The position numbers were made by a program, and so were the translations under genes. Below the pieces are notes generated by a model. That model searched no databases. It was not told the DNA's origin and saw nothing but the letters and a program-made list of their open reading frames with translations. A DNA stretch of 64,000 bases, taken from assembly GCA_016882195.1 (NCBI GenBank), contig VGLU01000003.1, positions 1-64,000 of the forward strand. Direction: 5' to 3'. Each line of letters opens with the position of its first letter. Position 1 is the first letter of the stretch. Below, piece by piece: positions 1 through 64,000 of the stretch. This DNA comes from Thermoproteota archaeon. GTDB taxonomy: Archaea > Thermoproteota > Methanomethylicia > Methanomethylicales > Methanomethylicaceae.

Positions 1-903
1 ATCCAAGACGACCATGGCAGCTGTGCATGAGAGGGCATTCCCTCCCAGCGTCGAGTAGTGCTCTCCGGGTTTGAGCGGAGAGTCGAGATCCTCTTTGTAG
101 AGCGTGACACCGAGGGGCAGCCCGTTGGCTATCGCCTTTGAGACGGTAATGACGTCCGGGATAACACCGAAGTGCTCTATCCCCCAGAGCCTGCCCGACC
201 TGCCGTTGCCGGACTGGACCTCGTCCGCGATGAAGAGGATCTGGTACCTGTCCAAGACACGTTTTACCTCCTTGAAGTAGTCCTTGGGCGGGACGACCAT
301 ACCGCCGTTGGCGAGCATCGGCTCCGCCAGCAGCGCTGCAACCGCCTCCCCGCCGACCTCGCACCTTATCACGTCCTCCATGTATCTTACGCAGGCGTAG
401 CCGCAGTCCGGACAACTTTCATGGCCAAGGGGGCACCTGTAGCAGTAGGGATCTGGGGCAAAGACCACTGGGGCGAAGGGACCTAGCCCAACCTTCCACT
501 GCGACTGCCCGAGCGCGCTCATGGCATAGAAGGTCCTGCCGTGGAAGGACCTGTGTAAGGACATTATGTACGGCCTCCTCGATACGCGCTTGACGATGGA
601 GATCGCGGTCTCGTTTGCCTCTGAGCCGCTGTTTGTGAAGAAGGTCTTTGTCAGCGCCCTTTTCGGACTGAGCTCCGCCAGCCTCTTTGCTAGGACTGCA
701 GCATAGTCCAGGTAGTAAACAGAACTCGTGTGGAGGAGCCTGTGCAGCTGCCCCTCCACGGCCTTTATGACCCGCTCGTTCGACCAGCCCACGTTCACTA
801 TCGAGACGCCCGCGTATAGGTCGATGAATGCCTCGCCATCTGCGGAGTAGACCGTATCGCCGACCGCGTGGTCAGGAACGAACGGGTAGTACCTCTTATA
901 CAT
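1..903 (-). CDS. Class-III (PLP) aminotransferase, acetylornithine/GABA aminotransferase-like, C-terminus truncated by window edge
   Basis: Reverse-strand translation MYKRYYPFVPDHAVGDTVYSADGEAFIDLYAGVSIVNVGWSNERV...TNSGSEANETAI...ADEVQSGNGRSGRLW...STLGGNALSCTAAMVVLD has class-III aminotransferase motifs; open to position 1 (not in ORF track). Confidence 0.85.
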   Translation of the reverse strand, partial: MYKRYYPFVPDHAVGDTVYSADGEAFIDLYAGVSIVNVGWSNERVIKAVEGQLHRLLHTSSVYYLDYAAVLAKRLAELSPKRALTKTFFTNSGSEANETAISIVKRVSRRPYIMSLHRSFHGRTFYAMSALGQSQWKVGLGPFAPVVFAPDPYCYRCPLGHESCPDCGYACVRYMEDVIRCEVGGEAVAALLAEPMLANGGMVVPPKDYFKEVKRVLDRYQILFIADEVQSGNGRSGRLWGIEHFGVIPDVITVSKAIANGLPLGVTLYKEDLDSPLKPGEHYSTLGGNALSCTAAMVVLD

Positions 904-1311
904 CCTGGATAGATAACGTTCTGAGAACTCTATTGTCGTATTAGCTTTGTTTGCATTAATCCCCTCAAAGTTTTTTGCTTCTTTAGAATTTGATACATTT
1001 TTTATCATTTATGGCACCCATATCTATAAAAATGCTGAGGTGATAAATAAATCTTGGTCTAATTGCTAAAAACACAATATTCATCATATATTAATTGTGT
1101 TCTTCACAACTTTATGTAGAGTCACAGCAATGCCATTAGCTCGAAATTCAGCCACCTCTGCCGAAGTCAGCCCTCAAAGAGTTTATTTTGATTTCTCCAA
1201 CTAATTGAAAGGCGCCCACTAAATGTAAGAACTGCCAAAGTATTTGTGGTGAAATAGAATGGAAGCACATCTTTCCTTATGATGTTTGAAAAGTTCCTTG
1301 CATAGAACATC

Positions 1312-2499
1312 TCACACCAATAATCGTTCGATCAGGTCTAGTAAGATTCTCATGGCCATTTCGACTTCGTCAATTTCAACAAACTCATCTGGGCTATGTG
1401 CTCTACTTACGTCACCAGGTCCAAAAATTACTGCAGGTATTTTTACTTCATTGACAAAATTTCTCATATCAGTGCCGTATGACATCCCCACTACCTTGGC
1501 TTTATCCCCAACAACCTTCTCGTAACTTGCTGTGAGATGTCTCACTATGCCACTATCGGACGAAATTTCGGCCGGCTCCCATTTCGTTCTTTCGCTTATT
1601 TCATAAGAGAACTCTGGATCCCCAGACTTGATCTCTTCAAGAATATTCTGGAGCTCTTTCCACGCTTCTTCGGTCGTCTCCCCCGGTATTAAGCGTCTAT
1701 CTGCAACCAAATTACATAGGTCGGGTATTATATTGTCCTTGATCCCCCCGTTTATCATAGTAACTTTTAGGGTTGGCTTAGGACCGAGTGTATGTCTCTT
1801 CTTTGCAAGAATCTCGGCATTATATTCGTCAAGTTTTGATATGACTTTACTTGCCTTGGAAATGGCGTTTATGCCCTTCTCAGGCACGCTTGATTGGGTA
1901 GCCTTACCTTTGACCGCAATGCCGCTCCAAAGGCCGCCTCCCTCCGCAATTCCAATATTGCAGGAAGTGGGTTCCAGCACAACTCCCCAGTCTCCGATTA
2001 AATTCATCTTTGGTAAAAATTCTTTAAGTAAGTACTGCGTGCCGGGCTCAAGTTTCTCCTCACCTGCAGCAAAAGTCAGTACCAGATTTCCGGAGAGCCT
2101 TGCGTTACTTGCGACCCTTGCCATTTCAATCATCATTCCTAAAGACGACTTCATATCACATGCCCCGCGGCCATATATCCGCCCATCAACTATCTTGCCT
2201 TCAAAGGGAGGATATCTCCAACTCTTTATGTTTCCCTCTGGGACGACATCCATGTGACCATTCAATACGAGCGTCGTCTTTCCTTCATCCCCCCTCACGA
2301 CCCCTACCACCTGTGGTCTGCCTTCTAACGGCGCTTGCACGAGATATGCCTCAATGCCGTACTCCTCCAACTTTGATTTTATGTATGATGCGCACCGCTC
2401 CTCCTCTCCAGGCGGATTTCTGGATGGGATGCTTATGAGTTCGCAGATGGTTCCCAACAATAAGTCCTTTTCGAAGATTAAACCCAATCTCATCACCAA
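1312..2499 (-). CDS. M20 family metallopeptidase (ArgE/DapE-like deacylase)
   Basis: LVLNGHMDVVPEG, GRGACDMKSSLG, AAGEEK motifs of M20 dimetal peptidases. Confidence 0.85.
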   Translation of the reverse strand: MVMRLGLIFEKDLLLGTICELISIPSRNPPGEEERCASYIKSKLEEYGIEAYLVQAPLEGRPQVVGVVRGDEGKTTLVLNGHMDVVPEGNIKSWRYPPFEGKIVDGRIYGRGACDMKSSLGMMIEMARVASNARLSGNLVLTFAAGEEKLEPGTQYLLKEFLPKMNLIGDWGVVLEPTSCNIGIAEGGGLWSGIAVKGKATQSSVPEKGINAISKASKVISKLDEYNAEILAKKRHTLGPKPTLKVTMINGGIKDNIIPDLCNLVADRRLIPGETTEEAWKELQNILEEIKSGDPEFSYEISERTKWEPAEISSDSGIVRHLTASYEKVVGDKAKVVGMSYGTDMRNFVNEVKIPAVIFGPGDVSRAHSPDEFVEIDEVEMAMRILLDLIERLLV

Positions 2500-2559
2500 C
2501 GTACTGTATATTTTTACGGACTATATAGTTTTAGAAAGATCAGAACCGAGGGCTACCTT

Positions 2560-3252
2560 TCATCCTTTCTTCTGCAGTATGTTTGCATCTAATGGTATTT
2601 TAGGTACCTCGAGGATCGGAATACTGGTTCTGCTCTCCTCGCCCGACATCTGCCTGACGGGCAGGGACTTGTCTATCCAGTTGCTCTTGATCTTCGCCTC
2701 TAGCTCCTTATCTGATATGGTAGGGGTGAAGGTGGCCTTGATCAAGTCGACGAGTTCCTTGTTGTTCAGCCACTCCTCCGGTGCCACGGTGTGGGTATCA
2801 TCAAATGCCACGTGGACCTCAGGGGTATCCAGCCTCTCCCCAGAGAGCACCGTGAATGCCTTGTTGCCCAGGGCGATGGTCGTGAAGACGTAGTGCAAGA
2901 ACTCGTGTGCTACGCACGCCTTTAACGTGCCCTCCTTTGCGTAGAGCAGGAAGGGAAGCGAGATCTCGACACAGAGTTGGTATGCGCCGTTCAGCTTGCG
3001 GATCTGCGTAGAGGCGTAGATGACCGTGCCCGAGAAGGTTGAGGAGGGATACTTAATCAGGATCAGCGAGGGATCAAACACTATCAGGGGGTAGCTCAGA
3101 CCAGAGGCGTCCTCGACAGCCGTGACCGCCCTCTCAAGGTTGGGAAGCTTCTCGTAGAAGCTCTTCAGTACCTCGTCGCTGATCCTTCCCTTCTCGTGGG
3201 CCTCGTTAACATTTTCGAGGTACAGTTTGCGCTGTCGAGACATTTGCGACAC
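2560..3252 (-). CDS. Uncharacterised protein with HEFLH (HExxH-type) motif
   Basis: ORF with CVAHEFLHYVF; no other family recognised. Confidence 0.6.
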   Translation of the reverse strand: MSQMSRQRKLYLENVNEAHEKGRISDEVLKSFYEKLPNLERAVTAVEDASGLSYPLIVFDPSLILIKYPSSTFSGTVIYASTQIRKLNGAYQLCVEISLPFLLYAKEGTLKACVAHEFLHYVFTTIALGNKAFTVLSGERLDTPEVHVAFDDTHTVAPEEWLNNKELVDLIKATFTPTISDKELEAKIKSNWIDKSLPVRQMSGEESRTSIPILEVPKIPLDANILQKKG

Positions 3253-3253
3253 T

Positions 3254-4414
3254 CTAGAATGGTGGTTTGCTCTCCATTATCTTGACGAGGAACTTTATTC
3301 CGTTCTGCAGGTCCTTCTTGGAGACGACCTCGCTGCAGCTGTGGACATACCTCGAGGGTATGGATATGCAGCCAGAGGGCACGCCCTCGTGGGCGATCTG
3401 CATCGCCGTGGCATCCGTCGTTCCGCCCTCCAGCACCTCGAGCTGGTAGGGTATGCCAGCCTTTTCCGCGAGCTCCATCATCCACCCTCTTACTATGGGG
3501 TTCGCGATCGTCCCGCCGGCAAGCGAGTCCCTTCTGCCGTCTGCAACGAGGATCGTAGGACCCTTGCCGAGCTTGACGGGCGCCTCGCTCTCCGCTATCT
3601 CTGGATGGTCGCCAGCTATCGTCGTGTCTATGGCTATCCCGATGTCAGGCTTGACGGCGAAGGCGCTGATGGTGGCCCCCCTCAGCCCGACCTCCTCCTG
3701 AACCGTGAAGACCCCCACCACCCTGTTGGTCGGCTTCGCCCTCTTGAGCGCCTCTATCAGCATGTAGCAGCCCGCTCTGTCGTCCATCGCCCTGCCAACA
3801 ATGACGTCGTTCTCCAGCTCGGTGAGGCTTCTATCGATGGTTATTGGCGTCCCCACCTTGACCCCGAGCCTCGCTAGCTGGTCCTTCGTCGCACCAGCGT
3901 CGATGAACATCTTGTCGTAGGTTACCAGTTGCTTCCGCTCCTCGTCCTTCATTACGTGTATCGCCTTGCACCCTATTACACCCCGTACCCTCTTCTTCAT
4001 GCCGTGGATCCATACCCTCTGGCCCAAGAGTATGTGGTCCGGCACGCCACCCAGCTTCGCGAACCTGATGAAGCCCTTATCATCGACGTGCTTTACCAGC
4101 AGCCCTATCTCGTCTGTGTGTGCAGCAATCATTATCGTCTTGGCGCCCCTTCCCTTTTGGACGTACAGGTTCCCGAACTTGTCCTCCCTCACCTCGTTGA
4201 CGAAGCCCCTCAGCTCCTTCTTTATGATCTCCGGTATCCCGTACTCGAAGCCCGAGACTCCCGGCGCCTCGCTCACGGCCTTTAACAGATTGACATCCAT
4301 CTCTTCTGCCTCCATTATCTTTATGTAATTTCTGTAGTCTCTATTCACCTCAAGCGTATTTATCTTGCGATACTTAACGAGCCTTTTTCCCTTCAGGTGG
4401 CACCGCACGCCCAC
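3254..4414 (-). CDS. M42 family aminopeptidase (TET/FrvX-like)
   Basis: AAHTDEIGLLVKHVDDKGFIRFAKLGG, GRAMDDRAGC, VQEEVGLRGA motifs; start may be internal (MDVNLLKAVSEAPGVSGFE). Confidence 0.9.
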   Translation of the reverse strand: MGVRCHLKGKRLVKYRKINTLEVNRDYRNYIKIMEAEEMDVNLLKAVSEAPGVSGFEYGIPEIIKKELRGFVNEVREDKFGNLYVQKGRGAKTIMIAAHTDEIGLLVKHVDDKGFIRFAKLGGVPDHILLGQRVWIHGMKKRVRGVIGCKAIHVMKDEERKQLVTYDKMFIDAGATKDQLARLGVKVGTPITIDRSLTELENDVIVGRAMDDRAGCYMLIEALKRAKPTNRVVGVFTVQEEVGLRGATISAFAVKPDIGIAIDTTIAGDHPEIAESEAPVKLGKGPTILVADGRRDSLAGGTIANPIVRGWMMELAEKAGIPYQLEVLEGGTTDATAMQIAHEGVPSGCISIPSRYVHSCSEVVSKKDLQNGIKFLVKIMESKPPF

Positions 4415-4423
4415 GTGATGGGG

Positions 4424-5836
4424 TCAGTCCTCTCCCTCGATCTTAACCTCGAGCTCCTCGTTCCCCACCTTAATCCGGAACCACCTTACCTCCTTCCGCT
4501 TCTCCGTGCTGTTCTCGGCTACCGCCTTCATCTCCCCCTTCAGGAATGAGGTCGCAAGCTGAGGGAACAGGAGGTACGTGAGGGCGTCCTCGTCCTTCTT
4601 GAAGAGTTTCTTGGTGTCCTCTGGTATGCTCTCAAAAGATGCTGCCTTGGGCGCCTCGCTTGGCTTGACCCTTTCCATCAGATCCCTGCTAATCTCACCA
4701 GGGGGCTTGCCGTAGTACCCCCTGACGTAGTTCTCCAGCTCCTTGATCAGCGTGCCGTACCTGCTACCCATTATGACGTTCATCACCGCCTGGGTCCCCA
4801 CTATCTGGCTCATGGGGGTAACCAGCGGCGGATATCCAAGGTCCCTCCTCACGATGGGAACCTCCTTCAGGACCTCGTCCATCTTCGATAGGGCGTTGTA
4901 CTCCTTCAGCTGCACCACAAGGTTCGAGAGCATCCCTCCCGGGATCTGGTGTCGGAGCGCCCGCGGGTCGATCCTCTCGGTGGCCTCGGAGGTGTACCCC
5001 TTGTACTTATCCCTCACACCCTCGAAGAAGTCTGCTGCATCGTTGATCAGCTCGATGTTTAGGTGCGCCAGGTGCCCTGTCCCCCTCAGCGCCTCGTATA
5101 TCGCCTCGATGGCTGGCTGGGATGCGCCGAACGCGAACGGGAAGAGTGCGGTGTCGATGAACTCCGCGCCGGCCTCTACGCCCTTTATGTACGAGAGGGA
5201 GGCGAGACCGCAGGTGTAGTGGCAGTGGAGTCCGACCGGCAGCCCCGTCTCCTTCCTTATCCCCCTGACGATATCGTAGGCGGCGCGGGGGGCCAGCAGC
5301 CCCGCCATGTCCTTTATCCTTACGGCGTCCACTTCCATCTCCGCGATCTTCTTGCCCATGTCTATGAAGTAATCCACCGTGTGGATGGGGCTGAGGGTAT
5401 AAACAACGTCCCCGTGAACCTCCGCCCCCACCTCCTTGGCGACTTCTATCGCCCTCCTCAGGTTCCTCACGTCGTTCAGGGCGTCGAATACCCTGAAGAC
5501 GTCGACCCCGTTCTCGTAGGACCTCCTGACGAATGCCTCGACCACATCCTCGGGGTAGTGCCTGTACCCCACGAGGTTCTTGCCCCTCAGGAGCATTACC
5601 ACTTTGGTCTTCTTCAGGCTCCTCTTTATCTTCCTGAGCCTCTCCCATGGGTCCTCGTTAAGATACCTGATGCAGGAGTCAAAGGTCGCCCCGCCCCACG
5701 CCTCCAGCCCATAGAAGCCGATCTCATCCATCTTCTCCAGTATGGGCAGTATATCCTCGGTCCTAACCCTAGTGGCGAATAGCGACTGCTGCCCGTCCCG
5801 CACCGTGGTATCCACTACCTTGAGCAATGCCCGCAC
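4424..5836 (-). CDS. pycB: Pyruvate carboxylase subunit B / oxaloacetate decarboxylase alpha-like carboxyltransferase, no biotinyl domain
   Basis: VDTTVRDGQQSLFATRVRTEDILPI and LHCHYTCGLASLSYIKGVEAGAEFIDTA; ends at VGNEELEVKIEGED before any biotin-attachment MKM motif. Confidence 0.85.
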   Translation of the reverse strand: MRALLKVVDTTVRDGQQSLFATRVRTEDILPILEKMDEIGFYGLEAWGGATFDSCIRYLNEDPWERLRKIKRSLKKTKVVMLLRGKNLVGYRHYPEDVVEAFVRRSYENGVDVFRVFDALNDVRNLRRAIEVAKEVGAEVHGDVVYTLSPIHTVDYFIDMGKKIAEMEVDAVRIKDMAGLLAPRAAYDIVRGIRKETGLPVGLHCHYTCGLASLSYIKGVEAGAEFIDTALFPFAFGASQPAIEAIYEALRGTGHLAHLNIELINDAADFFEGVRDKYKGYTSEATERIDPRALRHQIPGGMLSNLVVQLKEYNALSKMDEVLKEVPIVRRDLGYPPLVTPMSQIVGTQAVMNVIMGSRYGTLIKELENYVRGYYGKPPGEISRDLMERVKPSEAPKAASFESIPEDTKKLFKKDEDALTYLLFPQLATSFLKGEMKAVAENSTEKRKEVRWFRIKVGNEELEVKIEGED

Positions 5837-6297
5837 CCAATAGAATTAGTAAAGACCACATATGCATTTAAAAAGATATTGCTTTACATTTGTAATCTTT
5901 TATTAAGAATCATTGGTGATTGAACGCAAATCGGGAGGCTCGTCGAGGCTGGGGCGTCTAGACTTGAGTTTGACGTCAACAACGTGGGCGCCCCGATCTC
6001 GGGGAATGCGGACAGGATATGCCAGATAATGGCAGAGGTTCTCAGAAGGATCATGGTCCCGCACCATACTCGTCATTAGTCGAATTTCTTAACGATAAAA
6101 GCCGAGGATTAACATTATATACTTCGACAGCTATCTATTATATGGCGATAAAATTGTCCCTGCTACAGGTGAGAAGGGTAGTCCGTAAGGTAAGGAGGGT
6201 AAAACCTGTAAAGGCTAGAGTCGATGCTCTATGGGACAGCCCGCTTGTGCTCTGGGAACCGCAGAAGTGAAATAAATATAACCTCCTTTCTTAAATA

Positions 6298-7152
6298 GTG
6301 ATAGGGGTTATCGTTTTGAGCGTTATTTTAGAAGTTGGACAGCTGATACCAGAATCGCTTCTCTCCCTTACCAACATTGTGGTGTACCTCATAGTTGCGA
6401 TAATAATCCTCTGGTTCCTCTCGTCCGCGATAAAGATAGTCAAGGAGTACGAGAGGGCCGTGATATTCAGGCTCGGCAGGCTGCTGGGCGCCAAGGGTCC
6501 CGGGCTCTTCTTCATCATACCCCTCATCGACAGTATGAGGAAGGTGGATCTCCGGGTGCTCACCTTTGATGTCCCCAAGCAGATGATAATAACCAAGGAT
6601 AACGTGACGGTAGCAGTCGACGCCGTAGTCTACTACAGGGTCTTCGATCCCAACAGCGCGGTCATCAAAGTGGAGAACTACGTCCTGTCGACAAACCTGC
6701 TCGCGCAGACCTCCCTCAGGGACATACTCGGGCAGGTCCAGCTTGACGAGCTCCTGACGAAGAGGGACGAACTCAACAAGAGGCTGCAGGAGGCGTTAGA
6801 CGTACCCACCGATCCTTGGGGCGTAAAGGTGACTACCGTGGTGATAAAGGATGTCACACTTCCCGAGTCCATGCAGAGGGCGATGGCAAAGCAGGCAGAG
6901 GCCGAGAGGGAGAGGCGTTCTAGGATAATAATCGCAGAGGGCGAACAACAGGCTGCGCAGAAGATGAGCGATGCCGCGGAGCTGTACCAAAAGAACCCAC
7001 TCGCAATGAAGCTGAGGGAGTTCCAGATGATCACAGATGTCGCGAGGGAGAAGAACTTGATACTTGTGACAACTTCGGTCGTTCAGGGTCAAATTGGGGA
7101 GTTCGCCGCCATAGCCAAGGGCCTTGACAAGCAGTCGAGAATGACTGAGTAA
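6298..7152 (+). CDS. SPFH/stomatin-like (slipin) membrane protein
   Basis: N-terminal TM then VKEYERAVIFRLGRLLGAKGPGLFFIIPLIDSMRKVDLR, PHB domain pattern. Confidence 0.92.
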   Translation: MIGVIVLSVILEVGQLIPESLLSLTNIVVYLIVAIIILWFLSSAIKIVKEYERAVIFRLGRLLGAKGPGLFFIIPLIDSMRKVDLRVLTFDVPKQMIITKDNVTVAVDAVVYYRVFDPNSAVIKVENYVLSTNLLAQTSLRDILGQVQLDELLTKRDELNKRLQEALDVPTDPWGVKVTTVVIKDVTLPESMQRAMAKQAEAERERRSRIIIAEGEQQAAQKMSDAAELYQKNPLAMKLREFQMITDVAREKNLILVTTSVVQGQIGEFAAIAKGLDKQSRMTE

Positions 7153-7213
7153 CGGGGGAAAGACGATTAAAAGAAGGAACTTTGCCGCCGCAGTAATCCC
7201 CACCTTTTTTGTT

Positions 7214-8488
7214 ATGCTCTTGTTTTTGGCGGGCACCCCCCACGCTCAGTCTGCGGGGGAGAAGGTCCTCACCTTCAAGATAACCGGCACGATCTCGGTT
7301 GCCCATGCGGATGCCCTCTCGGATGCGCTGGCGACAGCCTCTGCGGAGCGCCACTCCGCCGTCGTTATGGTGCTCTCGACGCCAGGCGGGAGCCTCGACG
7401 CCATGATGAGGATGATCTCCACTATCGAGAACTCGCCTGTACCAGTCATCGCGTTTGTGTACCCCGCTGGAACCACCGCCTGGTCTGCTGGAACCTACCT
7501 ACTCATGGCCTCCCACTTGGCGGCGATGGCACCGAACACCATCATCGGCTCGTGCCAGCCCGTTTCGTACTCTCCCCTTGGAAGCGCTCCCGTGAACGAC
7601 AGCAAGATCATCAATGCCCTCATCTCCGTGATGGTGACCCAAGCAAAAGCCCACAACAGAAACCAGACGCTCGCCACCGATTTCATAACAGCGAATACCA
7701 ATGTGGACGATGAGGAGGCCTACAGGTACGGCGTGATAGAGGTCAGGGCGCGTGATGTCCAGGACCTCCTCCAAAAGGTGGACGGCAGGGTCGTCAATAC
7801 CGCGTTGGGCTCGGTGACCATGAACACGAGTGGGGCGGTGGTTGCAGATTACAGCTACAGGATCAGGGAGTTGGTGATCAACGCGGTGGCGGACCCGACA
7901 GTCTGCAGCATCCTCTTCTTGATAGGCATCTTCGCCTTGATCTACGGGTTCTCGGCACCGGGTCACGGCGGGGAGATCTTGGGAGGCTTGGCCATCCTGC
8001 TGGCGCTCATAGGTCTCGGCTTCGACATCAACATAACCTCTGTCGTGATGGTCATCATCGGCGCGATACTGCTGATCTACGAGCTTGTCACGCCCGGCTT
8101 TGGCCTCTTCGGCATCTCCGGCCTTGTAATCCTCGCGATAGGCGCCCTCTTCTTCGTGCCGTTCAGCCCTGAGAAGTGGGCGATATCTGGCGACTACTAC
8201 ACCGCCTTCACCTACTCCATACTTGCAGCCGTCGTACTGATAGCCGTCTTCTTCCTCTTCGCCGCCGTAAAGATCCTTCAGGTGAGGAGAAGACCTCCAG
8301 CCATCGGGATCATGGTCGGTGATGAGATCGAGGCACACGAGGACGCCCGGCCAAGGGAGGTCGCCTTCGTCCTATACAAGGGCGAGTACTGGAGGGCGAG
8401 GTGCGATAGCGGGCTGACCAAGGGCAAGAGGTACAAGATAATCGGAAAGGACGGCCCAATCCTGATACTGGAAGAGGTCCGGCAGTAG
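7214..8488 (+). CDS. NfeD-like membrane-bound ClpP-class serine protease
   Basis: Signal peptide, STPGGSLDAMMRMI, SAGTYLLMASHLAAMAPNTIIGSCQPV, then multiple TM and a C-terminal OB-like region; directly downstream of the stomatin gene. Confidence 0.9.
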   Translation: MLLFLAGTPHAQSAGEKVLTFKITGTISVAHADALSDALATASAERHSAVVMVLSTPGGSLDAMMRMISTIENSPVPVIAFVYPAGTTAWSAGTYLLMASHLAAMAPNTIIGSCQPVSYSPLGSAPVNDSKIINALISVMVTQAKAHNRNQTLATDFITANTNVDDEEAYRYGVIEVRARDVQDLLQKVDGRVVNTALGSVTMNTSGAVVADYSYRIRELVINAVADPTVCSILFLIGIFALIYGFSAPGHGGEILGGLAILLALIGLGFDINITSVVMVIIGAILLIYELVTPGFGLFGISGLVILAIGALFFVPFSPEKWAISGDYYTAFTYSILAAVVLIAVFFLFAAVKILQVRRRPPAIGIMVGDEIEAHEDARPREVAFVLYKGEYWRARCDSGLTKGKRYKIIGKDGPILILEEVRQ

Positions 8489-8512
8489 ATATTTGTATGG
8501 AGGATACTCTGG

Positions 8513-8566
8513 TGACCTCCTCCCACAGCCTGAGGGCTGGGGACTTCCCGCCGACGGTGTTAAAGT
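8513..8566 (-). mobile_element. Minimal relic of an IS200/IS605-type element (RE and LE ends fused)
   Basis: TGACCTCCTCCCACAGCCTGA identical to 16081-16101 and CTGGGGACTTCCCGCCGA identical to 16371-16388, here separated by only 3 nt. Confidence 0.6.
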
Positions 8567-9248
8567 GGTGCCTGTGTTTTCGGCATTTCTAATCGACCTA
8601 GACGGGACCATTCTCGACTCCAGAAAACCCTTCATAATAACGTACAACAAGGTGCTCGTCAAGAATGGTCTGACGCCACTGCCCTCTGACGAGTCAAAGG
8701 CATTAAGGATTCTCAGGCGCCCCGTTGAAGAGATATTCCCCCAACTCCTAGGCGAAGAGAGGTACAAGGATGCCGCATTCATGGAGTCGTTCGTGGAGGA
8801 ACTGAAGGAGGCGTATGGGGAGGTCTGCTTGTCGCACACAAGACTCTGCCCCTCTGCCAAAGAGACTATTCATCAGCTGAAGGCGTTGAACCAGAAGATC
8901 GGCGTTGTATCTTCCAGACTCTCATTTGCAGACTACATCCTGCCGGTTCTGAAGAGCTTCGGCATGGGTGACATGATCGACCTCATCGTCACGTCGAGCG
9001 ACGTCGCGGTCACGAAGCCGTCACCCGAACCGTACCTCTTGGCCGCTGAGAGGCTGAAAAAGAACATCAGGGAGTGCGTGGCTGTGGGGAACTCCCCCGA
9101 GGATATAATAGCCGGCAAAGCCGCAGGGATGTTCACCATAGCCTACACCAAAGGTTTCTACTCGCTTGAAGAACTCTCAAAGCACAATGCTGATGTAATG
9201 ATAGACGACCTCAGCAAGCTGACCCAGCTGGCTAAGGCACCCTTCTAG
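8565..9248 (+). CDS. HAD-superfamily hydrolase (phosphoglycolate phosphatase-like)
   Basis: FLIDLDGTILDS, VTKPSPEPY, VGNSPEDI motifs; ORF extension to 8493 is translated relic DNA, GTG start near 8565 preferred. Confidence 0.85.
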   Translation: MVPVFSAFLIDLDGTILDSRKPFIITYNKVLVKNGLTPLPSDESKALRILRRPVEEIFPQLLGEERYKDAAFMESFVEELKEAYGEVCLSHTRLCPSAKETIHQLKALNQKIGVVSSRLSFADYILPVLKSFGMGDMIDLIVTSSDVAVTKPSPEPYLLAAERLKKNIRECVAVGNSPEDIIAGKAAGMFTIAYTKGFYSLEELSKHNADVMIDDLSKLTQLAKAPF

Positions 9249-9293
9249 CTTGAAAAACTTTTTACGTATCTCCCTCAGATATGATCGGGGGAG

Positions 9294-10058
9294 TTGAAGC
9301 TGACTAATTCTATGGAAGGAGTCACAATAGTCGAGACTGAGGACATCAAAGCCAAAAAGCCAGTAGTGCTGTGCGGTCTTCCGGACATCGGGCTGATAGG
9401 CATAATCGCCGTATCACACATCATAAAGGAGCTGAACATGAAGGAGGTGGGGTACGTGGACTCCGACATATTCCCGCTGATAGTGGTCTTCCACCACGGG
9501 GAGCCGACCTATCCGGTGAGGGTGTACCAGAAGGATAACCTCCTCGCAATCTTCGCCGAGACTGCGCTATCCCCAGAGTCCGTCCACCCACTCTCCAAGG
9601 TCATTGTGGGCTGGGCGAAGGAGAAGAACTCGTCCCTCCTCGTCTCTCTGGGAGGCATAGGCGTACCGAATAGGATAGACATAGACACCCCGAGGGTCTA
9701 CGGGGCGTCAAACAGCGCGTCTCTAAGAGAGTCCATAAAGAAGTACGAGATCCCGGTGATGGAGGAGGGTTTCTTGGTGGGACCGTATGCGCTGATGGCC
9801 AAACTCTCCATGCACAGCGATCTGCCAAACCTCCTGCTGATGGCAGAGTCGTACCCGCAGTACCCCGACCCCGGCGCCGCAGCCGCGGTGATCTCTGCCC
9901 TCAACAAGTTTGTGCCCGTTAACGTGGACACCAAGTCCCTCATCCAGAAGTCCGAGGAGATCCGCCTCAACGCCAGGGAGCTTATGCGCAAGACCTCCGA
10001 GAACATGCAGAAGATGGGGAAGTCTCAGGAGTACGAGCTGCCCCTTATGTACGTATGA
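9294..10058 (+). CDS. PAC2 family / proteasome assembly chaperone-like protein
   Basis: PVVLCGLPDIGLIGIIAVSHIIKELNMKEVGYVDSDIFPLIVVFHHGEP typical of archaeal PAC2 proteins. Confidence 0.85.
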   Translation: MKLTNSMEGVTIVETEDIKAKKPVVLCGLPDIGLIGIIAVSHIIKELNMKEVGYVDSDIFPLIVVFHHGEPTYPVRVYQKDNLLAIFAETALSPESVHPLSKVIVGWAKEKNSSLLVSLGGIGVPNRIDIDTPRVYGASNSASLRESIKKYEIPVMEEGFLVGPYALMAKLSMHSDLPNLLLMAESYPQYPDPGAAAAVISALNKFVPVNVDTKSLIQKSEEIRLNARELMRKTSENMQKMGKSQEYELPLMYV

Positions 10059-10068
10059 GGTGATCAAG

Positions 10069-10467
10069 ATGCCAGCACAGAAGAGGATGCCGATAGAACC
10101 CGCAGACACGTGGTCCTACGGCGTCATGTGGGATCACATCAGTGGGTGCCTCGAGCCGCTGACCGAGTTCCACGACAAGGAGACAGAACTTATGATCCGT
10201 ATAGACATGCCATGTGTGAAGCGAAAGGCAGACGTAGAGGTTAACCTTACAGAAGATACCGTGGCGATCGAGGCGAAGATGAACAGAGTGGTGCAGTACG
10301 AGAAATGGGGCACATTCCAGAGGGAGGCAAAGTTCTTCCGGTACTCGAAGATGTTCACCCTGCCCGCGAAGATCGACCCGGACCACTCTAAGGCGAGGTT
10401 CAAGGACGGCATACTGGAGCTCCACCTGCCCAAGAAGGAGAGGCGCTACAGCGTCAAGGTCGAGTGA
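10069..10467 (+). CDS. Hsp20/alpha-crystallin family small heat-shock protein
   Basis: From ATG 10069: ELMIRIDMPCVKRKADVEVNLTEDTVAIEAKM...ARFKDGILELHLPKKE. Confidence 0.85.
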   Translation: MPAQKRMPIEPADTWSYGVMWDHISGCLEPLTEFHDKETELMIRIDMPCVKRKADVEVNLTEDTVAIEAKMNRVVQYEKWGTFQREAKFFRYSKMFTLPAKIDPDHSKARFKDGILELHLPKKERRYSVKVE

Positions 10468-10523
10468 TCTGCTCTTATCGGCACGCACAACAAACGAAGG
10501 AACAAAAATAAAAACGCAGGCAA

Positions 10524-11636
10524 CTACGCTACCATCCTCTTCAGAACCGCCACAACCACGTCTATGCTGTCTAAGAACTCCTCGACCGAGACGTTCTCCA
10601 TGGGCGTATGATCCAGCTTCGAATTCCCGGGACCGTAGACCACCGCAGGCGTCCTGAACCTCCTCGCGAAGTCGTTCACGTCGCATGTCCCTGTCTTCCG
10701 TGAGAGCCTGCACTCCCTTCCCTTGCTCTCCCTCATGCTCTCTACAAATGCTCTAACGAGCTTTGAGTTCGGGTCCTCCTGATAGGGTGGATTCTCGTCA
10801 ATAAAGGTAATCTTGACCTCTGCCCTGCCCTCCCTCGCCCTGAAGTCGCTCAACACCGAGAGAACTTTTTCCTTCATTTCTGCTATGGTCACGGAGGGCG
10901 GAACCCTAACGTCCACCATTATCTCGCAGTTCGAAGGAACAGTATTGTCCTCGGCACCGCCCCTTATGCCAGTCACACAAATAGTCGGGATCTCGAACAA
11001 ATCCACCTCCCCTGCCCCTGCCCACTCCAGCTCCGTGGCGCGCAACCTCTCTATCAGCCTCATAGCCACGTAGACGGCGTTCTCAAAGAGCTGCGGTGCG
11101 CTCGCGTGACCCGGCGATGTCCTGCAGGTTGCCTTGAAGAGGAGCCGCCCCTTGTAACCCACGGTCACGGCGTAGACCCCGCTGGGCTCCCCGAATATGG
11201 CATAATCGTACCTCTCCTTCGACCGGGCGAGGAAGTGCTTCATCCCCTTGCTCTTCCCCTCCTCGTCCACCACAGCGAGGACCGTCACCGAGCCCTTGCC
11301 CCCGTCCTCGGCATACCTCTTCGCACCGCATATCAGAGCCGCCAGCGGGGACTTTGCATCCACCGCCCCTCTTCCGAATATCACCTTGCCCCTCTTCCTT
11401 ACCTCTATGGGGCCCTCAATGGTGTCCATGTGACCGCAGAGGAGGACCTTTGGTTTGCCCCTACCGTAGCGCCCCTCCACGTTCCCAACCTCGTCTACTT
11501 TAACGTCGAATCCTAGGCGGGTCATCTCATCTGCCAGAAATCTGGATATTGTCTCCTCCCTGCCGCTGGGGCTGTAGATCTCTAACAACTTGAGTAGCAG
11601 GGTTTCCGGGTATCTCTTGTCCATAGTATCAAGCAC
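10524..11636 (-). CDS. lysK: [LysW]-lysine/ornithine hydrolase (LysK-type M20 deacetylase)
   Basis: LLCGHMDTIEGP, GRGAVDAKSPLAALI, VDEEGKSKG; cluster context with lysJZYX. Confidence 0.9.
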   Translation of the reverse strand: MLDTMDKRYPETLLLKLLEIYSPSGREETISRFLADEMTRLGFDVKVDEVGNVEGRYGRGKPKVLLCGHMDTIEGPIEVRKRGKVIFGRGAVDAKSPLAALICGAKRYAEDGGKGSVTVLAVVDEEGKSKGMKHFLARSKERYDYAIFGEPSGVYAVTVGYKGRLLFKATCRTSPGHASAPQLFENAVYVAMRLIERLRATELEWAGAGEVDLFEIPTICVTGIRGGAEDNTVPSNCEIMVDVRVPPSVTIAEMKEKVLSVLSDFRAREGRAEVKITFIDENPPYQEDPNSKLVRAFVESMRESKGRECRLSRKTGTCDVNDFARRFRTPAVVYGPGNSKLDHTPMENVSVEEFLDSIDVVVAVLKRMVA

Positions 11637-12810
11637 CGAGCGCTCTCTTTTTCTCCTCTTCCCTTATTGCCGTTCCTACGACTGAGAGAACCTTCTCTGC
11701 CTCCTCCTTGGTTATGACGAGCGGCGGGAGCAGCCGGAGTACGGTCTTCCCTGCCTCCAGAACTATCACGCCCATCTCCAAGCACCGCAGTATGATGTTC
11801 ATGATCTCGAACCGCATCTCGATGCCCAACATCAGCCCTAATCCTCTAACCTCGCGGACAATCTTGCTGTCCAGGTCGGTGAACCCCTTCTTCAGGTAGC
11901 CGCCTATCGCACTGGCGTTCTCTACCAAGTTCTCCTTGAGTAGCGCGTCTATTGCACCGGCGCACGCCGCGCAGGCCAGCGGGTTGCCCCCGAAGGTGTT
12001 GGAGTGCTCGCCCCTCTTCAGCGAGTCCATTATGTCAGCGCGGGCGAACGTTGCGCCTATCGGCATCCCCCCTCCCAGTGCCTTGCTCGCGCATAAAATA
12101 TCTGGCCTTGCTCCGAAGTGCTGGTGCGCCCAGACCTTACCTGTCCTTCCGAAGCCGCTCTGCACCTCGTCCAGAACAAGAAGGACTCCCTTTCCGTCGC
12201 AGATCTCCCTGACCTGCCTGAGGTAATCCGGAGGAGGCACATTTATTCCGCTCTCGCCCTGTACGGGCTCCACAAAGACCGCGCCGACGCTCTCGTCAAT
12301 AAGCCCCTCAAGCTTGTCGGTCTTGCCGTAGGGCGCGAACTTTACGCCATCCAGTAGTGGCATGAAAGGCTCCCTGTACTTCGAGGCCCACGTCAGGGAG
12401 AGCGCGCCCATCGTCTTCCCGTGGAAGCTGTTAATCATCGCTACGAAGCCCTTCTTCTTCGTGTACTTGCGCACGAGCTTTATCGCCGTCTCTACAGACT
12501 CGGTTCCGGTGTTGCTCAGGAAGACCTTGTCCGTTCCTTCGGGCTTCATCTTCGCCAGCTTGGAGAGGCACTCCTCCCTGGCGTCGTTGTAGAACGAGCC
12601 GTGGCAGGTCAATAATTTCTCGGCCTGCCTCCTTACCGCCTCCACAACCTTGGGGTGGCAGTGCCCCAGCAGGGCTACCCCGTAGCCGCAGCTGCAGTCT
12701 ATGTACTCCTTGCCGTTTGAGTCCCAGACCCTGGCACCCCTTCCCTTCACCAAAGTCACGGGGCGTTTCCAGAAGGTATCTGCTAGGAATGTATCCTCGC
12801 ATCTGCTCAT
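11629..12810 (-). CDS. lysJ: [LysW]-aminoadipate semialdehyde/glutamate semialdehyde transaminase (LysJ/ArgD-type)
   Basis: YIDCSCGYGVALLGHCHPKVVEAV, SNTGTESVETAIKL, LDEVQSGFGRTGKVWAHQ; ATG overlaps upstream stop (ATGA at 12807-12810). Confidence 0.92.
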   Translation of the reverse strand: MSRCEDTFLADTFWKRPVTLVKGRGARVWDSNGKEYIDCSCGYGVALLGHCHPKVVEAVRRQAEKLLTCHGSFYNDAREECLSKLAKMKPEGTDKVFLSNTGTESVETAIKLVRKYTKKKGFVAMINSFHGKTMGALSLTWASKYREPFMPLLDGVKFAPYGKTDKLEGLIDESVGAVFVEPVQGESGINVPPPDYLRQVREICDGKGVLLVLDEVQSGFGRTGKVWAHQHFGARPDILCASKALGGGMPIGATFARADIMDSLKRGEHSNTFGGNPLACAACAGAIDALLKENLVENASAIGGYLKKGFTDLDSKIVREVRGLGLMLGIEMRFEIMNIILRCLEMGVIVLEAGKTVLRLLPPLVITKEEAEKVLSVVGTAIREEEKKRALGA

Positions 12811-13616
12811 AGTGATACCACCGTGCCGCACCTGCCCTCAAGAGCGTTTCTTAACGGGTTCTCTGTGAATCCTGAAGTTATTATGGCCTTACCTACGCCG
12901 CCCTTTATCGCGTCCACTGCAGCGTGAATCTTCGTGGACATGCCCGGTCCGATCTTTTCTAAAAGACCTTCCACCTCGAGCGCCCCCATCTTGGGGACGA
13001 CCTTTCCGTCAAGGAGAACGCCCTCCACGTCGGTGAGGTAGATTATCGCGTCAGCCTTTATCGCCTTCGCCACCGCGGCGGTGGTTCTGTCCCCGTCCAC
13101 GTTCAGTGGCTCGTACTGCAATCCCATCGCGAGCGGGGATATTACCGGCGTAATCCCTTGCTTCAGGAGGACTTCCAGCAGATCGCTGTTGACAGACGTT
13201 ATCCTCCCGGTGTAGCCGCCCTCGATGGCCCTCTTCTGCCCCTGCTTGTCCACTACCACCAGCCTCTGCTTCCTCTCAGCCCTGATGAGCCCGCCGTCGA
13301 AACCTGAGAGCCCCATGACGTTTATCCCAAAAGATTGTAGAGTGCCGACTATCTTCGTGTTTATGTGGCCCGCCATCACCATGGCGTATATCTCGGCGGT
13401 CTCCCTGTCCGTGTACCTGCTCTTGAACCCCTCTGGGGACATGACGAAGACCTGCTCCTTTCCGAGTCTCTTTGCCATCTCGGTGACCAGGTCGCCGCCG
13501 CCGTGGACCAGCACGATGCCGTGCTCCTTGGTTAGGGCTTTAAGGTCCTCTATCAAGGCGGTGTTGATGTCCTCGCCCTTTAGGAGGTCCCCGCCCATCT
13601 TCACCGTTACTCTCAT
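12807..13616 (-). CDS. lysZ: [LysW]-aminoadipate/glutamate kinase (ArgB/LysZ)
   Basis: VKMGGDLLKG, LVHGGGDLVTEMAKRLG, GPGMSTKIHAAVDAIKGGVGKAIITSG. Confidence 0.92.
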   Translation of the reverse strand: MRVTVKMGGDLLKGEDINTALIEDLKALTKEHGIVLVHGGGDLVTEMAKRLGKEQVFVMSPEGFKSRYTDRETAEIYAMVMAGHINTKIVGTLQSFGINVMGLSGFDGGLIRAERKQRLVVVDKQGQKRAIEGGYTGRITSVNSDLLEVLLKQGITPVISPLAMGLQYEPLNVDGDRTTAAVAKAIKADAIIYLTDVEGVLLDGKVVPKMGALEVEGLLEKIGPGMSTKIHAAVDAIKGGVGKAIITSGFTENPLRNALEGRCGTVVSL

Positions 13617-14671
13617 ACGGGCCTTACTCCAGTGAACCTGATTCCGGTCCTCTCGTCAACGCTGATCATGAGGTTGAAGTTCTGAACTGCCTGTCCGGCT
13701 GCGCCCTTCAGCATGTTGTCGATGGCGCCAAAGGTCACCAGCCTCTTCGCATGCGGGTCGATCTCGAACCCCACATCGCAGAAGTTCGATCCGATCACGT
13801 TCTTCGGGTCCGGGAGCAGATGGAGACCTTTGTGGTCCTTCACGATCCTCACGAAGGGCTCGTTCTGGTACATCTCCCTGCACACCTTCCACATCTCCTG
13901 GTTCGTCACCTCCCTCGTCAGGAAAGAGTGGCCGGTTGCCATTATCCCCCTCACCATGTCTACGGCGTGAGGGGTCAATGCGACGGTCACCTTCTCGCTG
14001 TTTGCCTTCAGCGATAGCTCCTGCTCTATCTCCGCTGTGTGCCTGTGCATAGAAGGTTTGTACGCCCTCACCAAATTTGAGTGTTCGGGGTGGTGGCTCG
14101 CCTCGCTCACGCCGATTCCGGCCCCAGACGAGCCGATCTTTGCGTCCACCACGACCCTGTCCTTCTCCACCGCCCCAGTCTTTATGGCAGGGGCAAGGCT
14201 GAGTATGCTTGCGGTGGCGATGCAGCCCGGGTTTGCCACGAGCTTTGCTTTCCTTATCTCATCCCTGTGGAACTCAGGCAGACCGAAGACCGCCTCCTGA
14301 AGCAGCTCGGGGCACGGATGTTCCCAGCCATACCATTTGGGGTAGTCGTCCTTGTTCTTCAGCCTGAAGTCGGCGCTCAGGTCAATTACCCTCACCCCTC
14401 TCTCCAACAGTTTCTTTGCGACCGGGGCGGATACGCCGTGCGGTAGCGCGAGGAATACGAACTCGCAGCTCTCCGCCACCCTCTCCAAGTCCGGCTCTAC
14501 GAACTTCAGCTCGGTGAGTTTCCTCAGCTGCGGGTGGAGCCTGAATACTGGCTCGCCGGCGTTCTCCCTCGACGTGGCTACCTTCACGTCCGCCTCTGGG
14601 TGATTTATCAGAATCCTAAGGAGTTCTCCTCCTGTATAACCTGAAGCACCTACGATCCCCACGGTCTTCAT
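13613..14671 (-). CDS. lysY: [LysW]-aminoadipyl/glutamyl-phosphate reductase (ArgC/LysY)
   Basis: VGIVGASGYTGGELLRIL, ANPGCIATASILSLAP, SSGAGIGVSEASHHPEHSNLVRAYKPSMHRHTAEI. Confidence 0.93.
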   Translation of the reverse strand: MKTVGIVGASGYTGGELLRILINHPEADVKVATSRENAGEPVFRLHPQLRKLTELKFVEPDLERVAESCEFVFLALPHGVSAPVAKKLLERGVRVIDLSADFRLKNKDDYPKWYGWEHPCPELLQEAVFGLPEFHRDEIRKAKLVANPGCIATASILSLAPAIKTGAVEKDRVVVDAKIGSSGAGIGVSEASHHPEHSNLVRAYKPSMHRHTAEIEQELSLKANSEKVTVALTPHAVDMVRGIMATGHSFLTREVTNQEMWKVCREMYQNEPFVRIVKDHKGLHLLPDPKNVIGSNFCDVGFEIDPHAKRLVTFGAIDNMLKGAAGQAVQNFNLMISVDERTGIRFTGVRPV

Positions 14672-15531
14672 CGCTTTGCCTCCCTCAGAGCGTAATCGAT
14701 TATCATGCCAGGTATGTCAACACCTGTAGCCGGCACCGTATTCTTAAACTCAACGGTGCTGTTGATCTCGTGAACTACCAGCCTGCCGTCTTCCTCCATC
14801 ATGTCTACTCCGAAGACTCCTCCGCCGACGGCGTTTGCCGCCTTAAGCGCAAGCTCCCTTAGCTCGTCGGTGACCGGGCACCTCTCAACCCTCCCACCCC
14901 TGGCGGTGTTGCTCCTCCAGTCATCCGTGGTAATCACCCTGTAGATCGCAACGGGAACGTCGTCCCCTATGACGAAGACCCTCAGATCCCTCGGCGGTCT
15001 CTTGACCATCTCTTGGGCGTAGTATATTTGGTAGAGCGGGAACATCATCTCCCTGTGCTCAAGAGCGACGGTGGCGGAGGTCCTGTCGTTCAGCAGCGAG
15101 ACCAGCCTCCCCCAGCTCCCCACCACCGGCTTCAAAATTGCGGGGTAGCCGAGCTCCTGTAGCGCATCAAGGGTTGAGTCCACCGTGAACGCCATATACG
15201 TCCGGGGGGTCGGTATGCCGTGCCTCTTGAATATGAGGGTGTTCAGGACCTTATTCCCGCAGAGTTCGGCGGTGCTGTACCTATTTATAACAGGCACCCC
15301 GTAGCTCTCCAGCGCGGCCGTCGCGTGCATCCCCCTGAAGTGACCCACGCACCTCTGGACAACTACGTCCCCTATCTCCTTTGGCTTGCTATTGGAGGTG
15401 AGATCGAAGAAGATCTTCTCAGCGTCCACCAAAGAGAAGTCCACTCCCTTCTTCTCGCATGCCGTGTAGAGTGCCTTCTCCTCCCACCTCATATGATCGA
15501 AGAGTATGTTCAGCTTGGGCATTATTACCAA
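14668..15531 (-). CDS. lysX: LysX/ArgX ATP-grasp ligase (aminoadipate/glutamate-LysW ligase)
   Basis: RimK-like ATP-grasp: LFDHMRWEEKALYTACEKKGVDFSLVDAEKI, GYPAILKPVVGSWGRLVSLL, YAQEMVKRPPRDLRVFVIGD; start may be 15522. Confidence 0.92.
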   Translation of the reverse strand: MVIMPKLNILFDHMRWEEKALYTACEKKGVDFSLVDAEKIFFDLTSNSKPKEIGDVVVQRCVGHFRGMHATAALESYGVPVINRYSTAELCGNKVLNTLIFKRHGIPTPRTYMAFTVDSTLDALQELGYPAILKPVVGSWGRLVSLLNDRTSATVALEHREMMFPLYQIYYAQEMVKRPPRDLRVFVIGDDVPVAIYRVITTDDWRSNTARGGRVERCPVTDELRELALKAANAVGGGVFGVDMMEEDGRLVVHEINSTVEFKNTVPATGVDIPGMIIDYALREAKR

Positions 15532-15622
15532 CCCTGTTAGATTCGAATAACGAAATTATTTAAATGTTTCGCTTAATAAATATTTGTTAATATTACGTTT
15601 TAAGAACCTAATATTGCGACTT

Positions 15623-16045
15623 TCAAACCCAAGACCTTAGGACTATCATGGAGCTGGTCTTGGCGACGCCCTCTATCCGCCTCACCTCGTCGATGTACTT
15701 GTTTATCTCCTGGATGCTCCTGCCGGAGGCTATGGCGATGATGTCGACCTCGCCCGCCACCTCGAAAACCTGGTCGATTCCAGCGATCTTCTTCACGGCC
15801 TGCGCGATGACCGGGTTGGGGTGTGAGGGCTGAACCGATACGAGAATTGCCGCCCTGACCTTCTCGCCTGTGTCGACCTCCACCGTGAACCTCTTTATTA
15901 TCCCGTCCTCCTGCAGCCTCTCCACCCGCTTCCGGACGGCCGCCTCAGAGAGCCCGACCTCGTCAGCGATCTTTGTGAACGGGACCCTGGCGTTATCCTT
16001 CAGGAAGGCTAGAATCTTCTGGTCGATCTCGTCTATCTCCCGCAT
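15623..16045 (-). CDS. Lrp/AsnC family regulator (LysM-like by position)
   Basis: MREIDEIDQKILAFLKDNARVPFTKIADEVGLSEAAVRKRVERLQEDGIIKRF plus RAM domain; N-terminal extension in ORF track (to 16216) is element-derived. Confidence 0.85.
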   Translation of the reverse strand: MREIDEIDQKILAFLKDNARVPFTKIADEVGLSEAAVRKRVERLQEDGIIKRFTVEVDTGEKVRAAILVSVQPSHPNPVIAQAVKKIAGIDQVFEVAGEVDIIAIASGRSIQEINKYIDEVRRIEGVAKTSSMIVLRSWV

Positions 16046-16080
16046 GGGATGCCCCCCACTGATATATCGGTTTGAATGCG

Positions 16081-16260
16081 TGACCTCCTCCCACAGCCTG
16101 AAGGCTGAGGCTTCCACTTTTCCTGTCGGTTGCCTCCTCACAGCCTCTGCTCGGAGGGCGTTTTGTGGAGGCTTTTTCCCTTTCAGGGTACTCCAGGTTC
16201 CTGCTTCATCCACCAAGGCTCGATCCCCATTAGGGTTACGGAGGCCCCAGAGTCAGGTCT
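16081..16260 (-). ncRNA. Candidate omegaRNA/reRNA-type region at the right end of the TnpB-type element
   Basis: Inference: in IS605 elements the guide RNA spans the tnpB 3' end and RE; both are retained here with an upstream TATA-like sequence. Confidence 0.35.
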
Positions 16261-16293
16261 CATGTCATCGACCACGCACAGGCGCTTTAGGGG
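16183..16293 (-). pseudogene. TnpB C-terminal tail remnant
   Basis: Minus-strand reading GPPLKRLCVVDDMRPDSGASVTLMGIEPWWMKQEPGVP*, resembles archaeal TnpB C-terminal tails; no catalytic domain remains. Confidence 0.6.
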
Positions 16294-16426
16294 TGGCCCC
16301 TCCCTGCATCCGAGTGATACTTTGCTGAGAGGCTATAAAAAGTTTCGGCTTTCATCCCCGGCCTAAAGTTCTGGGGACTTCCCGCCGATTGAGTTAAAAA
16401 GTTGAGCGAAAACGTATCCATTTGCA

Positions 16427-16837
16427 TTAATTAAGACTAACTTCGAAGCACCTGACTCTATCTCCGCCGATCTCCTTTATACCTGAGTCCGTAGTAAGTA
16501 TCTTCGCCCCCAGGCTCTCTCCTTCGCTCATTAAAAAACAATCAGCCAGCGCGAGGCGATTTCTTGTCCTTATCTTAAGAATGGCGGCATTTTCCGTAAC
16601 GTTCCCTTTGGGTGGCAACTGTTTTACCCTGGAGTTCCTAATGGAGTCGTATCTTATCTTCGCCATCTCCAACCCAAACTCCTCTGCCGTCTTGTAGTAG
16701 AATTCCGCCAGCGTTACCTCAGAGACGAAACCCTCGCTCTCCCCACGGTTGACCTCTTCAAAGTAACCTCTTACCTTGGAATTGCCTGCGAAATATAAGA
16801 AAAGGACTCCTGCATCGAAGATGTACCTACTTCTCAA
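16427..16837 (-). CDS. vapC: PIN-domain toxin (VapC family)
   Basis: YIFDAGVLFLYFAGN, EVTLAEFYYKTAEEFGLE, LALADCFLMSEGESLGAKILTTDSGIKE. Confidence 0.85.
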   Translation of the reverse strand: MRSRYIFDAGVLFLYFAGNSKVRGYFEEVNRGESEGFVSEVTLAEFYYKTAEEFGLEMAKIRYDSIRNSRVKQLPPKGNVTENAAILKIRTRNRLALADCFLMSEGESLGAKILTTDSGIKEIGGDRVRCFEVSLN

Positions 16838-17057
16838 GCTCCAATTCCCTCTTCTTGTCGGCCAAGTGTGCCCTAGCGACCTTGAGCATTCTCTCCCCGT
16901 CTATGCCAAATGATTCCTCAAACGACTTGACAGGCACGATCTTCAATTCCTTGTCTGTTGCCTTGAGCATAACAGTCGACCCTATCCCAAACTTCCTCCT
17001 AACCTCCACGGGTATGGCTATCTGTCCCTTTCTGGAAACCCTGAGCAACCGTTCCAT
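16827..17057 (-). CDS. vapB: AbrB/MazE-type antitoxin (VapB)
   Basis: LLRVSRKGQIAIPVEVRRKFGIGSTVMLKATDKELKIVPV swapped-hairpin AbrB domain; overlaps vapC start. Confidence 0.88.
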   Translation of the reverse strand: MERLLRVSRKGQIAIPVEVRRKFGIGSTVMLKATDKELKIVPVKSFEESFGIDGERMLKVARAHLADKKRELELEK

Positions 17058-17078
17058 AAGGATCCCGACCGTTAATAA

Positions 17079-17138
17079 GTAAAACAGAAGATATAAGTTT
17101 TACCTTAGTCAAAGTAAAACTATGGAATGACGTTTTAC
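17079..17138. promoter_or_regulatory. Four-copy alternating GTAAAAC/GTTTTAC repeat upstream of vapBC (candidate operator)
   Basis: GTAAAAC 17079-17085, GTTTTAC 17097-17103, GTAAAAC 17114-17120, GTTTTAC 17132-17138; 17-18 bp periodicity, overlapping a TATA-like sequence (minus strand TTATATC). Confidence 0.55.
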
Positions 17139-17287
17139 AAGGCTGAGCGATAAAATCACAAAACATTGTGTCACCTGAAATAATGCAGGGCTTTTAAGCC
17201 AAGCTGACAATGCCTGAAAGAGGTAAAGGGTACACGAAATATCCTTTTTACCCAGTCAATATATAATCTGACACGGAGTGTCCTCAC

Positions 17288-18763
17288 GTGGGCGTCTCTT
17301 TGGGAAGCAGTGTCGAGAGTGGCTCCGTCGTTCATACTTGGAGGAGGACCACGACTATAGACATAAGGGTCCCCCCCGAGCAGCTGACTCCCCTATTAGA
17401 CTTTATAACCGGCGCGCTTGAACGAAGCCCCTACCTCTCGCAGCTCTCCCGTTCGTCGATAGAAGGGGGCGCCCTTCTGCAGTACCGCCTGAACGCGCAG
17501 GACGGCAGTGTTCTTGACGTAGCCGTGAAGTTCCTGGCGGACAGGGTCGAAATATACTACGCCCCATACCCGCCCGAGTCAATAAAGAAAAAGGACTACC
17601 TCGGTTTGGATGTGGAGCTGGAGACGATCATAAGGTCCTACTTCGCAGACCAGAGCAGAGCCTCCCTCTACCTGGTCTTCTCGCCCAAGATGAAGCTCCT
17701 GCCGGGCAAGAAGGAGGGAGGGATAAAGAAGCTGATCGCCTCGGTCATCTTCGGGAACTTCCTCTACTTCTTTGTGCTTATCCTGTTCGTTGGGATATTC
17801 CTCTACCAGTTCCTCCTCATGTGGACCCCCATCGTGCTGGTGCTGATGCAGTTCGTCATAGTGATCTTCGCAAACAACCTGGTGGCATACAGGGGGGAGC
17901 TGGACATCACAGCGGACAACGCCTCGATACACATTGCCGAATTAAGGATGAAGCGGAACGAGTTCGACCAGGTCATAAGGAGCTGCATGCCCAAGATAAC
18001 CGAGGTGAAGAAGGAGATATATGATCAAACACTGGCGGTGGGGAAGGAGCTGGATCAGAATACGATTGTAAGGGCGCTCAACCAGTACGGCTCCGTCTGC
18101 GCCCCCGAGTCCGTCAGGATCAAGAGTGTCAACGTCTACAACATCGTGAAGGAGCTGGCGGCGAGGTTCGGGTTTGGCGAGCCGCGAATCACACTGCTGA
18201 ATGTGCTGCCGCCCAACGCAGCCGCGACCGGGATCTCCCCGAAGAGGGCTACCGTTCTGGTGACGAGCGGGCTCATTGCCTCCATGAACGAGGAGGAGAT
18301 AAAGACGGTGCTGGCGCACGAGTTCAGCCACGTGAGGGCGAGGGACCCCTTGGTGCTGATGACGCTGGCCACGCTGGAGTACCTGACGCGCGTGTATCTG
18401 TTCTGGCCCCTGCTCATGGCGTTCGGCCTGATCATCGACCTTGCCTACCTGTTCTTCTCGTTCACGCTGCTCTTCTTCGTGGCGAAGTTCCTCGAGGCAC
18501 GGGCGGACCTGGACGCCGCGGTCATGACCGGGCAGCCGAAGGTGCTCGCCGGGTCGCTGAGAAAGCTCGGTCTCTACAAGTACCAGTCCCGGGTCTTCGA
18601 ACTCGTTAACTCCGGGGAGTGGCTGAAGTGGGACCCGCACCCACCGATGTACTACCGGATAAGGACGCTGGACAACCTCGATGTCTCCAAGATGAGGCAC
18701 ACGTTCCTTTCTGCCATAAAGGGTTGCGTCCGAGGTTTTGTGGACTCGCTCAGCGGCAAGTGA
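17288..18763 (+). CDS. M48 family (HtpX-like) membrane metalloprotease
   Basis: VLAHEFSHVRARDPLVL zinc motif with flanking TM segments, EARADLDAA. Confidence 0.88.
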   Translation: MGVSLGSSVESGSVVHTWRRTTTIDIRVPPEQLTPLLDFITGALERSPYLSQLSRSSIEGGALLQYRLNAQDGSVLDVAVKFLADRVEIYYAPYPPESIKKKDYLGLDVELETIIRSYFADQSRASLYLVFSPKMKLLPGKKEGGIKKLIASVIFGNFLYFFVLILFVGIFLYQFLLMWTPIVLVLMQFVIVIFANNLVAYRGELDITADNASIHIAELRMKRNEFDQVIRSCMPKITEVKKEIYDQTLAVGKELDQNTIVRALNQYGSVCAPESVRIKSVNVYNIVKELAARFGFGEPRITLLNVLPPNAAATGISPKRATVLVTSGLIASMNEEEIKTVLAHEFSHVRARDPLVLMTLATLEYLTRVYLFWPLLMAFGLIIDLAYLFFSFTLLFFVAKFLEARADLDAAVMTGQPKVLAGSLRKLGLYKYQSRVFELVNSGEWLKWDPHPPMYYRIRTLDNLDVSKMRHTFLSAIKGCVRGFVDSLSGK

Positions 18764-18867
18764 TGCGGCAGCCAGCGGATCTTCATGCAAACTGCCATCG
18801 CGTAAAGCTGCCACCCCTGAAAGATGATCCGATAGCCTTTTCTTTTTTCTGTTTTATATGTCCAGCT

Positions 18868-19272
18868 ATGTTCGGACTTGCGGTCCTCGGATTAGTTGGG
18901 CTGGTCGTGCTGATTGTCGGACTGGTCGTTGCCTGGATAATTGCCTCGATTCCCGTCTACTTCGCCGCCAAGCTGATTACCAGCGGGAAGGCAGGTCTCG
19001 GGCAGGCGATGGTAGCTACGCTGTTGGGAACCGTGGTATACGCGATCGTCAGCTTCCTGTTCGGGGTGCTTCTATCACCCATGCTCGGTTCCGCGGCTCC
19101 AGCTATCGCGACCTTCGCCGCTTTCCTCGTATGGGTCTTGGTTTACAAGACCAGCTTCAGCACCAGGTGGCTACAGGCGGTCGGCATTGCTATTCTGGCA
19201 TCGGTTATCGTCTACGCGTTCAACGCTGCGATCGCCTACATACTTGGCACCCTGCCCTCGGGCATCTTCTGA
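18868..19272 (+). CDS. Small multi-pass membrane protein
   Basis: MFGLAVLGLVGLVVLIVGLVVAWIIASIPVYFAAKLITSGKAGLGQAMVATLLG; four predicted TM stretches by eye. Confidence 0.65.
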   Translation: MFGLAVLGLVGLVVLIVGLVVAWIIASIPVYFAAKLITSGKAGLGQAMVATLLGTVVYAIVSFLFGVLLSPMLGSAAPAIATFAAFLVWVLVYKTSFSTRWLQAVGIAILASVIVYAFNAAIAYILGTLPSGIF

Positions 19273-19593
19273 GCACCGAGATGGATAGCCATTAAAACAC
19301 CTTGGCAGAGAGGCAGAGGGCGGCGATCGAGTTGATTAAGGAGCTAGAGCCGTTATTGAAGAAGTCCGGCTTCCAGGCAGACGTTCTGAGCAGCCATGAA
19401 CTAGAAATGAACAGATATCCTTTATTGCTTGTAAACCAGCAACTTTTATGGGAAGGGTAGACTTGGACTATTTGACTGTAATTGGAGGGCAAAAAGGAGG
19501 GGTTATCGGGTCTCTTTCTTGCCCCGGCCGTTAATTTCGATAAAAGAACACAGGGGGGCATTATTACCCTTGTAATGTTATATCGAAAATGAA

Positions 19594-20286
19594 TTATTTA
19601 GTGTTTTGTCTATCCCTAAGGAACCCCCGAACCTCCTCGTCCGATAAATCGTACCACCTTTCGTAGGCATCTGCAACCGCGAAGATGGGGCCGCTCCTGA
19701 TGTTTAGGGCTACCGCCTCGTCCACCTCCGGAGCCAAGAGCCCCACGGCACCTAATGATGCCGTTGGTACCGCGACAGTCACGCTCTTAGGTTCCTCCTT
19801 CCTGACGGATCTGACCGCCGCGAGCATTGTGAACCCCGAGGCCAGACCGTCGTCGACCAAAATTACTGCCTTACCCTTCAGGTCCGGGAGAGGTCTGTCG
19901 CCCCTGAACTTCCTGAGCCTCTCCTGAACGAGGGCGTTGGTCTTATGCACAGCAACACCGACCTCCTCCTTGCCAAGCCCCAGCCGCCTCAAGAGGGGCA
20001 CGTTCAGGATGACCTCCCCACTCCATGTCAGGGCACCAAAGCCGGCCTCCGTGTTCCACGGAACCTGGATCTTCCTCACCACGATCACATCGAAGTTGAC
20101 CCTGAGTTCTCTGGCAACCGTGCAGCCAACTGGGACGCCTCCCGCGGGGATTGCCAGCACTAAAACATCTTCCTTACCTGCATGCTTCTGGAGCTTCTTC
20201 GAAAGGAGTTCCCCAGCATGTAACCTGTCCCTGAATACGTACTCCTTGTCCCTGTAAGCCGGCTCCTCGATAAGGTTGGGAAGCAT
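19594..20286 (-). CDS. Phosphoribosyltransferase-family protein
   Basis: GKAVILVDDGLASGFTMLAAVRSVR (PRPP loop) and AIPAGGVPVG. Confidence 0.88.
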   Translation of the reverse strand: MLPNLIEEPAYRDKEYVFRDRLHAGELLSKKLQKHAGKEDVLVLAIPAGGVPVGCTVARELRVNFDVIVVRKIQVPWNTEAGFGALTWSGEVILNVPLLRRLGLGKEEVGVAVHKTNALVQERLRKFRGDRPLPDLKGKAVILVDDGLASGFTMLAAVRSVRKEEPKSVTVAVPTASLGAVGLLAPEVDEAVALNIRSGPIFAVADAYERWYDLSDEEVRGFLRDRQNTK

Positions 20287-20390
20287 GCTCCTCGATCATA
20301 CCTAGGAGCGCAATTAGGATTTAATAGTGTTTCATCAGTCATTGCCAAGCGAACCAAGCCAAAGATCATATTAACGGCGAAAGATGACAA

Positions 20391-21176
20391 ATGTCGTGGG
20401 CGATAAAACTGAAGGCAGGAGCCGTGGACATCTACTGCTTATCTGGCACGGGGAACACCCTACTGGTCGCGAGGGCTATGCGTGACGCGTTCGTGCAAAA
20501 AGGCATCCTAGCCCATGTTCACCCTATGGAGAGGACTGATCCTTGCTCGATAAACCCAAAAAACGCCCTCGGTCTTGCCTTCCCGGTCGCCATCTTAACC
20601 ACTTACCCTCTCGTTTGGGGCTTCATCCGGTCCCTTCCCGAAGTTAAGGGTACCGAGGCGTTCATGGTCGATACCCTTGGTGGCCTCTCCATGGGGATAA
20701 TGGCCCCGATGAAGAGGATACTCGAGAGTAAGGGGTACGCTCCGATAGGTGCGAGGGAGATCGCCATGCCGGTGAACTTCTGGAATTACGAGCAGGAAAA
20801 GAAGTGCGTGACTATTGAGAGGGGACTGGAAAGAGCCAGAGAGTATACTGTCGATCTGATCGCTGGCGGTACCAAGTGGCGTAGCTTCCCTGTCCTGTCT
20901 GATATGGCCCACCTCGCCTTCTCCAACAGGTTCCTCTGGTGGCTCGCTAGGCAGTGGCCCAAGATGCGCGTCTCCCTGGAGAGGTGCGCCAGGTGCGGGC
21001 TCTGCGTCAAGCTCTGCCCTGCAGGCAACATCGTGATGAAGGACTACCCGGAGCGCCAGGGTGGGTGCCAGGTCTGCCTCAGGTGCTACGCCTACTGCCC
21101 GAGGGAGGCCGTCCTCTTCATGGAGTCGTTCAAGAGGTATCGGGCGGTAAGCGCCGAAGACTTCCTGATCGCTTAA
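20391..21176 (+). CDS. EFR1-type flavodoxin-ferredoxin fusion
   Basis: YCLSGTGNTLLVARAMRDAF FMN loop plus CARCGLCVKLCPAGNI and CQVCLRCYAYCPREAV 2x[4Fe-4S]. Confidence 0.87.
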   Translation: MSWAIKLKAGAVDIYCLSGTGNTLLVARAMRDAFVQKGILAHVHPMERTDPCSINPKNALGLAFPVAILTTYPLVWGFIRSLPEVKGTEAFMVDTLGGLSMGIMAPMKRILESKGYAPIGAREIAMPVNFWNYEQEKKCVTIERGLERAREYTVDLIAGGTKWRSFPVLSDMAHLAFSNRFLWWLARQWPKMRVSLERCARCGLCVKLCPAGNIVMKDYPERQGGCQVCLRCYAYCPREAVLFMESFKRYRAVSAEDFLIA

Positions 21177-21193
21177 CCTGCGTAAAGATCGAT

Positions 21194-21640
21194 TCAGCCG
21201 CGCAGTTTGGGCGAGTCGAACCACAGCCCGGAGACGTAAGCCCTCTCTCCGGTCTCGCTGAAGACCGTCTTGACAATTACCTCAGCCGGCTCGTCGGTAA
21301 ACCTCGCCATATAGTACGCCGATATGAAGGAACCATCACGCTCCGCCTTCCAGAATTCCTTCGAGACATAGCTTCCGATCTTGGACTTTATCGTGCTGGC
21401 GGTCTGGTTGAAGACGCCCTCCGTAAGGGCGCTCCTCATGGCGGAGTCGAGATCTTGGGTGAACCTGTTGTAGTTGCCCTCGTTCATCGCCACCAGAAGG
21501 TTCTCGGTCATAGGGTCCGCGTAGCCCCTCACCGCGTTCACGTCGACGGGCGCCGGCAGCGTCAGAAAGTATACGCCGACGCCCACGACAACCAAGGCGA
21601 TCAATACAACGATCACGCTGTACCTCATCATCGTCACCAT
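21194..21640 (-). CDS. DUF3887-like secreted/anchored protein
   Basis: N-terminal TM, then ENLLVAMNEGNYNRFTQDLDSAMRSALTEGVF...IGSYVSKEFWK...AYYMARF. Confidence 0.7.
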   Translation of the reverse strand: MVTMMRYSVIVVLIALVVVGVGVYFLTLPAPVDVNAVRGYADPMTENLLVAMNEGNYNRFTQDLDSAMRSALTEGVFNQTASTIKSKIGSYVSKEFWKAERDGSFISAYYMARFTDEPAEVIVKTVFSETGERAYVSGLWFDSPKLRG

Positions 21641-21737
21641 GATCTAGTGGCGAATCCATGCAAGATAAGTTTTTCCATCCCAACACGTTCCGGCCGTGCC
21701 GAGAAGCCTTATATCTCATCCTCGATATTTTCAACCC

Positions 21738-21851
21738 ATAACAAAACACAAAGCCGCGCAAAGGTTCTGTCATAAATGCGGTGCCGAGATACCGTCGGGC
21801 TCTGCCTACTGCCAGATGTGCGGTCCAGAAACCGCCAAGCCCAAGAAATGA
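21738..21851 (+). CDS. Small zinc-ribbon peptide (start uncertain)
   Basis: ...KHKAAQRFCHKCGAEIPSGSAYCQMCGPETAKPKK* with paired CxxC; no ATG in frame. Confidence 0.4.
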   Translation: MTKHKAAQRFCHKCGAEIPSGSAYCQMCGPETAKPKK

Positions 21852-21869
21852 TGGCCCAACGCCCTCGCG

Positions 21870-22592
21870 CTAAGCCTGCCAGCTTCCGGCTTTCTTCTTT
21901 TTTGTAATAAACGCGGCGTAAGCCGCTAGGATCAGCACTATCACCAGCAGAATGCCCTCCACATGCCATACCGGCAGGTGCAGCGTGTAGTAGCTCGCTA
22001 CCGCCGCGAAGTCCACAGCGGCGTGAAGGGCCATTGCCACAAAAAGGTACCGCCTCGACTGGAAAGCCTTGAAGACCATCAGGGTCAAGGCCACGTGCAT
22101 CACCACGGCCAGGTTCCTCTCGACCGCCCCAGGCAGCAGATCCGTGAGTGAGAGGGCGTACCCAAGGTAGTAGGCCACCACCACGTTGACGGCATATATC
22201 AGGACAGCCTCCAGAAGCCCCCACCCAAGACCGAAGCAGAGCACGTACCTCATGTCAGCCCTAATGAACCCCGCCTTCCAGAGCAGGAGGTAGCGCACCC
22301 CCTCCTCGAAGATCCCAGCCAAGACCGCGGCGTAGGCAAAGTACAATACCGTGGATGCAATCGCCGGACCCAGCACAAACGCGGGGAGCTGCAGGGGGAC
22401 CAACCTAAGCAGCAGTGCCGCGAACCAACCCACTCCGCCAATGCCCAGGCACAGCCATCCCCTCCTGTCTTTTCTCGCAAAGTAGGCTAGTGCGGCAAGC
22501 GAAGGCGCTACTGCTATCAGAACTGCTCCCGCGACTGCCAGAGGGTCTCCCATAAGCGATCCTCCGAAACGACTATTAGTCATTAGGCGCAT
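21870..22592 (-). CDS. YhfC/PrsW-like intramembrane metalloprotease-type membrane protein
   Basis: Multi-pass, FEEGVRYLLLWK and ALHAAVDFAAV motifs. Confidence 0.65.
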   Translation of the reverse strand: MRLMTNSRFGGSLMGDPLAVAGAVLIAVAPSLAALAYFARKDRRGWLCLGIGGVGWFAALLLRLVPLQLPAFVLGPAIASTVLYFAYAAVLAGIFEEGVRYLLLWKAGFIRADMRYVLCFGLGWGLLEAVLIYAVNVVVAYYLGYALSLTDLLPGAVERNLAVVMHVALTLMVFKAFQSRRYLFVAMALHAAVDFAAVASYYTLHLPVWHVEGILLVIVLILAAYAAFITKKKKAGSWQA

Positions 22593-22693
22593 TATACGTA
22601 AAAAACTGTCGCTTCAATGGCATCACCAGCCTATCGAAAGTCATAATAGCATTATCAGACGATCATCAATCAGGGCAGGGTGAAGTTCTACCC

Positions 22694-23335
22694 ATGCGTA
22701 TCTTGGTCATCGCCAGCACTCCTGTTTTTATGTACCCCTCGCCCAAGACCCCCGATTACGTGAAAGCCCTGAAGAGGGCGGGTCTGCAGGTTCCGTCCTC
22801 CGACATGGAGAACGAGACCCTGTACCTTGACGCCGCCGGGGGCTTCGCGAAACGGGCAAAGGACCTCTTCCATGGATCCTTCCACAAAATAGTAAAGGGC
22901 GTGGAGGACGCGAGGAGCCAAGGGATCAAGATGGACCTCTTCCTCATAACCCCCAGGTACGGGATAGTTGCCGAGAGAGATCTGCTGCTCCCATACGCGC
23001 TTAGGCTCACCGGCAAGTCAAAGGGCTTCCTGAGGGCCATGTCCGATAAGCTCAGGACAAAGGAGATAATCACCGATCTGCTGAAGGTTCCCTACGACAT
23101 CGTCATATTGATAGCGAACAAGAGCGACCTCCTTTTGGTGCACGACCCGAAGAAGGGGTTTGACATCTCAAAGATGTGCAAAAAACTCATGGTCTTATCA
23201 GCCCCGTCGACCTCGAAGGACTTCGGCGATAAAGTGGAGTTCGTGGGCATCAGTCGGGTGCGCAGGAGAGCTGAACACTTCACAAAATTCATCGATAAAA
23301 TGACCAGCAGGACTCTCAAGGACTACTCACAGTGA
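22694..23335 (+). CDS. Uncharacterised conserved-looking protein
   Basis: Intact 213-aa ORF with good coding character; no family assigned. Confidence 0.6.
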   Translation: MRILVIASTPVFMYPSPKTPDYVKALKRAGLQVPSSDMENETLYLDAAGGFAKRAKDLFHGSFHKIVKGVEDARSQGIKMDLFLITPRYGIVAERDLLLPYALRLTGKSKGFLRAMSDKLRTKEIITDLLKVPYDIVILIANKSDLLLVHDPKKGFDISKMCKKLMVLSAPSTSKDFGDKVEFVGISRVRRRAEHFTKFIDKMTSRTLKDYSQ

Positions 23336-23350
23336 ACCACATGCCCGTGG

Positions 23351-23719
23351 TCAAGTGGTCATTTTAAAACCAGACAAGGCCCTTCTGATTATTACGTAGG
23401 ACACAATCGCCGCGAGCAACCCAAGCACAACGGCTATTGAAGGTCCTAAGAGCACACCATAAGTAGAAGACGGCTGAATGTTCAGGACGTTGCTCTCGAA
23501 AGACGCGATCCTGTCCTCGCCCTCTAACTTGGCGGTATCGTTCGCAAACATCGCCGAAAACGCTGTCGTGTTGTCGCCCATCGCGGGCGCGGCGAATTGC
23601 CTCGCAAAACTCGGTGCGGTGCCCGTGGTTATCAGTGGAGCATACACTAGGGCAACCCCTGCCACCACTGCTAAAAGCACCATAGGGAGCAGCCTCATTT
23701 TCCACTTCCCCTGTAACAT
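23351..23719 (-). CDS. Small two-TM protein with extracytoplasmic loop
   Basis: N- and C-terminal hydrophobic segments flanking a polar loop. Confidence 0.55.
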   Translation of the reverse strand: MLQGKWKMRLLPMVLLAVVAGVALVYAPLITTGTAPSFARQFAAPAMGDNTTAFSAMFANDTAKLEGEDRIASFESNVLNIQPSSTYGVLLGPSIAVVLGLLAAIVSYVIIRRALSGFKMTT

Positions 23720-23762
23720 AAGCCCTTTCCGGAGGGTATAAATCTACAGATTAGAACGGTCA

Positions 23763-24209
23763 TTAGAACGGCCTCCTCACCCACGCCCTAATGGTCTCCG
23801 CCCAGGTGATGACGCAACCGGTGAGCCCGAAGACAAGCGTCATAATCGTCTGCGGCGTGAACTGCAGGGGGTAGAATACCACGTACGCCACGAGCATCGT
23901 GGTGAAGAGCACCGAGTAGAATAGGTACCTCGGTAGCATCATCCCCACCACCCTTACGAAGTCGGAGAAGACCTCCACCTTCACCTCCTCCCTCACCACG
24001 TAGTTGCCGCCGACATCCTTCTCCGCCAGTCCGAGGTTCCTCAGCTTCTCCAGGTGGTAGGCGGCCACGCTTGGGCTACTGAGCCTGAGTTCCCTCATCA
24101 CCTCCCTGGGTCCGGTGCCTCCAGACCCCTTCTTCAGGAGGAGCCAGTAGACCCTGAGGGTCGTGCCCTTCAGCTCAGACTTGACCTTATCAGAATCGTT
24201 CATATCCAA
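23763..24209 (-). CDS. Winged-HTH protein with C-terminal TM segments
   Basis: PREVMRELRLSSPSVAAYHLEKLRNLGLAEKDVGGNYVV then two TM helices. Confidence 0.8.
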   Translation of the reverse strand: MDMNDSDKVKSELKGTTLRVYWLLLKKGSGGTGPREVMRELRLSSPSVAAYHLEKLRNLGLAEKDVGGNYVVREEVKVEVFSDFVRVVGMMLPRYLFYSVLFTTMLVAYVVFYPLQFTPQTIMTLVFGLTGCVITWAETIRAWVRRPF

Positions 24210-24243
24210 AACTCCTCTGATCTATGTAATAAACCTTAGACGT

Positions 24244-25074
24244 TTAGAAGAGGCGTATCCCCGACTCCAAGGGCTCAAAGGGGGAGAGGGTGAGGTATGC
24301 GCCCTTCTCCAGCCCGTACACGTACTTTGCGGAGAATACCGTTAGGACTTTGCCGCCGTGGTTAAACCTGTAGCCTTTGGGGACGGGAGAGTGACTCCTG
24401 ACGAGGTGCTTGACGCCCAGCCTCTCCAGCACCTCCCTTGAGACCGTCGAACCGAAGCATATGCCTGCCCCTCTCGCTGAGGGTGCAGTTCCGTCCGTCT
24501 CCTCTGCGGGGTCGCTCCAGAGTATGACCTCCAGCTCTTCTCTGGTCGGGGAGGACAGGCTCCTCCGGGTGATCTGGGGCGAGAGCCCACCGTGCAGGAG
24601 CAGTAGCCACGAATCGATGATGGCTGCCGCCGGCATCAACTTGTGGATCTCCAATAGGCACTGGTAGATCTCCTCCCATCGATCCGGATGGAGCGTTCGC
24701 AGGTGCCAGGGAAGGTCATGGGGGTAGAAGGGTACGACGTCCATGCCCTCATGGTTACCCCTCAGGAGGAAGACGCTCTCGGGGAAGGACAGCTTCAGAT
24801 CGAATAGGATGCTATAGACCTCGAGGGGATCGGGTCCCCTGTCCGCATAGTCCCCCAGGAAGACCGCCCTCCACCCCGAGCGGACCCTCTCCCTTACGTC
24901 TGTCTCCCTCAAAAGACTCTCGAGGGAGAGGAGATCTCCGTGGATGTCGCCTATCACCATAATCGGCGAGGGCTCCAGCACAAGCAGCGCGCCATCGCGG
25001 CGGAAACCCTTGCCACCCCTCTCCTTTCTGAGAGCCTCCTTGGTGTTATCGAGCAACGAGGAAAAATGGGGCAT
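24244..25074 (-). CDS. PPP-family serine/threonine protein phosphatase
   Basis: GDIHGD, GDYADRGPDP, LLRGNHEG, LLHGGLSP motifs. Confidence 0.93.
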   Translation of the reverse strand: MPHFSSLLDNTKEALRKERGGKGFRRDGALLVLEPSPIMVIGDIHGDLLSLESLLRETDVRERVRSGWRAVFLGDYADRGPDPLEVYSILFDLKLSFPESVFLLRGNHEGMDVVPFYPHDLPWHLRTLHPDRWEEIYQCLLEIHKLMPAAAIIDSWLLLLHGGLSPQITRRSLSSPTREELEVILWSDPAEETDGTAPSARGAGICFGSTVSREVLERLGVKHLVRSHSPVPKGYRFNHGGKVLTVFSAKYVYGLEKGAYLTLSPFEPLESGIRLF

Positions 25075-25143
25075 ATGCAACTTGATAAGGTCTACGTGAG
25101 GAGAGAGATAAATTCTACCTCCATAATTATGGAGGTGAAGCCT

Positions 25144-26250
25144 ATGTCCCATACTGGTTCTGCGTACCTCCCCCTGCATGGTGGGTGGGCGCCCGCGTGG
25201 CTCATGAAGAGGATGAAGGCGCTAGCCAGGAATATAACGCTGGTGATGGTGGACGAGCTGGGAAGGGACGAGTTCCTGAGGCGGATCTCCGACCCCTACT
25301 GGTTCCAGGCACTCGGTTGCGTGCTAGGCTTCGACTGGCACTCCTCCGGCGTGACCACGGTGGTGACGGCTGCCCTGAAGGTTGGAGTTGACCCTGCGGA
25401 GACGGGATTGGCGGTCTGTGGCGGAAAGGGCAAGCACTCCAAAAGGACCCCCTCCGAGATCCTCCAAAAGGGAGAGGTTTTGGGTCTATCCTCCTCTAAG
25501 CTAAAGGAGCTTGTCTACGCGAGCAGGATGGGAGCGAAGGTGGACAACACCGCCATTCAGGCCGGCTACCCGCTATACCACCACGCCTTCCTCCTATCAG
25601 AGGACGGGAAGTGGGCAATAGTGCAGCAGGGGATGAACATCGACAGCCGAATGGCGAGGAGGTACCACTGGCTCTCCGACGAGCTGAAGGACTTCGTGGT
25701 GGAGCCCCACAAGGCGGTCGTTGGGAAAAGGATGGACAAGGTCCTGAACATGACAGCCAAGGAGGCAGAGGGGTGCCGCAGGGCCTCTGTGGATATCGTG
25801 AAGGGGGATCCGCAGAGGCTCAGAAATGACTTGGTGTTCATCCGCGACAGGGGGCAAAGGTCACTTCTTGAGTACTACGGGAAGAGGATCCTCGTGATGC
25901 CCTGGAACATAAACTGGAGGGCGCTCGAGGTTGCCTACGACACTCAGCCGAGGAACTACGAGGAGCTCTTGGGGGTCCAAGGGGTAGGATCGGCCACCGT
26001 CAAGGGCTTGGCGCTCGTATCCGAGCTGATATACGGGGAGGCTCCGAGCTGGAGGGACCCGGTGAGGTACTCATTCGCCTTCGGTGGTAAGGACGGCGTT
26101 CCGTTTCCGGTAAAGAGGAAGGAGATGGACGAGGCGATAGAGTTCCTAAGGGTTGCCATAGATAATGCGAAGATCAACGAAAAGGAGAGGATGAACGCCC
26201 TCAAGAGGCTTAGAATCTTCGCCGAGGACAGCTGCAGTAAACAAGAGTGA
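25144..26250 (+). CDS. DUF763 family protein
   Basis: MSHTGSAYLPLHGGWAPAWLMKRMKALARNITLVM and HHAFLLSEDGKWAIVQQGMN characteristic of DUF763. Confidence 0.88.
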   Translation: MSHTGSAYLPLHGGWAPAWLMKRMKALARNITLVMVDELGRDEFLRRISDPYWFQALGCVLGFDWHSSGVTTVVTAALKVGVDPAETGLAVCGGKGKHSKRTPSEILQKGEVLGLSSSKLKELVYASRMGAKVDNTAIQAGYPLYHHAFLLSEDGKWAIVQQGMNIDSRMARRYHWLSDELKDFVVEPHKAVVGKRMDKVLNMTAKEAEGCRRASVDIVKGDPQRLRNDLVFIRDRGQRSLLEYYGKRILVMPWNINWRALEVAYDTQPRNYEELLGVQGVGSATVKGLALVSELIYGEAPSWRDPVRYSFAFGGKDGVPFPVKRKEMDEAIEFLRVAIDNAKINEKERMNALKRLRIFAEDSCSKQE

Positions 26251-26371
26251 GCCTCAGGGATGGCGCCCAAAAACCTTGGATGCATGAGTTGTCAACCCCC
26301 CCTTGTCCGCTAGCTTTAAATATGGCCAGAGCACCCACTATTATCCCACGGAGGGTAATATGTGAGCAAAG

Positions 26372-26743
26372 GTGTTTGCCGTTATAACAAAGGTGTTCAC
26401 CTTTTCGGATAAGTACCCATACGAAAAATCTAAAATTAGCCCCTCTGCCGTTCTCGAAGAGTCCCTAAAAAGGGTTTGTTCAAAGGCCTTAACCGACCTG
26501 CAGAAGAGGATTCTGCTCCATATAACAGAGACCGAGCACGTTGGTATGACCTGCTCCAGACAAGCAAGGGAGATCTCCAGGTCGATGGGGGTACCTGAGT
26601 CGACCGTGAAGTGGAGCATCAGAATCCTCAGGGATGCCTGCCTCATCGAGTGTGGGAGTAGATCTCAGAAGGGCGTACCCGCCAAGGTAACATACTCGGG
26701 ACTCTTGGTCGCGGAGGGACTGAAGGGAGGCGCTGACAGATGA
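26372..26743 (+). CDS. HTH-domain regulator (start 26372 or 26393)
   Basis: EISRSMGVPESTVKWSIRILRDACLIECG winged-helix pattern. Confidence 0.6.
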   Translation: MFAVITKVFTFSDKYPYEKSKISPSAVLEESLKRVCSKALTDLQKRILLHITETEHVGMTCSRQAREISRSMGVPESTVKWSIRILRDACLIECGSRSQKGVPAKVTYSGLLVAEGLKGGADR

Positions 26744-26844
26744 GGATGAGTCCTGCTATAGGTCTTAGTTTTCTGGCGTTGGCCACATGCTTTGCATCGG
26801 CACCCATCCCAGCTGCCACGGTGGGTGGATGGTACACCTATTGA
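26740..26844 (+). CDS. 34-aa hydrophobic small protein
   Basis: MRMSPAIGLSFLALATCFASAPIPAATVGGWYTY*; ATGA overlap with upstream stop. Confidence 0.3.
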   Translation: MRMSPAIGLSFLALATCFASAPIPAATVGGWYTY

Positions 26845-27078
26845 GGCCCGATCCTCTTGAGCATGGCGTGAGCCGCAATCCCGCTCTGGCATAGAATTAC
26901 CAAGTTCCGGAGGAGGAGTTAGAAGTGGCAGGATCTATCGTAGCATCCTTGGTCATGTGCAGGTTCGGGAGACCCTTGACGCCGATCTCGTTTAGAGGCT
27001 CTTCCCTTAACCCTTTGTGAATAAGGCTTTTTAATAAAACTCTTTTTTTCTATGAAAACGCAGAAAAAAAAGTTTTGC

Positions 27079-27612
27079 TCAAGTACCAGGACCCTGTGGG
27101 CGCGGTCTGGGCGGGAGGACCCTAAACCTTACGCTGTTTTTTTCGCCTGCCAGGAGCTGTTGCACGTCCTCGGAGAAGGCTATAAGGTTCATGCTTATCA
27201 GGACGAACCTGCCGTCCCTTGACCGCCTCAGCCTTATCTCCCCCTCCCTTGCCCGTGCGCCTGAGGGGGTCTCTTGACCGGCACCCCTGTAGGGCGCGGT
27301 GTAGGGCTTTGAGGGCGTGCTGGGCTCCTCCCCCTCAGCGTATCCCTCCTCAAAGATCTGCTGTCTGCCGGGGGGCATCTTGGTCGGGACCTTTCCGGGC
27401 GCCACCGCTCCAGCGATACTCAGTTCAACGCCGAGCTCGCCCGCCTTTGCCCTCAGCTCGTCCAATACGGCGTCGGATACATCCCAGACCCTCTCGTTCG
27501 GGTTCCACCTGCCCCCTGTCTGCTTCATCCACTGCACCATTTCCGGATTATATTTGAAGGAGACCTTTACCATCATACTCTCCCCTTTTATAGGTCGATT
27601 ATCTAAACTCAA
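27079..27612 (-). CDS. Uncharacterised protein with N-terminal HARP-like motif
   Basis: VSFKYNPEMVQWMKQTGGRWNPNERVWDVS; proline-rich linker; C-terminal RRSRDGRFVLISMNLIAFSEDVQQLL. Confidence 0.55.
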   Translation of the reverse strand: MSLDNRPIKGESMMVKVSFKYNPEMVQWMKQTGGRWNPNERVWDVSDAVLDELRAKAGELGVELSIAGAVAPGKVPTKMPPGRQQIFEEGYAEGEEPSTPSKPYTAPYRGAGQETPSGARAREGEIRLRRSRDGRFVLISMNLIAFSEDVQQLLAGEKNSVRFRVLPPRPRPQGPGT

Positions 27613-27735
27613 GACCTACTTCCTCTTGATGCCAAATAAGATTTTTCACTCTTTAGGCGACAGAATATAACCAAATCTAAAATAGCCTTGCGACCAGACT
27701 ATAACTGGATCCTTTATCTCCCAACGGTGTCTCTC

Positions 27736-28476
27736 ATGACAAACCTGATCGTGGTCGGACCTGCGGGCTCAGGGAAGAGCACGTTGACAAAGGCCCTCGG
27801 CGGCTGGCTGGAGAGGGAGGGGTATGCCGTAAGCTACCTGAACCTCGACCCGGGGGCAGAGAGCCTGCCCTACAGACCCTCCTACGACGTGAGGGGTCTG
27901 GTGACGGTCGAGCGCCTCATGAGGGAGGAGGGGCTGGGGCCGAACGGTGCCCTCATAAGGGCTGCGGAGATCACCGAGGCGAACCTTCCGAGGATCCTCA
28001 AAAAGATTGAGGCACGGGAGCGGAGATCCGACTTTACGATCATAGACACCCCGGGGCAGATGGAGATCTTCCTATTCAGAGGGCTGGGGCCCAAACTCTC
28101 GACCAGCCTCCGCGGGAGGACCATCTCGGTCTCCCTCATCGACCCCGGGCTCCTGCGCGGGAAGATCGACCTCGTTGTACTGAAGTTGCTGGGGCTGGTG
28201 GTGGAACTCCGGCTGGGCATCCCCTCGATCGAGGTTCTGAACAAGTCGGACCTCTACGATAGGAAGACGCTCCTAGAGTTCGAGGAGAGCATCAGGGCTG
28301 GAGGTTACCGCGCCGAGGGGGTCTCTGGCGAACTGGCGAACCAGCTCTACGGGGTCGTTGAGGGGTTGGAGAAGAGGAGGCGCGTGGTAATGGTCTCGGC
28401 AAAAAAAGGAACAGGAATGGAAGACCTCTATAAGGCCATGGGAGAGGCATTCTGTGCCTGCGGCGACCTTACGTGA
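27736..28476 (+). CDS. GPN-loop GTPase
   Basis: VVGPAGSGKSTLTKAL, YLNLDPGAE, LGPNGALIRAAE (GPN), DTPGQME. Confidence 0.93.
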   Translation: MTNLIVVGPAGSGKSTLTKALGGWLEREGYAVSYLNLDPGAESLPYRPSYDVRGLVTVERLMREEGLGPNGALIRAAEITEANLPRILKKIEARERRSDFTIIDTPGQMEIFLFRGLGPKLSTSLRGRTISVSLIDPGLLRGKIDLVVLKLLGLVVELRLGIPSIEVLNKSDLYDRKTLLEFEESIRAGGYRAEGVSGELANQLYGVVEGLEKRRRVVMVSAKKGTGMEDLYKAMGEAFCACGDLT

Positions 28477-28497
28477 TCCCTCGAGTTCTCGCATCCC

Positions 28498-30414
28498 TCA
28501 CTCGGGTGAGACCTCCATCTTCTTGCCAGCGAATGCCTTGAAGATGTCCGTTCCGCTGAGTAAGCCTATAACTTGACCGTTCTTCTCCCTCACACAGAGG
28601 CGCCAGACGTTCCACTGTCGCATGAGTGCCGCCGCCTTTGCTATGTCCTCCTCCGGATCCACCACCCGCAGCGGTGTCGACATTATGCTACTGAGCGATA
28701 CGTCCTTTCCGAGGCTGCCCAAGGATATCACCTTGTAGAGTATGTCCCTGGAGGTGACTATCCCTATGGGGGCACCCTCGTCGGTCACTATGAGGCTGCC
28801 CACGTCGTACTCCTTCATGAACTTGGCAGCCTCGTACGCCGACGTCCTCCTGTCTATGGTCTTTATGTTGGACTGCATCAGGTCCTTGACCTTCACCCGG
28901 GAGAGCATCCTGTTGAGGATCTTCCCGCTCGGACTCCTGGGTATGCTCGGGACGAACTCGTAGGTCCGGGGGACCTTGAATGCGGCGAGGCTCCTCCTGC
29001 AGTACTCATCAAGCTCCTGGGGGGTTGCCGTCATCCCGTCCTTCAGGACGACGAAGGCCTTCACGCTCTCCCCCCTCACCGGATCGGGCAGGCCCACGAC
29101 CGCGACCTCCCTGACCTTTGGGTACGTGTGGATGACCTCCTCCACCTCCCGGGGGAATACCTTGAACCCGCTCGCGATGATCATCTCCCTCTTCCTTCCT
29201 ACTATGTGCAGATAGCCCTCCTCGTCGAGCTTGCCGAGGTCGCCCGTGTGGAACCACCCGCCCTTGAATGCCTCCTCAGTCTCAGCCGGCTTGTTCCAGT
29301 AGCCCTTCATGACACTCGGTCCCTTTACGGCGATCTCCCCCACCTCGTTGGTCGGCACCTCGTTTCCGTCATCGTCGACTATCTTTACCTCGACCCCAGG
29401 CAGGGGCAGCCCTACAGATCCAGGCTTCCTCTTGCCCCTGAGCGGGTTGGACGTTATCACCACCGCCGTCTCCGTCATGCCGTACCTCTCCAAGATCTCC
29501 GCGCCGAACTTCTCTCTGAACTTGTTTAGGGCATCGACCGGCATGGGGGCCGATCCCACGGTCCACGTCCTCATACTGGAGAGATCACCCGCCTTTGCGC
29601 CATCCTCCAGCAACCTGATGTACATGGTGGGGACACCCATGAATACGGTGCACTTATTCCTCGAGATCTCGTCTAGGGCCCTCTGGGCCTCGAACCTCTC
29701 CAGAAGGACCATGGAGTACCCGCAGTATGCCATCCCGTGTACGACTATCCCAAGCCCGTGGACATGGAACATGGGAAGCGCCGTGAGCAGCATATCGGAC
29801 TCCGACAGCTCCCAGAGTTCGACCAGTGTTCTGATATTGGCGATGAAGTTCGCGTGGGTTATCATCGCCCCCTTTGCCAGGCCTGTCGTCCCGGATGTGT
29901 AGCATATGACCGCAAGGTCCTCCTCCGCGTTCTGGGGCGGGAGGGGCGCATCGTCCTCCTTATTTATCAGTCCGTAGAAGGCAAGATAGCCGGCCGGGGG
30001 ACTATTGGAGGTCACTATAATATCTCTTAGGGTCTTCAGGTCCTCCCTGATCTCTTGGACGTAAGGCAGGTTTGCCTCCGAGGTCACCATCGCCACGGCT
30101 CCGGCGTCGTTCACCATGTGCCTGAGCTCGTGCTGTCTATACATGACGTTGAGAGGAACCGCTACGGCTCCGGCCTTAATGATCCCGAAGTGCGCAATTA
30201 TGAACTCGGGGGAGTTCTGCAGGAAGATGCAGACCCTTTCGCCCTTCTTTATGCCCATGGACTGGAGTACACGTGCAAATTTGTTGGTGAGCCCCTCCAG
30301 CTCCCCAAAGGTGAACTCCCTCCCCTCCCATTTTATGGCGACCTTGTTCTGGAGCCTCTTTGCAGTCTTGGAGAAGATCTGATCAAGAGTCATGTTACCA
30401 CTCAGGCAACACAA
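28498..30414 (-). CDS. AMP-forming acyl-CoA synthetase with C-terminal CBS-domain pair
   Basis: YTSGTTGLAKGAMITHAN, YGMTETA, HTGDLGKLDEEGYLHIVGRKREMI, GKILNRML; then VKDLMQSNIKTIDRRTSAYEAAKFMKEYDVGSLIVTDEGAPIGIVTSRDIL... Confidence 0.93.
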   Translation of the reverse strand: MCCLSGNMTLDQIFSKTAKRLQNKVAIKWEGREFTFGELEGLTNKFARVLQSMGIKKGERVCIFLQNSPEFIIAHFGIIKAGAVAVPLNVMYRQHELRHMVNDAGAVAMVTSEANLPYVQEIREDLKTLRDIIVTSNSPPAGYLAFYGLINKEDDAPLPPQNAEEDLAVICYTSGTTGLAKGAMITHANFIANIRTLVELWELSESDMLLTALPMFHVHGLGIVVHGMAYCGYSMVLLERFEAQRALDEISRNKCTVFMGVPTMYIRLLEDGAKAGDLSSMRTWTVGSAPMPVDALNKFREKFGAEILERYGMTETAVVITSNPLRGKRKPGSVGLPLPGVEVKIVDDDGNEVPTNEVGEIAVKGPSVMKGYWNKPAETEEAFKGGWFHTGDLGKLDEEGYLHIVGRKREMIIASGFKVFPREVEEVIHTYPKVREVAVVGLPDPVRGESVKAFVVLKDGMTATPQELDEYCRRSLAAFKVPRTYEFVPSIPRSPSGKILNRMLSRVKVKDLMQSNIKTIDRRTSAYEAAKFMKEYDVGSLIVTDEGAPIGIVTSRDILYKVISLGSLGKDVSLSSIMSTPLRVVDPEEDIAKAAALMRQWNVWRLCVREKNGQVIGLLSGTDIFKAFAGKKMEVSPE

Positions 30415-30485
30415 TTATATTGCACAATTAATAAATATTATTAATAATTATAATTATTTATAATTAAATTGGGAGGGATGGAGGG

Positions 30486-31412
30486 GTGTCTTCTCTAACC
30501 GCGCCGCAGAAGGAGATAATGATCTCCCTGCTCGAGCTCTACGACAAGAACCGGTCCCTCGTCAAGAGCAAGGAGATCGCAACCAGGACGAGGCGGAATG
30601 AGGGCACCGTCAGGAACGTCATGCCGGTGCTCAGGGCGATAGGTCTGGTGGAGGCCGTCCCAGGCCCGAAGGGCGGCTACATGCCCACGAGCAAGGCGTA
30701 CGAGAGCTTCAACATCCCAAAGAACCTGAGGCTGCTCTCCGTTCCCATATACACCAAGAAGGGGGAGAGGACCGATGTCACGGTCACGGACATCCTCTTC
30801 AAGAGCGTCTTCAGCCCGGACTTCTGCCAAGCGCTGCTGAAGGTGATAGGCAGCCTCTCGAAGTTAAACATCGGTGAGGACCTGGTGATAGGGCCGACCC
30901 CCTCAGGCAGGATGATCATAGAGGGTAAGATAACCGGGAGGGATGACCTCCACGGCGAGATCCTGCTGGACGTGATCAACCTGATCAGCATACCGAAGGA
31001 GAGGGTCCAGAACGTCATGTCGCAGAGGCTCGTCACGATCCCGGTAAATATGAGGCTGATGGATGCCGCAGGCGTACTCTACCGGGAGCTCATCAGGGCC
31101 GCCCCTGTCGTTGACGAGAGAGGGCTCGTGGGGATGCTGACCAGTTCCGACATATCAAGGTGCGTGAGCGAGGGCAAGACCAGCCAGAGCGTGGGCGAGT
31201 CCACAAGCCGAAAGCCGGTAATAATCAGCTCAGAGGAGGACATACTCGAGGCGATGGACAAGATGCGGAGATCGAGCATTGGAAGGCTGGTAGTCGTGAA
31301 CAGCCAAGGGAAGCCCGTGGGAATGATCACCAGGACTGACATACTCTCAAGGATCCTCAAGCCGTTCGAGATGGTGGAGGAGCGATCGGGCGAGGAGGCA
31401 ATTCACGGCTAA
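30486..31412 (+). CDS. HTH + CBS-domain regulator
   Basis: N-terminal wHTH (KEIATRTRRNEGTVRNVMPVLRAIGLVEAVPGPKGGYMPT), C-terminal CBS pair (GMLTSSDISRCVSEG..., GMITRTDILSRIL). Confidence 0.88.
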   Translation: MSSLTAPQKEIMISLLELYDKNRSLVKSKEIATRTRRNEGTVRNVMPVLRAIGLVEAVPGPKGGYMPTSKAYESFNIPKNLRLLSVPIYTKKGERTDVTVTDILFKSVFSPDFCQALLKVIGSLSKLNIGEDLVIGPTPSGRMIIEGKITGRDDLHGEILLDVINLISIPKERVQNVMSQRLVTIPVNMRLMDAAGVLYRELIRAAPVVDERGLVGMLTSSDISRCVSEGKTSQSVGESTSRKPVIISSEEDILEAMDKMRRSSIGRLVVVNSQGKPVGMITRTDILSRILKPFEMVEERSGEEAIHG

Positions 31413-31435
31413 GTCCTGCCTTATGCCCGTGATCC

Positions 31436-32737
31436 TCACATGCGGATTTGTGGGGCTAACAGCTCAGAGACCGCCCTCAGGTCGGGCGAGACCTCAAGCG
31501 GTCTGCCGCAGACCCCGATGACCTCCTCAGGGTCCTTCAGGAGGTGCCCGGTACAGACGCAGACGACCTCGCTCCTCCTATCCATCATTCCGCTGGCGGT
31601 TGCCTTCCTCACGCCCGCTACCGAGGCCGCGCTGGCCGGCTCCACCCCGATCCCCTCCAGAGCCGCTATCAGGCGCTGAGCCTCGACAATCTCCTCATCA
31701 GACACCGCCTCGAACAGTCCCCTCGACTCCCTTATGGCCCTAACAGCCTTTGGCCAGTTGACCGGGTTGCCTATCCTTATCGCCGTTGCCACCGTCTCTG
31801 GGTTTGTCACGGGCTCCAACCTGTCGGCGTTCCTCCTAAGCATGTTGACCACCGGCGAGGCGCCCTCTGCCTGGACTCCGTACATGCGGGGCAGAACCTC
31901 CGTAATTCCTGAACCCTCGAACTCCTTAAAGCCCTTCCATATCGCTGAGATGTTGCCGCAGTTCCCCATGGGCACCGCCACAATCTCAGGGACGTGACCG
32001 AGCTGATCCACCACCTCGAATGCAAGGGTCTTCTGCCCCTCGAGCCTCCATGGATTCACGCTGTTCAGCAGGTAGATCCCCATCTTCAGCGAGACATCCA
32101 TGACCAGCTTAAGTGCATCGTCGAAGTTCCCCTTGACCGATATGACCCTAGCGCCGTGCATCATGGCCTGGGCGAGCTTACCCATGGCGACCTTCCCCGA
32201 GGGCAGGATGACGTAACATGTAAGGCCGGCCCTTGCAGCATACGCCGAGAGGGAGGCCGAGGTGTTGCCGGTGGATGCGCAGGCCACCGCCTTGGATCCC
32301 AAGCTCTTCGCCTTCGTAACCCCTAAGGTCATACCCCGATCTTTAAAGCTCCCAGTGGGGTTGGCGCCCTCGTACTTTATGTATAGACTCCCTACGCCCG
32401 CCCACCTCGCCAACTTATTGCAACTGTAGAGCGGGGTTCCGCCCTCGTTCAGGGAGATTATCTCGGCGCCCTCGTCCACCGGCAGGAACTCCACATAACG
32501 CCAGACCTTCAGCGGCCTCCTTGCCATCTGCTTGAGCGAGACCTTCAGCGGTTCTATCACGACTTCCAAGAGGGAGCCGCAGGTTGGGCAGACGTAGAGG
32601 ACCTCGTCCTTCCCGTACTCCTTCCCGCAGTCTATACAGCGGAGCCTTGACTTAGGGAACAACAGAGGCGCCCTCCTCGCCACGGCTGGCAACAGTTGCG
32701 GAGGCAGAGACCGTGATAACCATGGGATCCATCGCAT
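31436..32737 (-). CDS. thrC: Threonine synthase
   Basis: RCIDCGKEY...YVCPTCGSLLE; NEGGTPLY; GANPTGSFKDRGM; ACASTGNTSASLSAYAARAGL. Confidence 0.92.
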   Translation of the reverse strand: MRWIPWLSRSLPPQLLPAVARRAPLLFPKSRLRCIDCGKEYGKDEVLYVCPTCGSLLEVVIEPLKVSLKQMARRPLKVWRYVEFLPVDEGAEIISLNEGGTPLYSCNKLARWAGVGSLYIKYEGANPTGSFKDRGMTLGVTKAKSLGSKAVACASTGNTSASLSAYAARAGLTCYVILPSGKVAMGKLAQAMMHGARVISVKGNFDDALKLVMDVSLKMGIYLLNSVNPWRLEGQKTLAFEVVDQLGHVPEIVAVPMGNCGNISAIWKGFKEFEGSGITEVLPRMYGVQAEGASPVVNMLRRNADRLEPVTNPETVATAIRIGNPVNWPKAVRAIRESRGLFEAVSDEEIVEAQRLIAALEGIGVEPASAASVAGVRKATASGMMDRRSEVVCVCTGHLLKDPEEVIGVCGRPLEVSPDLRAVSELLAPQIRM

Positions 32738-32850
32738 ACCACTCTTGGCGGTATCATCTTTTAACCAGACATACTAATAGCAAACCCACAGATAACTGTA
32801 AATTTGCTGATTATCCATATCTGGCTTGTCGTAGAGAGTTATACGTTCCG

Positions 32851-33058
32851 ATATATAAAAGAAGGGTGGTTAAAATTTAGTCTCAAACTCAAACCCCCAA
32901 ACCCAATAACTAACTACTACGACTACTCTACCACTACAACTCTAATGCTAACTAACCCTCTCAAGACAAAAACAAAAATAAAAACAGACACCAAAAATCT
33001 TTTTTAAAAACTTATTAACTCATGAAGCTGTAGTATGGTCGTACGAGGGGCGAAAGGT
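32851..33058 (+). promoter_or_regulatory. TATA box (ATATATAAAAG) and long G-depleted leader upstream of mtrA
   Basis: 32881-33020 contains only 4 G in 140 nt; strong TATA at 32851-32861. Confidence 0.6.
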
Positions 33059-33826
33059 ATGATCGACAAGGAAATGGATTGGCCCATAGCCCCAGGGGAT
33101 TATGAGATAGGTAATCCCCAAAATCCGGTTGCGATAGTATTTTTTGGATCTAAAAAAGTTATGATACCACCAGAATTTTATGCGATAAAAGGCGTATGCC
33201 ATACAGAAAACATTGGAATTGAAAAACTGATAGTAAATATTATTTCAAATCCAAATATTAGATATTTGCTTCTATGTGGAGGAGAAATATTAGGTCATTT
33301 CACGAGGGACTGCATTAAAGCACTCCATAAAAACGGAGTTGACGAAAAAGGTAGGATAATTGGAGCCAAAGGAAAAATTCCCTATTTAGTTAACATTCCA
33401 ACCAGCGCGATCGACAGGTTCAGAGATCAGGTAGAACTCATCGATTTAACCCATAACAGGGAGGCCTTAAAAGTCGTTAGCGGCTCAGGTAATGTTGAAG
33501 AGTTCCCAGTAGACTTAGATGAACTAATTAAGACAATAGAAGTTTGCATGATAAAAAAACCAGAAAAATATGGGGAGCCGATGATCATCCAAATCGGGCC
33601 TTTACAGGCCGATAGCGATGTGTTAGATCGCGCAGTAATGGATTTCAGTAATAAATTATTCGCACAAAGGGTAGGCCTTCAAACCGAAAAACTGACCACT
33701 AAAGCTGATTTTATATGGATATCACCAGAGTTTACCGTTTTTCTTAATCCAGTACTGGGTGATATTTCGATGATCGCTGTTGGGATGAATTTTATGAGAA
33801 GATTAATGGAATATTACCGAATATAG
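33059..33826 (+). CDS. mtrA: MtrA-like corrinoid subunit of tetrahydromethanopterin S-methyltransferase
   Basis: DWPIAPGDYEIGNPQNPVAIV, CHTENIGIEKLIVNIISNPNIRYLLLCGGEILGHFTRDCIKALHKNGVDEKGRIIGAKGKIPYL; start 33059 (GAGGGG upstream) or 33035. Confidence 0.9.
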   Translation: MIDKEMDWPIAPGDYEIGNPQNPVAIVFFGSKKVMIPPEFYAIKGVCHTENIGIEKLIVNIISNPNIRYLLLCGGEILGHFTRDCIKALHKNGVDEKGRIIGAKGKIPYLVNIPTSAIDRFRDQVELIDLTHNREALKVVSGSGNVEEFPVDLDELIKTIEVCMIKKPEKYGEPMIIQIGPLQADSDVLDRAVMDFSNKLFAQRVGLQTEKLTTKADFIWISPEFTVFLNPVLGDISMIAVGMNFMRRLMEYYRI

Positions 33827-33837
33827 GGGGGCTCTTA

Positions 33838-34734
33838 TTGTTTAAATTTAGTAAAAAACAGGAAACATTCGACATTGCCGGAGTCCGTATCGGCGGTCAG
33901 CCAGGAGAAGTACGAACGGTATTATCTGGAGCTATATTTTATAAGAACCATTCAATTGTAACGGATGAAAAAAGGGGTTTGTTCAACAAATCCTTAGCCG
34001 AAGAACTTATTGTTAAGCAGGAAGAACTTTCTGATAAGACCGGAAATCAGCATTTTGTTCAAATATTTGCTCTAACGCCTGAGGCGATGACAAATTATAT
34101 AGATTTTGTAACAGAGATTACAGATGCACCATTTCTGATCGATTCGATAGATTCGGAGGTTCGGTTGGCAGGAGCTGCACACGCATGTAAAGTCGGACTT
34201 TCGAACAGAGCCATATATAACTCAATCAACGTAGGAATAGAAAATAAAGAGATCGATAAAATAAGAGAACTTAAAATAGATTCAGCCATCATTCTAGCAT
34301 TCAGTCCAAAAGGATTTGACGTTAAAGGAAGGATTTACATATTGGATAATGGGAACGGAATCCTAAACAAAGGCCTCATTGACATAGCAAGAGAATGCGG
34401 GATAACAAAACCACTGATCGATATCGCAGTAACTCTCGTAGGTCAAGGAGCGGGGGCTGCAATAAGGGCGTCATATGTGGCCAAGGCCAAGTGGGGCTAC
34501 CCTGTAGGTGGCGGAATCTACAATGCAGCAGCATCTTGGGAAAAGCTAAGAGATTACGAAAAAGAATATCGTGAGTTCTGCGGTGTGGGTGCAAATGTGA
34601 TTCAGCGGATGGCAGGAGGAGATTTTGTCCTATACGGGCCGATAGAAAAAGCACCCAAAGTTTTTCCACTAGTTGCGTTTGCAGATGACATAATAGCAGA
34701 AGCAGTAAAAGACATCAAAGTAGAACCTAGATAG
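33838..34734 (+). CDS. mtrH: MtrH-like methyltransferase subunit of tetrahydromethanopterin S-methyltransferase
   Basis: MFKFSKKQETFDIAGVRIGGQPGEVRTVLSGAIFYKNHSIVTDEKRGLFNKSLAEELI; APFLIDSIDSEVRLAGA. Confidence 0.9.
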   Translation: MFKFSKKQETFDIAGVRIGGQPGEVRTVLSGAIFYKNHSIVTDEKRGLFNKSLAEELIVKQEELSDKTGNQHFVQIFALTPEAMTNYIDFVTEITDAPFLIDSIDSEVRLAGAAHACKVGLSNRAIYNSINVGIENKEIDKIRELKIDSAIILAFSPKGFDVKGRIYILDNGNGILNKGLIDIARECGITKPLIDIAVTLVGQGAGAAIRASYVAKAKWGYPVGGGIYNAAASWEKLRDYEKEYREFCGVGANVIQRMAGGDFVLYGPIEKAPKVFPLVAFADDIIAEAVKDIKVEPR

Positions 34735-34825
34735 TAATAGTTAACTATGCGCGGTAGGACCTCCCTCCCTTCTCACTGGAGACGGGATCTGACGGTCTTT
34801 CTTGTCCTTTAATTCATCCGTGAAA

Positions 34826-35767
34826 TCACAGGTATAAGATCTTGAGCATGCAGGGAAGGTTTCCCTTGAACCTCTTTGATGCATTAACTAGGTACTCCCA
34901 GAACTGGCTCAGGGTATCATCCTGCGTCTCTTTCCCCCTCCTGACACATATGGAGTACTCCGTGCCCTTGGCGTCCTCCCTATACACTATGCCCACCAGC
35001 CCGGCCCGCTCTGCCTTCTTGGCTATGATTTCCGGGCAAAGGCTCACGCCAAGGCCCTCCGACACCGCCGCTATGACGCTTGAAGGCTCTGGCATAAGCA
35101 TCTTGACCTCCAAATCCTCGCTATCCACCTTATTCAGCTTGAAGAACTCATCCACCAAACCGTTTACCTCGCAGCCGGCATCGTAGAGGATGAACGGGAA
35201 CTGCAGTACCCGTTCCAGGCTCAGGTTTCTTCTCCCGACCAGCTGGTGCCTCGGCGGGGTTATCACCACCAGCCTGTCCTTCGCTATCTCAACCTCCTCC
35301 CCTCGGAGGCCCTCTCTGGGGGATTTTGAGTAGGAGGCGAGATCTATCTCCCCGCTCTTAAGCTTGCCTAGTATCTGGTGAAGATCCAGAACCTCAAGAT
35401 TGAACTTTGCCAAGGGGTTGCTCAGTTTGAAGTTGCTGATGAGGCAGGGCAGGACGTACTCTCCTGCGATACCCGATGCACCTATCCTTATCGCCCTCTC
35501 CTGAGGGGGACCTGCGTGAACCACGGGCTTGGAGACGAGACCGATGACCGCCTTTGCCGTCTCTACGATCCTCTCCCCGTCCTCGGTCAGGAACATGCCC
35601 CGGTTGGTTCTCTCGAAGATCTTGGTCTGGAAGTACGCATCAAGCTTGTTTATCCTGTTCAATAGGACCACAGGGCTCGTTTTGAGGTTCTTTGCCGCCT
35701 GATTCAGGCTATTTGTCTTGGCCACCTCGAGGAGCGCCAGAAAATCGGATATTCGTGGGTCTCCCAT
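34826..35767 (-). CDS. LysR-family transcriptional regulator
   Basis: FLALLEVAKTNSLNQAAKNLKTSPVVLLNRINKLDAYFQTKIFERTNRGMFLTEDGE and substrate-binding domain. Confidence 0.9.
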   Translation of the reverse strand: MGDPRISDFLALLEVAKTNSLNQAAKNLKTSPVVLLNRINKLDAYFQTKIFERTNRGMFLTEDGERIVETAKAVIGLVSKPVVHAGPPQERAIRIGASGIAGEYVLPCLISNFKLSNPLAKFNLEVLDLHQILGKLKSGEIDLASYSKSPREGLRGEEVEIAKDRLVVITPPRHQLVGRRNLSLERVLQFPFILYDAGCEVNGLVDEFFKLNKVDSEDLEVKMLMPEPSSVIAAVSEGLGVSLCPEIIAKKAERAGLVGIVYREDAKGTEYSICVRRGKETQDDTLSQFWEYLVNASKRFKGNLPCMLKILYL

Positions 35768-35836
35768 GACATTAACAAAATGTTAAAGCAGTATTTATAT
35801 TTAACTAAAACCGAAAAAAATAAAGCGTGATCTCCC

Positions 35837-36277
35837 ATGGCTGTGGCGAAGTCCCAATATCAGTTCCCAAACAAGGTCGTAATCGCCCCCTGCACCGGTG
35901 TTGGACAGGCGGCCGGCACCATATCCCGGCAGGCTGCCTACAAGGTTGTGGACGAGCTCATGCCTGACAAAACCGTCCTCCTCTGCCTCCCCGCTTATAC
36001 CATCGGTGTTGAGGAGGACATCGAGATGGTCAAGCAGAACCCAAACAGGATCGTGGTCATAGAGGGCTGTAGCAACTTGTGCATGACAAAGCTCCTCAAA
36101 GAAAAGGGGTACAAGCCAGCAAAGATGGTCTACATTCCGCGAGTAATCGCCGACATGAAGGTAACGGTTCACAAGTCGGAGAATAGGGCTAAGCTGGGGG
36201 AGGTGGAGGAGAGGGTCGCTTCAGATGTCGTCCGCAGGGTAGTGGATGCGGCAAGATCGCTTGAAGCAAAACAATGA
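35837..36277 (+). CDS. Putative zinc-binding protein (DGC-domain-like)
   Basis: VIAPCTGVGQAAGTISRQAAYKVVDEL...TVLLCLPA...VVIEGCSNLCMTKLLKEKG Cys pattern. Confidence 0.7.
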   Translation: MAVAKSQYQFPNKVVIAPCTGVGQAAGTISRQAAYKVVDELMPDKTVLLCLPAYTIGVEEDIEMVKQNPNRIVVIEGCSNLCMTKLLKEKGYKPAKMVYIPRVIADMKVTVHKSENRAKLGEVEERVASDVVRRVVDAARSLEAKQ

Positions 36278-36301
36278 AAAAAGCAGAAATGGGGTAAGAC
36301 G

Positions 36302-37033
36302 ATGGGCCCAACACTCCCCAAGAAACTTCTCGCGGAGTTCATAGGATCTCACTTCTTGGTCGTTGCGGCAATCTCGCCTACAATACTGGGTTACAACGCC
36401 CTCGGCGCGAGTGTAGCTTTAACCGTCTTTATGGACGCCGTCGCCGTTGGCTTCGTCTTATTTGTCCTGATAGAGACCCTTGGGCCTATCAGCGGTTGCC
36501 ACATCAACCCTGCGGTAACCCTGGCTTTTATGGCAACAAGGAACACCAGCGTGAGGGAGGGTTCACTCTATGTAATAGCGCAGTTTCTGGGAGGCTTTAC
36601 CGGAGTGTTCTCCAGCCACCTGATGTTCTATCAAATCGTTCCGACGTTTATCACAGTCTCCACCATATCCCGCCCAGCGGGTAGTTACTACGCCGAGTTC
36701 CTCGGTACGTTCGCCTTGGTGCTGACGGTATTCCTATGCGTCAAAAACAATTCCAAATTTACTGGATTGGCCATAGGCCTCCTTGTTGGCGGCCTCATAA
36801 TGACAACCTCCAGCACGATGTTCGCCAACCCAGGTGTGACCGTTGCCAGGGTATTCACATATGCCATCGCTGGCGTGAGTCCGTTCGACGCGTCCATGTT
36901 CATAGTTGCCGAGATCATCGGAGCTCTAGCCGCAACACTGGTGGCCGGCGTCCTGCTTTCAACAAAGGGTGCCTCGCAACCCAGCGCGACCCAGAACCAG
37001 CTGCAACCCTACACAGCGGTAAATAACAGTTAA
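36302..37033 (+). CDS. MIP-family aquaporin/aquaglyceroporin-like channel
   Basis: SGCHINPAVTLAFMATRN (NPA) and MFANPGVTVARVFT (NPG variant), six TM pattern. Confidence 0.9.
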   Translation: MGPTLPKKLLAEFIGSHFLVVAAISPTILGYNALGASVALTVFMDAVAVGFVLFVLIETLGPISGCHINPAVTLAFMATRNTSVREGSLYVIAQFLGGFTGVFSSHLMFYQIVPTFITVSTISRPAGSYYAEFLGTFALVLTVFLCVKNNSKFTGLAIGLLVGGLIMTTSSTMFANPGVTVARVFTYAIAGVSPFDASMFIVAEIIGALAATLVAGVLLSTKGASQPSATQNQLQPYTAVNNS

Positions 37034-37076
37034 CTATAATATTCCTTGATTCCTGATACTCTTCAGTGATGGATCG

Positions 37077-38132
37077 TTGATAACCTCCTGGGTATCTTCT
37101 CGCCTCTCTGGGGCAGGGCTTCCCTCTACAAGGGAGGGGCATCTCCAATACGTTCTTGGCAGGTTGAAGCAGGTCACGGGGTACGCCTACGAGCAAAGCA
37201 GCTTCTACGGTGACCTCTTCCGGGCAGAGGGCATAACCCCAGACACCATTAACGACCTCAACGCCTTCTCCAAGCTTCCCTTCACCCGCGCAGAGGATAT
37301 CCTGAAGAATCCAAACCTCCTCCTCTGCGTATCCCACGCAGAAGTTCTGCGTGGCTACACGGTGGAGATGCTGAACGGTCAGATGAAACAGATCTTCTTC
37401 GCCCAGGACGATCTCGAGAACGTCATCAACGCCATCAGCAGCGTCCTCGACTCGATAGGCATAACTGCGAATGGCGATCTCGCCGTGGTATTCCCGCAGG
37501 AGTATGAGTGGGGCATCCCCGACCTCATGAGGAGGGCGGCCACAAAGTCCGGCGGCAGAGTAACCCTGGTGGAGGAGCCCGACCTCGATAAACAGATTGG
37601 CAAGATAGAGGCCCTGAGACCCGAGATGATCGTTGGCTCAGCCCAGCAGCTCTTCTTTCTGAGTATGGTTCTGCAGAAGAGAGGAAACCCATTCGGTGCA
37701 CACCCGAAGGCTGTGATAGCCTGCCACGGCTGCGTTCCCTACCTCTTTACAGAAAAGGCAAAGGCGGCGGTGGAACGCGTCTTCGGGAGGGTGCTCTTCG
37801 AGCACTTTGGGGTAACCGAGACGGGGTTCAACGTGGGCGTGGACTGCAGGGTACATGATGGGCTTCACCTCAACGAGGCGGACGTCTACGCCGAGGTTGT
37901 GGATCCGGAGACGGGCGAGCCCATCCCCCCGGAGGAGAGGGGGGAACTCGTCTTGACGAGCCTCAGCCAGAGGGCGATGCCCATCCTCAGGTACCGGACG
38001 GGCTACATCTCCTCCATAACGGACGAACCCTGCAGGTGTGGCGATTCGCTGACGCGGAGGCTTAAAATCTTCGACACGCTCGCCACAGAGGAGGAGCTGC
38101 TCAACCGGCCCTTAGTATTTCATCCATTTTAG
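37077..38132 (+). CDS. PaaK/coenzyme F390 synthetase-like AMP-forming ligase
   Basis: SSFYGDLFRAEGITPDTINDLNAFSKLPFTRAEDI, FEHFGVTETGFNVGVDC, ERGELVLTSLSQRAMPILRYRTGYIS. Confidence 0.8.
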   Translation: MITSWVSSRLSGAGLPSTREGHLQYVLGRLKQVTGYAYEQSSFYGDLFRAEGITPDTINDLNAFSKLPFTRAEDILKNPNLLLCVSHAEVLRGYTVEMLNGQMKQIFFAQDDLENVINAISSVLDSIGITANGDLAVVFPQEYEWGIPDLMRRAATKSGGRVTLVEEPDLDKQIGKIEALRPEMIVGSAQQLFFLSMVLQKRGNPFGAHPKAVIACHGCVPYLFTEKAKAAVERVFGRVLFEHFGVTETGFNVGVDCRVHDGLHLNEADVYAEVVDPETGEPIPPEERGELVLTSLSQRAMPILRYRTGYISSITDEPCRCGDSLTRRLKIFDTLATEEELLNRPLVFHPF

Positions 38133-39387
38133 TGAGCGTGGCTGATGCTATCTTCTTGGTGGCGATGCTACCGTAGGCCAGTGCCTCCTTGGTCAGTTTC
38201 AGCTCCTCCCCCTCCCATTTCACTAGCCCGGTGAGCCTCAGCACCCAGATTAGCCCCCTTAGCCAGAAGCTCTCCTCCTCCAGCCCCTTCAGGTACGACC
38301 TGTTCACTCCTCCGTAGTAGAAGCGCCTCGCCAGCCTCACAAGGGGGGAGTTCCTCACCTCCGAGAAGGCGTAAACCGGTAGCCTGCCCTCGTTTATAGT
38401 CGCCAGATAGTCCTCCGTGGACGGGGCGTTGAGCGTGAAGCGGTCGTTCACAAAACCCCAGGCGCGTGGCCCCAGACCGATGAAGCACTCATGCTCATAG
38501 GGTCCCTCGTAAGCCTCAGGCTTCAGCGAGAAGCTCCACAGCGTCCTCAGTTTGTACCCATACCTCTCCAGCGTCTCCACAATGGCAAGGTACTGCTCCG
38601 TCTCCTTCCCCCCGTCGGTCTCCATGGCTACCCCCTTCCTTGGCTTGGCTCCCTTCCCTGCCGATTGGATCTTTGCCAGCGCGGTGTAATGAAGCAGCAT
38701 CAGCGGGTATGTTGAGATCCCGTGCAGCCCAATGCCGGCGGCGGTCTCCAGATCCTCCACGAGCATCTCCTTGGTCTGGTTGGGCAGGGAGAACATCAGG
38801 TCGATATTCACGTACTCGAACCCGTAGTCCATTACCCTCCTCAGCACGGCTGTCAGCTCCTCCCGCCTTCCCTTCCTGCCTAGGCTCTTGGAGAGAACAG
38901 CCTCGTTGAATGTCTGGACTCCTACGCTCACCTGGTTGACGCCGCTGTCCACCAGCGCCTTCAGGACCTCGTCCTTCAGGTCGTTGGGGTATGCCTCAAT
39001 GGCGATCTTGCCACGGAAGGGGAAGTACTCGCTGACGTACCCGCTCACCTGCCCGAACTCCTTGTAGAGGAGGGTGGGTGTCCCTCCGCTCAGGTAAACC
39101 CTTTCTACCACTGGTCTATTGCCTTTGCCCTCGAAGCCCTCCGAGTATAACCTTAGTTCGTCCCTGAGACCGTGAATGTATATCCTCTTGTACTGCTCGG
39201 TGTAGACCTCCCCGGGGAAGGCGCAGAATGGGCACCTCGCCCTGCAGAAGGGCACCCTCACGTTCAGGGCGGTCCTATCAACCCTTCTTGAGAAGATTCC
39301 AGGGTCAGCCCCCTTGGTGAAATTCACGCTGGAAGCGACCCTATCAGCCAGCCTATCTGATATCCAACGCAGAATCCTCTCCTCCAA
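38101..39387 (-). CDS. Radical SAM protein, HemW/HemN-like
   Basis: VRVPFCRARCPFCAFPGE (CxxxCxxC), YLSGGTPTLL, SVGVQTFNEAVL, VNIDLMFSLPNQT. Confidence 0.85.
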   Translation of the reverse strand: MEERILRWISDRLADRVASSVNFTKGADPGIFSRRVDRTALNVRVPFCRARCPFCAFPGEVYTEQYKRIYIHGLRDELRLYSEGFEGKGNRPVVERVYLSGGTPTLLYKEFGQVSGYVSEYFPFRGKIAIEAYPNDLKDEVLKALVDSGVNQVSVGVQTFNEAVLSKSLGRKGRREELTAVLRRVMDYGFEYVNIDLMFSLPNQTKEMLVEDLETAAGIGLHGISTYPLMLLHYTALAKIQSAGKGAKPRKGVAMETDGGKETEQYLAIVETLERYGYKLRTLWSFSLKPEAYEGPYEHECFIGLGPRAWGFVNDRFTLNAPSTEDYLATINEGRLPVYAFSEVRNSPLVRLARRFYYGGVNRSYLKGLEEESFWLRGLIWVLRLTGLVKWEGEELKLTKEALAYGSIATKKIASATLTKMDEILRAG

Positions 39388-39491
39388 AGGGATCGCCCCA
39401 CGACCTTTAGATGAGGCGCGGGTATATATATAAATCCTGAACCCATGGCGGGCAACAAATAATAAGGCAGTCTCGTTAAGTTAGGGTAAAG

Positions 39492-40292
39492 GTGTTCACA
39501 TTGAAGGATAATCCAGCCGTGCAGGCCAAGGGCGAGTTCTCCGACCTACAGCGGAGGATCAACGACTGCATTAAGCCCAAGGGGCATCCCGTGGCCTTCA
39601 AATTCTACCGGAGCGAGACCGATCTGGACGAGAGGATGATAGGCCACCTGGTGAGGACCCCCCTCGCACTTTGCCAGGTTCTCAAGCTTGTCAACACGTA
39701 TGGAATCCCCGAGCTGATGGTGAGGGAGAACAGGCAGGGCTGCGCCATGGGGGCGCACTCCATGGGCTTCTCCCTTATGCCTGAGGAGCTCTGCGCCGCG
39801 TGGCAGCTCATATACGGAATGGAGCCGCGGGACTTTGAGAGGATAGCCAAGGACATTCTGAGCCTCCCGCCCAACGAGCATGCGGCAGCGTTCTTCGCCC
39901 CTTTGCGGACCTTCGACGACTTTGGGGTGGAGCCGGACGGCGTGGTCTTCAACGTAAACGGCACCCAGGCCCTCCTCCTGCTCTGGGCAACCTATGTCTC
40001 CACAATGGAGAAGCCAACCTTCAGCTACAACGGCAACGCCGCGTGCGAGATAGTGGCGGCACTCAAGCTTGGCAGGAGCCCTTGGCTCGTAATCCCCTGC
40101 ATAGGGGCTAGGTCCCTTGCGTCTACCCAAGACGACGAGCTCTGGTTCGGTCTGGGCACAAAGCACCTGAGGCTGGCTGAGAGGTCACTCGCCCGCTTCT
40201 CCATGAGCTACCCTCCTGCCGTGGAGCAGGGTCTCTTCGTTCCGCCCCTCTCTGAGCACATAATCACAAAGCTTATCTCGAAAACGCAATAA
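39492..40292 (+). CDS. DUF169 family protein
   Basis: KPKGHPVAFKFYRSETDLDER...LCQVLKLVNTYGIPELMVRENRQGCAMGAHSMG...NGNAACEIVAALKLGRSPWLVIPCIGAR typical of DUF169. Confidence 0.75.
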   Translation: MFTLKDNPAVQAKGEFSDLQRRINDCIKPKGHPVAFKFYRSETDLDERMIGHLVRTPLALCQVLKLVNTYGIPELMVRENRQGCAMGAHSMGFSLMPEELCAAWQLIYGMEPRDFERIAKDILSLPPNEHAAAFFAPLRTFDDFGVEPDGVVFNVNGTQALLLLWATYVSTMEKPTFSYNGNAACEIVAALKLGRSPWLVIPCIGARSLASTQDDELWFGLGTKHLRLAERSLARFSMSYPPAVEQGLFVPPLSEHIITKLISKTQ

Positions 40293-40298
40293 TACAGA

Positions 40299-41333
40299 GT
40301 GATTCCAATGCCAGTCAGGCTGATCGTCTTGGGGGGTCACTTCGCCAGTGGCAAGACAACCCTCCTTCTCAGGTTCTTGGCCCTCCTGAAGAAGGGGGAG
40401 GGGAGGGTCGGCGCCTTGGTGAATGATGTGGGTCCGGTTGACTTCAAGCTGGTGGCGGCGATGGCAGACTGCCCAGTGGAGGAGATCTCGAGGCTCTGCA
40501 TGTGCATAAAGGAGAAGGACCTGAAGGCAGCCCTCAAGAGGCTTCTTGACCTCAACGATGAAATCATACTGGTGGAGGAGATAGGCTTCGGCAACCCCCA
40601 CAAGTGCTGGAACACCCTCTCAAACCACATGTCCGTCTTAAATGGTCCCTTCGAGCTGAATCCCATCACCGTCCTCGTCGACGGCGAGTTTCTCACGAAG
40701 TCGTACCAGGGCTTCGTATCGACCCTGCCTCCCCTAATGGAGCAGCAACTTTCGGAGGCGGATATCATAGTCGTTAACAAGACCGATCTAATCCCGGTCG
40801 ACTCAAAAGAGACGATTGAGGGCATACTCAGGGGGGTCAACGCCAGGGCAAGGATCTTCTTCATCTCCGCGGCTTCAGGGGAAGGGGTAGACGGTCTACT
40901 CTCAGAGCTGATGACGACGAGGTGGACCCCAAGGCCGCCGCAGACGGTGCCAGAGGTCACCCAGCGCCGGACCGAGGAGTTCTCGAATATGCACTGGTCA
41001 GCCTACAAAGTGGAGTTCGAGCTACCGGACGAGAGCGCATTTCAGGATACGATGAGGAAGATCCTAACGCTGTCAGGGGACGAGATGCTGAAGAGCGGGG
41101 GGCAGATCGTCCGCGTGAAGGCATACCTCGAGGCCCCTTCAAACAGGATTTACGCCTCACTTACCCCTGATCTGAATGTTGAGTTCTACCCGAACTCTGA
41201 GGCTCTAAAGATCAGGAGCGGAGTCCTGACGCTCAGCTTCGTCGTCAAGGGCATTAAGGGGGAGGAGGTGTCCTCTGCCCTGAAAAAGGCACTCTCCGAG
41301 ACCGGCGGGAAATTTACCGTCAAGCGGGTCTGA
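40299..41333 (+). CDS. G3E-type P-loop GTPase (CobW/P47K-like)
   Basis: VLGGHFASGKTTLLLRFL, ALVNDVGPVDFKL, ILVEEIGFGNP, VVNKTDLIPV; CMC instead of CxCC. Confidence 0.82.
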   Translation: MIPMPVRLIVLGGHFASGKTTLLLRFLALLKKGEGRVGALVNDVGPVDFKLVAAMADCPVEEISRLCMCIKEKDLKAALKRLLDLNDEIILVEEIGFGNPHKCWNTLSNHMSVLNGPFELNPITVLVDGEFLTKSYQGFVSTLPPLMEQQLSEADIIVVNKTDLIPVDSKETIEGILRGVNARARIFFISAASGEGVDGLLSELMTTRWTPRPPQTVPEVTQRRTEEFSNMHWSAYKVEFELPDESAFQDTMRKILTLSGDEMLKSGGQIVRVKAYLEAPSNRIYASLTPDLNVEFYPNSEALKIRSGVLTLSFVVKGIKGEEVSSALKKALSETGGKFTVKRV

Positions 41334-41357
41334 CAAAATCAACGGACTGAAAAAGGT

Positions 41358-42746
41358 TTATTTCCTGTTTTGGGCGCACCATAGCTCCCTGAAGGGTGCC
41401 CTCCCCCTGACATCACTGGCGTTGAACAGGCAGAACGGGACGAACCTCCCGTCCGGCATCACCTCATGGATGCAGCAGTTCCTCAGCCTGCCGTAGTCTA
41501 TGTTCCATGCGTCCTGGAAGTGCATGGCAGAAATGGTCAGGGCATTCAGGGTAAGGTCCTTCACGAGCCCCATCCATGTCCCGCAGCCGCAGTCCTTGTC
41601 AGACATGGGCTGATCCCCGTCCAAGAGCCCAGCCTCCTTGGCCAGTATGTTGCCCCAAGAGCCGTAGACTCCCTCCCTCACCGTCCTCGTGATGTCCAGG
41701 TCCGGAGAGAACTTTCCGCTCATCTTGGTGAGCGAGACGAACCTCCCCTCGCTGACGAAGCCGAAGCACTTGGTGTCACAGTGCACGTCGGCGCACCCGG
41801 TGGGGATGAAGTCGTCTGGGGTGATCTCCCCTCCGGTCTGCCTCTCTATCTCCCTTAATAGGCTTGGTATCGTTATGTAATTCTCATCCTTGGGCTCCGC
41901 CGGAACCCTTCCGAAGTAGCTGATGGGCTGGAAGTGAACCCCCTTGATTATCCCTATGTTCTTCTTCGCGAACTCTATTATCTTGCCGATCTGATCCACG
42001 TTCAGGCCGGGTATTATTTTGGGGACAAGCTCGATGGGCAAACCGGCGCGCCTGCAGTTCTCAACGGCCTTCAGCTTCAGATCGAGCAGATCCACGCCGC
42101 AGATCTTCTTCCATACCTCCCTGTCAAATGTATCAAATCCCAGGTATACCGAGTCCACCCCCGCCTTCTTCATCACGCCGGCGTACCCATCCTCCTTGGC
42201 GAGCCTCACGCCGTTGGTATTGAGCTGTATGAAGTCGATCTTCAGCCCCTTTGCCATGGCCACTATCTCTGGCAGATCGTTCCTTATGGTCGGCTCTCCG
42301 CCGCTTATCTGGACAACCGTGGGCTTCTTTACCTTCGTACTGACGGCCGTGAACATCCCTCTCAGGGTCTCCATGTCAAGATTGGTCATCTTGGAGCTAT
42401 CAGAGCTGGCGAAGCAGTACGGGCACTTAAGGTTGCAGCCATCCGTTACCTCAACGACCGTCAGGCACGTGGATTGAAGCTGCTGGGAGGGGTCCCACAT
42501 CTTTGAGGGGGCGTCCTTCTCCCACTCCTTGAAGACTTGGGGGACAACCTTCGGGTGATCGTAGTGTTCGACCTCCGAGTAGTACCTCGCATCGTCCCAT
42601 ACCGGCACCTTGAAGAGCCCGTGATCCGGGCACTCCTTTACCAAGAAGACCTGACCGTTCTCAACGACCCTCTGGGCCTCGACAAGCGAGAGGCACACGG
42701 GACATAGACTCTTGGTCTCTCCAATTACCTCGCCCATAGCATACAC
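41358..42746 (-). CDS. Radical SAM protein resembling the tetraether lipid synthase (Tes/MJ0619) family
   Basis: CPVCLSLVEAQRVVENGQVFLVKECPDHGLF; VEVTDGCNLKCPYCFASS; ISGGEPTIRNDL; C-terminal CCIHEVMPDGRFVPFCLFN. Confidence 0.78.
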   Translation of the reverse strand: MYAMGEVIGETKSLCPVCLSLVEAQRVVENGQVFLVKECPDHGLFKVPVWDDARYYSEVEHYDHPKVVPQVFKEWEKDAPSKMWDPSQQLQSTCLTVVEVTDGCNLKCPYCFASSDSSKMTNLDMETLRGMFTAVSTKVKKPTVVQISGGEPTIRNDLPEIVAMAKGLKIDFIQLNTNGVRLAKEDGYAGVMKKAGVDSVYLGFDTFDREVWKKICGVDLLDLKLKAVENCRRAGLPIELVPKIIPGLNVDQIGKIIEFAKKNIGIIKGVHFQPISYFGRVPAEPKDENYITIPSLLREIERQTGGEITPDDFIPTGCADVHCDTKCFGFVSEGRFVSLTKMSGKFSPDLDITRTVREGVYGSWGNILAKEAGLLDGDQPMSDKDCGCGTWMGLVKDLTLNALTISAMHFQDAWNIDYGRLRNCCIHEVMPDGRFVPFCLFNASDVRGRAPFRELWCAQNRK

Positions 42747-42795
42747 TACCTAGAACAGTGTGACAAAGAAATAATAAAAAAAGAGAGAAATAAGG

Positions 42796-43251
42796 CTATG
42801 CGCCTTTTTTCTTCTCCAGGAGCATCTGGGCGATGGCAATGGTCTTGATGGCCATGAACTCCTCGATGAAGGCCGTGGGTGAGCTCTTGCATCCCCAAGC
42901 GGAGGCTGCCCTTACCACACCAATGTACTCCATGTCTGCGCGGATCCTGTACATCTGCTCGTTGGTCTTTGCGTAGATCCAGTCGGTCTTGTCCTCCGAC
43001 ACGAAGTCGGTAATGGCCTTGAGAGCAACCTTGTAGGAGAAGGCCGTGGTTACCTCGCCACTGTCCTTGTACTGGACCGCGAATGTTGCGGCGCCAATCC
43101 TCTTGACCGCCCAGTTCAGCTTCTCTGCGGGGAGAACAGCCTTGTCCTTTGTCGACTCTCCGTAGTCGACCGTCTCCTTGACGTTTGCCTCGGTGATTCC
43201 CCGTTCCTTGAGAAGGTTCGCAACTGTTGGAGTTATAACTACATTCACCAT
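42796..43251 (-). CDS. Uncharacterised protein in corrinoid methyltransferase operon
   Basis: Intact ORF MVNVVITPTVANLLKERGITEANVKETVDYGESTKDKAVLPAEKL...; tight spacing (13 nt) to UroD-like gene. Confidence 0.7.
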   Translation of the reverse strand: MVNVVITPTVANLLKERGITEANVKETVDYGESTKDKAVLPAEKLNWAVKRIGAATFAVQYKDSGEVTTAFSYKVALKAITDFVSEDKTDWIYAKTNEQMYRIRADMEYIGVVRAASAWGCKSSPTAFIEEFMAIKTIAIAQMLLEKKKGA

Positions 43252-43264
43252 GTCTTGTGACCCC

Positions 43265-44380
43265 CTAGTACTTCCCCCACTCCCTGGCAGCCTTGACCAT
43301 TGCATAGATGTTACCTGGCGGTGTGTACGCTGGGACCTCGCATGCGCAGCCGTGTACGAAGCCTCTCGGAGAGTCCTTGCCCTCGAGGATCATCTGCTTG
43401 GAGACATCGTAGACCTCCTTGGGTGTCCCCCTGTACATCAGCTTGGTGTCCACTGAGCTCATGATCGTGGCCATGTTGCCGTAGACCTTCTTGGCCTCAG
43501 ATACAGGGAACGACTCCTTGCCCATGTAGCCTATGTGCATGACGGTGAATGGGCTGAAGAACTCGTCCTTCCAGATCATGTAGTCCCTGGAGTGGTTCCC
43601 GCAGAGGTGGTACCACAGCTGCGGACCTGCCCCACCCTTGAAGGCCTTCTTGACGTGCTTTATGTGGTAGTCCATGCCGAACTCCTTGACCTTGGCTGGT
43701 TGCAGCAGGTCTGAGTTTGCCAATACGCCTCCGATGACCATCATGGCAAAGCCGTATCTCTTTGCTAGTGCGATTGCGCCGTTGGTTGAGGTCTCCATGA
43801 CCGTTTCCATCAGCTTGTGGCATATCTTCGGTTGCTTAAGTGTCCAGAGCATGAACTTGTCGACGCCCGTCAGCTCAGCCGCCATGGCTGTGAGGCAGAA
43901 CGTGAAGTGGATCGGCACGAACCAGTTCGGGAAGTACTGCTTGACGAAGTCGTATCCCTCTACGAACCCTGAGAACGTTGGTCCCTTCTCAATCTCTGAT
44001 ACGTCAGGAATGTGCAACTTGTCGGCGTCTTCTGGGTTCTTTATCGGCCTGTCACCGGTCACCACTGGTGGGAGGGTCTCCTTGAATTCCAGTTTGCATC
44101 CCAGCTCCCTTAGCCACACGTTCGAGTAGAACCAGTGGGTCACGGGGAGTAGGTCGTACAGCTCGTTTGTCCAACAAACGCTTGCCAATCCCAGCTTCGG
44201 CCTCATGTAGAATTCCTTGAGAGTGTAGCCGTTGATTATGGCCGCGTGCGGCAGTATGATGGGGTCCACGTCCACACGATCAAATGGGACGCCAACGAAT
44301 GGTCCCGCGAACCTCTTGGCGGCATGACCATGCCAGTCCGTGTTTATGCTTGGGAAAAAGACTTCTGGTGGAGCGCTCAT
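43265..44380 (-). CDS. Uroporphyrinogen decarboxylase-like (UROD superfamily) corrinoid-linked methyltransferase
   Basis: UROD-like barrel sequence with LWYHLCGNH and FVHGCACEVPAYTPPGNIYAMVKAAREWGK (Zn-thiolate style H/C ligands); adjacent corrinoid protein. Confidence 0.82.
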   Translation of the reverse strand: MSAPPEVFFPSINTDWHGHAAKRFAGPFVGVPFDRVDVDPIILPHAAIINGYTLKEFYMRPKLGLASVCWTNELYDLLPVTHWFYSNVWLRELGCKLEFKETLPPVVTGDRPIKNPEDADKLHIPDVSEIEKGPTFSGFVEGYDFVKQYFPNWFVPIHFTFCLTAMAAELTGVDKFMLWTLKQPKICHKLMETVMETSTNGAIALAKRYGFAMMVIGGVLANSDLLQPAKVKEFGMDYHIKHVKKAFKGGAGPQLWYHLCGNHSRDYMIWKDEFFSPFTVMHIGYMGKESFPVSEAKKVYGNMATIMSSVDTKLMYRGTPKEVYDVSKQMILEGKDSPRGFVHGCACEVPAYTPPGNIYAMVKAAREWGKY

Positions 44381-44386
44381 GCCTTC

Positions 44387-45031
44387 TTACCTCCCAGCAA
44401 GCTTCTCAGCGACCTTTATGGCTGCGGTAGCATCCTTGGCCCAAGCGTCTGCTCCTATGGACTTGGCGAACTCCTCGCTGGTGGGTGCCCCACCTATGAG
44501 AACCTTCACCTTGTCCTTTACGCCAAGCGCCTTCAGCTCATCAACGACCCTCTTCATGTTTGGCATTGTTGTTGTCATCAGCGTGGATATGGCGACTACC
44601 TGCGCCCCCTCTGTCGCTGCCTTGGCTGCCATGTCCTTGACCGGCACGTCCCTTCCCAGGTCGAACATCTTGAAGCCGCTCGCGTCGAGCATGATTCGCA
44701 CCAGGTTCTTGCCGATGTCGTGGATGTCCCCCTCGACCACTCCGATGACCACTTTGGCCTGCGCGGCAGCCCTCTCAACCTTCAGGTGGGGCTTGAGAAT
44801 ATCGATTGCCGCATACATTGCCTCCGCGGACAGGAGAATCTCGGGCACATACATCTCGCCGGTCTCGTACTTGTTGCTGACCACCTTCATACCCTCGGCG
44901 CAGCCCCCCATGATTGCATCGTAGGCATCGATTCCAGTTCTTAGTGCCTCATTGGCTAGTTTCGCTGTCGTCTCTGCATCGCCTGCGACTGTCGCGTCTG
45001 CTAATCCTTTTAGAATTTCTGCTCTATCCAT
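44387..45031 (-). CDS. Methyltransferase corrinoid protein (MtaC/MttC-type, B12-binding)
   Basis: VVIGVVEGDIHDIGKNLVRIMLDASGFKMFDLGRDVPVKDM, GGAPTSEEFAKSIGADAWAKDA; N-terminal four-helix cap. Confidence 0.95.
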   Translation of the reverse strand: MDRAEILKGLADATVAGDAETTAKLANEALRTGIDAYDAIMGGCAEGMKVVSNKYETGEMYVPEILLSAEAMYAAIDILKPHLKVERAAAQAKVVIGVVEGDIHDIGKNLVRIMLDASGFKMFDLGRDVPVKDMAAKAATEGAQVVAISTLMTTTMPNMKRVVDELKALGVKDKVKVLIGGAPTSEEFAKSIGADAWAKDATAAIKVAEKLAGR

Positions 45032-45355
45032 TTTTTCCTCACCTTATATTTCCGTAAAAGGTTAGAAAATAGGGGCTATAAATAGGTAACTAAAATATTA
45101 TACTACAAAATATTACATACAGTTAAATAACGTTCTCTTTGCTCGCTTAACCATATGGTTGGTATATCCATCCATAATCTTTAGGAGATAGAAATCTGGC
45201 CGAAAGCAGCACTGACAGAATTCCCGGTGACAGTAGACTTTTCCGCCTTTGGCAGGTACACTCCTCCCAGATACAGCCGAACCCAAAGACTTAAGTTTAA
45301 TAAGCCCTCTTCAGTCATACTATCTCTGACGAATCTTCTAGGAGAGTGGATAAAG

Positions 45356-45652
45356 ATGTCTTGTGTGAGGCAACACGTAACTGAAGAGACGCTTGCAATG
45401 CAAAAAACCATAAAATGCCCCAACTGCAACTTCGAGTTCGCCCTGACCTATTCAAGGGCATTCGCCTGTCAGGGCTGCCCGCTCTCCGTCACCGGTTGCG
45501 AGTATGCACGCTGCCCCCGCTGCGACTCTGAGTTCAAGATACACGATCTCAACATTACGCCGAACCGCATGGCCACCAGACACCTGGACAAGCATGTATC
45601 AAAGTTACTCTCCGGCTACTACCAAGAATTCGGCGAGAGCGCCAGACGGTGA
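45356..45652 (+). CDS. Small multi-CxxC zinc-ribbon protein
   Basis: IKCPNCNFEFALTYSRAFACQGCPLSVTGCEYARCPRCDSEFKIHD. Confidence 0.65.
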   Translation: MSCVRQHVTEETLAMQKTIKCPNCNFEFALTYSRAFACQGCPLSVTGCEYARCPRCDSEFKIHDLNITPNRMATRHLDKHVSKLLSGYYQEFGESARR

Positions 45653-45873
45653 AGTCTTTTCTTCACTTTAAACCGTCTTTATTCAGCTAATGGCGATTAC
45701 AGCCGGATCTAGTGCCAAGTCCGAATCAATGCGTAATATTGAACTATTACAGCGTTATTTATAATATATAATCTCAAGATACGATCTGCTTCTTTTAGAA
45801 GCATTTTTCAAAAACCTCATCTAATGAAAAAGTATATAATGACTGCCCCCTCAAGTTATCTCGAGGTTGAACC

Positions 45874-46869
45874 ATGACTCCTAGAGACCGAGTTTTAGGC
45901 GCTCTAAGGGGCGAAAAGGTGGATCGAGTTCCTGCATCCTCAGTGACACAGGTGGGCATAGTCCAGGCCATGGAGCAGATAGGGGCAACTTGGCCTGCAG
46001 GCCACAGCGACCCTGAGCAGATGGTGAAGATAGGCGTATCATTGTACAAACTAGCAGGCCTTGAGACGGCGAGGATCCCCTTCTGCCTTACCGTTCAGGC
46101 TGAAGCCATGGGGTGCAAGGTGAACATTGGAACCATAGACAGACAGCCCTCCATCGCGGAGCACCCAACAACACCTGCGGACCAGATCACAGTTCCGCCA
46201 GACTTCCTGAGCAGGGGCAGAATCCCCGCGGTGATAAAGGGCACGGAGCTGCTAAAGCAGTACCCGGATCTGCCAAAGATGGTTGGAATAGAGGGACCAC
46301 TCACCCTGGCAGGTCACCTAGTGGGCATCGAGAAGCTTATGCTCATGACAATAAAGCAGCGCGACGCCGTGGTAAAGGTGGTGGATACCTGCACGAAGGC
46401 AAACATCGAGTTCACCAAGGCGATCCTCGACGCCGGAGCTGAGGTATTTGTGATCTCAGACCCAAGTGCCTCGCCCGAGCTGATGAGCCCCAGGGACTTT
46501 GCAAGCATTGTCAAGCCAAAGCTCAGGGAACTGGCACACATCGTCACCAACAAAGGCGCCATAGGCGTACTGCACATCTGCGGCGGCGTACTGAAGATCA
46601 TAAAGGACATGGCCGAGACAGAGTTCGAGACGTTGAGCATTGAGGAGAAGGCGGACGTTGCTACGGCCAAGGCGACCATAGGTCCAAAACCAACGCTGGT
46701 CGGCAACGTCTCTGCAGCCAGAACGCTCTTCTCTGGAACCCCAGAAGCGGTAAAGGCAGAGGCCCAGAGAGCCGTCGCTGCGGGCATAGACGTCTTAGGT
46801 CCAGGATGCGGCATTGCTCCGCGCTCCCCGCTGGACAACGTGAAGGCACTCGTGAGCGCCGTAATGTAA
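45874..46869 (+). CDS. MtaA/CmuA family (UROD-fold) methyltransferase
   Basis: MTPRDRVLGALRGEKVDRVPASSVTQVGIVQAMEQIGATWPAGHSDPEQM; VLHICGGVLKII; LGPGCGIAPRSPLDNVKAL. Confidence 0.9.
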   Translation: MTPRDRVLGALRGEKVDRVPASSVTQVGIVQAMEQIGATWPAGHSDPEQMVKIGVSLYKLAGLETARIPFCLTVQAEAMGCKVNIGTIDRQPSIAEHPTTPADQITVPPDFLSRGRIPAVIKGTELLKQYPDLPKMVGIEGPLTLAGHLVGIEKLMLMTIKQRDAVVKVVDTCTKANIEFTKAILDAGAEVFVISDPSASPELMSPRDFASIVKPKLRELAHIVTNKGAIGVLHICGGVLKIIKDMAETEFETLSIEEKADVATAKATIGPKPTLVGNVSAARTLFSGTPEAVKAEAQRAVAAGIDVLGPGCGIAPRSPLDNVKALVSAVM

Positions 46870-46978
46870 AAACCACTTTTTTCTTTTTTTGTCCACTCTG
46901 CGAATGAGTAAGATCTCACCGGGCTTCATTTTTTAGAACTTACACTATTTGATTGGGATTGGAATATTAAATGATTCG

Positions 46979-48013
46979 TTAGCCATGTTCCAGTGTGTAT
47001 TTCTTTACGGTCTCGATCATAGTCTGTATGTGGGAAAGTGGTGTATGGGGCACCAAACCACACCCTGGCGCAACGACGTCTATGCCGTCCTCCATTACCT
47101 GAAGCGTGATCTTCCTGATCAATTCAGGCTCCTTCAGCCATAGATCAACAGGATTGATGTTGCCTATCAGTGAAGCCTTTCCGTCCATGAGTTCCCTAGC
47201 CCTCAATATGCTGACCCTTTGATCTATGCTTATTCCACGCACCCCCGTCTCAACCATAAACGGCAATATGGATGTGCAGTTCCCGCACATATGCAGCACT
47301 GTTGGCACCCTGCAAGCCTTGATTACCTCGGTTATTCTTGGGAAGGCATATCTCCTATAGAGCGCCGGTCCTATGAGCTCGCCCGTTGCACTTGAATCAA
47401 TAAAGATTATTACGTCCGCTCCGGCATCCTCGAGCTCCTTTACAAATTTTATTATAAAATCAGATGCAACATCATAGGTCTTACCAACATCTCCAGGTGC
47501 ATGCGCCAAAGATTTGAAGAATCGCTCCATCCCGTGGATTTTGGCAGTCAAAGAAGAGGGTCCCTGTACACCTGCCACGATCGGCACCCCCAGTGGGACC
47601 ATCTTCTTCAGCAGCCTTACCGCGTCTATAACAGTTCTAGTGCTCTTGGAAGAGGCTGGATCGGCATCCGCCCTCAGTCTCAAGTCAGAGAGGGGCTCAA
47701 CTAACGGGGTTCTGTCATGCCTGCCCTCAAAATAATCTGCCTTGCATCCTAGGGCCTCAGCCTCCGAGTGTATGCCGAAGGGCACCCTAACGTTCTCAAA
47801 TCCCGCCACCTCATAAGCATAAGCAGAGAGTCTTGCCATCCTCTCCGGATCTCTGTTGGCCTCGGGCCAGCAAGAACCGCTCATCTCCATCAGGTCGATA
47901 ATGCCAGTCTGGGTTACTGACACGACTGGAATCCGATCCATCTTTTTACGGCGCAACGCCCCAAGGAAGCGCTCTTTCGGCGTCACGCTCTCACCACATA
48001 AATAATAGCTCAC
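46979..48013 (-). CDS. MtaA/CmuA family (UROD-fold) methyltransferase, second copy
   Basis: TPKERFLGALRRKKMDRIPVVSVTQTGIIDLMEMSGSCWPEANRDPERM; VLHMCGNCTSIL; VVAPGCGLVPHTPLSHIQTM. Confidence 0.9.
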   Translation of the reverse strand: MSYYLCGESVTPKERFLGALRRKKMDRIPVVSVTQTGIIDLMEMSGSCWPEANRDPERMARLSAYAYEVAGFENVRVPFGIHSEAEALGCKADYFEGRHDRTPLVEPLSDLRLRADADPASSKSTRTVIDAVRLLKKMVPLGVPIVAGVQGPSSLTAKIHGMERFFKSLAHAPGDVGKTYDVASDFIIKFVKELEDAGADVIIFIDSSATGELIGPALYRRYAFPRITEVIKACRVPTVLHMCGNCTSILPFMVETGVRGISIDQRVSILRARELMDGKASLIGNINPVDLWLKEPELIRKITLQVMEDGIDVVAPGCGLVPHTPLSHIQTMIETVKKYTLEHG

Positions 48014-48028
48014 GAGCAGAATGAGAAT

Positions 48029-48496
48029 TTATTTTTTACTTAGTTTGCCTTTACCAGCGTGCCTCAATCCGCCCCGCGCCTCTTCGACCTGAGTTGTGCT
48101 GAAGCCATATCTCTCCATGACCTCTCCGATGCTATTCAAGGTCGCGGAGGCAACCTCGGTCTTGCCCAACCCTATAATTATTGAGTTCACCACCAGATTA
48201 GCCGTACTCTCTGGCCTGGTGATATTCCCCTCCACGCGAACTCCATACTTAATGCCGACCGTATCCGCCTGTATGTACCCCGAGTGTGTCTTCAAATACA
48301 GCTTTACGTGACCTATCGCTTTGGCACCACTACGTATGCACGCTTCCGCGATCTCCCTAACGAGATCTCCGGTGATACTTCTCAACGTTGCGGGATCGAC
48401 CGCCCTTGGAGAAGAGATCTTGAAGGCTGCACCATATCCCCCGACATTTATCGCCTCGTCCTCGTGCGGGATATCACGGTGAGCATCTCCTTCCAT
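48029..48496 (-). CDS. Uncharacterised protein, genetically coupled to GTPase
   Basis: MEGDAHRDIPHEDEAINVGGYGAAFKISSPRAVDPATLRSITGDLVREIAEACIRSGAKAIGHVKLYLKTHSGYIQADTVGI...; next to (possibly overlapping) upstream GTPase stop. Confidence 0.65.
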   Translation of the reverse strand: MEGDAHRDIPHEDEAINVGGYGAAFKISSPRAVDPATLRSITGDLVREIAEACIRSGAKAIGHVKLYLKTHSGYIQADTVGIKYGVRVEGNITRPESTANLVVNSIIIGLGKTEVASATLNSIGEVMERYGFSTTQVEEARGGLRHAGKGKLSKK

Positions 48497-48506
48497 AATG
48501 GGTTCC

Positions 48507-49124
48507 TCACTGGGCCACGAGCAGCTCCACAATCATCTTGATAAGATCGCTCAGCCCGTCTCCCTTCAAGGCCGATATCCTTATCATCTTTGCCCCCGGG
48601 TTTACGGCCTTCAGCCTCTCCTCGTACACTTTAATGTGAGCTTCATCAACAGCATCCACCTTGTTAATTGCTACTATATCTGCACCTGAAAGCTGCCTCA
48701 TCACAAAAGTACCTATGCCCTCATCCGAGAGTTGCTCCTCCGCCCTCTCTGCGTCGAAGATCACGACCACCGGTCCAGCCTTGATCTCTGTACCCTTTGC
48801 CGTCGTGATCCCATCCTTAACCGAGGACGGGATCGACACGCCGGACGGCTCTATGAGGACTATGTCGGGGTTGAAGCCTTTTGAAAGCTCCTCGAGCGTG
48901 ATGGCCAGGTTGATAAGAAGCTCACAGCAGATGCAGCCGCCTCCTATGTCCCTGACCTTGAGACCAAACTCGTTCACCACCTTTGCGTCGACCGGCACAT
49001 CGCCTATCTCATTCACAATTATGGCCACCCTCTTTTTGTACTCATTAGATAGTTGCCTCGACAGGGCGATGAGGGTCGTGGTCTTACCACTGCCTAGGAA
49101 ACCTGCTATTTGTACTACCTTCAA
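48507..49124 (-). CDS. G3E-type GTPase (CobW/HypB-like metallochaperone)
   Basis: VVQIAGFLGSGKTTTLIAL, IVNEIGDVPVDA, GGGCICCELL, VAINKVDAV; TTG start 49124 preceded by AGGAGG. Confidence 0.85.
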   Translation of the reverse strand: MKVVQIAGFLGSGKTTTLIALSRQLSNEYKKRVAIIVNEIGDVPVDAKVVNEFGLKVRDIGGGCICCELLINLAITLEELSKGFNPDIVLIEPSGVSIPSSVKDGITTAKGTEIKAGPVVVIFDAERAEEQLSDEGIGTFVMRQLSGADIVAINKVDAVDEAHIKVYEERLKAVNPGAKMIRISALKGDGLSDLIKMIVELLVAQ

Positions 49125-49272
49125 GCTAAAAATCCTCCTAAAATGACTTATAGGTTTAGGCTCTGCCTTTTTTGTCTTTCGTCGCCATATCTGAGGATTT
49201 GGTGTTGATGATTCTGCCTGAAAGGGCAAAGTTAATGAATGGTGACCTGTATTATCGATAAAAGTGGTTCGT

Positions 49273-49659
49273 ATGAAACTCGCCTTAATAGGTAGCAAGC
49301 GGACAAAGTTCTCCAATCCCAAGGCAGTTGAGATGTTGGAGGCCTTCTTAGACAACAACCTGAAGGAAAAGCCGGAGGAGGTCATCTTGGCTGGATGCCC
49401 CATGAACATGGACTCTTGGACGAGGGACTACATCCTCAACCGCCAGATGAAGTTCGTGGAATACAATCCCCCAGGCCCGCTTGGGGTGAACAGCCGCAAC
49501 CAGAGGATAGCAGACGACTGCAACGAGATGTGGGCGTTCTGGTCCGGCGATATGGGTTCCAATACGCTGGCTATAGCCCGCATAGCCAAAAATTCGGGTA
49601 AACCTGTGAGACTGTTTGTCGTCAAAGACAGCATAGAGGAACTAAAGGACATACCTTAA
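49273..49659 (+). CDS. Uncharacterised small protein, possible SLOG/DUF2493-like nucleotide-binding fold
   Basis: MKLALIGSKRTKFSNPKAVEMLEAFLDNNLKEKPEEVILAGCPMNMDSWTRDYILNRQ...GDMGSNTLAIARIAKNSGKPVRLFV. Confidence 0.55.
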   Translation: MKLALIGSKRTKFSNPKAVEMLEAFLDNNLKEKPEEVILAGCPMNMDSWTRDYILNRQMKFVEYNPPGPLGVNSRNQRIADDCNEMWAFWSGDMGSNTLAIARIAKNSGKPVRLFVVKDSIEELKDIP

Positions 49660-49781
49660 TGATCTACCTTCTATGAAAAATACCAGCGTTAAAGACAACA
49701 TTCTCAGATCCAAAATTTTCGTTTACTCAAATATGAATAAATTTAAATCTTGCCCGTCCTCGAATTTATCAAAGGTGCCAG

Positions 49782-50885
49782 ATGTTGGATAAACCCGTCT
49801 TCAAGTTCTTCAAGCAAAAGTCCGATGAGATCGATCTGAGCCCCGATGTCGTAAAGGAGAGGAGATCCCTCCTGAAGGAACCGGTCGAACCGGTGGACCT
49901 AGAAAAGGCTACAACCATAAAAGACCTTGTGGAAGCCTGGAAGAAGGGCGGGATCCAGTCGAGGCGCATCGCCGAGTGCACGATCGTTTATGAAAACATG
50001 CTGCTGGACAAGGACAGACCCACAGTGATGCTCGGTCTGTCCGGCGCGCTTATAGCCGGCGGTCTGAGGAAGGTCATCCGCGACATGATCTCCAAGGGGA
50101 TAGTGGATGTCGTTGTATCCACGGGCGCCATACTCTACCAGGATTACTACGCCGCCCAGGGCTTCAGGCACTACAAGGGCACGCCACACGCTGATGACGA
50201 GCGCCTTCATGACCTGTATATAGACCGCATCTACGACTCCTACGTGGATGAGATTGGCTTCGTGGAGTGCGACGACAGGATATCCGAGTTCTCTGCCAAG
50301 CTGGAGCCGAGGAACTACTCTACCCGTGAGTTCCTCCACCTGATGGGCTCGACGCTGAAGGACGAGGACTCCATCCTCTTCCACGCCTACAGGTACGGCG
50401 TCCCTGTCTTCTGCCCTGCGATCGCGGACAGCTCCATAGGCATAGGTCTTGCGGGCTATTTTAGGTGGGCTAAGGAAAAGGGGAAACCGACCTTCACCAT
50501 AGACGTGATGAAGGACAACTATGAGATAGCGCAGATCGTTCTCAAGTCCAAGAAGACGGGGTCGATCTACGTTGGAGGCGGGGTTCCAAAGAACTACATA
50601 AACGACGCCGCTGTAATGCTCGACTACACGAAGGGGCACTCCTACGCCTTTCAGATCACGGCCGATGCCCCCCACTGGGGAGGGCTGACCGGTAGCACCC
50701 TGGACGAGGCAAAGTCTTGGGGGAAGGTCGCGAAGAGGGCAACCAGAGCCACAGCCTACGCCGAGGCCACCATAGCCCTGCCCCTGATAGTCGGCTACAT
50801 CCTGCAGAAGGGCGTCCACAAGGAGCGGTCTAGGCTCAGGTTCTCCTGGCTCAAGGATGGTAACCTCAACATCGTCCGCGGGTAG
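49782..50885 (+). CDS. dys: Deoxyhypusine synthase
   Basis: RRIAECTIVYENMLLDKDRPTVMLGLSGALIAGGLRKVI; VGGGVPKNYINDAAVML; HWGGLTGSTLDEAKSWGKV. Confidence 0.95.
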   Translation: MLDKPVFKFFKQKSDEIDLSPDVVKERRSLLKEPVEPVDLEKATTIKDLVEAWKKGGIQSRRIAECTIVYENMLLDKDRPTVMLGLSGALIAGGLRKVIRDMISKGIVDVVVSTGAILYQDYYAAQGFRHYKGTPHADDERLHDLYIDRIYDSYVDEIGFVECDDRISEFSAKLEPRNYSTREFLHLMGSTLKDEDSILFHAYRYGVPVFCPAIADSSIGIGLAGYFRWAKEKGKPTFTIDVMKDNYEIAQIVLKSKKTGSIYVGGGVPKNYINDAAVMLDYTKGHSYAFQITADAPHWGGLTGSTLDEAKSWGKVAKRATRATAYAEATIALPLIVGYILQKGVHKERSRLRFSWLKDGNLNIVRG

Positions 50886-50944
50886 CATTTTTAACTCCCT
50901 CCTCTTCTGAGGGGGATCCTCTGCTCTCTCTGGCGCTTCTTGTT

Positions 50945-51952
50945 ATGATCATCTCCCTCTCCGCTCCTCTTATTCCCCAGAATACAACGGATCTGCTAAT
51001 CCTGTTGGACGACGCCCCTGCTGTTAACGCCACCGCGATAGCGGGCGGGGACATTATTGGGGCGAGGGAGGGTCACGCGATCCTCCCCTCCGGCGGAATC
51101 CTCTCACTCCAGGTGATCTTGGAAGGCAACACCCTAAATGCGACGATCCGTCCATTGGACGGCTTTGCCGTCCTTCGTTTCTACCATGTGAACTTGAGGC
51201 TGCTTGACGCATCGGGCAATCGCCTCGACAACCTTGAGGTCTGCATCAACGGCAGTAAGACCGCAGATCAACGCCGACCAATTGCCCCCTACGGGAAGTC
51301 CACTCTCGTGATACTGCTCCATGGGGGCGAGTCCTATACCACAGAGATCAATGTGACCTCAAGCACTGCGATCACCGTAACTTTACCCGTGTCAGATCTA
51401 AACCTGCTGCTGACCTCGCGGATGGGAACATCCCTCGCAAACCAGTCCGCCGTCCTGACGGGCAACTCCTCGGGTAGGGGCTATCCCTTTGTGACGGACA
51501 GGAATGGGAGGGTCAGGATCGAGGAGATCCCGCACGGGGTCTACTCAGTCTCCTGTTGTGGGATGGACCAGTTAATCCTGCACAACTCCTCGGCGACGCA
51601 CACTCTTAGGTTCGATCCTGCCTGCAACCTAACCGTGGATATAAAGAACCCATACATTCTCTTCCCTACCGAGGTCTCCGTCAAGGTGTTCGACAACAAC
51701 GGCAGGCCTTTGAGCAGGACCGAGGTCGTGATGGACTTTGGCGGGGAGAGGCATGTTAAGGTTACGGATGGGACCGGCTCCACCTCCTTCTACCTGCCCC
51801 CCTCCATCTCGCTGACGGACGAGGTCGATCTCACAGCACTGTCAATAAGCAAACATGTAACCGTAAATCGCGACCCTCTGCCCATACTCTTGGTGCCCGC
51901 TGTTTTGGCCTTTCTTCTGTTAATGAAGATCAGGTGGGATCGCCAAAATTAG
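50945..51952 (+). CDS. Surface-anchored beta-rich protein with C-terminal TM
   Basis: Hydrophobic N-terminus, repeated Ig-like/carboxypeptidase-regulatory-like stretches, C-terminal ILLVPAVLAFLLLMKIRWDRQN. Confidence 0.6.
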   Translation: MIISLSAPLIPQNTTDLLILLDDAPAVNATAIAGGDIIGAREGHAILPSGGILSLQVILEGNTLNATIRPLDGFAVLRFYHVNLRLLDASGNRLDNLEVCINGSKTADQRRPIAPYGKSTLVILLHGGESYTTEINVTSSTAITVTLPVSDLNLLLTSRMGTSLANQSAVLTGNSSGRGYPFVTDRNGRVRIEEIPHGVYSVSCCGMDQLILHNSSATHTLRFDPACNLTVDIKNPYILFPTEVSVKVFDNNGRPLSRTEVVMDFGGERHVKVTDGTGSTSFYLPPSISLTDEVDLTALSISKHVTVNRDPLPILLVPAVLAFLLLMKIRWDRQN

Positions 51953-51998
51953 ACGTTCAATTAAATCCGATATTGAACCATTTGGATAGACCCGCGGA

Positions 51999-52784
51999 TC
52001 ATCGATCCATGCTGTCGGTTCTGTAGCCATCAGGGTCAAGGGTGACGTTCTCGAAGCCAAGCCTCTTCAACTCGCTGGTTATCCTCTCAAGCCTCTTGCC
52101 CTTCAGGATCTCCGGGATATTTTCCCTCCTCACCTCAATCTTGGCCGAGCGATCATAAACCCTGACCCGTACGACCCTGAACCCCATCTTTCTGATGAAG
52201 TCCTCAGCAGCCGCCACCGTCTCTACATCATCGCCCGTGATCCTGTGTCCGCTGGGGAATCTCGTTGCCAGACAGGGATTCGCAGGCTTGGTGTAATCGA
52301 GGCCGAGCGCCTTGGACAGCTCTCTTATCTGTGCCTTGCCTATCTTCAGCTCTGCCAGTGGACTCTTGATCCTTTCCTCCTGCAAGGCACTGAGTCCTGG
52401 TCTGTCCGAGCCCAGGTCGTCGTAGTTAGTACCGTCGACCACTGTGTCGAATCCGATCTCACACGCCAGTCTCTTCAGGCTACCCATGATGTGCTTCTTG
52501 CAGATGTAGCACCTGTCCGGTGGGTTGTTCCTCACCGAATCCGGCAACTGCAAATCAACAACCCTGTGACGTATCCCCAACGATCTTGCCACACTCGCCG
52601 CCTCCTCACCCTCCCTCTTGCTGATAAATTCGGTTTTTACCGTCACCGCTATCGCCCTCTTCCCCAGAGCCCTTTTGGCAACCGCGGCGACAAGCGTGCT
52701 GTCTAGACCGCCGGAGAAGGCAACGACGACGCCTCCCTTGTCCTTGAACCATCCCATCAGCTTTGTAAGCGTACCATCTCCCAT
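51999..52784 (-). CDS. LarE-like PP-loop sulfur transferase
   Basis: VVVAFSGGLDSTLVAAVAKRALG, PDRCYICKKHI, VDGTNYDDLGSDRPGLSALQEERIKSPLAEL, NPCLATRFPSGHRIT. Confidence 0.88.
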   Translation of the reverse strand: MGDGTLTKLMGWFKDKGGVVVAFSGGLDSTLVAAVAKRALGKRAIAVTVKTEFISKREGEEAASVARSLGIRHRVVDLQLPDSVRNNPPDRCYICKKHIMGSLKRLACEIGFDTVVDGTNYDDLGSDRPGLSALQEERIKSPLAELKIGKAQIRELSKALGLDYTKPANPCLATRFPSGHRITGDDVETVAAAEDFIRKMGFRVVRVRVYDRSAKIEVRRENIPEILKGKRLERITSELKRLGFENVTLDPDGYRTDSMDR

Positions 52785-53656
52785 CACGGATAATCCCCTG
52801 CCCTCTGAACCTCCGCGTCCACCACCACCTGATAGAGCCTCCTGCCCACACTCCTGACAATCCTTCCAGATATACTGTGCACTTCTGCCACTTTCTCGAT
52901 CCTCCCCCTCGTTTCGGTCACACACTCCTCCACAGCTGCACCTCTCGATCCTCCCTGCTGGTGGAGGTAGACGTGTATCCAACCCCTCGGCTTCAGGCAA
53001 GACAACCCATAGGGGAGGCATTCGAGTGCAAGCTCCGGCAGCGGCATCAACACCCTGTCTGCAACACCTCTGAGCCCCACAACCGCCTCCTTCGCGTCCC
53101 CTAGGATCGGAATAACCGTGCCAGCCATCCCATTAATAACAACGTTCTCGGCCATATACTTGAAGGCCTCCGGGTTCTTGTCTATGGAATATATCCTTTG
53201 AGAGCCCGCTCTCTTGGCCATCACTATGGAGAAGGTGCCGACCCCCGCGAACATGTTGACGACCACCTCGCCCCTCTTGGCTAGCCTCGCCACCCTTAGC
53301 CTCTCGTAGGAGAGCCTCGGCGAGAAGTAGACCTTGGCGATATCCACCTTGAAGACGCATCCGTGCTCGGCATAAGTGGTAACGGTCTCCTTCTCTCCCG
53401 CGAGCCACTCTACCCCCCTAACCTTGTCCCCCCTGCTCGCCGCCGCGGTCTGTCTGAATACGCCCCTTGCGTTCTTAAGCCTGGAGAGGAGGAGCTCGCC
53501 TATCTCATGCCCTCTCCCCTCCCACCCTCGGGGGATCTTTATCACCGTCAGATCCCCGATGGTATCGACGCCGGTCAGTGCCCTCTTCAGCTCCTCTCCC
53601 TCAAAGAGCTCGCCCAACGCCTCTATTACCGCCCTCTTCCTCAAAACGGACACCAT
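52784..53656 (-). CDS. Trm5/TYW2-like tRNA methyltransferase
   Basis: GVFRQTAAASRGDKVRGVEWLAGEKETVTTYAEHGCVFKVDIAKVYFSPRLSYERLRVARL; VNMFAGVGTFSIVMAKR. Confidence 0.87.
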   Translation of the reverse strand: MVSVLRKRAVIEALGELFEGEELKRALTGVDTIGDLTVIKIPRGWEGRGHEIGELLLSRLKNARGVFRQTAAASRGDKVRGVEWLAGEKETVTTYAEHGCVFKVDIAKVYFSPRLSYERLRVARLAKRGEVVVNMFAGVGTFSIVMAKRAGSQRIYSIDKNPEAFKYMAENVVINGMAGTVIPILGDAKEAVVGLRGVADRVLMPLPELALECLPYGLSCLKPRGWIHVYLHQQGGSRGAAVEECVTETRGRIEKVAEVHSISGRIVRSVGRRLYQVVVDAEVQRAGDYP

Positions 53657-53658
53657 AG

Positions 53659-55281
53659 CTAAACCATGGGCCTTACGGTTATCCTCAGACCGAGCTTCTC
53701 CCCGATCCTTTGCAGCTTCTTCCGGCTCCTCTTCACCACGAGATTGAGCACCTGTGGCGGCACGCTTATGACGACCTCTCCGTCCGTGGTCTTTATCTCC
53801 ACCTCGTCCATGGAGACGTACCTTCCCAGCACCCTGCTTATCATGGAGTTGAGGATTGCGCTCCTCGGTCTCTCCCTCTCCCTCTCCTTCACCGGCACCA
53901 CGAAGGTCCTCTCCCCGAAGACGTAGATCTCGTACTCCACGTCCCCCGTAGCGTAGTTCCTGACGAGGACGACGGGGCGCGTAAGGTCCGGCTCAGTCAG
54001 TCCGTGGGGGATCTTCACGCTCGTCTCCAGCTCGTATACCTTCTCCACATCCCCCCTGTTGATGAAGACCACGGTGTCGATGACGGACGGAATGACCCCG
54101 AGCTCCACCCTGCCGATGAACCTCTGGATGGCGTCTATGGGCGTGGTGGCGTGGATCACCCCCACCATGCCCACGCCGGAGAGCCTCAGATCCGTGAAGA
54201 TCCTAAAGTCCTCGGTGTCCCTCATCTCATCGAAGAAGGTGTAGTCTGGTCTGCTGAGGAGCAGGACGTCGTGGAGCTCCTCCGAGGAGGACCTGGTCTT
54301 CGAGTACTGCGTCGCGAGGGGCGGCAGGTGCAGGTCCCTGGGCGACTCTATCGTCTTCACTATCTTGTTCTCCCTGAGGTAGAACTTTGCCAGCGCCTGG
54401 GCGAAGGTCGTCTTCCCCATCCCAGGCGCCCCCGCTATGAGTATCCCCTCCGCCCTCTCCTTGAACCTGCTGATCAGCCTCTCGGTGACGCCGTAGTCCT
54501 CGATCTCCAGCTCCGCCACCTTCCTCGTTATTGTGACCTCCAACCTGTCCGAGAACGGGGGGAAGGTGATTATGATCCTGGCGTCCCTCAGCATTACGAT
54601 GTTTGAGCCCTCCCTCTTTATCTCAAGGAACCCCTCTCCCGACTCCGTCCTCTCCAGTATGTCTTGGACGATCTTGTCGAGCTCTGCCCTTTCGATGGGC
54701 TCGCCGTGCAGATCCTGTAGGCGCCAGTCGCCTGGCTCGCCGATCTTCCCCCTGGGCACCACCCCCTCCTTCAGGTGGACGGACATGATCTCCTTGGTGA
54801 AGTATTTGCTGTAGAGGGGCGGCGTCAAGACCTTGGTCCTCCCCTGAGTCACCGGGATGCCTATGGACTCTGCGGTCTTTGCCAGGTTCTCGTTTGAGGT
54901 CACAAGGTGGTAGTTTCCATCGTGGGCAAGCCTGAGAACCGCCTCGTCCGGATCCTCAGTCCTTCTCTCCTCTCTCCTCAGCTCCATCTCCACTCCGACC
55001 TGCTCCGAGATGCCTTTGAGCTTGCTCAGCTCCTCGAGCCCTATTATGTCACCAGCCTCAGAGGCCCTTCTAATCGAATTGACCACGACCTCCGAGAGTA
55101 TGATCCTCTTGGTGATCTTCCCTCCGCTGACAAGGTCTGCCATAAAACCTGACTTTATGGACGATAGATCAGGAACTGCCTCCTCAACCGTCATCTCAAG
55201 AACCTTCATCTTAACTCTCCGAACAGGATATAAAAAAGTGATGTAGAAATCCGCACTTCTCTGGTGCACAAGTTCGCTCAT
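53659..55281 (-). CDS. PIN domain-KH PilT-type ATPase (archaeal PINc/VapC-ATPase)
   Basis: GILIAGAPGMGKTTFAQALAKFYLRE Walker A; FFDEMRDTEDFRIFTDLRLSGVGMVGVIHATTPIDAI; N-terminal PIN region; C-terminal KH-like. Confidence 0.9.
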   Translation of the reverse strand: MSELVHQRSADFYITFLYPVRRVKMKVLEMTVEEAVPDLSSIKSGFMADLVSGGKITKRIILSEVVVNSIRRASEAGDIIGLEELSKLKGISEQVGVEMELRREERRTEDPDEAVLRLAHDGNYHLVTSNENLAKTAESIGIPVTQGRTKVLTPPLYSKYFTKEIMSVHLKEGVVPRGKIGEPGDWRLQDLHGEPIERAELDKIVQDILERTESGEGFLEIKREGSNIVMLRDARIIITFPPFSDRLEVTITRKVAELEIEDYGVTERLISRFKERAEGILIAGAPGMGKTTFAQALAKFYLRENKIVKTIESPRDLHLPPLATQYSKTRSSSEELHDVLLLSRPDYTFFDEMRDTEDFRIFTDLRLSGVGMVGVIHATTPIDAIQRFIGRVELGVIPSVIDTVVFINRGDVEKVYELETSVKIPHGLTEPDLTRPVVLVRNYATGDVEYEIYVFGERTFVVPVKERERERPRSAILNSMISRVLGRYVSMDEVEIKTTDGEVVISVPPQVLNLVVKRSRKKLQRIGEKLGLRITVRPMV

Positions 55282-56939
55282 TACAGCCCCTTAACCATAA
55301 AGGGGGAGGATGGCACCATCCGGTACCCCCTCTGCCTGTAATAACCCCTGACCCCCACCCCTGGCAGGACGACTATCCTCCTAAGATCGTAGTCATCCCT
55401 CACGACCCCCTCAGCCTTCTGCAGGAGCAGGGAGCCCCACCCGCGGTGCTGGTAGCCCGAGGCCCCGCTCTCGCCCACCGGTATCTGCGGTCCATAGATG
55501 TGCAGCTCCCTTATCACGCCAGAATTCTGAACTTCCCGCCTGTGAGCCTTCTCGGATGGGATCCTAAGGCGGAGGAACCCCACCAGCAGATCCCTCTCCC
55601 TGTCCTCGATGGAGATGAACCTCTCGGTTCCACCTCCAGCCTCGTAGGACTCGACTACGATCTCTGGTTTTAAGCCGTCTATCCTGTTCCCTCTGATCTT
55701 GGCTAGGCCGACCTCTCTGCACCTAATGCACCTGCACTTGACGCCGAGCTCTCTGAGCCTCTCCTCCACAAGCTCCCTAAGGTTGCTCTTTTTCACGCCG
55801 TCCCGTATTATATATGCGGGAACATCCCTCTGAATGCGTGCCACCCTCACCCACTTCGGAAAATATCGGTGAGCATCTGCCAGAAGGTTCGTGGCGTCCT
55901 CGGTGGACAGTGCCCTGTACTCGCCGCGCCTCCAAATCTCGTAAAGGCCTGTTCCCTCTATCACTAGGGTCGGGTAGATCTTCAGGTAGTCCGGCCTAAA
56001 GTCCTCCTCATCAAAGATCCTCTTCAGATCCTCTAGATCCCTCTCCATGTTACTGCCGGGCAGACCTGGCATCATGTGATAGCCGACCTTCAGGCCACTG
56101 TCCCTAAGGATTCTGGTGGCCTCGATGACCTCCCTCACGGAGTTCCCGCGCGCGACTCTACTCAATATGGAGTCGTCCAGCGCCTGCACCCCTATCTCCA
56201 CCAGTGTGGCACCCAGCCTGATCATCCTGTCCGTCTGGGGGATCTTTGCCCAGTCCGGCCTGGTCTCCATGGTTATCCCTATGCACTTGACCTTGCTGTT
56301 CCCGTTTCTCCTCTGTACCTCTTCGAGTGGGACCCACCTGTAGTGCCTTAATTTAGGATAGTCGTTCATCGCCTCAAGGCACCTTGTGACGAACCACTCT
56401 TGGTAGTCCAGATCCGTGGCTGGAAAGGTTCCGCCCATTATGATCAGCTGAACCTTCGAAGGTCTGTGCCCTATTGTCTTGTACTGCTCAAGCCTGTACC
56501 TCACCTGCATGTAGGGATCAAATCCGGTCTGAACCCCCCTCATCAGGGCGGGCTCCTTACCGAGGTAGCTCTGCGGGGTCCCGTCCTTCACCCCGCCCGG
56601 GCAGTAGATGCAGGACCTCTCCTTCGGGCACCTCCAGGGCTTCGTCATGACCGCAACCGTGTAGATGCCGGATGCCGATCGGACCTCCTTCCCCCTGAGG
56701 AAGGCTGCTAGGTGTTCCTCATCCTCCCCTAGGTACTTTATTACCTCGTGATCCTTCAGGACCCTCCGTAGCCCCTCGTCGGCGGAGACTCTGTACTTGA
56801 GCCTCGTGAACTCCTTCTTGGTGGGGTGCGATCTCTTCAGCTCCTCGACGACCCTCCGGGCAGCCCTCTCCTCAATCGAGTTGGTCACGTGCCGGCTGGA
56901 GTTACTCCCCGTACCTCTACCCCCTCTTCTGAGCAACAA
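55281..56939 (-). CDS. elp3: Elp3 family radical SAM/GNAT tRNA uridine-34 modification enzyme
   Basis: CPKERSCIYCPGG, IIMGGTFPATDLDYQEWFV, C-terminal LHIYGPQIPVGESGASGYQHRGWGSLLLQKAEGVVRDDY. Confidence 0.95.
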   Translation of the reverse strand: MLLRRGGRGTGSNSSRHVTNSIEERAARRVVEELKRSHPTKKEFTRLKYRVSADEGLRRVLKDHEVIKYLGEDEEHLAAFLRGKEVRSASGIYTVAVMTKPWRCPKERSCIYCPGGVKDGTPQSYLGKEPALMRGVQTGFDPYMQVRYRLEQYKTIGHRPSKVQLIIMGGTFPATDLDYQEWFVTRCLEAMNDYPKLRHYRWVPLEEVQRRNGNSKVKCIGITMETRPDWAKIPQTDRMIRLGATLVEIGVQALDDSILSRVARGNSVREVIEATRILRDSGLKVGYHMMPGLPGSNMERDLEDLKRIFDEEDFRPDYLKIYPTLVIEGTGLYEIWRRGEYRALSTEDATNLLADAHRYFPKWVRVARIQRDVPAYIIRDGVKKSNLRELVEERLRELGVKCRCIRCREVGLAKIRGNRIDGLKPEIVVESYEAGGGTERFISIEDRERDLLVGFLRLRIPSEKAHRREVQNSGVIRELHIYGPQIPVGESGASGYQHRGWGSLLLQKAEGVVRDDYDLRRIVVLPGVGVRGYYRQRGYRMVPSSPFMVKGL

Positions 56940-57630
56940 CTACCCAGTTCTCGGGGAGCACCCTCGATGAAATTCTCTCGCCGTAGGCCTTCATAATCGA
57001 TAGCCCTGATGCCTCAACGGTTCCCTTCAGCTCACCCAGCGTGAAGAGGTGGTAGAATCTCTGAGCGTCTTTGCCCCACGATACGTACGTGTCGCCGACC
57101 TCCCCGCCCCTCACTTTTCTCATTATAAGTTTAGGAGCTTGTCGTAGGAACCTACGCTGGAAGAGGACCCATGCAGTCGCCACGACGGTTCCGCCATCTG
57201 CGGTGACCCTCGCCACCTCCCTCATCGCCACCTCCCTGTTCTCCCTCTTGGGTATATGGTGGATCGTAGCGATGAAGGCGACCCTGTCGAAAGAGGATGG
57301 TACGAACGGTAGGTACAGCGCATCGCACCTCACAGGGTGGATCCTCTCCATCCTCTCTTTGTTAGTGTTCTTCCGCAGGACCTTGAGCATCTCCACCGAG
57401 GTGTCCGCTGCCACCACGACGGATGCCCCCCACTCGGCTATGCGCCTGGCGTTCCGACCAGTCCCTGCGCCCAGATCCAAGACGCGCCTTCCCCTGCAGT
57501 CTCCGATCTCCTTGAGGCTCGGCCAGGGGGTTCGCCTAGTATGGTGGAAGTTTTGGGCTATCCTGTCGAAGGCCTCCATTACCTCCCTTCTCTCGCCCTC
57601 GTCCAAGCCCTCCTTCTTGCCCCCACCCAT
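56917..57630 (-). CDS. Class I SAM methyltransferase, Trm9-like
   Basis: VMEAFDRIAQNFHHTRRTPWPSLKEI, RVLDLGAGTGRNARRIAEWGASVV, VAFIATIHHIPKRENREVAMREVARV. Confidence 0.82.
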   Translation of the reverse strand: MGGGKKEGLDEGERREVMEAFDRIAQNFHHTRRTPWPSLKEIGDCRGRRVLDLGAGTGRNARRIAEWGASVVVAADTSVEMLKVLRKNTNKERMERIHPVRCDALYLPFVPSSFDRVAFIATIHHIPKRENREVAMREVARVTADGGTVVATAWVLFQRRFLRQAPKLIMRKVRGGEVGDTYVSWGKDAQRFYHLFTLGELKGTVEASGLSIMKAYGERISSRVLPENWVVVAQKRG

Positions 57631-57641
57631 CCAAAATCCCC

Positions 57642-58349
57642 TCAGTTCTTTGATATGATATGCCTCGAGATCTCGGCGAAACCCTTTCCGAATTCCTCCT
57701 TGGCTACGTAGTCGGCGATCTTCTTTATCCTAGGATCGCCGTTTGCTACGACGCCCTTGAAACCGCAGACGCGGAGCATCTCCAGGTCGGTTATGCTGTC
57801 GCCAACCCCCGCGACCTCGCTCGGTTGAAGTTTAAGCAGCTTCATCGCCTGCAGGAGACCCGCCCCCTTGTCGATCCTCTCGTCGAGGATGTGATACGCA
57901 AAGCCACTGTCGATTAGCTTCACGCCCTTGAACTTCTTCACGATGGTCCGCAGCTCCTTGATATCCCGAGACCATTGGATTGCCATGTCCACAAACCTGT
58001 ACCTGTTCGACCAAGACTCCCTTATCTCGGAACCGTAGGCGTCCTTAAGCTCCTGTACAACCCTCCTTGCTGCCCCCTTCTCCCCGAGGATCATCATCTT
58101 TGCCTTGTACTCCACCACAGCACCATTCTCTGATACGGTGGGACCAGTGCACCCCATATACTTCGCCAGAGCCTTCACGACGCAGAGGGCGTTCCCAGAG
58201 CAGAGGACGACCCTTATCCCCTTCGCCTCCAGCTCTCTTATGGTGGTAATTGCCTCTACGCAGATGTAACCTTCGCAGTCCGTAAGTGTGCCGTCAACGT
58301 CCGTGGCGACAGCCTTGATCATGAGTCCACCACCGAAATATTGCTTCAT
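57642..58349 (-). CDS. pgp: Archaeal phosphoglycolate phosphatase-type HAD hydrolase
   Basis: KAVATDVDGTLTDCEGYICVEAITTIRELEAKGIRVVLCSGNALCVVKALAKYMGCTGPTVSENGAVV. Confidence 0.92.
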   Translation of the reverse strand: MKQYFGGGLMIKAVATDVDGTLTDCEGYICVEAITTIRELEAKGIRVVLCSGNALCVVKALAKYMGCTGPTVSENGAVVEYKAKMMILGEKGAARRVVQELKDAYGSEIRESWSNRYRFVDMAIQWSRDIKELRTIVKKFKGVKLIDSGFAYHILDERIDKGAGLLQAMKLLKLQPSEVAGVGDSITDLEMLRVCGFKGVVANGDPRIKKIADYVAKEEFGKGFAEISRHIISKN

Positions 58350-58519
58350 CTATGGATGAACGTGGCAATAAACATTAGTTCGCACAACTTCAGCTATCCA
58401 CGTTCTTTACAGATCGCATTGACGGCATACAGAGAGCTGCTCTGCAACCTCTAAGGTTTTAAATAAAAAGCTTTAAAAATATTGAACAATTATCCTTACA
58501 CAGAGTTGAGATAAACCAG

Positions 58520-60028
58520 ATGCCCCATCTGAAGGTATTTGGGGGCGGAAGAGAAATAGGTCGAACCTGCCTCCAGTTAGATATAAACCAGCACCACTTT
58601 CTCTTGGACTGCGGCATCGATCCGGCATCTCGTGGTCTTGCCGCCCTGCCAAACCTCTTAGGGACAAGGATCGATCAGCTGGATGCCGTCTTCGTCTCAC
58701 ACGCCCACCTTGATCATACAGGCGCGATCCCGAACCTTGTGAAGCTAGGGTTCCGCGGCAAGGTCTTTATGACGCTGCCGACGCTGGCCCTCCTCAACCT
58801 CCTCTGGCAGGACGAGCTATCCTTGATGGAGAGGGAGTGGCCGAAGGAGGAGCGACTCTGGTCCTCAAAGGAGATGCACAAAGTCCTCATGAAACTTGCC
58901 GAGCCCACGACCTATCACGAGGTCTTCAAACTCGACTCCCTCAAAGTGGACTTCCACAACGCGGGGCACATCCTCGGCTCGACAATGACCGAGTTCTCCC
59001 ATAACGGCTACAGGATCGTCTTCTCGGGAGATCTGGGCACCTCTTCCAACCACCTCCGCTACTGGAGGACGGAGGACTTCGCCTACCCCGATGTCCTGAT
59101 ATGCGAGGGGACATACGGGGGGAGGAACAGAAAGAGCAGGGAGGAGGTGGCGAGGGACTTTCTGGAGAGCATAAGGATCACCCTTGAGGAGGGCGGCAAG
59201 GTCCTCGTCCCCATGTTCGCCGTGGGGAAGACGCAGGAGATCCTCAAGATCCTAAAGGACAGCTGGAACAAGCTCCCCAACGTCGACGTCTACCTCGAGG
59301 GCATGTCCATAGATACCCTCAGGGTCTACGAGCAGTTTCTGATATACATGGACGACCGCGTCAGGAGGGGCTACCTCTTCAATAACATCAACCCCTTCAG
59401 GTGGGGCGCGCTTAGGCTCTTCCGGAGCATCTCGGAGCGGAAGCACCTCCACACTCGTGACAGCCCCTGCATCATAATGGCACCTTCCGGAATGTTAAGG
59501 GGGGGCTGGAGCGTGTGGCACACGATAAAGATGGCACCCTCAGAGAAGAATCTTATCGCCATATGCGGTCACATGGAGGAGGGAACCACAGGCTACGACC
59601 TCCTGAACGGGAGGAGGGAGTTCCAGCTGAGGGACATGCTCACCAAGGAAATGATGGACGTGAACGTCAGGTGCAAGGTGAGCCACTTCGACATATCTGC
59701 GCACGCCATGCACAACGAGCTCTGCAACTACATCTCAAGGGTGAAGCCTGGGAAACTTGTCCTCATTCACGGTAAAGAGGAGGGCCTGAAGAGCCTCGCG
59801 GAATCGGTAAGGCAGCACGCGGGTGAGATAGTCATTCCCTCAAACGGCGATAGGATAGACCTGGAACAGCCACCCCAGTACGCGGAGTCTGAGAGGAATG
59901 TGGAGCTCCCCATCGCCCAGAACACTTCGCTCGTCCTGCCGAAGTCGCTCTCGATCAGGGTGAAGCATTTGGGAAAGGACAGGTACATGAAGACCGAGGA
60001 CATAAGGTCTCTAGTTAAGAGCCCCTGA
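58520..60028 (+). CDS. Metallo-beta-lactamase/beta-CASP RNA exonuclease-like protein
   Basis: VSHAHLDHTGAIPNLVKLGFRGKVFMTLPT, HNAGHILGSTM, FSGDLG, VPMFAVGKTQEIL, SAHA. Confidence 0.92.
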   Translation: MPHLKVFGGGREIGRTCLQLDINQHHFLLDCGIDPASRGLAALPNLLGTRIDQLDAVFVSHAHLDHTGAIPNLVKLGFRGKVFMTLPTLALLNLLWQDELSLMEREWPKEERLWSSKEMHKVLMKLAEPTTYHEVFKLDSLKVDFHNAGHILGSTMTEFSHNGYRIVFSGDLGTSSNHLRYWRTEDFAYPDVLICEGTYGGRNRKSREEVARDFLESIRITLEEGGKVLVPMFAVGKTQEILKILKDSWNKLPNVDVYLEGMSIDTLRVYEQFLIYMDDRVRRGYLFNNINPFRWGALRLFRSISERKHLHTRDSPCIIMAPSGMLRGGWSVWHTIKMAPSEKNLIAICGHMEEGTTGYDLLNGRREFQLRDMLTKEMMDVNVRCKVSHFDISAHAMHNELCNYISRVKPGKLVLIHGKEEGLKSLAESVRQHAGEIVIPSNGDRIDLEQPPQYAESERNVELPIAQNTSLVLPKSLSIRVKHLGKDRYMKTEDIRSLVKSP

Positions 60029-60048
60029 GACTGCCAGTCGATAAAAGG

Positions 60049-60927
60049 TCATCCGTGGAAGTACTCCGTGGATCTGGTCTTCCTTCCTTCTAGGCCCGGT
60101 ACCCCACAGGCGTCTGCCCTGCACTGCTTGCACAGCCTGAACTGGGGAATATACCTCTCTGCCGCGGCTCTGGACATCTCCAACTCTCCGCAGGACGGTC
60201 CCTCAAGTTTGCTGAACTTGTGGATGGGTATGAGGGGTATGATGTTCATGAGGCTGGCGCCCCTCTTTGCTGCCTCCTCTGCTATCTTGGGTATCTCCTC
60301 CATGTTTATGGAGGGTATCAGCACCGTGTTTATCTTGACGACTATCCCCCCCTCGGTGAGCGCCTCTATCCCCCTGAGCTGCTTCTCTATGAGGAGTCGT
60401 GCAGCCTCCTCGCCCCGATAGACATTGTTTTTATACCTCACCCAGTCGTAGATCTTCGCCCCGACCTTGGGGTCTATTGCGTTTATGGTGACCGTCACCG
60501 TCCTCACCCCTAGTTTTCTCAGCTCGTCAGCCTTCTCCTCTGCGAGCAGTCCGTTGGTGGAGAGGCACTGGATCAGCCCAGGCCACCTCTTCTTGACGAT
60601 CGCCAGCGTCTCGAAGGTTGCGGGATTCTCCAAACTGTCTCCAGGACCTGCTATTCCAACGACCTTGAGGTCAGGGTTGCTCTTGATCTCCGCCTCAAGC
60701 CGCCTCACCGCACCCTTCGGGTTAAGGATACATGCGGCAACCCCTGGCCTATGTTCGCACTTGTCTATCTTCCTGATACAGTAGTTGCACTGGATGTTGC
60801 AGCGCGGAGCGACCGGAAGGTGGATCCTAGCGACCTTGTAATGTGCCTTAACCCCAAAACATGGATGGACCGCTGTAAGGTGTGCGAACTTTGCGCCTAT
60901 TCCGGCCCATTTGGGGTTCGAGGCCAC
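60049..60927 (-). CDS. nifB: NifB-type radical SAM protein (NifB-co core)
   Basis: HPCFGVKAHYKVARIHLPVAPRCNIQCNYCIRKIDKCEHRPGVAACILNPKGAVRRLE; AGPGDSLENPATFETL; CKQCRADACGVPG. Confidence 0.92.
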   Translation of the reverse strand: MASNPKWAGIGAKFAHLTAVHPCFGVKAHYKVARIHLPVAPRCNIQCNYCIRKIDKCEHRPGVAACILNPKGAVRRLEAEIKSNPDLKVVGIAGPGDSLENPATFETLAIVKKRWPGLIQCLSTNGLLAEEKADELRKLGVRTVTVTINAIDPKVGAKIYDWVRYKNNVYRGEEAARLLIEKQLRGIEALTEGGIVVKINTVLIPSINMEEIPKIAEEAAKRGASLMNIIPLIPIHKFSKLEGPSCGELEMSRAAAERYIPQFRLCKQCRADACGVPGLEGRKTRSTEYFHG

Positions 60928-60973
60928 ATGAAAACCTCCATATCTATCTTATAACCAAGTTATATAAGCATTT

Positions 60974-61378
60974 TTAACCCGTCCATCTCACGTACGCGTC
61001 CGCGAGCCTCTTGAGCGCACCGGCAAAGTCCCTGCTCAGGAGGTACTTGGACTCGGAGGGCCTGTACTCCAGTATGCCAAGGGGTATCAGGTAGTTCTTT
61101 ACGACTGCGTAAGCCGCGCTCCTTCTCCTGAGCATGAGCCTCTCGTTTATGTAGTGGGACATCTCACTGGTGGTGACCCACCTCGTCCTGCCCCTGTTCT
61201 CCTGGTCGCTTTTGGCCCTCAGCCACTCCAGAAGGACGATGGCTATCTCCTTGTAGGAGTCCGCGTTTGTGAAGACGATCTCCATCATCTCCCTGAGACC
61301 GATGTTGCTCGACACGTTCGGGGCGTTAAAGAACATCTTGCCCGACCTTTTCTCCTTAAGCAGGATCTTCCTTGGCAT
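60974..61378 (-). CDS. Uncharacterised protein, possibly HTH
   Basis: Intact ORF MPRKILLKEKRSGKMFFNAPNVSSNIGLREMMEIVFTNADSYKEIAIVLLEWL... Confidence 0.5.
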   Translation of the reverse strand: MPRKILLKEKRSGKMFFNAPNVSSNIGLREMMEIVFTNADSYKEIAIVLLEWLRAKSDQENRGRTRWVTTSEMSHYINERLMLRRRSAAYAVVKNYLIPLGILEYRPSESKYLLSRDFAGALKRLADAYVRWTG

Positions 61379-61531
61379 TCGGCTCCCCTGCTCTTAGATA
61401 TGCCTTTCATAAATAATGCTTTTTGCATTTGACGCCCTGCTGGTGATCTCTGTCGTGCCTGCCCACGTTACGCCACTCCATAAGAAAGACTTTTGAATTG
61501 GTGGCTCTGTCATATATCACGAGGAGTACTT

Positions 61532-61987
61532 TTGCCAAAGACTCCGTTTCTTAGCAGGAGGGGAACCCTTTCGAGGCTGGAGGTGGAGAAGGCGATCTAC
61601 ACCGCCTCCGAGAGGGTCTCCTCAACGATAATCTCCTCGGCGCTTCCTGAGTCTGCCCCTGTGGGCACGTTGGACCTGTGGGAGCTTGAGAACGTAATAA
61701 CGCAGATACTCACGGAAGCGGTAAACAGCGTCATGGAGGTCGACCCAGTCCTAGGCGAGGACCTCTCTTTTGAGATAAGGCGCCGGAGATCCGCCCTCAT
61801 GGACGATATGGTGAGCCTCTTCCTCGAGTGCGTGAGGGACGCCTTTGGGCCCTCCGTGGAGATCGACTACATCACGCCAAGAATAATCTCGGTGAGGTTA
61901 TCAAAGGCGGTGAGTAACAAGGACTTTATACAGAAAGAGTTCAAGTCAACAATATACGAGATGTTGAGGTACCTCATAGGAAAGTAG
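61532..61987 (+). CDS. Uncharacterised protein
   Basis: TTG start preceded by GAGGAG; LPKTPFLSRRGTLSRLEVEKAIYTASERVSSTIISSALPESAPVG... Confidence 0.55.
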   Translation: MPKTPFLSRRGTLSRLEVEKAIYTASERVSSTIISSALPESAPVGTLDLWELENVITQILTEAVNSVMEVDPVLGEDLSFEIRRRRSALMDDMVSLFLECVRDAFGPSVEIDYITPRIISVRLSKAVSNKDFIQKEFKSTIYEMLRYLIGK

Positions 61988-62032
61988 TTCGGATTCATCA
62001 GGGTAGGTGGTGGCTTAAATGGGGCGTCTGCC

Positions 62033-63424
62033 TTGAAGGAGCTCTTCTTCCCGCAGTCCATCTGCATTGCTGGCGCCTCAAGGGATCCCGCGGCTCTGGG
62101 GCACATCATCCTGAAGAACTTGGTCGGCGGCGGCTATGCTGGAAGGATCTTCCCCGTGAATCCTCATGTGGATTCCCTGCTGGGATTGAGGTGTTATAGA
62201 TCGGTCAAAGAGATACCAGAAAAGTTGGATTTGGCAATAATAGCGGTTCCGGCAGCGATAGTCTCCGCGGTACTGACGGAATGCGGGGAGAAGAAGACCC
62301 CGTATGCAGTGATCATAACTTCTGGATTCAGAGAGACCGGCGAGAAGGGACGCGCCCTGGAGAACGAGGCCCTTAGGGTGGCAAGAGACTACGGCATTCG
62401 GATAGTTGGGCCAAACTGCATGGGTGTATACAACTCCTACAACAACCTGAGTGCTACCTTCACCTCCCTAGTGCCGAAACAGGGAGGTGTCTCCTTCATA
62501 TCCCAGAGCGGCGCGGTGGGCACAACGATGCTCGCCTGGGCAAAGAAAGAGGGGATCGGCTTCAGCAAGTTCGTGAGCATTGGCAACGAGGCCGACCTCT
62601 CGCTCCCAGAGCTCCTGAAGTACCTTGCCACCGACGAGCCTACGAAGGTCATCACCATTTACATGGAATCCGTTAGGGACGGGCGGCTACTGATAGACGC
62701 CTTCCGCTCTGCGTCCTTAAACAAGCCAGTGATAGTCATGAAGGTTGGGACTACCCCAGTTGGTGCAAGTGCCGCCGCATCGCATACAGGCGCCATGGCA
62801 GTCGAGGACGCCGTTCTGGACGGGGTTCTCAGGCAGTTCTGTATAATACGCGCAAGGGACTCGGCGGAGCTCTTCGAGTTGGCAACCTCCTTTGCGTCCC
62901 TCCCCCTGCCACGGGGTCGATCCGTGGGGGTGGTTTCATCCGGAGGGGGGTGGGCCGTGGAGTGTGCAGACCTTCTGGAGGCGAAAAGTCTAAACCTCCA
63001 GCCCTTGCCAAAGGATGTGCTCGAGCTGATAGATGGCATACTGCCCGCCTATTGGTCGCGGAAGAATCCAATTGATATGGTGGCCGTGTCCGATGCAGAG
63101 GCGTACTTCCTCACCGTAAAGACCCTGCTCGAGCGGGACTACGACATGGTCTTCCTTATCGGGTACGGTGTTCTGGGGTCCATAGCCCTGCCGACGCTGA
63201 TCGAAAGGGATGTGGAGTTTGCGGTCAGGATATCCGAGCTTGTGAGGAGGTACAAGAAGCCAGTGTACGTCGTGGACGTTCTCGGTCCGAGCCAGAGCGA
63301 CAGCGCAAGGGCCTTCGAGAGGTCCGGGCTGCCCATCTTCACGACCGTTAAATCCGCTGTCGACGTAGCGGCAGAGATGGCCCGGTACGGCGAATACCGT
63401 GGACGCGAAAAATCTAGATCCTGA
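62033..63424 (+). CDS. ADP-forming acyl-CoA (acetate-CoA) synthetase alpha-type subunit
   Basis: CoA-binding IAGASRDPAALGHIILKNLVGGGYAGRIFPVNPHVDSLLGLRCYRSVKEIPEKLDLAIIAVPA; GPNCMGVYNSYNNLSATF; ASHTGAMA. Confidence 0.92.
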   Translation: MKELFFPQSICIAGASRDPAALGHIILKNLVGGGYAGRIFPVNPHVDSLLGLRCYRSVKEIPEKLDLAIIAVPAAIVSAVLTECGEKKTPYAVIITSGFRETGEKGRALENEALRVARDYGIRIVGPNCMGVYNSYNNLSATFTSLVPKQGGVSFISQSGAVGTTMLAWAKKEGIGFSKFVSIGNEADLSLPELLKYLATDEPTKVITIYMESVRDGRLLIDAFRSASLNKPVIVMKVGTTPVGASAAASHTGAMAVEDAVLDGVLRQFCIIRARDSAELFELATSFASLPLPRGRSVGVVSSGGGWAVECADLLEAKSLNLQPLPKDVLELIDGILPAYWSRKNPIDMVAVSDAEAYFLTVKTLLERDYDMVFLIGYGVLGSIALPTLIERDVEFAVRISELVRRYKKPVYVVDVLGPSQSDSARAFERSGLPIFTTVKSAVDVAAEMARYGEYRGREKSRS

Positions 63425-63435
63425 TCTCCGCGCGA

Positions 63436-63882
63436 TTAAAGGTTGAGCTTTACGTCCTCTTTTACGACGTTCAGCGCTATGCTTGTTACAGACCTCTTCA
63501 CATAGGGCATCTTCAAGGTCTCCTTTATGAAGGCGTTCAGCTCCTCCCGGGACCTGAACTTGGCTATGACTATTATATCGAAATCCCCCGTCACGTCGTA
63601 CACGGCGATCACCGACCTAGACTTGGATATGGTCTTCTCAACATCCACGATATGCCCCCCCTCGACCTGCATCAGGATTATCGCCGTGAGCTCGAAGCCC
63701 AGCTTCTCCGGATCAAGCACCGCGGCGAAGCTCTTTACCACACCAAGGTCCGTCATCTTCTTTACCCTATTATGAACGGTCCCGACAGAAAGTCCGAGCC
63801 TCTTGGCTATATCCCTGTAACTGGTCCTAGAGTCCTCTTGGATCTCCTTGAGGATCGTAATATCTATCTCATCGATATCCAT
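63436..63882 (-). CDS. Lrp/AsnC family regulator
   Basis: MDIDEIDITILKEIQEDSRTSYRDIAKRLGLSVGTVHNRVKKMTDLGVVKSFAAVLDPEKLGFELTAI. Confidence 0.92.
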   Translation of the reverse strand: MDIDEIDITILKEIQEDSRTSYRDIAKRLGLSVGTVHNRVKKMTDLGVVKSFAAVLDPEKLGFELTAIILMQVEGGHIVDVEKTISKSRSVIAVYDVTGDFDIIVIAKFRSREELNAFIKETLKMPYVKRSVTSIALNVVKEDVKLNL

Positions 63883-64000
63883 CGAAACGTCCCCCAGAAC
63901 GGCAGGTCGTCTTCCTCACTAACAACAGTTAATATATGATTGGGTGTCCTCTGCATTTAAATTTTGGGCGAACCACTGACGCTGGAGGCCTTCGCGAAAA

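Follow-up and report, generated by a model that had tools for sequence, protein, structure and literature searches.

Introduction

The canonical MtrA-H assembly is a Na+-pumping complex. In the full complex CoM binds at MtrCDE (PMC10998594), His84 of MtrA is the cobalt ligand with Glu54 as its hydrogen-bond partner (PMC4915002), and four Asp/Asn residues form the pterin site of MtrH (PMC12774963). MtrA and MtrH have also been described outside this complex. The closest case is a Methanomassiliicoccales genome with mtrAH and without mtrB-G, in which MtrA bears an unusual C-terminal extension and MtrH is divergent (Speth & Orphan 2018, PMC6147122); with no H4MPT route, the pair was proposed to act as an N5-methyl-tetrahydrofolate:CoM methyltransferase (PMC6147122). 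According to a 2024 survey, most of the Methanomassiliicoccales environmental clade carries mtrA and mtrH (PMC10804542). Furthermore, Thorarchaeota possess a “canonical” MtrAH without the other subunits (PMC9635834), and MtrA, MtrH and MtrAH fusions occur in Asgard archaea (PMC11291895). From Methanomethylicia, mtrH alone is known (PMC10033731; PMC6783470). Our literature search found no report of an extended MtrAH in Methanomethylicia and none on Methanosuratincola with mtrH. To our knowledge, orphan mtrAH pairs in methanogens have been noted before and left without explanation. Here we analysed such a pair in a stretch of 64,000 nucleotides (the window) from a Thermoproteota archaeon of the Methanomethylicaceae (assembly GCA_016882195.1, contig VGLU01000003.1).

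Results

The first-pass annotation of the window had described adjacent MtrA-like and MtrH-like reading frames flanked by LysR and threonine synthase genes. Profile searches (PF04208, PF02007, TIGR01114) agree that both frames are real, intact and neighbouring, and both flanks were recovered. That annotation made no mention of the MtrA extension, the GC anomaly, the insert or the published precedent. The features of this part of the window are:

31436-32737, minus strand: threonine synthase (thrC), flank of mtrAH
32740..34850, no strand: low-GC segment with mtrAH and the upstream region, foreign in composition
32774..49736, no strand: lineage-specific 17-kb insert between thrC and deoxyhypusine synthase, holding mtrAH and the MtaA/corrinoid region
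33035..33826, plus strand: mtrA, MtrA core (residues 14-147) with a soluble C-terminal extension of ~118 residues; alternative start 33059
33838..34734, plus strand: mtrH, pterin-dependent methyltransferase subunit; TTG start
34826-35767, minus strand: LysR regulator, flank of mtrAH

MtrA matches PF04208 (E=1.8e-49; 168 bits, cut-off 25) over residues 14-147 only. PF02007 covers the whole of MtrH (E=7e-117), which also matches TIGR01114 (mtrH; 395.7 bits, cut-off 271). The ATG at 33059, the mtrA start first annotated, is internal to an open frame that also allows the ATG at 33035. The membrane helix of MtrA is missing, with a best 19-residue hydropathy of 1.55 versus 2.6-2.7 in canonical MtrA. 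Residues E58 and H88 have the spacing of Glu54 and His84 and are kept in 47 and 48 of 48 sequences, respectively. All four pterin-site residues of MtrH (D102, N128, D195, N229) are kept, as are R238 and K242, part of a basic patch proposed for the H4MPT tail. In a predicted structure of the extended MtrA the MtrA domain is confident; most of the extension has a pLDDT of about 55-60, and no match to its predicted fold was found in the PDB.

The genome search covered 1,451,139 of 1,451,440 bases (1.45 Mb; the genome is 97% complete). Over these bases tblastn with canonical queries detected none of MtrB, C, D, E, F and G, and the MtrE family is not in the genome. The absence of MtrB-G from the window, as first annotated, therefore extends genome-wide, and no complete mtr operon lacking its own A and H subunits was found elsewhere in the genome. 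By tblastn over the same bases, the window mtrA was the sole MtrA match, with no second copy, while MtrH queries found only the window mtrH and one remote MtrH on contig C13. The mcrA gene is present, on contig C14. The H4MPT marker Mch is missing from the genome, as it is from 10 of 10 searched relatives of its order. The ACS beta subunit (CdhC) is absent from the genome as well, thus a methyl group cannot reach acetyl-CoA via ACS. MetF, a MetV-like partner, GcvT, GcvP and GcvH are all encoded, so that folate C1 chemistry is likely to operate in the cell. No homologue of E. coli FolD was found in the genome, which leaves a gap in the folate route.

The remote MtrH homologue on C13 stands in one row with a corrinoid protein and a core-MetE-like methionine synthase domain (L169:3711-6117), and its pterin Asp103 is replaced by Gly; this row probably encodes a corrinoid-dependent methionine synthase. 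In addition, contig C3 carries at about 80.8-83.6 kb (L171:16777-19586) two full-length MtmB monomethylamine methyltransferase genes adjoining a corrinoid protein. Neither has an in-frame stop, hence neither has the amber (pyrrolysine) codon found in MtmB of Methanosarcina.

The pair is foreign in composition. GC is 0.35-0.41 and GC3 0.34-0.36 in the segment 32740..34850, versus 0.55-0.60 and 0.72-0.77 in its neighbours, with sharp GC steps at both edges of these ~2 kb. For the individual genes, GC is 0.39 (mtrA) and 0.41 (mtrH) and GC3 is 0.36 and 0.34, with GC3 of 0.77 in thrC and 0.72 in lysR; the mean GC3 of the 61 other main reading frames of the window is 0.69 (sd 0.10). No direct or inverted repeats of at least 11 bases were found at the segment edges, and the window and the junctions in relatives hold no tRNA, hence no tRNA integration site. 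Among 23 genomes of the order MtrA occurs in this one only, and the canonical MtrA of the class belongs to a different family. The view that mtrAH is what remains of an mtr operon once complete in the lineage was rejected, given this distribution and the foreign composition.

Comparison with eight relatives placed the pair in a larger insert. The distance from thrC to deoxyhypusine synthase is 1.05-2.5 kb in these genomes (7.3 kb in one) and 17 kb in the window, where synteny resumes at 49.7 kb. On this comparison a single lineage-specific insert holds both mtrAH and the MtaA/corrinoid region. As only mtrAH is strongly foreign in composition, the insert may be composite. All eight relatives carry a homoserine-kinase-like gene (thrB) beside thrC, profile-confirmed in two. 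It is missing next to the window thrC (32738-33034), and the only match elsewhere in the genome is a remote GHMP kinase-like one (24% identity); threonine synthesis in this genome may have changed or may rely on a different kinase.

The methyltransferase and corrinoid genes at 43-49 kb, to which the first-pass annotation had drawn attention, are real:

43265..44380, minus strand: divergent URO-D/MtaA-like protein (PF01208, E=2e-28), adjoining the corrinoid protein
44387..45031, minus strand: corrinoid protein, MtbC/MtgC-like (TIGR02370, 198 bits, below the cut-off of 215; PF02310, PF02607)
45874..46869, plus strand: MtaA, methylcobamide:CoM methyltransferase (NF040654, 406 bits, cut-off 400)
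46979..48013, minus strand: second MtaA/MtbA-type methyltransferase (PRK06252, 330 bits versus 244)
48029..48532, minus strand: p167, a 167-aa protein of a CobW-p167-MtaA module found also beside Methanomassiliicoccales mtrAH
48507..49409, minus strand: CobW-type GTPase (PF02492, E=9.5e-35)

The two methyltransferases at 45874-46869 and 46979-48013 and one remote URO-D on contig C1 are the only MtaA/MtbA-class proteins of the genome. p167 has no Pfam or NCBIfam match, and resembles a protein of the Methanomassiliicoccales cluster (E=3e-8); the window CobW is 33-37% identical to the CobW of the same cluster. On contig C1, at about 202-207 kb (L211:1781-6601), paralogues of the corrinoid protein, URO-D and CobW stand together with a p167-like protein, and mtrAH is not among them. 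The remainder of the insert (34826-42746) encodes LysR, a DGC-domain protein, an aquaporin-type channel, a DVU_1553-like AMP-dependent ligase, a HutW/HemN-like radical SAM protein, DUF169, CobW and a TrsS-like radical SAM protein. Among the best NCBIfam matches in this part, several are to selenium-associated models, all under cut-off.

Full-length homologues of the extended MtrA were found in 42 of 148 Methanomassiliicoccales genomes, mostly matching residues 8-262, and mtrH follows mtrA in 29 of the 30 loci examined there. The extension alone matches Methanomassiliicoccales MtrA (best E=1e-11) and is in none of the best Thermoproteota MtrA matches. The window MtrA groups with the Methanomassiliicoccales clade in a tree of the core, built with the extension columns left out (support 99/95), and so does the window MtrH in its own tree (97/97). 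In both trees the window pair is sister to, not nested in, the sampled Methanomassiliicoccales pairs. Grouping with Nezhaarchaeota or Thorarchaeota was rejected for MtrA (p-AU 0.027 and 0.016, respectively), while for MtrH the p-AU of 0.09 is above rejection. A recent duplicate of a canonical complex, the other origin against which the first-pass annotation had advised checking its proposal, was rejected on these trees. On this sequence evidence mtrAH appears to have been acquired by horizontal transfer, along a route that we infer.

Across 21 regions from Methanomassiliicoccales, mcr genes, TfuA, YcaO, an Lrp-type regulator, a DUF169-like protein, mtrA and mtrH recur in this order, followed by a metallo-beta-lactamase-fold protein, RamA and MtaA/URO-D, and sometimes by CobW with a 164-aa protein. 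The MtaA/URO-D family is present in 17 of these regions, RamA in 16, YcaO in 15, the DUF169-like protein near mtrA in 14 and McrB in 13. TfuA and YcaO stand for McrA thioamidation. The mcr, McrA-thioamidation, RamA and MtaA neighbours tie the pair to methanogenesis and not to an unrelated pathway. We know of no report of this linkage of mtrAH between the mcr/McrA-thioamidation genes and RamA/MtaA. The window mtrAH lacks the mcr-YcaO-RamA-MtaA setting: out of the cluster the window has only MtaA and CobW-p167, which lie in the same insert, and weakly DUF169 elements. One Methanomassiliicoccales genome with mtrAH, OWC_0010, has no MTHFR match.

Discussion

On balance we favour the view that the window encodes a soluble, Na+-uncoupled MtrAH of Methanomassiliicoccales type, horizontally acquired, which links folate C1 to methyl-CoM via MtaA. 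The TIM barrel of MtrH would hold an N5-methyl-pterin, most probably methyl-tetrahydrofolate and not methyl-H4MPT, whose methyl group it would exchange with the MtrA corrinoid in its His-on state. The methyl-corrinoid would then be served by an MtaA-type enzyme of the 17-kb insert; MtrCDE with the CoM site being absent, another protein must handle CoM, and the likely partner for this half-reaction is MtaA at 45874..46869. The pair would thereby connect the folate C1 pool (glycine cleavage, MetF/MetV) with the methyl-CoM pool feeding methyl-CoM reductase, and we infer a reversible exchange, its direction set by supply and demand. The soluble shuttle uncoupled from the Na+ pump that was first annotated here is retained in part: MtrB-G and the MtrA helix are missing, the corrinoid and pterin residues are kept and MtaA lies in the same insert. 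As for the methyl carrier, given there as a tetrahydropterin, the absence of Mch from the genome and ten relatives makes H4MPT an unlikely partner and folate the likelier one. Counting against the favoured view are the FolD gap, OWC_0010 without MTHFR, the kept R238 and K242 and the MtrH p-AU of 0.09. In addition, mtrAH lies ~11 kb from MtaA and differs from it in GC, so the two form a putative functional unit at most.

An assimilatory or catabolic shuttle, closer to the first annotation, would have MtrA take methyl groups from the corrinoid/URO-D enzymes at 43-48 kb and MtrH load a pterin for biosynthesis or oxidation. This reading departs from the folate:CoM link in its partner, the 44387 corrinoid protein, and in its one-way direction. 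The corrinoid/URO-D genes are real and share the 17-kb insert with mtrAH, and MetF/MetV could oxidise or use methyl-folate; nevertheless, the paralogous corrinoid-URO-D-CobW-p167 set on C1 has no mtrAH, thus such a set does not need the pair, and the steady neighbours of mtrAH in Methanomassiliicoccales are mcr, YcaO, RamA and MtaA/URO-D. We consider this shuttle unlikely. More improbable still is that MtrAH uses H4MPT as in the canonical complex, the carrier being made or salvaged for the purpose. The tail-patch residues R238 and K242 are kept, MtrH passes the TIGR01114 cut-off and shares 49-50% identity with canonical Nezhaarchaeota MtrH, whereas neither the genome nor any of the ten relatives searched has Mch, and Methanomethylicia genomes have been published as lacking the archaeal Wood-Ljungdahl pathway (PMC10033731).

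The sharp GC steps at both edges of the 2-kb segment, an mtrA that stands alone in the order and the lack of a conserved partner directly adjacent could also mean that the pair was acquired recently, is poorly integrated and does little or nothing, or that the assembly is chimeric and includes a low-GC fragment of another archaeon. However, neither frame is broken and the active-site residues are conserved, the segment lies within a 130-kb contig whose right-hand neighbours also belong to an insert absent from relatives, and the pair is only sister to the known Methanomassiliicoccales copies and near-identical to no contaminant seen. We regard this explanation as very improbable, and the probability of a chimeric contig at 32.7-34.9 kb as low.

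Returning to the folate:CoM link, the case suggests that the mtrAH pair moves between distant methanogen phyla. If the activity is true, methyl groups on folate could pass into methane in methyl-reducing methanogens without Mtr, and substrate methyl groups could likewise enter biosynthesis without it. It is conceivable, if doubtful, that soluble MtrAH and MtaA form a mobile module of methyl-reducing methanogenesis that joins folate methyl to methyl-CoM without a Na+ pump, its gain letting an H2-dependent methyl-reducer without H4MPT and ACS exchange carbon between biosynthetic C1 and methane.

Comparison with known systems

The window pair shares with the canonical Mtr complex the MtrA cobalamin domain, the MtrH TIM-barrel methyltransferase and the same key residues. 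It differs in lacking MtrB-G, the MtrA membrane helix and the H4MPT marker (Mch), and would thus not pump sodium. MtgA of Desulfitobacterium (PDB 6SJ8/6SK4) resembles MtrH in fold and in the methyl-H4F-binding residues. Unlike the window MtrH, MtgA, of the glycine betaine system, pairs with its own MtgC corrinoid protein, and the window MtrH scores 222.9 bits against the NCBIfam MtgA equivalog, under the cut-off of 550. The Thorarchaeota and Asgard MtrAH are likewise orphan A and H subunits outside a complete complex, with a short soluble C-terminus; the Thorarchaeota pair differs by another C-terminus, a second mtrH upstream and a separate clade in both trees. In Thorarchaeota and one related archaeon we observed the order mtrH-mtrA-mtrH, with two different mtrH genes flanking one mtrA.

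The nearest likeness is to MALP of the Methanomassiliicoccales “Lake Pavin cluster” and to the environmental clade of that order, where mtrA is followed by mtrH, mtrB-G are lacking and the extension is homologous. The pair, the missing B-G subunits and the extension being already known there (PMC6147122; PMC10804542), the undescribed system announced by the first-pass annotation does not hold. The differences lie in the host, Methanomethylicia belonging to another class and phylum, in an MtrA identity of 31-43%, and in a setting within a 17-kb insert and not beside mcr (mcrA being on C14), in a genome without ACS. The window pair thus looks like a known, uncharacterised kind of MtrAH, whose novelty would lie in the host lineage and the apparent horizontal route.
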